A stretch of 38,420 nt of DNA from Mycetocola sp. (GTDB lineage Bacteria > Actinomycetota > Actinomycetes > Actinomycetales > Microbacteriaceae), in the NCBI RefSeq assembly GCF_025464835.1, contig NZ_JAODMP010000069.1, positions 1-38,420 on the forward strand. Direction: 5' to 3'. Below the pieces are notes generated by a model, which did no database searches, was not told where the DNA came from, and saw only the letters and a list, made by a program, of their open reading frames with translations. Within the stretch, counting starts at the first letter, position 1; the number at the start of each line of letters is the position of its first letter. Positions 1 through 38,420 of this stretch are shown piece after piece. The position numbers and the translations under genes were made by a program.

Positions 1-590
1 GACCAGGCGGATGCTGCCGCCTGATGACTGCGGACGGCGAAGGCATCCTGCTCCTCCCTGCTGATGGAGAAACGGTCGGCGAGTAGCTCCGCAGTCTCCC
101 CCAGCGAGACGGTCCACCGCTCAGGCATCCGCGGGTTGACCATTCGCCAGCCGAGGGTCGACGAGTGCAGCGTCTCGTGTCCGGCCGGGTAGGCCTTCGA
201 GGGCTTGAGCATCACCCAGGGCGCCCGGCTCATCGACTCGACGCCACCGGCGATCACGAGATCGGCGTCACCGGTTTCGACGGCACGGCTGGCCTGGATC
301 ACGCTCTCGACACTGGACCCGCAGAGTCTGTTCACGGTCGCGCCGGGCACCGAGGTGGGAAGGCCGGCCAGCAGCGCAGCCATCCGCGCCACGTTCCGGT
401 TGTCTTCACCGGCCTGGTTGGCGTCCCCGAGGAGGACCTCGTCGATGCGAGCGGGGTCGAGGTCTGGGTGCCGGGCGAGGAGAGCGGAAAGCGCGTGTCC
501 AGCGAGGTCGTCCGGGCGGACGCCGGAGAGCCCCTTGCCGTAACGCCCGAACGGCGTTCGAACAGCGTCGTAGATGAAACTGCCGGTCAT
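1..590 (-). CDS. pcaF: 3-oxoadipyl-CoA/acetyl-CoA thiolase (N-terminal part, cut by window edge)
   Basis: Partial thiolase; about 196 N-terminal residues are visible and the gene runs off position 1. It should cleave beta-ketoadipyl-CoA with CoA to succinyl-CoA and acetyl-CoA, the last step of the beta-ketoadipate pathway, in the cytoplasm. Visible hallmarks are the N-terminal DAVRTPFGRYG segment (residues 8-18), the active-site VNRLCGS motif with the acylated cysteine at residue 90, and GGVESMSRAPWVM around residues 115-127. The second cysteine and the His of the C-terminal half lie outside the window. The ATG at 588-590 overlaps the pcaJ stop as ATGA, so translation is probably coupled. A general acetyl-CoA acetyltransferase cannot be excluded from this half alone, but the pcaIJ context favours PcaF. 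Confidence 0.85.
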   Translation of the reverse strand, partial: MTGSFIYDAVRTPFGRYGKGLSGVRPDDLAGHALSALLARHPDLDPARIDEVLLGDANQAGEDNRNVARMAALLAGLPTSVPGATVNRLCGSSVESVIQASRAVETGDADLVIAGGVESMSRAPWVMLKPSKAYPAGHETLHSSTLGWRMVNPRMPERWTVSLGETAELLADRFSISREEQDAFAVRSHQAAASAW

Positions 591-1261
591 GCGAGCTCCT
601 TGTGGTTTACATCCGTGATGGTGGCGTCGTCGAGGTCGAGGCCGGTGAGCGCCGACAACTGCGACACCGTGTTGTCGCCGAACAGTTCGATCACGGCCAG
701 TCCGGTCGGGGTGACGTCGAAGATCGCGTGGTCGGTGTAGATCCGGTTGACGCAGCCGACGCCGGTGAGCGGATAGCTGCATTCCTTCACGAGCTTGGAC
801 TGGCCCGCACGGGTGAGAAGGTCGGTCATGACGTAAACCTGACGCGCCCCGATAGCGAGGTCCATCGCCCCGCCGACTGCCGGGATGGAGTCCGGCGCGC
901 CGGTCGACCAGTTGGCAAGGTCCCCGCGCTCCGAAACCTGGAAGGCCCCAAGCACGCAGACGTCGAGGTGGCCGCCGCGCATCATGGCAAACGAGTCGGC
1001 GTGGTGGAAGTAGGCCGTCCCAGGCAGCTCCGTCACCGGTTGCTTTCCGGCGTTGATGAGATCGGGGTCGATTCGGTCGGCTGCCGGCTCCGGACCCATG
1101 CCCAGCATGCCGTTCTCGGTGTGGAGGATCACTTCGAGACCCGCAGGCAGGAAGTTCGCCACCCGGGTGGGGGCTCCGATGCCGAGGTTCATCACCGCGC
1201 CCTCAGGGATGTCACGGGCGACGCGTGCGGCGAGTTGGTCGCGGCTGATCGTGGTCGTCAT
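587..1261 (-). CDS. pcaJ: 3-oxoadipate CoA-transferase subunit B
   Basis: A 224-residue beta subunit of a two-subunit class I CoA-transferase, full length for the family. With PcaI it moves CoA from succinyl-CoA to 3-oxoadipate. The catalytic glutamate sits in the HTENGMLGMGP motif (Glu at about residue 49), and the N-terminal VMNLGIGAPT glycine-rich segment is typical. The later GAFQVSERGDLANW and KLVKECSYPLTGVGCVNRIYTD stretches resemble PcaJ more than ketone-body transferases. The start overlaps the pcaI stop as ATGA and the stop overlaps the pcaF start as ATGA, so the three genes form one tightly coupled transcript. The alternative is a 3-oxoacid (acetoacetate) CoA-transferase; the thiolase neighbour does not fully decide between the two. 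Confidence 0.88.
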   Translation of the reverse strand: MTTTISRDQLAARVARDIPEGAVMNLGIGAPTRVANFLPAGLEVILHTENGMLGMGPEPAADRIDPDLINAGKQPVTELPGTAYFHHADSFAMMRGGHLDVCVLGAFQVSERGDLANWSTGAPDSIPAVGGAMDLAIGARQVYVMTDLLTRAGQSKLVKECSYPLTGVGCVNRIYTDHAIFDVTPTGLAVIELFGDNTVSQLSALTGLDLDDATITDVNHKELA

Positions 1262-1983
1262 GATGCTGCTCCTTCGATCGAATCGCTTCCGACGAATTCG
1301 CCGTCACGCAACCATGCCCGTTCGCCGACGGCGACCACCCGGTCGACGTAGAGACCGGGGGTGACGACCGATTCGGGATCGACGGCGCCCAGCTCGAGGA
1401 TGTCGTCGACCTGGACGATCGTCGTGGTCGCCGCTGCGGCCATGATCGGGCCGAAGTTGCGAGCGGTCTTGCGGTAGACCAGGTTGCCCCAGCGGTCGGC
1501 TCGGAACGCACTGACGAGCGCGATGTCGGCTCGAAGGGCGTGCTCGAGCACGTACTGGCGGCCGTCGATCTCGCGCGTCTCCTTACCCTCAGCCAGGGCA
1601 GTGCCAAATCCTGTGGGCGTGAAGAAGGCGCCGATGCCGGCACCGGCGGCGCGGATCCGCTCAGCGAGGTTACCCTGCGGCACAAGCTCGAGTTCGATCT
1701 CTCCGGCGCGATAGAGCGCGTCGAAGACGTGGGAGTCACTCTGCCGCGGGAAAGAGCAGATGATCCGGCGCACGCGGCGTGCCGCGAGAAGAGCGGCTAG
1801 ACCGGTGTCACCGTTACCTGCGTTGTTGTTGATGACCGTGAGCTCGGTAGCACCCTGCGCCAGGAGTGCATCGATCAGCTCGACGGGCTGACCGGCGCGA
1901 CCGAATCCGCCGATCATCACCACGGCGCCGTCTGGTATTCCCGAGACGGCCTCTTCGACGCTGTCTTTCACCTTTGAGATCAT
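1258..1983 (-). CDS. pcaI: 3-oxoadipate CoA-transferase subunit A
   Basis: A 241-residue alpha subunit partnering PcaJ. The family's glycine-rich CoA/oxyanion motif VMIGGFGRAGQP lies near the N-terminus. It is followed by NNNAGNGDTGLAALL, ICSFPRQSDSHVFDALYRAG, and GAFFTPTGFGTALAEGKETR, all characteristic of PcaI-type transferases. I place the start at the ATG at 1983, giving MISKVKDS, because this matches the usual N-terminus and has a weak GGGTGG element before it. An in-frame ATG at 1998 adds five residues (MNGWA) but lacks a ribosome binding site. It is the first gene of pcaIJF. A candidate promoter and repressor site lie just upstream at 2004-2058. Confidence 0.88.
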   Translation of the reverse strand: MISKVKDSVEEAVSGIPDGAVVMIGGFGRAGQPVELIDALLAQGATELTVINNNAGNGDTGLAALLAARRVRRIICSFPRQSDSHVFDALYRAGEIELELVPQGNLAERIRAAGAGIGAFFTPTGFGTALAEGKETREIDGRQYVLEHALRADIALVSAFRADRWGNLVYRKTARNFGPIMAAAATTTIVQVDDILELGAVDPESVVTPGLYVDRVVAVGERAWLRDGEFVGSDSIEGAAS

Positions 1984-2003
1984 GGCCCACCCGTTCATCT
2001 AGC

Positions 2004-2058
2004 GAACAAACGTTCACATCATGAGAATCGTACAGCAGGGAGCCCTCGATCGTCGATC
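2004..2058 (-). promoter_or_regulatory. Candidate promoter and operator of pcaIJF
   Basis: Read on the minus strand, a -10-like TACGAT (2027-2032) is preceded, with an 18-nt spacer, by a weak -35 TCGACG (2051-2056). This -35 lies inside the short palindrome GATCGTCGATC (2048-2058). Just downstream of the expected transcription start is the inverted repeat GAAC-AAAC-GTTC (2004-2015), well placed for a repressor such as an IclR- or TetR-type regulator. No regulator gene is visible nearby. The repeats are seen directly; the role is inferred. Confidence 0.4.
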
Positions 2059-2084
2059 AGGAAGAGAATGATCCCCTTTGGCGG

Positions 2085-4538
2085 TTAGTCGTCAGCGCAC
2101 TGCGCGGCAGTGGGCTCCATGACGCTGCCGTCTTCGCGCCGCTTGGCGCGGAACTGCCCGGGAGCGTCGGTTCGGAGGGGCCCCTGGCCGGACAGCGTCA
2201 CTTCGGCATCGGCCCCCGGCCCGACTTCGACGGGTTCGCCCCGCACGAGGAATGACACCGGGTTCTCACCGGCGACGACCGAGACGCGCATCTTCTCGGC
2301 TGTCAGGCTCACGAGCATCCGGGTTCCGCGCCACGTCAGCCGGTACCGCAATTCGGGCCATTCCTGAGGTAGACGAGGATCGAAAGTGAGGATTCCGTCG
2401 TGGTCACGCATCCCACCGAAGCCGGACACGAGAGCGTTCCACGCTCCGCCTGCCGATGCGACGTGGACACCGTCTGCCGTGTTCTTGTGGAGGTCGGCCA
2501 GGTCGACGAAGACCATGTCGAGGAAATACTCGAGCGCGAGTTCCTGGTACCCGATTTCGGCGGCGATGATCGACTGCACGATCTTCGAGAGCGTCGAGTC
2601 ACTGGTCGTGAGTGGATCGTAGTAGTCGAAATCCGCCAGCTTTTCTTCGACGGTGAACTGGTCGCCCTGGAGGAAGAGCGCCAGCACGACGTCCGCCTGC
2701 TTGAGCACCTGGAAACGGTAGATGACGAGAGGATGGAAGTGCAGCATGAGCGGCTTCTGGCTGGCCGGGGTCGCCGCCAGATCCCACACCTCTCGCTCGA
2801 GGAACTGAGAATCCTGCGGGTGAATCTGCAGCGCTTCCGAGTACGGTATGGTCATCGCCGCTGCAGCCCGCTCCCAGTCCTCGAGTTCCGAGTCGCGAAG
2901 GTTGAGCCTCCGAACCGTGCGGGCATAGTCGTCGGGCCTCTCGCGAGCCACCTCACGGAGGGCCTGGGCGGCGTAGCGGAGGTTGAACCGGGCCATGACG
3001 TTGGTGAACAGATTGTTGTTGACCACGGTCGTGTATTCGTCAGGTCCGGTGACGCCGTGGATTTCGAAGCGCTCGTCACCGTTCCAGCGCCAGAAGCCGA
3101 GCGTCAGCCACATGCGGGCCGTCTCCACCGCAATGTCGATGGCACCGTTGCTGAGAAAGTCGATGTCGCCGGTGGCGTCGACGAACTTCGCGAGCGCATA
3201 CGTCACGTCGGCGTTGATGTGATACTGAGCGGTGCCGGCGGCATAGTGGGCGGATGCCTCTTCGCCGTTGATGGTTCGCCACGGGAACAGCGCCCCCGCT
3301 TCGTTGAGTTTCCGGGCCCGTTGCCTGGCAGCAGGGAGCATGCGCTCCCGCACCCGCAGGGCGTTACGCGCCCACAGAGGACTCGTGTACGACAGAAACG
3401 GGATGACGTAGATCTCGGTGTCCCAGAAGTAATGCCCGTTGTAGCCGTTCCCGGTGACCCCCTTCGCGGGCACCCCAAGGTCATCCGCCCTGCCAGCTGC
3501 CTGTGCCAGTTGGAACAGGTTCCAGCGGATAGCCTGTTGCACGTCCTCGTGCGTTGGGACCTCTACATCGGAACGGGCCCAGAAATCGGTGAGCCATTCG
3601 CGTTGCTTGGCGAGCTGGGCCGCGACCCCCGCAGCTCGGATGCGATCGAGCGTGCGCTCGCACCGATCGATGAGTTCACGCGTCGGGGTGGTCCGTGCGC
3701 TGTGATAGCTCACGATCTTGGTGATGCGGACAGGGTTTCCCTGGCGCGCGTCGACGGAGTAGACGTACTTGGCGATATCACCGTCGATGTAGTGTTCGAC
3801 ACTGAAGTCGCTGGGGGTTTCGATGAGATGATCGGCGGCAACCGCAAGGGTCATCCCGGAATTCGCAACCTGGTAGCTCAGCACACTCCGGTCGCCCACC
3901 TGCCAGTATTCCCGCGGCAGGAATACCCGATCCGACACCCGGCCTCCCGTGCGAGGGTCGTTGCCCTCGTCCCGTGAGCCGACGGCGCCGTCGTATTCGT
4001 TTTCACCATCCTGGCGGTTGAGAATCTGACACGAGATCGTCAGCGGGGCATCCGCATCGAGCACCGTCACCTCGAGGGTCATCACCGCGAGGTGACGTTC
4101 GGGGAACGACACCATGCGCGTCGCCGACACCTGGACCCGTTTGCCTGAGGGGGTCAGCCAGAGCAGATCACGCCTCAGAACGCCGTCGCGGAAATCGAGC
4201 GAGCGTTCGTAACTGAGCAGATCGGCATCGGCGACTGACAGGGGTTCGTCGTCGACGTAGAGCCGCATGACCTTGCTGTCCGGAGCGTTGACCATTGTCT
4301 GCCCCACTTCGGCGAACCCGTAAGCCTGTTCGGGGTGCCGGATCTTCCAGGTTTCGTGGAGCCCGTTTACGTACGTTCCGTGTTCGTGGGCTGTGCGCCC
4401 CTCCACATTGTTCGAACGCATGCCGAGGAAGCCATTGCCAACGGCGAACAGCGACTCGGTGACGCCCTGGTCGTCTGGACTGTACTGGGTCTCGACCAGG
4501 CGCCACGGGTCGACGGGAAAACGGTCACGGTCGATCAT
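2085..4538 (-). CDS. Glycoside hydrolase family 65 disaccharide phosphorylase
   Basis: An 817-residue GH65 enzyme. The family phosphorolyses alpha-glucosides such as maltose, trehalose, kojibiose or nigerose, giving beta-glucose 1-phosphate plus a sugar. The N-terminal beta-sandwich spans roughly residues 1-270, followed by the (alpha/alpha)6 barrel. Barrel hallmarks are GYNGHYFWDTEIYVIPFLSY (about 365-384), the catalytic-acid motif GVTGPDEYT with Glu501, the KQADVV segment, and HKNTADGVHVASAGGAWN near the phosphate site. Length matches the family. The neighbouring beta-phosphoglucomutase overlaps it by 14 nt and would convert beta-glucose 1-phosphate to glucose 6-phosphate, supporting phosphorylase rather than hydrolase chemistry. 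The pair resembles mycobacterial Rv3401/Rv3400. The disaccharide cannot be told from sequence alone. Confidence 0.9.
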   Translation of the reverse strand: MIDRDRFPVDPWRLVETQYSPDDQGVTESLFAVGNGFLGMRSNNVEGRTAHEHGTYVNGLHETWKIRHPEQAYGFAEVGQTMVNAPDSKVMRLYVDDEPLSVADADLLSYERSLDFRDGVLRRDLLWLTPSGKRVQVSATRMVSFPERHLAVMTLEVTVLDADAPLTISCQILNRQDGENEYDGAVGSRDEGNDPRTGGRVSDRVFLPREYWQVGDRSVLSYQVANSGMTLAVAADHLIETPSDFSVEHYIDGDIAKYVYSVDARQGNPVRITKIVSYHSARTTPTRELIDRCERTLDRIRAAGVAAQLAKQREWLTDFWARSDVEVPTHEDVQQAIRWNLFQLAQAAGRADDLGVPAKGVTGNGYNGHYFWDTEIYVIPFLSYTSPLWARNALRVRERMLPAARQRARKLNEAGALFPWRTINGEEASAHYAAGTAQYHINADVTYALAKFVDATGDIDFLSNGAIDIAVETARMWLTLGFWRWNGDERFEIHGVTGPDEYTTVVNNNLFTNVMARFNLRYAAQALREVARERPDDYARTVRRLNLRDSELEDWERAAAAMTIPYSEALQIHPQDSQFLEREVWDLAATPASQKPLMLHFHPLVIYRFQVLKQADVVLALFLQGDQFTVEEKLADFDYYDPLTTSDSTLSKIVQSIIAAEIGYQELALEYFLDMVFVDLADLHKNTADGVHVASAGGAWNALVSGFGGMRDHDGILTFDPRLPQEWPELRYRLTWRGTRMLVSLTAEKMRVSVVAGENPVSFLVRGEPVEVGPGADAEVTLSGQGPLRTDAPGQFRAKRREDGSVMEPTAAQCADD

Positions 4539-5244
4539 CGGTGTCTACCTCCGCTGGGTGGGAGAGGACCGCTAGATCGTCGAGAACGGCGTCAGCCCCT
4601 GCGTCACGAAGCGCCTGTCGCCCGGCGCCGCGGTCGACGCCGAGGACAAGGCCGAATCCGCCGGCATGAGCGGAGGCGACACCCGAGATGGCGTCCTCGA
4701 GGACGACGATCTCAGCGGGCTTGAGAGCCATCGCGTGCGCCGCATACAGGAACATGTCAGGCGCCGGTTTGCTCGCCAGCGTTTCCCGCGCAGCGAGCAC
4801 ACCATCCACAATCACCGGGAACCGGTCGATCAAACCGGCTGCGGCAAGAACCCACCTGGCGTTCCTCGAGCTCGATACCACGCCCATCGGCATCCCTTTC
4901 GCGTGAAGCCGGTCGACAAGGGCCAGGGACCCTGGATACGGGCGGATGCCCTGTTCCTCCAGCGCGCGGGAGAAGTAAGCGTTCTTGCGGTTGCCGATGC
5001 CGGTCACCGTGTCGGCGGTTGGCGGGTCGTCAGGCGAGCCCCACGGCAGCCGGATGCCCCTGGACGCCAGAATGCTGGCGACCCCGTCATATCGACGTTT
5101 CCCGTCCAGGTGCGTGAAGTAGTCGTCGTCGGTGTACCGCTCGGGAACGCCTTTCTCAGTGAACACCTCGGTGAACATCGCCTGCCAGGCATAACGATGA
5201 AGATCGGCTGTCGGCGTCAGAACGCCGTCCAGGTCGAAAAGCAC
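4525..5244 (-). CDS. pgmB: Beta-phosphoglucomutase family HAD hydrolase
   Basis: A 239-residue HAD-superfamily protein, expected to interconvert beta-glucose 1-phosphate and glucose 6-phosphate. Motif I is FDLDGVLTPT, with both aspartates present. A helical cap domain follows (LDGKRRYDGV is the usual beta-PGM cap signature), then VVSSSRN (motif II), ASKPAPDMFLYAA (motif III lysine) and VVLEDAISGVASAHAGGF (motif IV). The GTG at 5244 is the only ordinary start codon, but it leaves just three residues before the nucleophile and has no ribosome binding site. A GGGAG followed by an in-frame CTG at 5290-5292 would add 16 residues and restore the first beta strand, so the true start is uncertain. 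It is co-transcribed with the GH65 gene. Confidence 0.85.
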   Translation of the reverse strand: MLFDLDGVLTPTADLHRYAWQAMFTEVFTEKGVPERYTDDDYFTHLDGKRRYDGVASILASRGIRLPWGSPDDPPTADTVTGIGNRKNAYFSRALEEQGIRPYPGSLALVDRLHAKGMPMGVVSSSRNARWVLAAAGLIDRFPVIVDGVLAARETLASKPAPDMFLYAAHAMALKPAEIVVLEDAISGVASAHAGGFGLVLGVDRGAGRQALRDAGADAVLDDLAVLSHPAEVDTDDRP

Positions 5245-5417
5245 TGCGCGGTAGTTGTCCAGGTTGAGCAGGACCGAGTGTTGAGCGTCCAGAGGTACTC
5301 CCGAGAAGTCGACAAAGCGGACGATTCGTTACCGCAGACTCTACGGCAGGCACCCCGTAAGCGCCTGGGTTGGTGGTTCACCGAGGGGCGTCGGTTCCAT
5401 GGACGGGCACACCCGGG

Positions 5418-5429
5418 CATACTGGCACC
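5418..5429 (+). promoter_or_regulatory. Candidate leaderless -10 element for the universal stress protein gene
   Basis: CATACT (5418-5423) lies exactly 6 nt before the ATG at 5430 and no Shine-Dalgarno sequence is present. The same spacing recurs before several other genes in this window. This suggests the mRNA begins at or next to the start codon. Confidence 0.45.
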
Positions 5430-5939
5430 ATGACGGACAACGCGGTAGGCAGCACAGCAGGATCAAAAAATTGGGACGTCCCTCCCATCGTGGTCGGTGT
5501 CGACGGGTCGGAGTCCTCGGTCAAGGCCCTCCGCGAAGCGCGTCGCCTGGCGGACGCCCTCCATGCACCGCTCGAGGCCGTTGCGGTCTGGCAGCAGACC
5601 CATTCGATGTACGACTTCTATCAGTCCCAGTCGGGGTGGACCCCCGAAAAGGAGATCGAGAAGTTACTTCGTGACGTCGCAGAGGCGGCTTTCGGCTCCG
5701 ATCGCCCGGAGCAGTTCAGGATGTCGATGCTGCAGGGCCCGCCCGCAAAGGCGCTGATCCGGCACAGCGCACGAGCCGAAATGCTCGTGCTCGGATCGCG
5801 CGGACACGGCGGCTTCGCCGGGCTGCTTCTGGGCTCGGTGAGTTCGGCCTGCGTGGCGCACGCCACCTGCCCGGTGCTCATCGTGCACAACAATGACCAG
5901 GTCCGGCTGGACGCCGAGAAGAGCACTGCCACCCACTGA
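5430..5939 (+). CDS. Universal stress protein (UspA family), ATP-binding type
   Basis: A 169-residue single-domain Usp protein. The N-terminal strand and loop IVVGVDGSESSVKAL and the C-terminal LVLGSRGHGGFAGLLLGSVS match the G-2X-G-9X-G(S/T) nucleotide-binding signature, so it probably binds ATP. The final HATCPVLIVH strand is standard. In actinobacteria such proteins respond to hypoxia, starvation or redox stress; the specific role here is unknown. The ATG at 5430 is chosen over an in-frame start 60 nt upstream because conservation begins here and a -10-like hexamer sits 6 nt before it. It is divergent from pgmB and followed by a separately promoted hypothetical gene. Confidence 0.9.
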   Translation: MTDNAVGSTAGSKNWDVPPIVVGVDGSESSVKALREARRLADALHAPLEAVAVWQQTHSMYDFYQSQSGWTPEKEIEKLLRDVAEAAFGSDRPEQFRMSMLQGPPAKALIRHSARAEMLVLGSRGHGGFAGLLLGSVSSACVAHATCPVLIVHNNDQVRLDAEKSTATH

Positions 5940-5971
5940 CCGGCCGCCTCACCCCGGTTGCCCTGATGGCC

Positions 5972-5983
5972 TACGCTGGCGGT
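5972..5983 (+). promoter_or_regulatory. Candidate leaderless -10 element
   Basis: TACGCT (5972-5977) is followed by six nucleotides and then GTG at 5984. There is no ribosome binding site. This fits the TANNNT-n6-start pattern seen elsewhere in the window and argues for the GTG rather than the ATG at 5966. Confidence 0.45.
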
Positions 5984-6637
5984 GTGAAGAGCAACGTGAG
6001 CCCCCGCAGGTCGTGGCTTTCACGGCTCTTCCGGCGGCTCCCTGCTGTGGCACCCTATCGGCCGGATCCGCAGCCGCTCGCTCCGTTTGAGCAGGCGCTC
6101 GATGAGGGACTCCTCATCGCCAGGCACGGAGTCACCCTCGCGGTGAGGAATCGGCTGATCGTGCGGGCGCTTCGCGAGAACAAGGCGTTCGACGAAACGG
6201 CCACCGCGGAGATCGTGGACGATGAGCTCCGCCGAGCGGCCGAGGAGCAACGGGAGAATGCGCACGGCGCTGAGATGCTCAAAGCTCGAGCCGGCCGCTC
6301 AGCGGGATTCGCTGACCATGCTCACGACTACCAACGCATCGACACCGCGACCCTCGAGCGCCGTCACCTGCTGTACACCGCCCTTGCCGATTCGCTCGAG
6401 TCTTCGCGACACGACGAAGCCTTCGTTGCAGCGGCCGCCGAGCGCGCCCGCATGGACGCGTGGAACGACATCGGCGACAACGTCGTCGCTCGCCTTGCGA
6501 CGCGAATGTCCTCGGTCGCCGACGAGCCCGATTATGAGAGCGAGCGCCCTGAACGCCTCCGGCAGTTCCTCGAGGACGACCTCGCCTCCCTTCTCCCCCG
6601 CGACCGGGAGAAAGACGGCGACAGCTCAGACGGTTGA
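5984..6637 (+). CDS. Hypothetical protein, helical and charged
   Basis: A 217-residue protein I do not recognise. The N-terminus is basic and carries a possible amphipathic patch (SPRRSWLSRLFRRLP). The rest is strongly alpha-helical and charged, rich in Ala, Glu and Arg, with likely coiled-coil content around residues 60-150 and an acidic tail. No signal peptide, membrane segment or catalytic motif is evident. The GTG at 5984 is preferred because of the TACGCT hexamer 6 nt before it; an ATG at 5966 would add six residues but overlap that hexamer. Its last 12 nt overlap the convergent CtaG-like gene tail to tail. It may be a cytoplasmic, membrane-associated protein; function unknown. Confidence 0.7.
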   Translation: MKSNVSPRRSWLSRLFRRLPAVAPYRPDPQPLAPFEQALDEGLLIARHGVTLAVRNRLIVRALRENKAFDETATAEIVDDELRRAAEEQRENAHGAEMLKARAGRSAGFADHAHDYQRIDTATLERRHLLYTALADSLESSRHDEAFVAAAAERARMDAWNDIGDNVVARLATRMSSVADEPDYESERPERLRQFLEDDLASLLPRDREKDGDSSDG

Positions 6638-7411
6638 CGGCTGCCTTGATGCCGCGGAACGGCCCCGTCGACGGCCGACGTCGCGGTACCAGGCGGCGCA
6701 CAGCAGGACGACAAGTACGACAGAGGCGGCGTCCCCGCCGTAATACATGACCATGCTCCCGGCCTCAGCGGAGGCGGCCGGGACATCGGCAGGCGGGTTC
6801 GCGTAGAGGTATTTCGACAGGATGCTGTGCCCTGCCATGACGACGCTGAGCACGATCGCACGGGTCGCGAAGGGTGCCCGGTGCGGGTTCGGGTCGACCC
6901 CGGCGATGGACACGGAAAAAAGGTAGCCAGAAACAAAGATGTGTGTGTGAACGACCACGAATAGGAGCCCGTTGGTGTGCATGCTCGCATAGAGCCCGCC
7001 CGAGTAGACCAGCCAGAGCCCACCGAGGTTGAGCACCGCTGCTGGAATCGGATGGGTGAGGAACCGAACCGGCCGGCTCCTCAGAAGCCGGGCGAGCCGT
7101 CGCGCGGGGACGGCGCTCAGGGAGCGCAGCGCGAGACGCACGGGGGCTGACAGCATCAGCAGCACAGGCGCCAGCATCCCGAGCCCGACGTGCGCGAGGG
7201 CGTGCCCGGCGAAATCGTCGTGGTTCGCTGTCGCGGCCTGGACGCTCAACGCCGTGACGAGGCACCCGGCGATCCAGAGAAGGATGCGATGGGTCGGCCA
7301 GCGGCCGCGGGGGCTCCGCCGAAGTGCGGCGAAGACATAACACGCAATCGCCGCGAGGAGGCCGAAACTGGAGACCTCGACGAGCGAGATCCCGCCGCCG
7401 TGGTTATGCAC
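6626..7411 (-). CDS. CtaG-like cytochrome c oxidase assembly membrane protein
   Basis: About 261 residues with seven likely transmembrane helices, matching the caa3_CtaG family, which is linked to copper delivery during assembly of caa3-type oxidases. Family features are HALAHVGLGMLAPVLLMLSAPV (His in the membrane) and LFVVVHTHIFVSGYLFSVSIAGVDPNP. The same segments recur in the C-terminal half of the CopD-CtaG fusion at 19565-21529. The start is uncertain. A GTG at 7411 overlaps the upstream DUF2243 stop by 8 nt and gives MHNHGGG; a TTG at 7450 would add 13 residues. It ends the DUF4383-DUF2243-CtaG transcript. No oxidase subunit genes are nearby, so a copper or stress role outside caa3 assembly is possible. 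Confidence 0.82.
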   Translation of the reverse strand: MHNHGGGISLVEVSSFGLLAAIACYVFAALRRSPRGRWPTHRILLWIAGCLVTALSVQAATANHDDFAGHALAHVGLGMLAPVLLMLSAPVRLALRSLSAVPARRLARLLRSRPVRFLTHPIPAAVLNLGGLWLVYSGGLYASMHTNGLLFVVVHTHIFVSGYLFSVSIAGVDPNPHRAPFATRAIVLSVVMAGHSILSKYLYANPPADVPAASAEAGSMVMYYGGDAASVVLVVLLCAAWYRDVGRRRGRSAASRQPSTV

Positions 7412-7886
7412 GACTGGCCACCGACGGAAGAGGCCTGCCGCCTGCTGCAACCCGGCGCGCCCTGAGAAGGAGCACGGCGCCCGCCGCGATCAAAAGGAGC
7501 GCAACGATGTTCCAGGTGAGGTCGTACCCGAGCAGATCGACGCCATACCGGATCTGGTGGAGACCGAAGAGCTTGTGCTGGACCGTTCCGTCGTAGAGCT
7601 GGAAGAACCCGGCACCGAGCAGGATGCCACCCGACCAGCGACTCCAGTGCAGGCGCCCTGAGCGACGCAGATCGGCGAACAGGAACAGGGCCGCCACCGT
7701 CGCGAACCAGCCGAATGCATGGAAGATGCCGTCGGACACCAGCCCAGCAGCCGGCGTCGAGCGGTCATAGAAGTGGTGCCAGTGGAGAATCTGGTGGAAC
7801 ACCGCTTCGTCCACGAAGGCGACGACGCCGACTCCGAGCAGGACCCCTGACCAGAGGTTCTGCCCGGAGCCGGTCGGACCGCTCAT
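7404..7886 (-). CDS. DUF2243 membrane protein
   Basis: A 160-residue integral membrane protein with four predicted helices. It matches DUF2243 through VDEAVFHQILHWHHFYD near residues 25-41 and the central GGILLGAGFFQLYDGTVQHK. Conserved His and Asp residues face the membrane core, which suggests metal or haem binding, but no biochemical function is established for the family. It starts immediately after the upstream stop (TGAATG, no gap) and overlaps the CtaG-like gene, so it is translationally coupled to both. DUF2243 proteins are, from memory, often found beside CtaG-like proteins in actinobacteria, which makes a joint role in copper handling or respiration plausible. Confidence 0.85.
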   Translation of the reverse strand: MSGPTGSGQNLWSGVLLGVGVVAFVDEAVFHQILHWHHFYDRSTPAAGLVSDGIFHAFGWFATVAALFLFADLRRSGRLHWSRWSGGILLGAGFFQLYDGTVQHKLFGLHQIRYGVDLLGYDLTWNIVALLLIAAGAVLLLRARRVAAGGRPLPSVASRA

Positions 7887-8354
7887 TCAGCGGCGGTTCG
7901 TCGTGGTATCCCGGCGACCGAGCAGCAGCCCAAGGGCTACCATCGCGATCGCCAGAATGAGGTGCAGCCAGTTGTCTGCGTTGTTGAGAGGAACGAAGTT
8001 CGCCGGCGTGTCACCTCCGGCAACGAAGAGGCCGTAGATCCACAGGACGAAGTAGATCACACCGCCCCAGATGAGGAAGTTCCGCGCCCCAGAGGCGGTG
8101 CGCGCGAGCGCAACACCGGCGACGCCGAAGAGCAGGTGCACGATGTTGTGGAGGATCGACACCTGGAAGACACCGAGCAGGAGGGCTCCTGAGCCACTGC
8201 CGGCGAAGAGCAGGTCGCCGTAGTTCGCCGTGACACCGGGGATGAACCCCAGGACTCCGACGAGGAGGAAAACGATTCCGAAGACGAGCGACGCCAGTTG
8301 AACGGGCGTGCGACCGGCCCGCGACGTCTGAGCGTTTACAGGTCGAGATGTCAT
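7887..8354 (-). CDS. DUF4383 membrane protein
   Basis: A 155-residue protein with four transmembrane helices and the DUF4383 pattern: QLASLVFGIVFLLVGVLGFIPG at the start, LHNIVHLLFGVAGVAL in the middle and NADNWLHLILAIAMVALGLL at the end. The paired histidines in helix 2 and helix 4 are conserved in the paralogue at 13503-13916. No function is established for the family; it is common in soil actinobacteria. The start at 8354 has a good AGAAGGAG ten nucleotides upstream. It is the first gene of a three-gene membrane cluster with DUF2243 and CtaG-like proteins. Confidence 0.85.
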   Translation of the reverse strand: MTSRPVNAQTSRAGRTPVQLASLVFGIVFLLVGVLGFIPGVTANYGDLLFAGSGSGALLLGVFQVSILHNIVHLLFGVAGVALARTASGARNFLIWGGVIYFVLWIYGLFVAGGDTPANFVPLNNADNWLHLILAIAMVALGLLLGRRDTTTNRR

Positions 8355-8556
8355 GATGCTGTGCTCCTTCTTGGATTGGGACCAACTTGCTCAGAGTGCT
8401 ATCACCGGGTGCGACGCCCCTTCGCACAAGACAAGATATTCCCAGTCAACACCGATTTTGAGCCCTTGACATCCGGGCGTGGAGTGCTCCAGCCGGATCC
8501 GCGAGACGCGTCGGGTCATGAAGAGCCCGCCACCCGGTACCGGCGAGCGATCGAGG

Positions 8557-9081
8557 TCAGCCGGTCGCCTGCGTGTCCCAGCGGTGGTGGACGACGTCAT
8601 GGAGCAGGTAGCGGCCGAGAGATTCGACGGTGAACGCGGAGCCGTCGCTCCGCCGGGCGGGGCGGGATGCCGCTTCGGCCGGCACACGCTCGAAGGCGTC
8701 GGCGAGCGCGTTTCCTGCCTCCACCAGTTCGTCCCGAACCCGGAGCGGGTCCTGCTCGCCGTACCGAGCAGCGATCGCCTCGGCATCCTGATCCCAGTTC
8801 TCGAACTCCGGGTTGTGTTCCGCGAGCATCAGATTGAGCCGACCGGAGAAGACGCGGAAGACATCACGCACGTGCGCCGCGTACTCCAGCGGCGACCAGG
8901 TCGAGTCGTCGGGACGGGCAGCGACATCCGGGCGTTCCAGCACGGCCGGCCAGTATCCGATGTTGTCCCGGAGCAGGGAGGGGACGTCCTCGAGAGAGAC
9001 GGATGTCCCGTCGAATCCGCACTCCGGGCACCGCCGTTCGAGTACCCAGGTCCAGTTCTTCGTGTCCGGTTCGATCGTCAT
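8557..9081 (-). CDS. DinB-like (DinB_2) family protein with N-terminal CxxC
   Basis: A 174-residue protein resembling DinB/DfsB-like four-helix bundles, many of which bind a divalent metal and act as thiol-dependent transferases or have unknown roles. Candidate metal ligands are the His in STWSPLEYAAHVRDVF and the His cluster in LLHDVVHHRWD near the C-terminus. Ahead of the bundle is a CPECGFDGT segment, a feature of an actinobacterial subset of these proteins. The ATG at 9081 is chosen because TAGCGT (9089-9094) stands 7 nt before it; a GTG at 9090 would overlap that hexamer. It is transcribed alone. Substrate and partner are unknown. Confidence 0.78.
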   Translation of the reverse strand: MTIEPDTKNWTWVLERRCPECGFDGTSVSLEDVPSLLRDNIGYWPAVLERPDVAARPDDSTWSPLEYAAHVRDVFRVFSGRLNLMLAEHNPEFENWDQDAEAIAARYGEQDPLRVRDELVEAGNALADAFERVPAEAASRPARRSDGSAFTVESLGRYLLHDVVHHRWDTQATG

Positions 9082-9088
9082 GGGCTCC

Positions 9089-9094
9089 ACGCTA
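9089..9094 (-). promoter_or_regulatory. Candidate leaderless -10 element for the DinB-like gene
   Basis: On the minus strand TAGCGT precedes the ATG at 9081 by seven nucleotides, with no ribosome binding site between them. Confidence 0.4.
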
Positions 9095-9160
9095 GGACAC
9101 GCCGGCCGTGGATGACCAGCGTTGAACGACTCGTCGCCGTCGCACGCGAGCCAAAGAACC

Positions 9161-10444
9161 TCAGCCCTGCGGCTGGCAGACGGCCGAAGCGGCCAGCCTC
9201 TCGGTCATCTGCTCTTCGGACCAGGGAAGGCCGACGAGCGGAAGTTTCTGTCCACCGGCCGGTTGCGCTTTGGCCGCGATCGCCGCGAGCTTCATGGCGA
9301 GAGTCTGCGCGAACCCCGATCCCGCCGTCGAATTGTTGAGCAGAACGACGACGGTCAGCCCGGTTGCGGGGTCGGACAGCATCGCGGAGATGTGACCGGG
9401 GATGTAGCCGACCTGGCCCCGGAGCGGACCCAGCTGCAGACCGCCTGGACCGAATGACTGCCACGCGGGGGCATCCCCACCCAGCGGAACCGTGGCCCAC
9501 GCTTCCTTCCTGAGCTCATCGCTGAGCAGCGCACCAGTGGCGAAGGACTGCGCGTAGCGTTGCAGGTCAGCGATGGACGATACGACGCCGCCAGCGGTGA
9601 ACGCGAGCGAGTTGGAGAGCAGGGTTTCGTCCTTCGGCGCGTCACACGCGAGTGTTCCGTCGGCTGCCCTCAACGCTTCCCACCCGGGCACGAACGGGTC
9701 GGCGATCTCGAGGGTGGTCGGCTCGGGGAACAGCGAATCGCTCATGCCGAGCGGAGCGAAGACGTATCTTTCGTACAACTCTTTCCACGTGCTGCCCGTC
9801 GCTTCTTTGAGGGCGAGCCCCAGCAGCACGTAATCGGTGTCGGAGTCGGCGTACGACTCCCCCGGGCGTCCGGTCCGCGGATTGGCGATTCCGTCCGAGA
9901 CCAGTTCGAACGTCGACCACTGCCGTGTCGGGTTGGCTGCAAAAAGCTGACCGAGGGTGTTCTCGAAATCTCCGAGCCCCGATGTGCCATGACACAGCTG
10001 AGCGAGCGTGATGCCCTCGATCCCCTGGATGGAGGGCAGGTACCCGGACACCTCATCGTCAAGGCCGACGGCCCCCTCCGAAACGAGACCATAGAGAACA
10101 TCGCAGGTCATCGGCTTGGTGTTGTCACCGATCCGGAACCGCATGTCGGTGGACATCTTCTCGGAACCGCCAGGCGCTGTCGTGCCCTGCGCCGAGACCC
10201 ATTGCCCCGACCAGGGAGCCCACACCCCGGCGATGGCACCGGGTGCCGCGGCGAGGGGCATCGCCTCGGCGAGTGAGGCGTTGAGCGCCTCGACGGTCGC
10301 AGCCGGGAGTTGCTGGGTTGGCTGTTCCCGGAGAGCCCCCGGCGTGATCGCCGGCGCAGTGGAGCAGGCCAAAAGGCTCATCACTACCCCGACCGCGATG
10401 GTCAGCAGACCGACTCTCCTGCTGTGTTTCACGCTATTTTTCAT
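9161..10444 (-). CDS. Serine beta-lactamase/DD-peptidase-fold lipoprotein lacking the catalytic serine
   Basis: A 427-residue exported protein of the class C beta-lactamase/DD-carboxypeptidase fold. A basic start, a hydrophobic core and the lipobox SLLAC (Cys about 27) indicate a lipoprotein. The fold is recognisable from FRIGDNTKPMTCDVLYGLV, LDDEVSGYLPSIQGI, LCHGTSGLGDF and DSDTDYVLLGLALKEATG. In active members the first motif reads S-x-x-K; here it reads DNTK, with Asp (codon GAC) where the nucleophile should be. The usual Y-x-N appears as YAD, and the late H-x-G region reads RGQVGYIPG. It may therefore be a non-catalytic binder or a divergent enzyme. The start has GGGG eleven nt upstream and a TAGGCT hexamer at 10459-10464. 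Monocistronic. Confidence 0.8.
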   Translation of the reverse strand: MKNSVKHSRRVGLLTIAVGVVMSLLACSTAPAITPGALREQPTQQLPAATVEALNASLAEAMPLAAAPGAIAGVWAPWSGQWVSAQGTTAPGGSEKMSTDMRFRIGDNTKPMTCDVLYGLVSEGAVGLDDEVSGYLPSIQGIEGITLAQLCHGTSGLGDFENTLGQLFAANPTRQWSTFELVSDGIANPRTGRPGESYADSDTDYVLLGLALKEATGSTWKELYERYVFAPLGMSDSLFPEPTTLEIADPFVPGWEALRAADGTLACDAPKDETLLSNSLAFTAGGVVSSIADLQRYAQSFATGALLSDELRKEAWATVPLGGDAPAWQSFGPGGLQLGPLRGQVGYIPGHISAMLSDPATGLTVVVLLNNSTAGSGFAQTLAMKLAAIAAKAQPAGGQKLPLVGLPWSEEQMTERLAASAVCQPQG

Positions 10445-10458
10445 TCGTTACCCCGCTG

Positions 10459-10464
10459 AGCCTA
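10459..10464 (-). promoter_or_regulatory. Candidate -10 hexamer (TAGGCT)
   Basis: TTGTAGGCT on the minus strand lies 14 nt before the ATG of the lipoprotein gene. The same GTAGGCT string precedes the LLM oxidoreductase gene (13200-13205) and the CopD-CtaG gene (21536-21541), which supports it as a recurring promoter element. Confidence 0.4.
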
Positions 10465-10532
10465 CAAGGGGGGAGTCTAATCGAGCCCTCGTCCCGTTCG
10501 GCGCTGATCCGTCGGATGTCGCCAAGAGTTGC

Positions 10533-12206
10533 TCAGTGCAACCGCTTCGTAGCGTCGTCGGCCACTCTCAACCATCGGAAGCCGTAAGCCGGCAGGGCGA
10601 GCTCCGCAGCTCCGTTGTCTGAGAGCACCACGTCGTCGGGTTCGAGCAGGTCGATGAGCCGCGTGGAGGCATCCGCGTCCGGCACGGTCACGGGGACGAT
10701 CGCCGGTTCTTGGCCGAAGTTGTGCATGGCGATCATGCGTCCCTGTGCGCCGGTGACCGAGTGCACGAGGACAGCGGCGTTGGGCTGCGGCAGGACGGCG
10801 AAATCGCCCCAGCCGATCTCGACCGAGTTGCGGTAGGTGCGGATCAGGAGGCGTATGAAGTGGAGCAGCGAGTCGGGGTCCTGTCGCTGGTCCGCCACGT
10901 TGACGTGTTCGGGCGAGAAGCCGTCTTCGACGACGGGAGCCGCAAGCCGCGACTTCGCGGCGCGGGAGAAACCGCCGTTCTTGCCGCTCGTCCACTGCAT
11001 CGGGCTGCGCACCGACCCTCGCCCCGGGATCGCCAGGTTCTCGCCCATGCCGATTTCCTCACCGTAGAACAGCACCGGTGTGCCTGGCATGGAGAACAGC
11101 AGGCTGTACGCCATCCGGATGCGGCGGGGGTCGCCGTCGAGCATCGGCGGCAGCCGCCTGACGATACCGCGGTCGAAGATCCGCATGTCCTCGTCTGGCG
11201 CGAAGGCGTGGAAGACCTCTTCCCGCTCGGACTCGGTGAGCTTGTCGAGGGTCAGTTCGTCGTGATTTCTCAAGAAGTTCGCCCACTGGGACTGCAGCCC
11301 GATCGCCGGTCGCGAGCTGAGCGCCTCGGCGATGGGCCGCGCGTCGGCCCTGGCCAGGGAGAGGTAGAACTTCTGCATGCCGACGAAGTCGAACTGCATG
11401 GTCAGTTCGTCGGATGCCTCCCCGCCGAAATACTGGAGCTGCTCTTCACGCGGCAGATTCACCTCGCCGAGCAGGATGCCGTCACCGGAGCGGCGCCCGA
11501 GAAAGGACCGCAACGATCGCAAGTAGTCGTGCGGGTCACCGTAGTCGTCGCCGGCAAGTTTCCCCTCCGACGGCTCCAGCAGGAACGGGACCGCATCGAC
11601 CCTGAACCCGTGTATTCCGAGTTCGAGCCAGAAACCCATCACCTTATCGATCTCGTCCCGCACCCGCGGGTTCTCGACATTGAGGTCCGGCTGGTGCCGA
11701 TAGAACCGGTGCAAATAGTACTGGCCGCTCTTTTCGTCCAGTTCCCACACGCTGGACTCCTCGCCGGGGAACACCGTCTCCGCTTCCTTCGCCGGCGGCG
11801 CATCCCGCCACACGTAGAAGTCCCGATACGGCGAATCAACACTGGATCGGGCAGCCTTGAACCACGGATGCCTGTCGGACGTGTGGTTGACGACGAGGTC
11901 CGCGATCACCCGCATGCCCCTGTCCCGAGCGGTTCGGACGATTTCCACGAGGTCGCCGTGGTGACCGAGCCTCGGGTCGACTCCGTAGAAATCGGTGATG
12001 TCATAGCCGTCATCGCGATCGGGAGTCGGGTAGAACGGCATCAGCCACAGACACGTGACGCCGAGCTCGGCGAGATAGTCCATCCGATGTGCCAGGCCAG
12101 CGAGGTCGCCGACGCCGTCATCGTTCCAGTCCATGAAGGTCTCGACATCGAGGCAGTACACCACCGCCGTCTTCCACCAGAGGTCGGCGGTGTCCGTCAT
12201 TCTCAC
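10533..12206 (-). CDS. GH13 alpha-glucosidase / trehalose synthase-like protein
   Basis: A 557-residue GH13 enzyme of the trehalose synthase-like group. The (beta/alpha)8 barrel carries DLVVNHTS (103-110), GFRVDAVPF with nucleophile Asp204, LLGEVN with acid/base Glu248, and FLRNHDEL with Asp316, so all three catalytic residues are present. A C-terminal beta domain follows. The N-terminus DLWWKTAVVYCLDVETFMDW is typical of this group and no signal peptide is present, so it acts in the cytoplasm on maltose, trehalose or small alpha-glucans. The GTG at 12206 overlaps the upstream oxidoreductase stop (GTGA); an ATG two codons later is possible. Hydrolysis and isomerisation cannot be separated from sequence. 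The GH65 phosphorylase in this window could use its product. Confidence 0.85.
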   Translation of the reverse strand: MRMTDTADLWWKTAVVYCLDVETFMDWNDDGVGDLAGLAHRMDYLAELGVTCLWLMPFYPTPDRDDGYDITDFYGVDPRLGHHGDLVEIVRTARDRGMRVIADLVVNHTSDRHPWFKAARSSVDSPYRDFYVWRDAPPAKEAETVFPGEESSVWELDEKSGQYYLHRFYRHQPDLNVENPRVRDEIDKVMGFWLELGIHGFRVDAVPFLLEPSEGKLAGDDYGDPHDYLRSLRSFLGRRSGDGILLGEVNLPREEQLQYFGGEASDELTMQFDFVGMQKFYLSLARADARPIAEALSSRPAIGLQSQWANFLRNHDELTLDKLTESEREEVFHAFAPDEDMRIFDRGIVRRLPPMLDGDPRRIRMAYSLLFSMPGTPVLFYGEEIGMGENLAIPGRGSVRSPMQWTSGKNGGFSRAAKSRLAAPVVEDGFSPEHVNVADQRQDPDSLLHFIRLLIRTYRNSVEIGWGDFAVLPQPNAAVLVHSVTGAQGRMIAMHNFGQEPAIVPVTVPDADASTRLIDLLEPDDVVLSDNGAAELALPAYGFRWLRVADDATKRLH

Positions 12207-13177
12207 GCGCTTGCCCCAGCCGTCGCAAACTGCGGGAGCACGCGGTCCCCGAACACGTCCAGGAACTCGGACTGTTCGACGCCGACGTGGTGCAGGTAGA
12301 TCTCATCGAAACCGAGGTCCATGAACCCAGCGAGTTTCTCTGCGTGCCAGCCAGGCTCGGAGGAGATCAGGACGGTGGAGTGCATATCTTCCGGTTGCAC
12401 GTGCTTCGCCGCTTCCTCGAAGGCCTCGGGAGAATCGAGGTCCCAGCAGACCGGTGGAGAGAACACGTTGGTGTGCCACTGATCGTGCGCGAGAGCCAGC
12501 GCCTCGTCGTCGGTCCTGGCGTAGCTCACATGCGCCTGGAGCACGAGGGGGCCTTTTCCTCCCGCCCCACGGTAGGCGTCAACCATCCGTTCGAGATCCT
12601 CCGGCGCCTGGGCGACGGTGGCAAGTCCATCGGCCCAGCCTGCGGCCCATTCGGCCGTCGCCGGGCTCACCGCTGCGGCCAGCAGCGCAGGCGCCGTCTC
12701 TGGCAGGGTCCACAGCCGCGCGCGGTCGACGGTGACCAGTCCGGCAGTGCTCACTTCTTCGCCGGCGAGAAGCCGGCGCATCACGTCGACGCTCTGCTCG
12801 AGACGGGCGTTCCTGACCGCCTTCGACGGCCAGCCCTCACCGGTGATGTGCTCGTTCACGGCTTCACCCGATCCGAGGGCGGCCCAGAACCGGCCAGGGT
12901 ACATGGCGGCCAGCGTTCCCGCCGCCTGGGCGATGATCGCCGGGTGATAGCGCTGTCCTGGCGCGTTGACGACGCCGAGGCGCAGTGATGTCGCCTGCAG
13001 GGCGGCCCCGAGCCACGCCCACGCGAACGCGGAGTGACCTTGGCGTTCGCTCCACGGAGCGAAATGGTCCGAGCACATCGCCGCCTGGAATCCGGCGGCT
13101 TCCGCTCGGATCACGGCGTCGAGGAGCGCGCTGGGGTGGACCTGTTCGTGCGAGGCATGGAAGCCGATGAGTGCCAT
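12203..13177 (-). CDS. LLM-class flavin oxidoreductase (TIGR03885-like, probably non-F420)
   Basis: A 324-residue luciferase-like monooxygenase-fold protein. Signature parts are IGFHASHEQ at the start, CSDHFAPWSERQGHSAFAW (about 35-52), LGVVNAPGQRYHPAIIAQ and WAALGSGEAVNEHITGEGWP. These match, from memory, the family described as probable FMN-using relatives of F420-dependent enzymes. The substrate is unknown. The ATG at 13177 has GGAAGGGA upstream; an in-frame GTG 42 nt further would add an unconserved, arginine-rich stretch. It is followed with a GTGA overlap by the GH13 gene. This pairing recurs in other actinobacteria to my knowledge, so the oxidoreductase may act on a sugar-related compound. 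Confidence 0.82.
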   Translation of the reverse strand: MALIGFHASHEQVHPSALLDAVIRAEAAGFQAAMCSDHFAPWSERQGHSAFAWAWLGAALQATSLRLGVVNAPGQRYHPAIIAQAAGTLAAMYPGRFWAALGSGEAVNEHITGEGWPSKAVRNARLEQSVDVMRRLLAGEEVSTAGLVTVDRARLWTLPETAPALLAAAVSPATAEWAAGWADGLATVAQAPEDLERMVDAYRGAGGKGPLVLQAHVSYARTDDEALALAHDQWHTNVFSPPVCWDLDSPEAFEEAAKHVQPEDMHSTVLISSEPGWHAEKLAGFMDLGFDEIYLHHVGVEQSEFLDVFGDRVLPQFATAGASA

Positions 13178-13502
13178 GAATCCCTTCCGGTTCCGGCCGA
13201 GCCTACAAAGGCGCCCCACAAGGCGGCTACCCCTCGCGGGCCGGCCGCTCAGCTGATAACGGTGGATGAACAGGGCAGGGCAGGGGCCCTCGAATGAGGG
13301 CTGAGGTGAGGGAGCGTTCCGGCATCCGTCGTACGGTGCTCGCGCTCTACGACGCCACGTGCGTCGAACTCGGCTTGCCTGCCCACGGGACCTGACCGCT
13401 TTCTCAGCGGATCTTCAGAGAGAACCAAACCGTTCCCCCGAGCAGTCCGAATGTGATCATGTGCGGCAACCGCTGCACGAACACACAGGAGGAACCCCCA
13501 TC
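13178..13502 (+). other. 325-nt intergenic region between divergent genes
   Basis: It contains TAGGCT on the minus strand (13200-13205) as a candidate -10 for the LLM oxidoreductase gene. It also contains a perfect small hairpin GCCCTC-GAAT-GAGGGC (13286-13301) without a T-tract, and the strong ribosome binding site AGGAGGAA (13487-13494) of the DUF4383 gene. A 33-codon open frame at 13294-13395 starts inside the hairpin and is not supported as a gene. No clear -35/-10 pair for the plus-strand gene was found. Confidence 0.5.
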
Positions 13503-13916
13503 ATGCGCAATTCACCGAACCGCCTTCTTGCCAGCATCTTCGGCGCCGTCTACCTTCTCGTCGGCCTGCTGGGCTTCGCCGTCACCGGCGGCGTTGGCTT
13601 CATCGCCACAGAGGGCAACCTGCTGCTCGGCCTGTTCGCCGTCAACCCGCTGCACAACATCGCCCACCTGCTCATCGGCGCCGCCCTCCTGATCGCCGGC
13701 CTGTCCACCGTCGCCGCCGCCCGGTCGGTCAACACCGTCGTCGGGGCGGTTTACCTCCTGCTGGGTATCGTCGGATTTTTCCTCGTCGGCACCGCCTTCA
13801 ACATCCTCGCCCTGAACACCGCCGATCACTTCCTGCACCTCGCCAGCGCGATCGTGCTCCTCGGCGTCGGCCTGGCCGCAGACAAGTCCGTTCGCACCCG
13901 CACGGTCACCGCGTAA
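13503..13916 (+). CDS. DUF4383 membrane protein (second copy)
   Basis: A 137-residue protein with four transmembrane helices, paralogous to the protein at 7887-8354. Shared features are ASIFGAVYLLVGLLGF at the start, NPLHNIAHLLIGAALL in helix 2 and NTADHFLHLASAIVLLGVGL in helix 4. Compared with the first copy, the N-terminus and the loops are shorter. Function unknown. The ATG at 13503 follows AGGAGGAA with an 8-nt gap, a strong ribosome binding site. It is followed 29 nt later by another membrane protein gene in the same direction, so the two are probably co-transcribed. Confidence 0.85.
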   Translation: MRNSPNRLLASIFGAVYLLVGLLGFAVTGGVGFIATEGNLLLGLFAVNPLHNIAHLLIGAALLIAGLSTVAAARSVNTVVGAVYLLLGIVGFFLVGTAFNILALNTADHFLHLASAIVLLGVGLAADKSVRTRTVTA

Positions 13917-13945
13917 GCGGCCGGCTCCGACGGGAGGGGAGCATC

Positions 13946-14488
13946 GTGACCGACAGCAGTCGAAACGGGATGGCCCTGGCGAGCCTGGGGGTGGGCCTGG
14001 TCCATCTCGCGGTCGCGGCGGGCTCCCCTCTCTTCCTTGCGGTCGTCCTGACCGGGTTCGGTGTCGCGGAGCTCGGCTGGGGGGTCGCCCTCCTGGCCTG
14101 CGGCCGGCTCGTCCTGCCGCGGGCGGCACTCCCCGCGGCCGTCGCCCCGGTGGCGCTGTGGGGCCTGGACGTCACCGCGGCCATCGCGCTTGGCGGATCG
14201 GCGATGACCGCTTCGCTGCCGTTCGGTCCGATGGCGGCGGCGTCGATCCTCAGTCTCTTCGCCGCCGCCGGGGTGGCCGTCGCTCGGCGAGGTTCGCTGG
14301 CGCCGCGGCCGGCAGCATCCGCTCCCCCTTGGCGGTACCTGCTGAGCATGACCCTCAGCGCCCTGCTCGTCGCTGGCCTGGTCACCCCTGCTCTCGCGGG
14401 CACGCACGCAGGAACCCAGGCCGTGCCGCACGGCGGACATGGCACACCCGCTGTCCCAGAGGAGCCAATATCACATGTCGGCCATTAG
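13946..14488 (+). CDS. Polytopic membrane protein of unknown function with His-rich tail
   Basis: A 180-residue hydrophobic protein with about five transmembrane segments (roughly 9-27, 30-52, 60-83, 92-110 and 130-150). The tail carries HAGTQAVPHGGHGT and ends in HVGH; such His-rich tails often bind metal ions. I do not recognise a family. The GTG at 13946 is preceded by GGGAGGGGAG, a good ribosome binding site. It lies directly downstream of the DUF4383 gene and probably shares its transcript. The His-rich end and the downstream heme oxygenase gene hint at metal or haem physiology, but this is inference. Confidence 0.7.
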   Translation: MTDSSRNGMALASLGVGLVHLAVAAGSPLFLAVVLTGFGVAELGWGVALLACGRLVLPRAALPAAVAPVALWGLDVTAAIALGGSAMTASLPFGPMAAASILSLFAAAGVAVARRGSLAPRPAASAPPWRYLLSMTLSALLVAGLVTPALAGTHAGTQAVPHGGHGTPAVPEEPISHVGH

Positions 14489-14511
14489 CCCATCCAGACC
14501 TCCAACGTCGC

Positions 14512-14530
14512 TAGGCTAAGGACACCCTTA
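14512..14530 (+). promoter_or_regulatory. Candidate promoter and operator of the heme oxygenase gene
   Basis: A -10-like TAGGCT (14512-14517) overlaps a perfect inverted repeat TAAGG-ACAC-CCTTA (14517-14530). The whole segment partly resembles the actinobacterial DtxR/IdeR iron box (about 10 of 19 positions by eye). Iron control would suit heme oxygenase. The repeat is seen directly; the regulator is inferred. Confidence 0.4.
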
Positions 14531-14546
14531 CCGACGACGGAGTGTG

Positions 14547-15200
14547 ATGCCGAACCTTCTTCCGTTCTCGCAGGAGCTGCGAGAACGAACCCGCGGCGGT
14601 CACGCTGAGAGTGAGGGCGCCGACTTCATGGGTGACCTGATGACGGGCAAGGGGACGCGTGAGGACTACATCGCCCTGGTGGCCCAGAACTTCTTCGTCT
14701 ACGAAGCCGTCGAGGGCGTCGCCGAGCTGAGAAGCAACGACCCTGTCGTTGCACCGTTCCTGTCCGACAGGCTGACCCGCCTCCCGGCTATCGAGGCCGA
14801 CCTCCGGTTCCTGCTCGGCGAGAACTGGCGGGAATCCATCCAGCCCCTCCCCACCACGGCGGCGTACGTCGCCCGCATCCTGGAGGTCGGAGCGACCTGG
14901 GCAGGCGGTTTCATCGCCCACCACTACACGCGGTACCTCGGTGACCTTTCCGGCGGCCAGGTCATCCGCATGATCATGCAGCGGCAGTTCGGTTTCGAAA
15001 CGAACGGCGTCGGCTTCTACCTTTTCGGTCACATCGCCCAACCGCGGGAGTTCAAGGACACCTACCGCGAAGAACTGGATGCTGTGCCCTGGGACGATGC
15101 GGAACGCACGCGAGTGATCGACGAGGTGCTGGTCGCGTATCGGTTCAACACGGATCTCTTCCGTGACCTCGCCGTGGCGAAAGCCCGATCCGCGGCCTGA
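14547..15200 (+). CDS. hmuO: Heme oxygenase (biliverdin-producing)
   Basis: A 217-residue all-helical cytosolic heme oxygenase, full length for bacterial HmuO. It would cleave haem to biliverdin, CO and Fe2+, usually for iron acquisition. The proximal haem ligand is His19 in RERTRGGHAE. The distal-helix glycine motif is YLGDLSGGQVIRMIMQRQFG, with the flexible GDLSGG. The later FKDTYREELD and NTDLFRDL segments are also conserved. The ATG at 14547 is preferred over the adjacent GTG at 14544 because of GGAG upstream. No haem importer lies in the window. An acyl-CoA ligase follows 49 nt downstream and may be co-transcribed. A candidate iron-box-like repeat covers the promoter. Confidence 0.93.
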   Translation: MPNLLPFSQELRERTRGGHAESEGADFMGDLMTGKGTREDYIALVAQNFFVYEAVEGVAELRSNDPVVAPFLSDRLTRLPAIEADLRFLLGENWRESIQPLPTTAAYVARILEVGATWAGGFIAHHYTRYLGDLSGGQVIRMIMQRQFGFETNGVGFYLFGHIAQPREFKDTYREELDAVPWDDAERTRVIDEVLVAYRFNTDLFRDLAVAKARSAA

Positions 15201-15248
15201 AAAACCCGAGCGGCGGCCGACGGCTGCCGCGCCAAGCAAAGGAGCAGT

Positions 15249-16940
15249 GTGAGCACGTTCGACACCAAACCCTGGCTCGACGCGTACGCGCCAGGAGTCC
15301 CGCACGAGATCGACGTGCCCTCCGGGTCGCTCGTCGACATGGTCGAGGATGCCGTCGCCCGGTTCCGGCGCAAGACGGCGCTGCAGTTCTTCGGCGAGCC
15401 GACCACGTATGCGGAGCTTGGTGACCAGATCGGACGAGCGGCCGAAGGACTGCGGCGCCTCGGCGTCGGAAAAGGCGATCGGGTGGCGATCGTGCTCCCG
15501 AACTGCCCGCAACACGTCATCGCCTTCTACGCTGTGCTGCGCCTCGGCGCCGTCGTTGTCGAACACAACCCGCTGTACACCGCCAGGGAGCTCCGTCACC
15601 AGTTCGAGGACCACGGCGCACGCGTTGTGATCGCGTGGGACAAAGTTGCCGGCCTGATCACCGACTTCCCGCGGGACCTGCCGATCGACGCCGTCGTCGC
15701 GGTCGACGTCACCAAGGCGATGCCGTTCGGCACCCGCGTCGCCCTGCGGTTGCCGGTCGCCAAAGCACGGGCGTCCCGCCGGGCCCTCACCACAGGCTCC
15801 CCTGTCAGCGGGACCACCGCATGGGACTCCCTGATCTCGCATGGAAGCCTCCGTCGCAGGCATCCGCGCCCCGCCGGCGGCGACCTGGCGTTGCTGCAGT
15901 ACACGAGCGGCACCACCGGCAGCCCCAAGGGCGTCATGCTCAGCCACTCCAACCTCCTCACGAATGCTGCCCAGGGCCGCGCGTGGGTGCCCGGCCTCTC
16001 CGAGGGCACCGAGGTCTTCTACGCCGTCCTCCCCCTGTTCCACGCGTACGGATTGACGTTATGCCTCACCTTCGCGATGAGTATCGGCGCGACGGTGGTG
16101 CTGTTCCCGAAATTTGACGTCGACCTTGTGCTCGCCGCGTTCTCGAAGACGCCGGCAACGTTCCTGCCTGCCGTACCCCCGATCTACGAGGCGCTCGCGC
16201 GTGCCTCTGAAAGTCGCAAAATCGACCTGTCCGGCATCCGTTTCGCCATCTCAGGGGCGATGAGCCTGCCCGTGTCGATCGTCCGGCGCTGGGAGCAGGC
16301 GACCGGCGGCCTTCTCGTCGAGGGCTACGGGATGACGGAGACGTCGCCAGTGGCCCTGGGAAACCCCATCGGTCCGACGCGTCGGCCGGGCACCGTCGGA
16401 GTGCCTTTCCCGAACACCGAGATTCGGGTCGTCGACCCGGCAGACACGTCGGTGGACCGCGGCCCCGGGGAGGCAGGCGAACTGCTGATCCGCGGCCCGC
16501 AGGTGTTCTCGGGTTACTGGAAGCGCCCGGAGGAGACGGCGGCTTCGCTGATCGGCGACGGCTGGTTGCGCACCGGCGATATCGTCGAGGTGTCTGCCGA
16601 TGGCTTCGTCACGGTCGTCGACCGGGTCAAGGAGCTCATCGTCACCGGCGGCTTCAACGTGTCGCCGTCCGAGGTGGAACAGGCGCTCATGGACCACCCG
16701 GACGTACGCGAGGCAGCGGTCATCGGGCTCCCCAGGGAAAGCGGCGGAGAGGATGTGGCCGCCGCCGTGGTCATGCAGGACGGAACCGTGTTCGATCAGA
16801 ACGCCCTGCGGGACTTCTGCCGCAGGAGCCTGACCGCTTACAAGGTCCCGAAGAAAATCGTGCAGGTGGACGACCTCCCCCGCTCGCTCATCGGCAAGGT
16901 GCTGCGCAAGGATGTCAGGGAACGGATGCTCGCCGGCTGA
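15249..16940 (+). CDS. fadD: Long-chain fatty acid-CoA ligase
   Basis: A 563-residue AMP-forming acyl-CoA synthetase of the ANL superfamily. It activates a fatty acid with ATP and CoA through an acyl-adenylate. Motifs in order are YTSGTTGSPKGVML (about 218-231, P-loop-like), LPLFHAYGL, EGYGMTETSP (adenine and fatty-acid site), GWLRTGDI (hinge) and GKVLRKDVRE with the catalytic lysine near the end. The linker motif DRVKELIVTGGFNVSPSEVE is intact. The GTG at 15249 follows AAAGGAG. Chain length cannot be read from sequence, but similarity is to FadD-type long-chain enzymes. It may be transcribed with hmuO and converges on the helicase gene at a hairpin. Confidence 0.9.
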   Translation: MSTFDTKPWLDAYAPGVPHEIDVPSGSLVDMVEDAVARFRRKTALQFFGEPTTYAELGDQIGRAAEGLRRLGVGKGDRVAIVLPNCPQHVIAFYAVLRLGAVVVEHNPLYTARELRHQFEDHGARVVIAWDKVAGLITDFPRDLPIDAVVAVDVTKAMPFGTRVALRLPVAKARASRRALTTGSPVSGTTAWDSLISHGSLRRRHPRPAGGDLALLQYTSGTTGSPKGVMLSHSNLLTNAAQGRAWVPGLSEGTEVFYAVLPLFHAYGLTLCLTFAMSIGATVVLFPKFDVDLVLAAFSKTPATFLPAVPPIYEALARASESRKIDLSGIRFAISGAMSLPVSIVRRWEQATGGLLVEGYGMTETSPVALGNPIGPTRRPGTVGVPFPNTEIRVVDPADTSVDRGPGEAGELLIRGPQVFSGYWKRPEETAASLIGDGWLRTGDIVEVSADGFVTVVDRVKELIVTGGFNVSPSEVEQALMDHPDVREAAVIGLPRESGGEDVAAAVVMQDGTVFDQNALRDFCRRSLTAYKVPKKIVQVDDLPRSLIGKVLRKDVRERMLAG

Positions 16941-16949
16941 CCACCTGCG

Positions 16950-16971
16950 AGGGACCCGTTCCGCGGTCCTT
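16950..16971. terminator. Candidate bidirectional terminator hairpin
   Basis: AGGGACC (16950-16956) pairs with GGTCCTT (16965-16971), with one G-T wobble and an 8-nt loop. It lies between the convergent fadD and helicase genes. No strong T-tract follows in either direction. Confidence 0.4.
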
Positions 16972-18293
16972 CACGGGGTCTCTGCCGCGCCCAGGGGGGA
17001 CGGGCGCTCCCACCGCATGAACCGCTCCACATCGGTGTCGACCAGGATGTCGCTCGGGCGCAGCGGCCGGGTCAGGTAGAGGCCTTCGAGAGAGGTCAGC
17101 CGGCTGAGCGCGACGTAGGTCTGGCCGGGGCTGAACGCACGTGAGCCCAGGTCGACGATGGCGCTGTCATAGGTCTTGCCCTGCGATTTATGAATGGTGA
17201 CCGCCCAGGCCAGCCGGAGCGGGAACTGGGTGAACTCAGCGACAATGTCCTTCTTGAGCTGCTTCGTCGCGGCGATGTAGCTGTACCGGTACTTCTCCCA
17301 CACCACTGGTTCGACCTCGACGACCTCCCCGTCGACGTCGACGAACACATTGGTGTCGATCTTGGTCACCCGGCCGATCGTCCCATTCACCCAGCGTTGC
17401 CCGTCGCCGCCCCCGCCGCTGTCGTTGCGGAGGAACATCACCTGTGCCCCGACCTTGAGTTCGAGCGTTTCGTCGGCCGGGAACGTGCCCTTGCCGAAGT
17501 CGCCGCTCACTTCGGCGTTGGCTTTGAGCGCACGCCCGGGAAGCTTCGCGAGGGCTGCGGCGTTGATGCGGTTCACGATGTCGTTGCGGGTCGCGAGGGT
17601 GATCGTGCCGTCGTCGGGTGGCGTCCTCGCCCCCATCGAGTTGAGCGCCCCAGCGATCTGGGCGGTGACCTGCCCGTGACGGACCGCATTGAGCATGTAT
17701 TTGAAGTCCGCGTCCGACTGCCGATGGATCTCGGCGAGTTCGATGATGTGCAGGGGCGTTTCCTGCCACACTCTCGCGTCGAAGAACCAGAACGACCGGT
17801 AGGTGTCCTGGATGTACTCGCGTTCCTCGCCCTGCCCCGGCACAGGGGCGAGCTGGTATGGGTCGCCGAACAGTACGACCTGCACGCCGCCGAAGGGTTC
17901 GTGCCTCCGCTGCCGTGCCTGACGGAGGCTACGGTCGATCGCATCCATCAGGTCGGCGTTGACCATCGAGACTTCGTCGATGACGAGCGTGTCGATGGTG
18001 TTGAGCAGCTTCTTCACCGCGTCGCTCTGGTCGATGTCGTGGTCGGCGATCAGCCCGATCGGGAGCCGGAACAGCGAATGGATCGTCTGCCCTCCGACGT
18101 TGAGCGCAGCGACACCGGTTGGAGCACAGATGACGATCTGCTTCTCCGTGTGCCACGACAAGTGGTTGAGCAGGGTCGACTTGCCCGTGCCGGCCCGGCC
18201 GGTGACGAAGACGTGCTCCCTGGTGCCCTCGATCCGGTCGAATACGGCCTGCTGCTCGGAGGACAGCTCGATGCTCGGCTGGGGGTTGGTCAC
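16971..18293 (-). CDS. Pif1-like SF1B DNA helicase
   Basis: A 440-residue ATP-dependent helicase of the Pif1/RecD-like SF1B group. Motif I is TGRAGTGKST (31-40), motif Ia CAPTGVAALN, motif II TLVIDEVSM (102-110), motif III VVLFGDPYQLAPV, motif IV region near LATRNDIVNRIN, motif V WAVTIHKSQGKTYD and motif VI YVALSRLTSLEGLYL. These are the classical elements for 5'-to-3' unwinding, with roles expected in replication-fork or G-quadruplex maintenance. The catalytic set is complete, and the protein is short, with no extra C-terminal domain. The GTG start at 18293 has GAAGG upstream. It is monocistronic and divergent from the next gene. Confidence 0.88.
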   Translation of the reverse strand: MTNPQPSIELSSEQQAVFDRIEGTREHVFVTGRAGTGKSTLLNHLSWHTEKQIVICAPTGVAALNVGGQTIHSLFRLPIGLIADHDIDQSDAVKKLLNTIDTLVIDEVSMVNADLMDAIDRSLRQARQRRHEPFGGVQVVLFGDPYQLAPVPGQGEEREYIQDTYRSFWFFDARVWQETPLHIIELAEIHRQSDADFKYMLNAVRHGQVTAQIAGALNSMGARTPPDDGTITLATRNDIVNRINAAALAKLPGRALKANAEVSGDFGKGTFPADETLELKVGAQVMFLRNDSGGGGDGQRWVNGTIGRVTKIDTNVFVDVDGEVVEVEPVVWEKYRYSYIAATKQLKKDIVAEFTQFPLRLAWAVTIHKSQGKTYDSAIVDLGSRAFSPGQTYVALSRLTSLEGLYLTRPLRPSDILVDTDVERFMRWERPSPLGAAETP

Positions 18294-18419
18294 GGATGCC
18301 TTCAGGAATGTTCGCTGGAACTATCTACTGTATTCGCCGAGGCCGGGAGGGGCGTACAGGGCTGTGGACGGGTAGCCGATCAGAGACCCTCCCGGATGGG
18401 GCACTCGAGGCGATCACCA

Positions 18420-18431
18420 TAGGATAGCTGC
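18420..18431 (+). promoter_or_regulatory. Candidate leaderless -10 element
   Basis: TAGGAT (18420-18425) followed by six nucleotides and GTG at 18432. No Shine-Dalgarno sequence. This is the clearest instance of the leaderless pattern in the window. Confidence 0.5.
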
Positions 18432-19559
18432 GTGAGCCAGCCCCAAAACCCCGCCCAGATGCACCCGCAACAGAGCGCACCGGCCGGCTGGATCGAACCA
18501 CCCGCACCTGAGCCGCGAGCATCCATGGCGGAGCGGACACGGGCGACCATCATCTGGGCCGTGGTCGGGACGATGCTCATTGGTGCGGCGTTCGCTGCGA
18601 TGGGCGCGCTCAATCGCGACGTTTACGGAGCCGGGGCCTTCGTCGGCGACTATCTCAGCAAACTGCAGGAGAAGGATGCGGCCGGCGCGCTCCGGATTCC
18701 GGGTGTGACGCTCGACGAATCCGAGCTCAAAGAAGCTGGCCTCCCCGAGGGAAGCTCCAACGCGCTCTTGCGGAATGCGGCCCTTCCTGAGCTGACCGAC
18801 CTCACCCTCGTCGAAGACGTCGATCAGGGGCACGGCCTGCACTCGGTCACCTGGTCGTTCCACAGCAACGACGCGTACGGCCAATCGACCTTCCTCGTGA
18901 AGAGTGCCGGGACCCGGTTCCCGCTGATTCCTACCTGGTCGTTCGCGCGGAGCCCGCTCGCCGTCGTGAACCTTGCCGTCGAGCACTCGACAGTGTTCAC
19001 GACGAACGGGTTTTCTCTCGATACCCGGTCGCTGACGGGAAGACCGGACCCGGCGTTCCACAACATTGTGAACGTGCAGGTGTTCACGCCTGGCGCTTAC
19101 ATCATTGAATCGACCAGCGACTTCGTCACTTCCGAGAAGGTACCCGTTCTCGTCGACGAGCCCACCCGCGTGCACGAGGTCGCTGTGGAAGCGGCCCCGA
19201 CCGACGAGTTCCTCGCTGCCGCCCAGAAGTCCGTGAACGCGCAGCTCGATGCCTGCGCAGAGCAGAAGGTTCTGCAGCCGACCGGATGCCCGTTCGGTAT
19301 CGTCGTCGACGACCGGATCTCCGGCGACCCGCAGTGGTCGTTCGAGGACTATCCGCAGATCAGCGTCGAAGCCGGCACTGAATCGTGGGTGATCCCGCCC
19401 ACCAGGGGCGCTGCTCACCTCGAGGTCGACGTCCAGTCCCTCTTCGACGGATCAATCACCCCGTACGACGCCGACGTGCCGTTCTCCATGGTGGGCAACC
19501 TCTACGTCTTGTCCGACGGGACCGTTGCGGCGACGATCAAGGAAGACAACGACGCGTAA
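18432..19559 (+). CDS. Membrane-anchored hypothetical protein
   Basis: A 375-residue protein I do not recognise. A proline- and glutamine-rich cytoplasmic N-terminus (about 35 residues) is followed by one transmembrane helix (about 40-60, ATIIWAVVGTMLIGAAFAAM). A large extracytoplasmic part follows, rich in beta-strand-like sequence. Two cysteines (DACAEQ and TGCPFG, about 16 residues apart) could form a disulphide in the outer region. The topology resembles other actinobacterial single-pass proteins with a repeated beta-sandwich ectodomain. The GTG start is supported by TAGGAT 6 nt upstream. It converges on the CopD-CtaG gene with a 5-nt gap. Role unknown, probably at the cell surface. Confidence 0.72.
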   Translation: MSQPQNPAQMHPQQSAPAGWIEPPAPEPRASMAERTRATIIWAVVGTMLIGAAFAAMGALNRDVYGAGAFVGDYLSKLQEKDAAGALRIPGVTLDESELKEAGLPEGSSNALLRNAALPELTDLTLVEDVDQGHGLHSVTWSFHSNDAYGQSTFLVKSAGTRFPLIPTWSFARSPLAVVNLAVEHSTVFTTNGFSLDTRSLTGRPDPAFHNIVNVQVFTPGAYIIESTSDFVTSEKVPVLVDEPTRVHEVAVEAAPTDEFLAAAQKSVNAQLDACAEQKVLQPTGCPFGIVVDDRISGDPQWSFEDYPQISVEAGTESWVIPPTRGAAHLEVDVQSLFDGSITPYDADVPFSMVGNLYVLSDGTVAATIKEDNDA

Positions 19560-19564
19560 TCCGC

Positions 19565-21529
19565 TCAGCCGCGACCGGACAGCCGGGCGAGGCGCTCGTT
19601 GTATTCCTTGAGCTCGGCGTCGTCGGTGCGATCCGCGTTCCGGTCGAGCCGTTTCTGTTCTTTGGTGTCGCTTCGGCTCCACTGGATGGCGACCGTGATG
19701 GCGAGCGCGATCGTCGGCAGCTCGCCGAGACTCCACGCTATGCCGCCCCCGATCTGCTGGTCGGCCATCGGCGCAGGACCCCAGGTCCTGCCCATGGCGC
19801 CGAACCAGTCGGCGAGGAACAGCCCCACATTCGACATGATCGCCAGTCCGAAGAAGGCGTGCGCAGCCATCGTCGCGAGCAGGAGCAGCAAACGCATCGG
19901 ATAGGAGAGCCGGAAAGGGACGGGATCCACGCCGATCAGGGACTGGACGAAGAGGTAGCCGGACAGCACGAAGTGGACGATCATCCATTGGTGTCCGATG
20001 TGATCAGTCATCGCCCAGCGCATGAGCGGGGAATAGTAGAAGACCCAGAGCGAACCGGCGAAGAGCACGGCTGCGACGACAGGGTTGGCGATGACACCGG
20101 CGAACTTGGAATGGACGGCGAGGAGAATCCACTCGCGCGCACCGCGGGATCCGTCGTCCCTCTTCTCAACGGCTCGCATGGCGAGGGTCACAGGGGCGCC
20201 AGGCACCAGTAGAACGGGGACCAGCATGGTGAGGCCCATGTGCCCGAGCATGTGCACGCTGAAGAGGTAATCCTGGTACGCGGCGACACCGCCGCTGGTC
20301 AGGTAGAAGAGCACGAGCAGTCCGAGGATCCAGAACACCGTGCGGTGGATCGGCCATTTGTCACCGCGGCGGCGCAGACGGACGACGCCGGCGACGTAGA
20401 AGAAGATCCCGAAAGCCGCGACGAGCAGCCAGATGAGGTCGATGTCCCAGGTGGTGAAGTAGCGCTCGAAGGTCAATTCGGGCGGGAGCGGCTCACCGGT
20501 GAGCAGTTCAGCGGCGGTCGGTACGCCGGCAAGTTCCTCGGGAACGGGCGTAGCGGTGCGGGCGAGGGCTGCGGCGAGCCCCGAGGCGACGCCCATGAAA
20601 GCGAGTTCGGCGACGACCATCCACCAGAAGAAACGGGTGACCGTCTCTCGTGAAGCCTTCATCCGCCCGATCAGCCAGTTGCGGTGGACAGCGCCGAAGA
20701 GCCCGATCGCGACGAGCGCGGCGACCTTGCCGAGCACGAGCACGCCGTACGGGGTGAGCAGTCGGTCGAGGCTGCCGATCCGGAGTTCAGCGCTCGCATA
20801 GCCGGATACGGCGACGACGAGGAAGGAGACAAGGGCGAGAGTCGAGTAACGCTCGATGACGGGGACGATGCGACCGGAATCGAAGGTTTTGCGGAGGAGG
20901 ATGATCGTGAGCAGGCCGCCGAGCCACACAGCGGCGAAGAGAAGGTGCAACCCCAACCCGGTGATGGCGGCGTCGTGGCCCGCCGTGCCGGCCGCGTGGC
21001 CCTGCTGCGCCATCGGAACGAGGGAGATGAGTGCGAGCACTCCGACGAACACCATGAGGGTCTGGCCGCGCACAGCGAAGCACAGCACGGTGAGCGTGGC
21101 GGCGATGAGCGTGGTGGCGAGCCACGCCTGGCCGAGTTCGACATCGGTGAAGAACAGGCCGAGCTTGGCGCCGAACTGGTCGTCGAAGGTGACCGCGGTG
21201 CCTGTCACGTTCAGGAAGGTGAGGAACCCGGTGGCGCCGGCGGCTACGGCGTACAGCGCCGCGCCCGCCGCGGCGACGTCGAGGGCGCGATGGTATTCGT
21301 TCTTCTTCGGTGAGAGGGCGAACAACGCAAGCACGATCGCGCCGATCGTTACCGCCGCGCCGATGTTGACGAAGAGCTTGGCGATCGGCAGCCCGAAACG
21401 AACGAGGGCTCCCGGGTCACCGATGGGGCGCGCGTCCGCCCCTCCGCCATAGGCCAGCCCTACCAGGAGGGTGAGGAGCGCGACGGCGGCGAGGAGGGCA
21501 GGGCCGACGATCCGGGTAACGCGAAGCAC
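19565..21529 (-). CDS. CopD-CtaG fusion membrane protein (copper handling/oxidase assembly)
   Basis: A 654-residue polytopic protein with two fused domains. Residues about 1-330 form a CopD-like copper-resistance part with roughly eight helices; GHDAAITGLGLHLLFAAVWL carries conserved His and Trp residues. Residues about 355-620 form a caa3_CtaG-like domain with HMLGHMGLTMLVPVLLVPGA and WMIVHFVLSGYLFVQSLIGV, the same motifs seen in the single-domain protein at 6626-7411. A charged cytoplasmic tail ends the protein. It probably moves or delivers copper across the membrane for oxidase assembly. The GTG start at 21529 has TAGGCT 6 nt upstream and no proper ribosome binding site. It lies downstream of hup in the same direction, with a terminator between them. 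Confidence 0.88.
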   Translation of the reverse strand: MLRVTRIVGPALLAAVALLTLLVGLAYGGGADARPIGDPGALVRFGLPIAKLFVNIGAAVTIGAIVLALFALSPKKNEYHRALDVAAAGAALYAVAAGATGFLTFLNVTGTAVTFDDQFGAKLGLFFTDVELGQAWLATTLIAATLTVLCFAVRGQTLMVFVGVLALISLVPMAQQGHAAGTAGHDAAITGLGLHLLFAAVWLGGLLTIILLRKTFDSGRIVPVIERYSTLALVSFLVVAVSGYASAELRIGSLDRLLTPYGVLVLGKVAALVAIGLFGAVHRNWLIGRMKASRETVTRFFWWMVVAELAFMGVASGLAAALARTATPVPEELAGVPTAAELLTGEPLPPELTFERYFTTWDIDLIWLLVAAFGIFFYVAGVVRLRRRGDKWPIHRTVFWILGLLVLFYLTSGGVAAYQDYLFSVHMLGHMGLTMLVPVLLVPGAPVTLAMRAVEKRDDGSRGAREWILLAVHSKFAGVIANPVVAAVLFAGSLWVFYYSPLMRWAMTDHIGHQWMIVHFVLSGYLFVQSLIGVDPVPFRLSYPMRLLLLLATMAAHAFFGLAIMSNVGLFLADWFGAMGRTWGPAPMADQQIGGGIAWSLGELPTIALAITVAIQWSRSDTKEQKRLDRNADRTDDAELKEYNERLARLSGRG

Positions 21530-21535
21530 CCCTCA

Positions 21536-21541
21536 AGCCTA
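21536..21541 (-). promoter_or_regulatory. Candidate leaderless -10 element for the CopD-CtaG gene
   Basis: TAGGCT on the minus strand, six nucleotides before the GTG at 21529. Confidence 0.45.
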
Positions 21542-21654
21542 CGTCGTGGGCAGGCCACGAACCTCCGTTTGCGCTGGCGGCGCGGTGCCGCGTCACACGG
21601 CGCCGTGGTGACCTCACATTCAGGATCTTCGTCCAGATTCAGGAGAACCGGGCC

Positions 21655-21691
21655 GACACGCCGTCTGAGCGGCCGCGGCATCCGGCGTGTC
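21655..21691. repeat. Long inverted repeat between hup and the CopD-CtaG gene
   Basis: GACACGCCG (21655-21663) and CGGCGTGTC (21683-21691) are perfect inverted copies with a 19-nt GC-rich loop. Two direct copies of ATTCAGGA lie just to the left, near 21618 and 21637. The repeat lies upstream of the CopD-CtaG promoter. It could be a regulator site or RNA structure; nothing decides. Confidence 0.4.
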
Positions 21692-21767
21692 CCAAGGATC
21701 TGCTGAATTTGAGGTCGGGGAAGGCGGGTTCGGCCGGGCAGCGGATGCTCCGTGGCGCGTTAACGAC

Positions 21768-21804
21768 GAAAGGGGATGCAGCGCAGCGCGCGGCATCCCC
21801 TTTC
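21768..21804 (-). terminator. hup: Rho-independent-like terminator of hup
   Basis: A perfect 12-bp stem (GAAAGGGGATGC / GCATCCCCTTTC) with a 13-nt GC-rich loop begins 7 nt past the HU stop codon. A short TTTCGTCGTT follows on the minus strand. Position and stem strength support termination. Confidence 0.7.
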
Positions 21805-21811
21805 ATGACGA

Positions 21812-22099
21812 CTACTTTGCTGCAGCCTTGAGCTTCGATCCAGCCGAGACCTTGACCGAGTGGCCGGCCGGGATCTGGATCTCGGCACCGGTCTGCGGGT
21901 TACGGCCCGTGCGTGCGGCACGTGAGGTGCGCTCGACGGCGAGCCATCCCGGGATGGTGACCTTGACGTCATTGCTGACCGAGTCAGCCAGCACGGTGAA
22001 CAGCGAGTCGAGGACGCCGCCAACGGTCGCCTGGCTCTGGTTCGTCTCGGATGCGATCTTTGCAACGAGCTCGGTCTTGTTAAGCGACTTATCAGCCAT
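21812..22099 (-). CDS. hup: HU family DNA-binding protein
   Basis: A 95-residue histone-like HU, which bends and compacts DNA as a dimer. The N-terminal helices (ADKSLNKTELVAKIA) are standard. The beta-arm carries RTGRNPQTGAEIQIPAGHSV, with the DNA-intercalating proline in the RNPQTG signature. Length is that of a simple bacterial HU; it lacks the Lys/Ala-rich tail found in mycobacterial HupB. GAGGAGG lies 8 nt before the ATG. It is a single-gene unit: a terminator hairpin follows, and the ribosomal protein operon upstream on the same strand ends in its own hairpin. Confidence 0.95.
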   Translation of the reverse strand: MADKSLNKTELVAKIASETNQSQATVGGVLDSLFTVLADSVSNDVKVTIPGWLAVERTSRAARTGRNPQTGAEIQIPAGHSVKVSAGSKLKAAAK

Positions 22100-22405
22100 T
22101 GAGTTGTCCTCCTCGGACTTTGCTTTCTACAGCCTGTTTCATAACTTGCCCCGAGCCGTTCGTGCACCCGGGCCGGTCTGTCTGACCGCCTCGAATGTAT
22201 CAGAGTTCCGCATGATCTCGCGGAAATCGGGCTCGTGTGGCCCCATTTTCTGCGGCGTGTCACAGCATCCGTCACTTTGACCCCACATTTTGGCTCCGGA
22301 TAACGGTGTCAGCGCAAATCCGCGTCATTCCGCGGCTTCGCCGTCAACGACAGAACGGGCGCCGGCCAGAAGGCCGGCACCCGTTCGGTGCGGAGGTGGT
22401 GGTGC
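22100..22405 (-). other. 306-nt intergenic region upstream of hup
   Basis: Apart from the rpsN terminator (22353-22386) and the hup ribosome binding site, it should hold the hup promoter. Possible -10 strings on the minus strand are TATGAA, in the run GTTATGAAAC near 22140, and TACATT, in the run GATACATTC near 22195. Neither has a convincing -35, so I leave the promoter unassigned. No gene is apparent. Confidence 0.4.
22353..22386 (-). terminator. Terminator of the rpmB-rpmG-rpsN operon
   Basis: GAACGGGCGCCGGCC (22353-22367) pairs with GGCCGGCACCCGTTC (22372-22386) across an AGAA loop. This is 15 bp with one wobble, 19 nt past the rpsN stop. The T-tract is weak (TGTCGTT on the minus strand), as is common in GC-rich actinobacteria. 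Confidence 0.7.
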
Positions 22406-22711
22406 TTACCAGCTCGACTTGGTGATGCCGGGCAGTTCACCCTTGTGCGCCATGTCACGGAAGCGGACACGCGAGATGCCGAACTTCGAGAGGTGGCCGC
22501 GGGGGCGTCCGTCAACGGCGTCACGGTTGCGCAGGCGCACCGGTGAAGCGTTGCGGGGAAGCTTCTGCAGACCGAGGCGAGCAGCTTCACGTGACTCGTC
22601 GGTGCCGTTCGGGTCCACGAGGGCCTTCTTCAGCTCGAGGCGCTTTGCCGCGTAACGCTCAACGATAACTTTGCGCTGGTTGTTCTTGGCGATCATGCTC
22701 TTCTTAGCCAT
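22406..22711 (-). CDS. rpsN: 30S ribosomal protein S14, zinc-independent long form
   Basis: A 101-residue S14 of the small ribosomal subunit. It begins [14 protein letters not shown] and contains [20 protein letters not shown] and [22 protein letters not shown], all typical of the long form. It contains no cysteine, so it cannot hold the zinc ribbon of the short C+ form. In streptomycetes and mycobacteria such C- copies are induced when zinc is scarce. In this genome it might be the sole S14, which the window cannot tell. AGGAG overlapping the rpmG stop serves as ribosome binding site. It is the last gene of rpmB-rpmG-rpsN. Confidence 0.95.
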
Positions 22712-22714
22712 GGC

Positions 22715-22882
22715 TTAGCGCTCCTCTCGGAATTCAACGTGCTTGCGCACTACGGGGTCGTACTTCTTGAGTACGAGACGGTCGGGGTTGTTACGACGGT
22801 TCTTCTTGGTTACGTAGGTGTAACCGGTTCCTGCCGTCGAACGAAGCTTGATGATCGGACGAACGTCCTGTGCTTTTGCCAT
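22715..22882 (-). CDS. rpmG: 50S ribosomal protein L33, cysteine-free
   Basis: A 55-residue L33 of the large subunit, beginning [20 protein letters not shown] and containing [20 protein letters not shown]. The zinc-binding cysteine pairs of C+ L33 are absent, making this a zinc-independent copy. Its ATG overlaps the rpmB stop by one nucleotide (TAATG), so the two are translationally coupled, and rpsN follows after 3 nt. The gene is too short to be found by length-filtered gene calling but is unmistakable by content and position. Confidence 0.95.
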
Positions 22883-23118
22883 TAGATCTTCTCCCCACGA
22901 GCCAGGATGTCCTTGACGACCGACTCAATTCCGCGAGCATCGATGACCTTGATGCCCTTGGCGCTCAGCGTGAGCGTGACGTTACGGCGAAGCGACGGTA
23001 CGAAGTACGTCTTCTTCTGCACATTGGGGTCGAAGCGACGCTTCGTGCGTCGGTGCGAGTGCGAAATGTTGTGTCCGAAGCCGGGAATGGCTCCAGTCAC
23101 CTGGCAGGTTGCTGCCAT
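22882..23118 (-). CDS. rpmB: 50S ribosomal protein L28, zinc-independent type
   Basis: A 78-residue L28 beginning [20 protein letters not shown], followed by [16 protein letters not shown]. The C+ form has a CxxC at this point; here only one cysteine remains (CQVTG), like the alternative RpmB of mycobacteria that is switched on under zinc limitation. The ATG at 23118 follows GAAGGAGAG; an in-frame upstream start would add 21 residues with no conservation. It is first in the rpmB-rpmG-rpsN operon, downstream of a structured leader of about 130 nt. No obvious copy of the Zur-box palindrome is present upstream. Confidence 0.95.
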
Positions 23119-23221
23119 GGTTCTCTCCTTCAATACCGCAGGACTTCCGCCCTGCCCAAGATCTCTTGTCGGCACACGCAAACCACCTGCATTTCACAAC
23201 AGGGGGACGTTTGTGCGATCC

Positions 23222-23282
23222 GAACGGGAGGTGCCCGTTCAGCCAAGGATCTATCGTACAGGACGCCAGGCTCTTCTGCGAA
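23222..23282 (-). promoter_or_regulatory. Candidate promoter and leader hairpin of the rpmB operon
   Basis: On the minus strand a -35-like TTCGCA (23277-23282) and a -10-like TACGAT (23253-23258) are 18 nt apart. The transcript would then carry a perfect hairpin GAACGGG-n5-CCCGTTC (23222-23240) near its 5' end. A second stem (GCAGG/CCTGC) lies just before the rpmB ribosome binding site. The structure could allow feedback or attenuation control. Confidence 0.45.
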
Positions 23283-23417
23283 CGACGGCCTCAGCGCCAC
23301 CGGACGGATGCCGCGCTGCCGCAGAAGGGAGCTCTGCAGCCCGCTCTTGACCGGTTCATCGGAAGACGGCGGAGGATCGGTTAGCCCGTGAACTCCAGAC
23401 GATACCGGAGGAACCCC

Positions 23418-23738
23418 ATGAGTAACGAAGCCAGCCCCGTGTCCGCTGAACCGGAAAGGGCGCCGTCGACCGCCGCGACGCCAGCGAGCGACTTCCCCCG
23501 GGATGCCGGCCCCCAGCCGCAGTCCGCCCCGGGGATGTCGCACAGCCGCTTAGGGGACGGCCCGCGGGTGGGACCGGGCAGCCGGACGGACCACGCCCCG
23601 ATGCCCGGGACCACGACGATTCGGACACCGGCACCGCGGACCCGTCGAACGTCGAGGGATGACCGCCCCCTCACCGTGCGCGAATCACCCAGGACCCGCC
23701 ACCCACGACGGACGGGGTCAACGGCGTGGCGTCGGTGA
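23418..23738 (+). CDS. Possible small disordered protein
   Basis: A 106-residue open frame on the plus strand between rpmB and zur. The ATG at 23418 follows a good ribosome binding site (GGAGGAA, 6 nt gap), and codon use at the start (MSNEASPVSAEPERAPSTAA) looks plausible. The rest is rich in Pro, Arg, Thr and Ser with no recognisable domain, so it would be largely disordered. It ends 2 nt before the zur stop on the other strand. In the middle another frame encodes a more acidic stretch, so a frameshifted remnant is possible. I rate it uncertain. Confidence 0.35.
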   Translation: MSNEASPVSAEPERAPSTAATPASDFPRDAGPQPQSAPGMSHSRLGDGPRVGPGSRTDHAPMPGTTTIRTPAPRTRRTSRDDRPLTVRESPRTRHPRRTGSTAWRR

Positions 23739-23740
23739 AT

Positions 23741-24139
23741 CTACGCAGACCCTGACGAGCACGCCGAGCACAGTCCGAAGATATCAACGACGTGCCTGGC
23801 GTCGGTGAAGCCGTGATCGGATGCGGTCTGCCGCGCCCAGCGCTCCACCTCGGTCGCCTCGATCTCGACGGTGAGGCCGCAGTTGCGGCAGATCAGGTGG
23901 TGGTGGTGGCCGGTGGTTTCGCACGCCCGATACAGACTCTCTCCCTCAGGAGACTGCAGGGAATCCGCCTCGCCGACGTTCGCGAGGTCGGCGAGGGCGC
24001 GGTACACGGTCGCGAGTCCGATGTGGGATCCAGCTTCTCGGAGCCCCTGGTGCAGACCCTGTGCGCTGACGAAACCGTTCCGGGAGTTCAGCGACTCGCG
24101 TACGGCTTCCCGCTGCCAGGTGTTCCTCTTCACTGCCAC
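23741..24139 (-). CDS. zur: Fur-family zinc uptake regulator
   Basis: A 132-residue Fur-family repressor. The winged helix (about 1-80) contains SAQGLHQGLREAGSHIGLATVYRALADL, whose recognition helix is standard. The dimerisation/metal half has HHHHLICRNCGLTVEIE and ends in GLCSACSS, giving the two CxxC pairs of the structural zinc site plus the His-rich regulatory site. It is last in the znuA-znuC-znuB-zur gene order, with 26 nt after znuB, and this context identifies it as zinc-responsive Zur rather than Fur. It should bind the palindrome at 26860-26874 when zinc is plentiful, which would make the operon autoregulated. Confidence 0.9.
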   Translation of the reverse strand: MAVKRNTWQREAVRESLNSRNGFVSAQGLHQGLREAGSHIGLATVYRALADLANVGEADSLQSPEGESLYRACETTGHHHHLICRNCGLTVEIEATEVERWARQTASDHGFTDARHVVDIFGLCSACSSGSA

Positions 24140-24165
24140 GTTCCGCTGCCTCCGTCGACCTGGTT

Positions 24166-25047
24166 CTAGCGTAGCCCGGCGCGAGGTTTGGCACGCAGCC
24201 CGACCAGACGCGCGACGAGATAGATCAGAAACGAGATCGTCGTGATGTACGGGCTGATCGGCAGCGACCCACCGATAGCCAGCAGGATGCCACCGACTGC
24301 GGAGACGAAGCCGAACACCATCGCGAGCACCGGGACGACAATCGGCGATGCGGACAGTCGCAACGCGGCCGCGGCCGGGGTGACGACGAGGGCGAGCACG
24401 AGAAGTGCACCGATGATCTGCACAGACACGGCGACGATCAGCCCGAGCAGCACCATGAAGGTGAGCGAGACGAACCGGGTAGGGACTCCGCGGGCTGCGG
24501 CGACGTCGGCATCGAGGCTGTCGAAGCTCAACGGGCGCCAGATCAGCAGCAACCCGACGAGCACCGCGAGGCTGATGGCGCTCAGCCAGGTCAACTGGGG
24601 GTCGTCGACCGAGATGATCTGGCCGGTGAGCAACCCGAACTTGTTGGCGCTTCGTCCCGGATACAGGGCGAGGAAGAGGATGCCGAGCCCCAGCCCGAAC
24701 GGCATGAGGACGCCGATGATGGAGTTGCGGTCGCGAGCGCGTGCCCCCAGCAGCCCGATGACGATCGCAGCGATCAGGGCGCCGACGAGGGAACCGGCAA
24801 CGACGTTGACGCCGAACAGCAACGCCGCCGCGGCGCCGGCGAACGAGAGTTCACTGATTCCGTGCACGGCGAAGGCCATGTCGCGTTGCATGACGAAGAC
24901 GCCGATAAGCCCGCCGACGATACCGAGGACGGCTCCCGCGAGGATCGAGTTCTGCACCAGGCCGAGGAGTTCGCCGTAGTTCTCGAAGTTGAACATCCGG
25001 GACCAGAGGTCACCCGCGCCGACGGGGAGCATCACTCCGGCCCTCAT
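24166..25047 (-). CDS. znuB: Zinc ABC transporter permease
   Basis: A 293-residue ABC-3 family permease with about eight transmembrane helices, forming the membrane channel of a zinc importer. It has the family-typical QRDMAFAVHGISELSFAGAA region after the first helices and the coupling segment ARGVPTRFVSLTFMVLLGLI. The ATG overlaps the znuC stop as ATGA. Partners are ZnuC (ATPase) and ZnuA (lipoprotein). Manganese import by the same family cannot be excluded on sequence, but the adjacent zur and Zur-box palindrome make zinc most likely. Confidence 0.92.
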   Translation of the reverse strand: MRAGVMLPVGAGDLWSRMFNFENYGELLGLVQNSILAGAVLGIVGGLIGVFVMQRDMAFAVHGISELSFAGAAAALLFGVNVVAGSLVGALIAAIVIGLLGARARDRNSIIGVLMPFGLGLGILFLALYPGRSANKFGLLTGQIISVDDPQLTWLSAISLAVLVGLLLIWRPLSFDSLDADVAAARGVPTRFVSLTFMVLLGLIVAVSVQIIGALLVLALVVTPAAAALRLSASPIVVPVLAMVFGFVSAVGGILLAIGGSLPISPYITTISFLIYLVARLVGLRAKPRAGLR

Positions 25048-25886
25048 GCCCCGACCTCGGTGTGGCCGTGGTGGTGGGTTTCGCTGTCGGGGATGCCGAC
25101 GACGACGACCCGTCCGCCGGTGCGGAGCACGTCGACAGGGGTGCCGTACAACTCGGTGAGCACATCGCTCGTGAGCACTTCATCCGGTGTTCCCTCACGG
25201 AACTGTCCGCCAGCGAGGTAGAGGATGCGGTCGACCATCCCGAGCACCGGATTGACGTCGTGGGTGACGAAGACGACAGGCGTGCCGTGCTCACGCCGTC
25301 GCCGGTCGATCAGTTCGGAGACGCCGCGCTGGTGCTGCAGGTCCAGGCTGAGCAGGGGCTCGTCGCACAGCAGCATCCGCGGGTCACCGGCGAGCGCCTG
25401 GCCCACTCGCAGCCGCTGTTGCTCGCCTCCGGAGAGGTTGCCGACGGGTTCATCGGCGTAGTGGGAGGCGCCGACCGACGCCAGGAGGGCGTCCACCTGA
25501 CGCTTCTCCGCTCCCCGGCTGACCGGGAGCCCGAACCGGTGCCCGTTCACTCCGAGCGCGACAAGGTCCCGCCCGCGCATCGGCGTGCCTCCCGGGATGA
25601 GCTTCTGCTGGGGGATGTAGCCGATCCGGCGGTCGCCCCGGCGCACCGGGTGCCCGTCGAATCGGATCGTGCCTGCGTCGAGTGGCTGCTGCCCGAGGAT
25701 CGTCTTGAGCAGACTCGTCTTGCCCGATCCGTTCGGCCCGAGGACCGCGAGGAACTCCCCGGCGCAGACGTCGAGGGTGAGGTCGTTCCACAGCACGCGA
25801 TCGCCGAAGCCGAGGGCGGCATCCGTCAGGCTGAGGATCGGGTTGCTCGGGTGGCGGTGACCGGCAGGAGGAACGACGCCGGTCAC
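25044..25886 (-). CDS. znuC: Zinc ABC transporter ATP-binding protein
   Basis: A 280-residue ABC ATPase that powers zinc import. Walker A is GPNGSGKTS (50-58), the Q-loop is YIPQQ, the signature is LSGGEQQRLRVGQAL, and Walker B is MLLCDEPLLSLD, followed by the H-loop VFVTHD. The C-terminus carries a short His-rich tail (ETHHHGHTE), which is common in metal importers. The GTG start overlaps the znuA stop (GTGA) and the stop overlaps znuB (ATGA), so the three subunits are translationally coupled. Confidence 0.93.
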   Translation of the reverse strand: MTGVVPPAGHRHPSNPILSLTDAALGFGDRVLWNDLTLDVCAGEFLAVLGPNGSGKTSLLKTILGQQPLDAGTIRFDGHPVRRGDRRIGYIPQQKLIPGGTPMRGRDLVALGVNGHRFGLPVSRGAEKRQVDALLASVGASHYADEPVGNLSGGEQQRLRVGQALAGDPRMLLCDEPLLSLDLQHQRGVSELIDRRRREHGTPVVFVTHDVNPVLGMVDRILYLAGGQFREGTPDEVLTSDVLTELYGTPVDVLRTGGRVVVVGIPDSETHHHGHTEVGA

Positions 25887-26839
25887 GAGCGGAGCGCGTC
25901 GCTGATAGCGGTCATGTTGTTCGTCATCCAGCTCACATAACTCTCCCCGTCCGGCAGCGTCTCAGCGAAAGACACCACCGGAACGGAATTCTTCTCGGCA
26001 GCGGCGCGGACCCGATCGGTCTCAGGGCCGCTGGTCTGCTCATTGTAGGCGAGCAGTGCGACGTCACCGGTGGCGAGAAGGGCGAGAGCATCCCTGAGGC
26101 TCGCCGGCGAGACATCCGTGCCGTCTTCTATCGCGGCACTGAATTCCGCAGGGGTCACATCGACCAGGCCGGATGCCTCGAGCAGGTACAGCGGCACCGG
26201 CTCGGTGATTGCCACCCCTGCCCCGCCGAACTCCGTCTTGAGCGCCTCGGTCGAGGCGGTGAGCTGAGCGAGTTCTTCCGAGAAGACCGAGTAGTTCTCG
26301 GCGAACTCGGCGGCGTTCTCTTCGTCGAGTTGCGAGAAGACGTGCGCGAGTGTGCTGGCGAGCGAATCCACGGTGGCGAGGTCGTACCAGACGTGTTCGT
26401 TGAGCCCCTCGACGTGCCCGTTCCCGTCCTCCCCACCGTGCTCGTCTGCGCTGTGTCCTTCGACGGGTGCGTGCCCGGACAGGTCGACGACGTTGACCAT
26501 CTCGAGATCGTCCGCGCCGGCGGCATTCACGAGGGTGTCGATGAACGGGTCGTATCCCCCGCCGTTTTCGATCACCAGGTCCGCCTTCGAGATGGCCAGC
26601 TGGTCCTGGGCGCTGGCCTCGTAGCTATGCGGATCCTGCGCCACGGAGTTGATGATGCTCGTCACATCCACGTACTCCCCGCCGATCGCGGAGGCGATGT
26701 CGCCGTACACGTTGGTGGAGGAGACGACGCTGATGCCGGTCGGGTCGTCCACGTTCTCGCTTGCGGGGCTGGAGCATCCGCTGAGCACGAGGGCTGCTGC
26801 GGGCAGGAGCAGAAGGGGAGCGAGGCGGGAGTTGTTCAC
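25883..26839 (-). CDS. znuA: Zinc-binding lipoprotein of the ZnuABC importer
   Basis: A 318-residue cluster A-I metal-binding protein. The signal peptide ends at the lipobox LVLSGC (Cys22), so it is anchored outside the membrane. Metal ligands are expected in QDPHSYE and NEHVWYD. A His/Asp/Glu-rich loop between them (GHSADEHGGEDGNGH region) is the zinc-scavenging loop typical of ZnuA. The GTG at 26839 is chosen: upstream codons are unconserved and cross the Zur-box palindrome, and TACCGT stands 7 nt before it, suggesting a leaderless mRNA. It is first gene of znuACB-zur. Confidence 0.92.
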   Translation of the reverse strand: MNNSRLAPLLLLPAAALVLSGCSSPASENVDDPTGISVVSSTNVYGDIASAIGGEYVDVTSIINSVAQDPHSYEASAQDQLAISKADLVIENGGGYDPFIDTLVNAAGADDLEMVNVVDLSGHAPVEGHSADEHGGEDGNGHVEGLNEHVWYDLATVDSLASTLAHVFSQLDEENAAEFAENYSVFSEELAQLTASTEALKTEFGGAGVAITEPVPLYLLEASGLVDVTPAEFSAAIEDGTDVSPASLRDALALLATGDVALLAYNEQTSGPETDRVRAAAEKNSVPVVSFAETLPDGESYVSWMTNNMTAISDALRS

Positions 26840-26846
26840 TTCGGAT

Positions 26847-26852
26847 ACGGTA
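26847..26852 (-). promoter_or_regulatory. Candidate leaderless -10 element for znuA
   Basis: TACCGT on the minus strand, 7 nt before the GTG at 26839. The Zur-box palindrome begins 7 nt upstream of it, so bound Zur would block the -35/spacer region. Confidence 0.45.
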
Positions 26853-26859
26853 CCCGTAA

Positions 26860-26874
26860 TGATAACGGTTATCA
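26860..26874. promoter_or_regulatory. Zur-box palindrome
   Basis: TGATAACGGTTATCA is a perfect 15-nt palindrome (7-bp arms around one G) in the 69-nt space between divergent znuA and the aminopeptidase gene. Its form, arms with AT-rich ends around a short centre, matches the general type of actinobacterial Zur operators. Placement over the znuA -35 region and next to the expected -35 of the other gene fits repression. Family assignment is by context and motif shape. Confidence 0.8.
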
Positions 26875-26895
26875 ACTTCCGCCGTGTGCACGGAC

Positions 26896-26901
26896 TATGG
26901 T
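26896..26901 (+). promoter_or_regulatory. Candidate leaderless -10 element for the aminopeptidase gene
   Basis: TATGGT followed by seven nucleotides and the ATG at 26909. No Shine-Dalgarno sequence. The matching -35 position falls at the right edge of the Zur-box palindrome. Confidence 0.45.
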
Positions 26902-26908
26902 ATGTCAC

Positions 26909-28246
26909 ATGTCATCCTTACGACTCGTACCGACGATGCACGACGACCCTCACTTGGCGCGTCACGCCCAGGTTTTGGACGCCCTCGATTTCGTACCCGA
27001 CGTCGGCCGTACCGCGGTCGTGGATGACGGAGGCGCGGTACTTCTCGTCGGACTCGGCGAGCGTGGAACCTCGAGCACCGCCTCCACCCGGATCGCGTTC
27101 GCGTTCGCAGCACGGGCGATCGCGGCGGGCGAACTCGTCGTCGAGACCGAAGACCTCGAGGCCGATCTGCTGCAAGCGGCGGCCGAGGGCATCGTCCTCG
27201 GCCGGTACTCCTTCCGTGGCAGCTCCAGGCACTCGGGATGGAAACCCTCGACGCTGTCACCGTCATGGGAAGCAGGGATCGCGATCGGCGAAGCCGTCTG
27301 CCTGGCCCGCGACCTCGTGAATACTCCGCCCAACGTGATGACGCCGGACATACTGGCCGAAAGCTTCCGTGTTCTAGCGATCGACGGCGGTCTCACCGCA
27401 ACCGTTCGGGACGAGCAGTGGCTGCGCGAGGAGGGCTTCGGCGCCGTCCTCGCAATCGGCGGCGGTTCATCCAATCCCCCGCGGCTGGTCGAGCTCGAGT
27501 ACCGCGGTCATGACGGCGGCACGGACGTCTGCCTCGTCGGAAAGGGAGTCACTTTCGACTCCGGCGGGAACTCCTTGAAAGACGCCGACGGGATGATGAC
27601 GATGAAGTCCGACATGGCGGGTGCTGCGGCAGTTGCCGGGGCCATGTCGCTGCTGCGCCGGTTCGCACCACGCATCAACGTCCGGGCCGTGCTGCCCCTC
27701 GTCGAGAACATGCCCGGCTCCACGGCCACCCGCCCCGGCGACGTCGTCACCGCCCGCAACGGCCTCACGATCGAGATCCTGAACACCGATTTCGAGGGCC
27801 GCGTGATCCTTGCGGACGCATTGGGCTACGCGGCAGAGGCGAACCCCGGAGCAATCGTGGACGTCGCGACACTGACATACGCTGCGGCCAACGCCCTCGG
27901 CAACAGGACCGGTGCGGTGCTCGGCGATGACTCGGAGATCGCGCGAATCCGCACTGCGGCCGATCGCTCCGGGGAGCCGTTCTGGCCCTTCCCGATGCCG
28001 TCGCACTTCGCAGCGCAACTGGACTCAGACGTCGCCGATGTGAAGAACTTTCCGGGTGCGCGAGAAGGGCGGGTCATCTCCGCGGCGCACTTCCTGCGTC
28101 GATTCGTACCGGGAACGGTCGACTGGGCGCACCTCGACATAGCCGGTCCGGCCTGGGCTGATGAGACGTACGAGCTCACGACGCGCGGCGGCACCGGCTT
28201 CGGAGTGCGGACGCTGCTCCAGTACCTGCTCGACCGCGCACACTGA
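26909..28246 (+). CDS. pepA: M17 family leucyl aminopeptidase
   Basis: A 445-residue M17 metallo-aminopeptidase that removes N-terminal residues using two divalent metals. The N-terminal macro-like domain (about 1-115) is shorter than usual. The catalytic domain has LVGKGVTFDSGGNSLK (Lys212 and Asp217 as catalytic and metal residues), MMTMKSDMAGAAAV, and LNTDFEGRVILADAL with the metal-binding Asp and Glu and the catalytic Arg. The family consensus at that point reads NTDAEGR, so Phe replaces Ala. The ATG at 26909 is set by TATGGT 7 nt upstream; earlier in-frame starts would read through znuA on the opposite strand. Divergent from znuA across the Zur-box palindrome, it may be zinc-regulated. 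Confidence 0.9.
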   Translation: MSSLRLVPTMHDDPHLARHAQVLDALDFVPDVGRTAVVDDGGAVLLVGLGERGTSSTASTRIAFAFAARAIAAGELVVETEDLEADLLQAAAEGIVLGRYSFRGSSRHSGWKPSTLSPSWEAGIAIGEAVCLARDLVNTPPNVMTPDILAESFRVLAIDGGLTATVRDEQWLREEGFGAVLAIGGGSSNPPRLVELEYRGHDGGTDVCLVGKGVTFDSGGNSLKDADGMMTMKSDMAGAAAVAGAMSLLRRFAPRINVRAVLPLVENMPGSTATRPGDVVTARNGLTIEILNTDFEGRVILADALGYAAEANPGAIVDVATLTYAAANALGNRTGAVLGDDSEIARIRTAADRSGEPFWPFPMPSHFAAQLDSDVADVKNFPGAREGRVISAAHFLRRFVPGTVDWAHLDIAGPAWADETYELTTRGGTGFGVRTLLQYLLDRAH

Positions 28247-28305
28247 AAGCCTGCCCCTGGGATCGGTCGAGGTCCGCTGAGGAGTTACTGGCCCGGTCCC
28301 TAATA

Positions 28306-28339
28306 TTTCCTTGACGGAAATGCGAACGAAACCTAGTGT
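28306..28339 (+). promoter_or_regulatory. Strong candidate promoter of the catabolic operon
   Basis: -35 TTGACG (28311-28316) and -10 TAGTGT (28334-28339) are separated by exactly 17 nt, the best vegetative-type promoter in the window. The -35 lies in the middle of a perfect inverted repeat TTTCC-TTGAC-GGAAA (28306-28320), a likely operator. Transcription would start near 28346. Confidence 0.6.
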
Positions 28340-28363
28340 GTGACATATTACTAGAGCCGGTTT

Positions 28364-28409
28364 TCGTTCCACAAGAACGATTCTGGTTCCTGGGGACGAT
28401 TCGAGTTCC
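28364..28409 (+). repeat. Operator-like repeats in the catabolic operon leader
   Basis: TCGTTC-CACAA-GAACGA (28364-28380) is a perfect inverted repeat. It overlaps a direct repeat ACGATTC-n2-GTTCC at 28377-28390 and again at 28396-28409, 19 nt apart. GTTCC therefore occurs three times, at 28366, 28386 and 28405, close to two helical turns apart. All lie just downstream of the predicted start of transcription, which suggests cooperative repressor binding. Confidence 0.55.
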
Positions 28410-28513
28410 CTAGGCCGAGAGTGCGACGCGACGCGGCGTCCACTCGTCGGCACCTTGCGCATCAGGAGATGTGCCCCGCAGACGATCTCCTCCTTTTCGT
28501 GAAAGGCTCCGTC

Positions 28514-28828
28514 ATGATCCGCACCCTGCTCACGCTTCGCCTGGCGCCCGAGAAGGTTCCGGATGTCCTCGAGCTCTACCGCTCGGACGACATCCTTCAG
28601 TACTCGCTCGACCACTCCGAGGCCCTGACTTCAGAGATCTCGGTCGCGGCCGACGGATCGGGCGAGGTTCTGGTGACCGCCTTATGGCCGGACTCGTCGG
28701 CCTACCAGGGCTGGCTCGACAATCCGTGGCGCGCTGGGTCCAGCGCAAAGCTGAGCGAACTGCTCCGCGATGCCGAGGTAGGCGCCGGCCGCATCTTCGA
28801 AATCGACCACGACGTGCGAAAGCTCTAG
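28514..28828 (+). CDS. Small ABM-like (dimeric alpha/beta barrel) protein
   Basis: A 104-residue protein of ferredoxin-like fold resembling the antibiotic biosynthesis monooxygenase family (MIRTLLTLRLAPEKVPDVLEL at the start, then alternating strands and helices, and WPDSSAYQGWLDNPWR). Such proteins dimerise and act as cofactor-free monooxygenases, isomerases or binding proteins; no catalytic residue can be named here. The ATG at 28514 follows GAAAGG. An in-frame upstream start at 28421 would begin in the operator repeats and is less likely. It is first gene of the transport and ring-opening operon, so it may act on the same substrate. Confidence 0.7.
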   Translation: MIRTLLTLRLAPEKVPDVLELYRSDDILQYSLDHSEALTSEISVAADGSGEVLVTALWPDSSAYQGWLDNPWRAGSSAKLSELLRDAEVGAGRIFEIDHDVRKL

Positions 28829-28926
28829 TCCAGCCCCTTCGCCGTGGCCAGCGGAATCTCTTCCCGCAGTATCCCCTTCCCCAACAATCCACCTGATCAT
28901 CCGCATCCGCATACCTGGAGGTACCC

Positions 28927-29967
28927 GTGCACATCCTCAGCAAGAACGGCCGCCGTGTCGCCGTCGTCGCCATCGCCGCCCTTGGCGTCAGCAGCCTCGC
29001 CGCGTGCAGTTCCCCCTCCGGATCCAATGGATCCGCCGAATCCGACGGCACCTACTCGATCGCCGTACTGCTCGCCTCGAGCCAGAACGGCTACAACCAA
29101 GCCGTCGCCGAGGGGGTCCAGAAAGCAGCCGACTCCCTCGACGGGAAGTTCGACATCACCGTGCTCGACGGAGGCTTCAACGCCGACACCCAGCTCTCGC
29201 AGATGGAGACCGCCGGTGTTGGCGAGAAGTATGACGGCATCGTCGTCGTACCGTTCGACGGACCTGCGCTCGCCGCGGCGTTCCCCCTCGCCAACGGCAT
29301 CCCCGTAACCACGGCGCTGAACCCGATCGGCCCAGACATCGAGGAGATGGAGCCACAGGTCGAAGGAGTCGTCGCCACCGTCGCCGTCCCAGCTGGTGAA
29401 GCCGCGGCGAAGCAGGCAGAGGGCGTCGTCGAGTACTGTGCCGACATCGATCCGTGCAAGGTCGCGCTCCTGGTCGGCCAGCTGAACGCCCCGCTCGACG
29501 TGACGCGAGAGGCCGCCTACCGCAAGGTGCTCGAGCCTGAGGCAAACATCGAGATCGTCGCGACCGTCGAGGGCAACTATGACCCCGACCTCTCCTCGAC
29601 CGCGATCTCGAACGTGCTGCAGGCAAACCCGGACATCAACGTCGTCCTGTCCAACGCCGACCAGCAGACCGAGGGCGCCCAGATCGCGCTCGAGGATGCC
29701 GGGATCGACCCGTCCACCGTCTACCTGACGGGCGGCGGTGGAACATCCAAGTCGATCCAGAACGTCCGCGACGGCGTATGGAAGGCCGATTACATCAACT
29801 TCCCCGTGAGCATGGGCAAGGCAGCGATGGAGCAGCTGTACAACGCTTTGACCGGAGGGGATGTCACCTCGTTCGTGAACGCGGACGAGGTTGGCGAGGT
29901 CGATCCGTACGCCACCAAGGAGACCCTCGACGAGACTCCTGACTACACCGGCGAGTGGGTGGGCTAA
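28927..29967 (+). CDS. ABC transporter substrate-binding lipoprotein, RbsB-like
   Basis: A 346-residue periplasmic-binding-protein-like (type 1) lipoprotein. The signal peptide ends at LAACSS (Cys27). The mature part has two alternating lobes: YSIAVLLASSQNGYNQAVAEG opens the first, GIVVVPFDGPAL lies in the hinge region, and VALLVGQLNAPLDVTREAAY and VYLTGGGGTSKSIQNVRDG lie in the second. This family binds pentoses, autoinducer-2-like and other small polar molecules; the partners downstream suggest a non-sugar ligand. Two cysteines (EYCADIDPCK) could pair. The GTG start follows TGGAGG. It comes before the ATPase and permease genes of the importer. Confidence 0.88.
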   Translation: MHILSKNGRRVAVVAIAALGVSSLAACSSPSGSNGSAESDGTYSIAVLLASSQNGYNQAVAEGVQKAADSLDGKFDITVLDGGFNADTQLSQMETAGVGEKYDGIVVVPFDGPALAAAFPLANGIPVTTALNPIGPDIEEMEPQVEGVVATVAVPAGEAAAKQAEGVVEYCADIDPCKVALLVGQLNAPLDVTREAAYRKVLEPEANIEIVATVEGNYDPDLSSTAISNVLQANPDINVVLSNADQQTEGAQIALEDAGIDPSTVYLTGGGGTSKSIQNVRDGVWKADYINFPVSMGKAAMEQLYNALTGGDVTSFVNADEVGEVDPYATKETLDETPDYTGEWVG

Positions 29968-29995
29968 GGTCGCGGACGGATCGGATCCCACGGAC

Positions 29996-31507
29996 ATGAG
30001 TACAGCCATCGTCGAACTCCTCGGCGCGTCCAAGCGCTTCGGAGGAACCCAGGCCCTCAACGGTGTCGACCTGACGCTTCGCAAGGGAGAGGTGCACGCG
30101 CTCGTCGGCGAGAACGGTGCGGGTAAGTCCACCTTGGGCAAGATTGTGGCCGGGCTCTACGCCCCGGACAGCGGCGAACTTCGGGTTGACGGCGTACCCG
30201 TTTCCCGGTGGGACCCGATCCGTGCTCAACGAGCAGGCATCGTGATGATCGCCCAGGAGCTCTCCCTTGTGTCGCAACTGACCGTTGAGCAGAACGTCTT
30301 CCTCGGGGCTGAAAGTTCGCGGCTCGGTGTACTGAAGCGAGGCACGACAGATCGTTTTCGCGCGCTTCTGGAACTCGCCGAATTCGACCTCGACCCGAAA
30401 GCCCCGGTGGGGACTCTCAGTATCGCCCAGCAGCAGAAGGTGGAGATCATGAGAGCCTTGGCCCGGAAGGCCCGGGTGATCGTGATGGACGAGCCCACCT
30501 CCTCCCTCACCGCACACGAGACCGCACAACTGCACACCCTCATCCGCGGGCTTCGCGAGCAGAACCGCAGCATCGTCTACGTTTCGCACTTTCTCGACGC
30601 CGTCCTCGAGGTGGCCGACACGGTGACGATCATGCGCGACGGCGTCCGCGTCCGTACCGCACCAGCCGCGCAGGAGACGAAGAGCTCGATGGTGGAGGGT
30701 ATGCTCGGGCGCGAACTCTCCGTCACCTTCCCCCCGCGCCGACCATCAGTGAACGAATCGGTGCCGCCGCTGCTGACGCTCGAGGGAGTGACGACGGCGG
30801 CGGCGCACGACATCTCCCTGCAGATCCGGCCGGGCGAGATCGTCGGCCTGCTCGGCCTCGTCGGCTCCGGTCGCAGCGAGATCGCCCGAGCGATCGCCGG
30901 CGCAGACCCGATCACCGGCGGCAGGATGATCTATCGGGGGACAGAGGTGTCCCGATGGAACACCCGCAAGGCCATCGCCTCCGGTGTCGTCATGGTCCCG
31001 GAGGACCGCCACGCGCAGGGCCTCGTCCTGGAGCGCAGCGTGAAAGAGAACATCTCCCTCGCCTTCCTGGACCGGTTTTCCACGCTCGGTGTCATCTCAT
31101 CCCGCCGCGAACGTGCCGGGGCCCAGGAACTCGCCGATGCACTCAGCATGCGTCCGCCGCGCATCGGCCTCGACGTCGGCGGGTTGTCCGGCGGCAACCA
31201 GCAGAAGGCCCTGCTGGGCAAGTGGCTCGTCGGGGAACCGGACGTCGTGATCCTGGACGAGCCGACCCGTGGCGTGGACATCGGCGCCAAAGCGACCATC
31301 TACCGACTCATCGCCGACCTCGCCGAGCGCGGTGTCGGAGTGCTCCTCATCTCCTCCGAGCACGAGGAGGTCCTTGCGCTGAGCACCCGCGCTCACACCG
31401 TCAGTGGCGGAACCATCGTCGGGGAGATCGACCCGGCGACGCTCGGCGTTTCGGACCTGCTCGCTCACCTCTTTTCCGTCGACCTGACCATCGGAGCCAC
31501 CGCATGA
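29996..31507 (+). CDS. ABC transporter ATPase with two nucleotide-binding domains, RbsA-like
   Basis: A 503-residue double ABC ATPase of the ribose/galactose-type importers. Domain 1 has Walker A GENGAGKST, signature LSIAQQQKVEIMRAL and Walker B VIVMDEPTSSL. Domain 2 has the degenerate Walker A GLVGSGRSE, signature LSGGNQQKALLGKWL and Walker B VVILDEPTRGVDIG. The weak second P-loop is normal for RbsA/MglA proteins. The ATG at 29996 is chosen because homology begins at once; an in-frame start 105 nt earlier overlaps the substrate-binding gene. The permease start overlaps the stop as ATGA. Confidence 0.92.
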   Translation: MSTAIVELLGASKRFGGTQALNGVDLTLRKGEVHALVGENGAGKSTLGKIVAGLYAPDSGELRVDGVPVSRWDPIRAQRAGIVMIAQELSLVSQLTVEQNVFLGAESSRLGVLKRGTTDRFRALLELAEFDLDPKAPVGTLSIAQQQKVEIMRALARKARVIVMDEPTSSLTAHETAQLHTLIRGLREQNRSIVYVSHFLDAVLEVADTVTIMRDGVRVRTAPAAQETKSSMVEGMLGRELSVTFPPRRPSVNESVPPLLTLEGVTTAAAHDISLQIRPGEIVGLLGLVGSGRSEIARAIAGADPITGGRMIYRGTEVSRWNTRKAIASGVVMVPEDRHAQGLVLERSVKENISLAFLDRFSTLGVISSRRERAGAQELADALSMRPPRIGLDVGGLSGGNQQKALLGKWLVGEPDVVILDEPTRGVDIGAKATIYRLIADLAERGVGVLLISSEHEEVLALSTRAHTVSGGTIVGEIDPATLGVSDLLAHLFSVDLTIGATA

Positions 31508-32484
31508 CAACCGCAACGGCCACACCCACCCGCATCTCCCGGATCACCCCTGCTTCGGCGCTCCTCTTCCTGCGCGACTACGCCGTGCTCGTCCTGCTGG
31601 GGATCATCCTTCTGGTCCTGGCCATTGCGACGCCGTCCTTCTTCACCTTCGCGAACATCGTCAACATCCTCAATCAAAACGCTCCGCTCGCGATCATTGC
31701 CGTCGCGGGAACCTTCGTGATCATCTCAGGATCGTTCGATCTCTCCACAGCTGCCATCTACGCAGTGTGCAGTGTCGCGGCCGCCTGGGTCGCGGTCGCC
31801 TCGGGCAGCGTGGTCCTCGCCCTTCTGATGCCGCCAGTCATCGGGATGCTGCTCGGCGCTTTCAACGGCTTCAGCGTGACCGTGCTGCGCGTGCACTCAT
31901 TCCTCGCAACGCTCGCGTCCAGCCTGATCTTCAAGGCGATCGCTGTGCTGATCACCGGCGGTGCCCTGATCTCGGTCCCGCTCGACGGGTTCTCCGAACT
32001 CGGCCGCGGCCGCATCGGTGGGGTCTTCTACTCGGTGATCATCCTCTTCATCTTTATCGCGGTGATGTGGTTCGTGCTCAACGGCACCGTCTACGGCCGC
32101 CACGTCTTCGCGGTGGGAGGCAACCAGGACGCCGCACAGCTGTCCGGCGTCTCCGTCGACCGGATCAAGGTCGCTGTCTTCGCCGTCAGCGGACTCGCGG
32201 CGGGGATCGCGGCATCGATCGGTGTGTCACGCATCGCGTCCGGCCAGCCACAGGCCGGCGAGGGCCTCGAGCTGGCCGCGATCGCCGCCATCATCCTCGG
32301 CGGCACCAGCATCAACGGCGGAATGGGAGCCGTCTGGCGCTCAGTCGCCGGCGTCTTCCTCATCGCGCTGATCGGCAACGGGTTCGACATCCTCGGTTTC
32401 AACCCGCAGCTCAAGAACCTCGTCACCGGCGTCATCATCCTCGCCGCCGTCGCGCTTGCCGCCGTCGGTGTCAAGCGCCGCTGA
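31504..32484 (+). CDS. ABC transporter permease, RbsC-like
   Basis: A 326-residue membrane permease of the BPD_transp_2 family with about ten helices. Typical segments are FANIVNILNQNAPLAIIAVA, GSFDLSTAAIYAVCSVAAAW, and the cytoplasmic coupling motif GRHVFAVGGNQDAAQLSGVS, followed by AAIIILGGTSINGG-like sequence (AAIILGGTSINGG). With the preceding ATPase and lipoprotein it forms one importer. The ATG at 31504 overlaps the ATPase stop (ATGA). Confidence 0.92.
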   Translation: MTTATATPTRISRITPASALLFLRDYAVLVLLGIILLVLAIATPSFFTFANIVNILNQNAPLAIIAVAGTFVIISGSFDLSTAAIYAVCSVAAAWVAVASGSVVLALLMPPVIGMLLGAFNGFSVTVLRVHSFLATLASSLIFKAIAVLITGGALISVPLDGFSELGRGRIGGVFYSVIILFIFIAVMWFVLNGTVYGRHVFAVGGNQDAAQLSGVSVDRIKVAVFAVSGLAAGIAASIGVSRIASGQPQAGEGLELAAIAAIILGGTSINGGMGAVWRSVAGVFLIALIGNGFDILGFNPQLKNLVTGVIILAAVALAAVGVKRR

Positions 32485-32539
32485 TCGAGCGCGGCCACAG
32501 CCGCGTCATCCTTTTCCCGTTCCCCAGAAAGGCTCCCTC

Positions 32540-34624
32540 ATGTCCGAAAAAGTTCGCGTCGCCATCGATGTCGGAGGCACGTTCACCGACGTGGTCAAGC
32601 TCACACCCGCGACTGGAGCGATTCGCTTCGAAAAGGTGCCGACCACCCCGAGCGCCCCGACGGAGGGCGTGCTCGCGGGATTCGACAAGGCTGAGGCCGA
32701 CACCGCCGACATCGCGATGTTCAACCACGGCACCACGCTCGGCCTCAACGCCCTGCTCACCCGGACCGGTGCCCGTACGGCCATCGTCTCCACCCGCGGG
32801 TTCCGTGACGTCTACCTGCTCGGTCGCACCGACCGTAAGGAGATGTACGCCATGACCTACCGCAAGCCCGCCGCGCTGGTGGAACGGAGCGACACCTTCG
32901 AGGTCACGGAACGCAGCTACTTCGACGGCACCATCGCCACACCTCTCGACGAAGCGGACGCTCGTGAGGTCGCCGCCCGCATCGCCGCCGGCGGCTACGC
33001 CTCAGTGGCCGTCGCCTTCCTGCATTCGTACGCCAACCCCGCGCACGAAACACGCATGCGGGAAATCCTGCAGGAAGTCGCCCCAGGCGTCCACGTGACC
33101 CTGTCGCACGAGCTCGCCCGTGAGTATCGCGAATACGAACGCACCTCCACCGCCGTGCTTGACGCGTACATCAAGCCCATCGTCCGCGGTTATCTGGAGG
33201 CGCTCGAGGGCAACCTCGAGGGCAGCGGATTCGCCGGTCGCTTCCTGATGTCGCGCTCCGGCGGTGGCGCGATGACCGCTGCTGCCGCAAAGGAGCAGCC
33301 GGTCAACCTCATTCTCTCTGGCCCGGCCGGTGGCGTGATCGGCGCTGCTGCCATCTCCAAACTTTTCGGAACGCCGAACCTGATCACGATCGACATGGGC
33401 GGCACGAGCCTTGACGCGTCACTCGTGCTCGACCACGAACCGTTGCGCTACCAGGGTGCTGAATTCGAGGGTCTCCCGATCACGACGCCGTCGCTCAACA
33501 TCCACACCATCGGAGCTGGTGGGGGCTCCCTCGCCTACCTCGACGACGCCGGCGCTTTGCAGGTGGGCCCGCAGAGCGCGGGCGCGATGCCCGGGCCGGC
33601 CTCATACGGCCGCGGCGGAACCCAGCCCACCTTCACCGACGCCGCCCTCGCAGTCGGGTATCTCGGCTCCGACACCCCGCTGGGTGGATCCCTGGTACTC
33701 GACGAGTCGCTTGCCCTGAAGGCCCTCGAGCCAATCGCCGATCAGCTCGGCATGAGCGCCCGTTCCCTTGCCCGCGGCATGCTGCGCATCTCCTCGACCA
33801 AGATCACCGGCGCCGTCCGCGGCATCACTGTCGAACTCGGCCTTGACCCGAAGGAGTTCGCCCTGCTCAGCTTCGGGGGCGGGGGCGGGCTCGTCGCCGT
33901 GGACGTCGCACGCGAGCTGAGTATCCCCACCGTCATCGTGCCGCCCGGACAGGGCGCGTTCTCAGCGCTCGGCATGCTGATGGCCGATGTCCAGCACGAC
34001 TTCGCGCGCACCTCCGTCACTCCACTGGCAAACCTCGACGCCGGGTCGATCGAAGCTTCGTTCCAGGAGCTCGAGGCAGAGGCGATCACGGCACTCGAGG
34101 CGGAGGGCTTCGGGAAGCCGGAACGCCGCCTCACCCGCACCATCGACGTCCGCTACGCCGGCCAGGAGCATGCCGTGACGGTCGCGTACCCGGAGACGAC
34201 CGGCAACTTCGCAGAGATCGTCGCCGAACGCTTCGCGCAGCTGCACGAGCGCCAGTACGGCCACATCATGAGCGACCCGGTCGAGGTGACGACGCTGCGT
34301 CTGCGGGGCATCGGCATCATCGACAAACCGTCGCTTCCCACCGTTCCCGAGCGCCGGGAGGGCGCGCCCACCCGCTTGGGTTCCCGCGTCGTGCATCTCG
34401 CCGACGGTGTCCAGTCCGTTTACAGCCTGTACTCCCGCGAGCAACTCCTTGCCGGGGACAGCATCCACGGCCCCGCCGTAATCACCGAGCACACCGCCAC
34501 CACGGTGATCCATGAGGGCGACCTGCTCACCGTCGGCAGTTACGGCGAGCTCGTCGTCGCCATCCTGGCCGACTCCCCCGCATCCCCATCCGAATCCACT
34601 CTTCTTGAGGAGGTCGCCCGATGA
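32540..34624 (+). CDS. hyuA: Hydantoinase/oxoprolinase family protein, HyuA-type subunit
   Basis: A 694-residue HyuA-type ATP-dependent amidohydrolase or carboxylase subunit (N-methylhydantoinase A/OXP family). The N-terminal actin-like ATP-binding core begins VAIDVGGTFTDVVKL and continues with FNHGTTLGLNALLTRTGA. Further on are LSGPAGGVIGAA, ITIDMGGTSLDASLV and LLSFGGGGGLVAVDVARELS. Members open cyclic amides (5-oxoproline, hydantoins) or carboxylate ketones. The ATG at 32540 follows AGAAAGG. It is co-transcribed with the HyuB-type partner (ATGA overlap). The substrate is not readable from sequence. Confidence 0.9.
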   Translation: MSEKVRVAIDVGGTFTDVVKLTPATGAIRFEKVPTTPSAPTEGVLAGFDKAEADTADIAMFNHGTTLGLNALLTRTGARTAIVSTRGFRDVYLLGRTDRKEMYAMTYRKPAALVERSDTFEVTERSYFDGTIATPLDEADAREVAARIAAGGYASVAVAFLHSYANPAHETRMREILQEVAPGVHVTLSHELAREYREYERTSTAVLDAYIKPIVRGYLEALEGNLEGSGFAGRFLMSRSGGGAMTAAAAKEQPVNLILSGPAGGVIGAAAISKLFGTPNLITIDMGGTSLDASLVLDHEPLRYQGAEFEGLPITTPSLNIHTIGAGGGSLAYLDDAGALQVGPQSAGAMPGPASYGRGGTQPTFTDAALAVGYLGSDTPLGGSLVLDESLALKALEPIADQLGMSARSLARGMLRISSTKITGAVRGITVELGLDPKEFALLSFGGGGGLVAVDVARELSIPTVIVPPGQGAFSALGMLMADVQHDFARTSVTPLANLDAGSIEASFQELEAEAITALEAEGFGKPERRLTRTIDVRYAGQEHAVTVAYPETTGNFAEIVAERFAQLHERQYGHIMSDPVEVTTLRLRGIGIIDKPSLPTVPERREGAPTRLGSRVVHLADGVQSVYSLYSREQLLAGDSIHGPAVITEHTATTVIHEGDLLTVGSYGELVVAILADSPASPSESTLLEEVAR

Positions 34625-36342
34625 GCGACGCCATCACCACCGAGGTCATCCGCCACGGGCTGCTCGCAGCGGCCTCCGAAATGGCGACGAACCTGTGCCG
34701 CACCGCCTACAACACCGTGGTTTACGAGATCCACGATTACGGCATCGGCATTCACAACGTCAACGGCGACGTGGTCGCGGATGCTCCGGGCATCGCCATC
34801 TTCACCCGGGGCAACGACTACGGCATCAAGAAGGCCGTGGAGTTTCTCGGCGAGGACGCCATGGGCGAGGGGGATGTTTTCCTGCTCAACTACCCGTACT
34901 GGTCGTCGGCTCACGCGCTGGACACGCTCGTTTTCGCCCCGATCCGCTCCAGGCAGGGCCAGTTGATCGGCTACGCGTCCTGCCGGATCCACGTGCTCGA
35001 CCTGATGCAGAAGGACGCCGGCTACGTGCTCGACTCCACCGACATGTACCAGGAGGGCATCTTCTTCCCCGGCACGCGGCTGTACAAGGGCGGTGAATCC
35101 TGCGAGGACACCTTCAACATCATCCGCTTCAACAGCCGGATGCCGAAGCACACCATCGGCGACCTGCAGGCGCAGGTCTCGGCCTGTTACGCAGGCGTGC
35201 AGCGCACGCGAGAACTTGCGGACAAGTATGGCGTCGAGACGCTGACCACGGCGATGGAGACGATCAACGCGCACGGTGAGAAGCTCGCCAGGCTTGCCCT
35301 GGCGAAACTGCCGAAGGGCACCTGGCACGCCACCGATTTCATCGACAGCGACGGCATCGACCGGGACACCCCGGTGAAGATCGATGCCAAGGTCACCATC
35401 ACCGACGACGAGTTCATCGTCGACTGGAGTGAGAGCGCCTACGGCGTGAAGGGGCCGATCAACCTGCCGCCGGGGCAGACCGAAGCGCTGTGTTCGCTGG
35501 TCTTCAAGTCACTCACAACACCGGACTCCCCCGTCGTCGCCGGCAACTTCGCCCCATTGCGGGTGATCACCCGCGAAGGCAGCGTGATGCACGCTGTCCC
35601 GCCCATGCCGACGTTCACGCTGTGGACCGGGCTGCTCGCCGGCGAGGTGGTCTACAAGGCGCTGGCTCAGGGCATGCCGGAGCTGATCCCTGCCTCCTCC
35701 GGCGGAGACGTCAGCTCGATGATGGGCCTCGGTGTGAACCCGCGCACCGGAGAAGCCTGGCTCGAGGCCACCAACGAGGCCGTCGGGTTCGGCGGCCACT
35801 CGGGAGGCGACGGCGAGGACGGCATCATGCACTTCAGCGAGCCGGGTTGCCGCAACAACCCGGTCGAAGTGCTTGAGACCAAATCCCCGATGATCATCGA
35901 CTCCTACGGCTACCGCCCCGACTCTGCCGGGGCCGGTAAGCACCGCGGCGGTGTTGGCGTGAGCCGCGTCTACCGTTTCACCGCCGACTCGGTCGGCATC
36001 GGGCTGGTCTACAAGACCACGTCGCCGCCGTGGGCTGTCGGCGGGGGCCGGGAGGCCCTGCCGAACGGCATGACCATCAACCGCGGCACGTCGGCGGAGC
36101 GCTCCGGTTCCGGCAATTACAACAAGCTCGCCGCTGGCGAGACGCTGGACAACAGCACAGGGGGTGGCGGCGGATGGGGCAACCCGTTCGAGCGCGACCC
36201 GAATGCCGTAGCGAAGGATGTGCGCAACGGTTTCGTAAGCGCGGGGGCTGCCGCTGAGCAATACGGTGTCGTCGTGGATCCGGTCACCTTCGCGGTCGAT
36301 GAGGAAGCCACGTCCGGCCTGCGCTCCGGAGCGAGAGCGTGA
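34621..36342 (+). CDS. hyuB: Hydantoinase/oxoprolinase family protein, HyuB-type subunit
   Basis: A 573-residue HyuB-type subunit, working as a complex with HyuA. Family features are ITTEVIRHGLLAAASEMATN at the start, FTRGNDYGIKKAV, GDVFLLNYPYWSSAHALDT, IGDLQAQVSACYAG and the C-terminal GGVGVSRVYRF and TGGGGGWGNPFERDP. In 5-oxoprolinase, HyuA- and HyuB-like parts are fused in one chain of about 1,280 residues; here they are separate, as in N-methylhydantoinases and acetophenone or acetone carboxylase relatives. The start overlaps hyuA (ATGA) and the stop overlaps the amidohydrolase gene (GTGA). Confidence 0.9.
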   Translation: MSDAITTEVIRHGLLAAASEMATNLCRTAYNTVVYEIHDYGIGIHNVNGDVVADAPGIAIFTRGNDYGIKKAVEFLGEDAMGEGDVFLLNYPYWSSAHALDTLVFAPIRSRQGQLIGYASCRIHVLDLMQKDAGYVLDSTDMYQEGIFFPGTRLYKGGESCEDTFNIIRFNSRMPKHTIGDLQAQVSACYAGVQRTRELADKYGVETLTTAMETINAHGEKLARLALAKLPKGTWHATDFIDSDGIDRDTPVKIDAKVTITDDEFIVDWSESAYGVKGPINLPPGQTEALCSLVFKSLTTPDSPVVAGNFAPLRVITREGSVMHAVPPMPTFTLWTGLLAGEVVYKALAQGMPELIPASSGGDVSSMMGLGVNPRTGEAWLEATNEAVGFGGHSGGDGEDGIMHFSEPGCRNNPVEVLETKSPMIIDSYGYRPDSAGAGKHRGGVGVSRVYRFTADSVGIGLVYKTTSPPWAVGGGREALPNGMTINRGTSAERSGSGNYNKLAAGETLDNSTGGGGGWGNPFERDPNAVAKDVRNGFVSAGAAAEQYGVVVDPVTFAVDEEATSGLRSGARA

Positions 36343-37544
36343 CGGAAACGCTGGTTGTCCGCAACGCGCTCGTCTTCGACGGCGAGTCGGCCGAGGTCTC
36401 CGAGGCGTCCATCCGAATCGCCGACGGGCGCATCGTGGAACTGGGCAACGTCACCGGCGGGGCCGATCGTGTGATCGAGGCAGAAGGGCGGGTCGTCACA
36501 CCTGGGCTCCTCGACGCGCACTTCCACGCGTACGCGATCGCCCTGGACTCGGAGCCGATCGAGCAAGCCTTGCTCAGTTACGTCGCACTCGTCGGCCAGC
36601 ACCGACTGACCGATGCTCTGCGCCGGGGGTTCACGACGGTGCGTGACCCGGCCGGTGGAGACGCGGGACTGGCACGCGCGATCGACGAGGGCCATGTCCT
36701 GGCTCCGAGGTATCTTTTCATGGGATCGGCGCTCAGCCAGACCGGCGGCCACGGCGACTATCGGCATGCTGACAGCGACGTCTGCTTCCACGGCGGGCAC
36801 ACCGTCGATGTCGTCGACGGTCCGGATGCGTTGCGGGTCGCGGCGCGCGAGCGGTTGCGCAGCGGCGCCCACGCCATCAAAATCTTCACTTCGGGCGGGG
36901 TCGTCTCACCGACGGACCCGATCCGGAGGCCCCAGTACTCGGCGGAGGAGATTCGTGCCGTCGTCGACGAGGCACGTCGACGAGGCAGCTACGTCGCCGC
37001 TCACGCCTATTCGCCCGAGGCGATCGAGCATTCAGTGGTTAACGGGGTGCGCTCGATCGAGCATGGCAACCTGCTCGACGCGGTGACCGCACGGTTGATG
37101 GCCGAGCACGGCGCCATCCTGGTGCCGACGCTTGGCGCATATGACGCTATGGAGCGTCTCGGCGACGAGCTGGGGCTCTCGACGGTCGCCAAGTCGAAGA
37201 ACCGGGAGGTTCTGGCCGCCGGTCGTGACGCGGTGCGGCACGCCCACGAGGCGGGCGTGGTCGTCGGTTTCGGCTCGGACAACATGGGCGCGCTTGTTTC
37301 GGAGCAGCTCGTCGGTGTGCGACTGCTTGCTGAGGCATCCTCCAATCTCGAGGCGCTGCGCTCCCTGACCAGCCGCAACGCCCTTCTGATGCAGCGCGAC
37401 GACCTCGGTCGCATCGCTGTGGGAGCAGCCGGCGACCTCGTTCTGTGGTCGGGTAACCCACTCGAGGACATCGATGTGATCGCTGACCGGAACCGTGAGC
37501 GGACGGTCATCCTCGCCGGGGCTGTGGTGGGAGAAACTGCGTGA
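36339..37544 (+). CDS. Amidohydrolase, imidazolonepropionase/prolidase-like (cog1228)
   Basis: A 401-residue metal-dependent amidohydrolase. The HxH pair is DAHFHAY (about 61-63), the bridging Lys lies in AIKIFTSGGVV, and further His ligands lie in AAHAYSPEA and SIEHGN, with the catalytic Asp in GFGSDNMG. The SQTGGHGDYR segment resembles cog1228 members reported to cleave Xaa-Pro or related dipeptides, but imidazolone- and other ring-opening enzymes share the fold. No signal peptide, so cytoplasmic. The GTG start overlaps hyuB (GTGA) and the stop overlaps the ProC-like gene (GTGA). It probably acts after, or alongside, HyuAB on the imported compound. Confidence 0.88.
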   Translation: MTETLVVRNALVFDGESAEVSEASIRIADGRIVELGNVTGGADRVIEAEGRVVTPGLLDAHFHAYAIALDSEPIEQALLSYVALVGQHRLTDALRRGFTTVRDPAGGDAGLARAIDEGHVLAPRYLFMGSALSQTGGHGDYRHADSDVCFHGGHTVDVVDGPDALRVAARERLRSGAHAIKIFTSGGVVSPTDPIRRPQYSAEEIRAVVDEARRRGSYVAAHAYSPEAIEHSVVNGVRSIEHGNLLDAVTARLMAEHGAILVPTLGAYDAMERLGDELGLSTVAKSKNREVLAAGRDAVRHAHEAGVVVGFGSDNMGALVSEQLVGVRLLAEASSNLEALRSLTSRNALLMQRDDLGRIAVGAAGDLVLWSGNPLEDIDVIADRNRERTVILAGAVVGETA

Positions 37545-38362
37545 CCGCACCCCGTGTCGCCGTCCTTGGTGCTGGCTCCCTCGCCGGCGCCATGCTCTCC
37601 GGCTGGGAGCGAGCGGGAGTGGTGTTCGACTCGCTCGTCACCGTGAACCGCACGGCTGCGGGCGCTGCAGCCCTCGCCGGCAGGGGGACGGCGCTGTCCC
37701 TCGAATCGAATCCGGACGCCAACCGGGTGGCGGTTCGCGGCGCAGACATCGTGGTGATTGCGGTCAAGCCGTACATGATCGATGACCTGCTGCCGACGAT
37801 CGCGACTGCGCTGGCGCCAGGAGCAGTGGTGATTACCGTAGCTGCCGGCATCCGGAGCGAGCGCTTCCGCCCCGCACTGCCCCGATCGGTAGCGGTGATT
37901 CGCGCGATGCCCAACACTCCGTCTGCGGTCGGTCGCGGCGTCATCGGACTCGTCGCGGATCCCGCGGTGCCTGCCGAGGCGATGTTCGCGGCGCGTGCCC
38001 TGCTCGAGCCGCTCGGGGAGGTCGTCGAGGTGCCGGCCGATCAGCTCGACGGCATCGTGGCGATCTCGGGGTCTGGTCCTGCTTACGTCTTCCTGATGAT
38101 CGAGAAACTCGCATCAGCGGCGATCGCCCAGGGATTCGAACCGGGAACGGCGGCCTTGCTCGCCCGCCAGGTGTTCCTGGGTGCCGCCGAGCTGTTGGTT
38201 GCGTCGGGTGAGGACCCCGCTGAGTTGCGCCGACGGGTGACCAGCCCGAACGGAACGACGGAACGGGCGATCGCGGTCTTCCAGGCCGGGGGCCTTGACG
38301 ACCTGTTCGTGGCGGCGACGCAGGCCTGTCGGCAGCGGGCGCAAGAACTCGGTCGCGGCTAG
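37541..38362 (+). CDS. proC: Pyrroline-5-carboxylate reductase family protein
   Basis: A 273-residue ProC-family NAD(P)H-dependent imine reductase. The Rossmann motif is VAVLGAGSLAGAML (7-20, with Leu-Ala where GxGxMG has Met-Gly). Further are VVIAVKP, AMPNTPSAVGRG, ISGSGPAYVFLMIE (helices forming the imine/proline site) and the signature RRRVTSPNGTTERAI. The canonical enzyme makes proline from 1-pyrroline-5-carboxylate. Placement as last gene of a catabolic operon, rather than with proBA, suggests a second copy working on an imine derived from the imported compound. A hairpin follows. Confidence 0.88.
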   Translation: MTAPRVAVLGAGSLAGAMLSGWERAGVVFDSLVTVNRTAAGAAALAGRGTALSLESNPDANRVAVRGADIVVIAVKPYMIDDLLPTIATALAPGAVVITVAAGIRSERFRPALPRSVAVIRAMPNTPSAVGRGVIGLVADPAVPAEAMFAARALLEPLGEVVEVPADQLDGIVAISGSGPAYVFLMIEKLASAAIAQGFEPGTAALLARQVFLGAAELLVASGEDPAELRRRVTSPNGTTERAIAVFQAGGLDDLFVAATQACRQRAQELGRG

Positions 38363-38364
38363 CC

Positions 38365-38405
38365 CGGTGGTCGGGGTGCGCATAAGGCGACACCCCGCCG
38401 ACCGG
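38365..38405 (+). terminator. Candidate terminator of the catabolic operon
   Basis: GGTCGGGGTG (38369-38378) can pair with CACCCC (38391-38396) and GACC (38400-38403), giving a stem of ten pairs with a 3-nt bulge, directly after the proC-like stop. No T-tract is visible before the window ends. Confidence 0.35.
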
Positions 38406-38420
38406 ACACGAGCAGAACGG

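Follow-up and report, generated by a model that had tools for sequence, protein, structure and literature searches.

The operon at positions 28514-38362 of the window (the whole stretch of 38,420 nucleotides analysed here, from Mycetocola sp.) would encode, with a probability of about one half, the uptake and degradation of an uncharged ring compound yielding hydroxyproline (Hyp), for which a 2,5-diketopiperazine of the type cyclo(Xaa-Hyp) or cyclo(Xaa-Pro) is the likeliest candidate. This reading draws on gene order, gene families, active-site residues, conservation, and a link to Hyp genes, all of which are seen directly in the sequences. More tentatively, the operon may be the first catabolic system for Hyp/Pro cyclic dipeptides to be defined at the gene level. 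A dedicated importer, an ATP-dependent two-subunit diketopiperazine hydrolase acting on the secondary amide, and a prolidase coupled to it would deliver substrates of the Hyp pathway, and the system would be widespread in actinobacteria.

Diketopiperazines are common natural products and also arise from proteins by heating or digestion. In PMC3852281, the one dedicated paper found, two strains from the bacterial family to which the window belongs, Leifsonia sp. K3 and Microbacterium sp. 40A, are reported to degrade diketopiperazines by unknown enzymes; ordinary peptidases failed on these compounds, and, as a point against our reading, cyclo(Pro-Tyr), the proline diketopiperazine named there, was degraded by none of the strains tested. 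If the reading is true, the conserved operon, whose steps are laid out precisely enough to be tested, supplies genes for this orphan activity, a functional name for an actinobacterial 'hydantoinase/oxoprolinase' clade, and a means of finding soil consumers of collagen- or plant-derived hydroxyproline. The initial annotation knew of no described pathway with this gene set, and we likewise found none in open-licence papers.

Operon structure

The operon consists of eight co-directional genes, as initially annotated, and the reported ATGA/GTGA overlaps are also borne out: the four 4-base overlaps read ATGA, ATGA, GTGA, and GTGA. Our codon-usage caller gives the same eight frames, with starts of the ABM and ProC genes that differ from the coordinates used here. 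The features are as follows.

26936-28246, + strand: M17 aminopeptidase, directly upstream of the operon, possible associated dipeptidase
28514-28828, + strand: ABM-fold (dimeric ferredoxin-like) protein, 104 aa, which may be an isomerase or epimerase
28927-29967, + strand: substrate-binding protein (SBP), a lipoprotein with the Peripla_BP_4 / ribose-binding-protein (RBP) fold and a non-sugar pocket
29996-31507, + strand: RbsA-type ABC ATPase with two ABC domains
31504-32484, + strand: RbsC-type permease
32540-34624, + strand: HyuA, ATP-dependent activating subunit; D10 and D285 correspond to CapA Asp11 and Asp295
34621-36342, + strand: HyuB, metal-dependent hydrolysing subunit; D39, H98, D101, and H124 correspond to CapB Asp41, His99, Asp102, and His124
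36339-37544, + strand: cog1228 amidohydrolase (Amh), prolidase-like, 45% identical to 3feq/3n2c
37541-38362, + strand: ProC, pyrroline-5-carboxylate reductase family, passing TIGR00112
38364-38405, + strand: inverted repeat 3' of ProC without a T-run, predicted as a possible terminator

The family assignments hold for seven of the genes, but the ABM protein has no Pfam or NCBIfam match at E 0.001. A strong promoter had been placed at the start of the operon; a sigma-70 scan of 28200-38420 yields no site (mean of 0.7 in shuffled sequences), and the sequence found by eye near 28310-28338, TTGACG-17-TAGTGT, has only 8 of the 12 consensus bases. The hairpin described at the operon end is present, with arms at 38364-38378 and 38391-38405 that are 87% complementary, but it has no T-run and is not in the list of the terminator scan. 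The contig stops at 38420, just past this hairpin. Labedella phragmitis has an HpcH/HpaI aldolase gene overlapping the ProC end.

Recent foreign origin was rejected on composition, which gives no signal (GC content 66.5%, versus 65.7% in the first 28 kb), although a HyuB homologue at E 1e-20 is missing from all five other genomes of the genus in the sampled set.

Enzymes of the operon

The Hydant_A_N, Hydantoinase_A, C-terminal, and Hydantoinase_B domains of HyuA and HyuB score 291, 170, 54, and 478 bits against Pfam, all above the curated cut-offs. In the alignment, the ATP-site Asp pair of HyuA and the Asp-His-Asp-His metal site of HyuB are conserved, and the catalytic residues that were tested by mutation in caprolactamase are kept in both subunits. 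The top PDB match of HyuAB is N-methylhydantoinase (7hk5; 422 bits for HyuA and 248 bits for HyuB), which, unlike the window HyuAB, is one fused chain. Two more specific assignments were rejected: caprolactamase, for which the NCBIfam scores are 484.4 and 226.8 bits against equivalog cut-offs of 1000, and acetophenone carboxylase, whose curated cut-offs are far above the scores obtained. We know of no characterised member in this HyuAB clade. Among plasmid records there are 8 matches at E 1e-80, all of at most 46% identity, and the annotation of the best one, from a haloarchaeon, contains no prolidase-like or Hyp gene. One sentence of PMC6061476 suggests that certain HyuAB-type genes may encode hydrolases of cyclic dipeptides.

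Amh is 45% identical (171/380 positions, 281 bits) to the solved prolidase 3feq/3n2c and matches it at the metal-ligand positions (HxH, K181, H222, H242, and D314). Its score lies under the NCBIfam cut-off for Xaa-Pro dipeptidase (NF051886; 218.7 versus 500), and it is the only copy found in the window genome at E 0.001. The cog1228 prolidases of the amidohydrolase superfamily, such as 3feq/3n2c and 3mkv, are known as stand-alone enzymes, whereas in this operon Amh is coupled to HyuAB.

Importer and substrate-binding protein

At the family level, the importer is of the sugar type, as had been proposed: the RBP-fold SBP, RbsA with its two ABC domains, and RbsC are all present. However, a profile alignment to 2ioy places Leu131, Asn132, Ala244, and Gly271 of the window SBP at RBP Asp89, Arg90, Asn190, and Asp215, which we take to be the ribose contacts in that numbering; the Arg and the aromatic are retained. 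Sugar uptake is weakened by the loss of these four polar contacts and was rejected as the main reading, since the ribose-binding fold is there and most of its polar contacts are missing. An importer of the same kind (SBP 58%, RbsC 62%) adjoins a different HyuAB at one control paralogue locus (L122), which speaks against our best explanation.

Conservation among relatives

We fetched 80 loci, of which 26 with flanks under 20 kb are left out of the counts given for 54 long loci, and called the neighbouring genes with the codon-usage caller because longest open reading frames are unreliable in GC-rich DNA. The block SBP-RbsA-RbsC, HyuA-HyuB, and cog1228 amidohydrolase is conserved in actinobacteria; the amidohydrolase is kept in 48 of the 54 long loci. 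A lack of joint conservation of importer and enzymes would have refuted the initial annotation, and the outcome is in its favour: SBP and RbsC both occur in 47/54 loci of at least 20 kb. Relative to HyuA, the importer is collinear in 22 loci and divergent in 23, and the divergent arrangement does imply that in other genomes the two groups of genes are often transcribed apart.

A cluster resembling S-methyl-thiohydantoin desulfurase (S-Me-THD) neighbours 36 of the 80 loci, and one family of loci combines such genes with short HyuA-like and PucR genes; this company hints equally at hydantoin-type rings. Two further neighbour clusters bear the provisional label Dpp, which comes from no family match.

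Association with hydroxyproline genes

The connection of the operon with Hyp is well supported by gene neighbourhoods and co-occurrence. In a close relative, a genome of the Labedella group (L113), a single strand carries GntR-DadA-small protein-SoxA-DapA-Hyp epimerase-ALDH-ABM-SBP-RbsA-RbsC-HyuA-HyuB-Amh-ProC, with gaps of at most 45 bases within the stretches DadA-ABM and SBP-ProC and a wider one of about 255 bases ahead of SBP. A Streptomyces locus (L088) has SoxA-DapA-epimerase-ALDH-SBP-RbsA-RbsC-HyuA-HyuB-Amh-LLM, also on one strand. In L114, which appears to be one contig with L059, DadA, small protein, SoxA, DapA, and epimerase come after the importer genes on their strand, and HyuAB-Amh are divergent.

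Two or more of six Hyp families lie within the fetched flanks of 13 long loci; the other 41 of the 54, the window among them, do not have two. At the 20 best-scoring of 41 HyuAB-paralogue places in the same bacterial family, no Hyp family was found at 35% identity or more. On a quick HyuB tree, the Hyp-neighbour label changes 8 times.

Pro_racemase, the proline-racemase/Hyp-epimerase homologue, is present in 11/11 operon-bearing Microbacteriaceae genomes versus 47/238 others (p 5e-8) and versus 4/30 genomes with HyuB paralogues only (p 4e-7), where kin genomes are treated as independent in both comparisons. At the genus level it is present in 8/8 operon genera and 31/85 overall (p 1.6e-4, related genera again being treated as independent). 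It also occurs in 43 of the 208 genomes that lack a HyuB homologue at E 1e-20, which thus manage without the operon.

The window genome itself has the families of the Hyp set (epimerase with both Cys motifs, dehydrogenase, DapA-like deaminase, and ALDH) on contigs C47 and C18. None of the Hyp genes scored, in this genome or at the relative's locus L077, reaches an NCBIfam equivalog cut-off: the epimerase has 335 against 376 (350 at L077), the DapA-like proteins 124 and 151 against 206, and ALDH is far under its own. The small protein of the set has no family match, and its label '2Fe-2S' is provisional.

Proposed route

We infer the substrate, a cyclic dipeptide, and the direction of ring opening from the above. 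The RbsABC-type importer would take up the uncharged ring, HyuA would use ATP to phosphorylate the lactim form of a secondary amide, and HyuB would hydrolyse the activated amide at its metal site. As only the N-H amide can form a lactim, opening would occur at Hyp-CO/NH-Xaa and give the linear dipeptide Xaa-Hyp. This imidodipeptide, the substrate type of cog1228 prolidases, would be cleaved by Amh into Xaa and Hyp, and Hyp would reach 2-oxoglutarate via the epimerase, D-Hyp dehydrogenase, DapA-like deaminase, and semialdehyde dehydrogenase, whose genes adjoin the operon in several relatives.

Two readings had been offered at the outset. A proline-containing cyclic dipeptide, with HyuAB opening the ring and the prolidase-like enzyme cutting the product, is the better of them, although the partner pathway, Hyp degradation, could not be seen at that time. 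A lactam, hydantoin, or 5-oxoproline is weakened as the substrate: both the prolidase and the Hyp genes stay unexplained under it.

Alternative explanations

The leading alternative, itself unlikely, is a lactam or cyclic imide with no Hyp part, the Hyp genes being adjacent since either route would draw on nitrogen from collagen or plants. It would suit the 41 long loci without two Hyp families nearby, and the related CapAB opens caprolactam (PMC6061476, PMC8453981). However, it sits poorly with Pro_racemase in all 11 operon-bearing genomes, the fused same-strand arrays of L113 and L088, and caprolactamase scores so far from the cut-off, and it leaves the prolidase-like enzyme without a role. 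Next, and also improbable, comes a hydantoin-type substrate, perhaps a bicyclic hydantoin of Hyp or Pro, which HyuAB would open and from which Amh would remove an N-carbamoyl or other N-acyl group to yield Hyp or Pro. The top PDB score of HyuAB and the desulfurase-like neighbours at 36/80 loci speak for it, and liberation of Hyp would account for the Hyp genes here too. Against it, no HyuC-type carbamoylase is recognised in the window, Amh is nearest in the PDB to prolidases, and the presence of M17 and M19 peptidases close to some loci suggests dipeptides.

Quite improbably, the importer could instead serve for Hyp or a Hyp-peptide, with HyuAB and Amh clearing a side product of Hyp intermediates, such as an imino acid in cyclised or N-acylated form, and ProC removing reactive pyrrolines. 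ABM and ProC would suit such a repair role, and in L113 and L088 the RbsABC-type importer is the sole transporter recognised among the Hyp genes in the fetched stretch. Against this, the window genome has another importer, of the branched-chain-amino-acid type, beside its Hyp genes on C18, and the 43/208 HyuB-less genomes carry Pro_racemase without the operon. Very little speaks for glycosylated Hyp of plant cell walls (Hyp-arabinosides): the sugar-type importer fold and the Hyp genes would fit, but there is no glycosidase among the window operon genes or the identified neighbour clusters, HyuAB would have no role, and the SBP pocket is short of sugar-type polar residues.

Comparison with known systems

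CapAB of Pseudomonas jessenii resembles HyuAB as a two-subunit ATP-dependent lactam hydrolase whose ATP-site Asp pair and metal site align; it differs in that the window has no recognised aminotransferase or adipate-type genes, the company being an importer, a prolidase, and Hyp catabolism. In contrast to the HyuAB hydantoinases, the window operon has a prolidase-like amidohydrolase following HyuAB and no recognised carbamoylase. The bacterial trans-4-hydroxyproline pathway shares the gene families that adjoin the operon in relatives and lie on C47/C18 in the window genome. The proline racemase family has been surveyed by genome neighbourhood (PMC4113996); that study names peptidases and ABC systems as neighbours, and its main text does not contain 'hydantoin', 'oxoprolin', or 'cyclic'.

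The Lsr operon combines an Rbs-type importer with the ABM-fold protein LsrG. The window operon likewise encodes an Rbs-type importer with an ABM-fold protein, but has no kinase and would have no sugar-like ligand, and its enzymes are amide hydrolases.

ProC, M17, and ABM

The operon ProC is the second copy in the genome, the other being on contig C26. ProC makes proline and is not accounted for by the cyclic dipeptide route, which counts against our best explanation; any role of ProC or ABM in that route is conjectural. The M17 aminopeptidase also has a second genome copy, 43% identical. Its link to the operon is no more than suggestive: M17 lies near 6/80 of the relatives' loci, versus 0/20 controls at 35% identity, too few to test. 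An M19 peptidase lies near the operon at locus L015.

The ABM cluster occurs at 35/80 loci. Its predicted fold (mean pLDDT 93) matches solved ABM-fold proteins, with 3e8o as the best PDB match (TM 0.80) and LsrG (3qmq) also among the matches, and residues W58, Y64, W67, P71, and R73 are invariant across 30 aligned relatives.

Organization of the operon

The window, which is the complete contig C72 of a 2.66 Mb actinobacterial genome in 106 contigs, whose relatives examined here belong to the Microbacteriaceae, carries the operon and its upstream neighbors as follows.

24166-26908, - strand, metal-type ABC importer (substrate-binding lipoprotein (SBP), ATPase and permease; assigned by eye), oriented away from the M17 gene
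26936-28246, + strand, M17 aminopeptidase, 5' of the operon and in its orientation; the genome has two, 43% identical to each other
28301-28414, 5' of the ABM gene, inverted repeats and a 19-base direct repeat (ACGATTC..GTTCC), possible regulator sites
28514-38362, + strand, operon encoding ABM-like protein, SBP, RbsA, RbsC, HyuA, HyuB, Amh (cog1228 amidohydrolase) and ProC

Reading frames determined for this region agree with the initial annotation, which described eight co-directional genes with overlapping coupling: eight such frames fill 28514-38362, and four 4-base overlaps occur. The strong promoter proposed at the operon start was not borne out, and the hairpin proposed at its end is present, with a terminator role only possible. 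The Pfam-type domains found are Peripla_BP_4, ABC_tran (twice), BPD_transp_2, Hydant_A_N/Hydantoinase_A/Hydant_A_C, Hydantoinase_B, Amidohydro_1 and P5CR_dimer. ProC scores above the P5C reductase cut-off (222 vs 196.75 bits) and may recycle a pyrroline; HyuA and HyuB miss the caprolactamase cut-offs, and Amh misses that for Xaa-Pro dipeptidase.

Conservation among HyuB relatives

The operon is real and conserved. A search with HyuB against 84,980 species genomes gave 122 relatives, the best 80 of which were retained with flanks of at most 10 kb per side. Gene calls in these 80 comprise HyuA (79 loci), Amh (65), RbsC (59), SBP (58), ABM (35) and ProC (4); for the 54 among them of at least 20 kb (long loci), the corresponding numbers are 54, 48, 47, 47, 27 and 4. 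Amh lies immediately 3' of HyuB in 53 of the 80. In 15 of the 54 long loci, RbsC lies immediately 5' of HyuA and in the same orientation; in the others it is separated by at least one gene (7), divergent (23), elsewhere (2) or absent (7). On these counts and arrangements, HyuAB and Amh are the fixed core, the importer and ABM are usual partners, and ProC is an occasional extra. Two kinds of importer occur, with an SBP either 48-77% or 27-34% identical to that of the window.

Several variants were also seen. Amh is 5' of HyuA-HyuB in L042, L046, L047, L050 and L053 (loci from Acidimicrobiia and other bins), and likewise in L056, with an ABM-like gene between; L042, L053 and L056, which are long loci, showed no RbsC. 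Three genes, encoding a PucR regulator, an S-Me-THD (DUF917-type) protein and a short HyuA-like protein, adjoin the core in 36 of the best 80 relatives (e.g. L016:486-4260 and L029:1-3731), and this trio may supply a further ring-opening enzyme. In Labedella phragmitis, an HpcH/HpaI aldolase gene (L014:13772-14512) overlaps the end of ProC.

Association with hydroxyproline genes

The operon is very probably tied to hydroxyproline (Hyp) metabolism. The recurrent neighbors are a proline-racemase-family protein closest to 4-hydroxyproline epimerase, a DapA-family protein, DadA/ThiO-like and SoxA-like oxidoreductases, an aldehyde dehydrogenase, a GntR/FCD regulator, a small protein with no family match and, in some loci, an OCD/mu-crystallin protein; the combined set resembles the known bacterial Hyp degradation route. 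Since none of the Hyp-type genes scored passes an NCBIfam equivalog cut-off, the assignment is based on family, on the gene set and on the two catalytic cysteine motifs of the epimerase homologue, both of which are present.

At least two of six Hyp families occur at 13 of the 54 long loci (among the best 80 of 122 relatives). In one genome of the Labedella group (L113), a complete Hyp set leads directly into ABM-SBP-RbsA-RbsC-HyuA-HyuB-Amh-ProC, and a Streptomyces locus (L088) keeps this order but lacks ABM. The Phytoactinopolyspora and Subtercola loci have the importer on the strand of the Hyp genes, with HyuAB-Amh divergent from both; for Aeromicrobium and Paractinoplanes atraurantiacus, the Hyp genes are downstream; and in three Streptosporangiaceae loci (L018, L041, L066), DapA-like, GntR and LLM genes lie between RbsC and HyuA. 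The window's own genome has the Hyp set, divided by the ends of contigs C47 and C18 (L109 and L110), together with AcnX (of the cis-3-hydroxyproline dehydratase family), a branched-chain-amino-acid-type importer, a pyrroline-2-carboxylate reductase relative, a D-amino-acid dehydrogenase-like gene and a second racemase-family protein, closest to trans-3-hydroxyproline dehydratase.

As controls, the best 20 of 41 places with HyuB paralogues in Microbacteriaceae were fetched (one of 15.5 kb, the others of 19.9 kb), and none of the 20 has Hyp families at 35% identity or above. By the same test, only L113 and L114 of the eight Microbacteriaceae orthologue stretches (L112-L119) have at least two Hyp families, with aldehyde dehydrogenase as the sole one in L112. 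There is also counter-evidence: control L122 (G003 C2), which has a different HyuAB (HyuB about 34% identical to the window's), carries a similar importer (SBP 58% and RbsC 62% identical to this importer's relatives) and an S-Me-THD protein, and control L124 has an Amh relative at 37%.

A HyuB orthologue (at least 72% identity; next best match 34%) occurs in 11 of 249 Microbacteriaceae genomes. Pro_racemase is found in all 11 vs 47 of the other 238 (hypergeometric p 5e-8, treating genomes as unrelated), and in 4 of the 30 genomes with HyuB paralogues only (p 4e-7, relatedness ignored); by genus, it is in all 8 operon genera, among 31 of 85 (p 1.6e-4, relatedness again ignored). The Hyp-neighbor label requires eight changes on a quick HyuB tree (78 rows, label scored on 55).

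Proposed substrate and chemistry

We put at roughly one half the probability that the substrate is a cyclic dipeptide. In alignment, HyuA D10 and D285 correspond to CapA Asp11 and Asp295 of caprolactamase, and HyuB D39, H98, D101 and H124 to CapB Asp41, His99, Asp102 and His124, residues that PMC8453981 gives as mutagenesis targets. There, CapAB and 5-oxoprolinase are proposed to act by activating an N-H amide in its lactim form, with a carboxyphosphate route as the alternative. Because the Hyp-CO/NH-Xaa bond is the only one in cyclo(Xaa-Hyp) with an N-H, HyuAB would open the ring there and give Xaa-Hyp. This is exactly a prolidase-type substrate, which the prolidase-like Amh (171 of 380 aligned residues identical to prolidase 3feq/3n2c; second best, 3mkv) would then cut. 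That the HyuAB product should be the Amh substrate is the sharpest prediction of the cyclic dipeptide reading.

According to PMC3852281, Leifsonia sp. K3 and Microbacterium sp. 40A degrade diketopiperazines by enzymes that are unknown, and cyclo(Pro-Tyr) was not degraded by the strains of that study. Some HyuAB-type genes have been suggested, in PMC6061476, to encode cyclic dipeptide hydrolases; in the open literature, we found no report joining hydantoinase-type genes with Hyp catabolism.

The predicted SBP structure (mean pLDDT 88) resembles that of ribose-binding proteins (2ioy, TM 0.71/0.89). Leu131, Asn132, Ala244 and Gly271 stand at the ribose contact positions Asp89, Arg90, Asn190 and Asp215, and the Arg (R194) and an aromatic residue (Y218) are retained. 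Since polar contacts are replaced and these two are kept, the pocket would suit an uncharged, less polar ring. For the ABM protein, the ABM fold is predicted with confidence, and its structure matches include LsrG, which accompanies another Rbs-type importer; on this analogy, an isomerase, such as a ring epimerase, is a fair guess.
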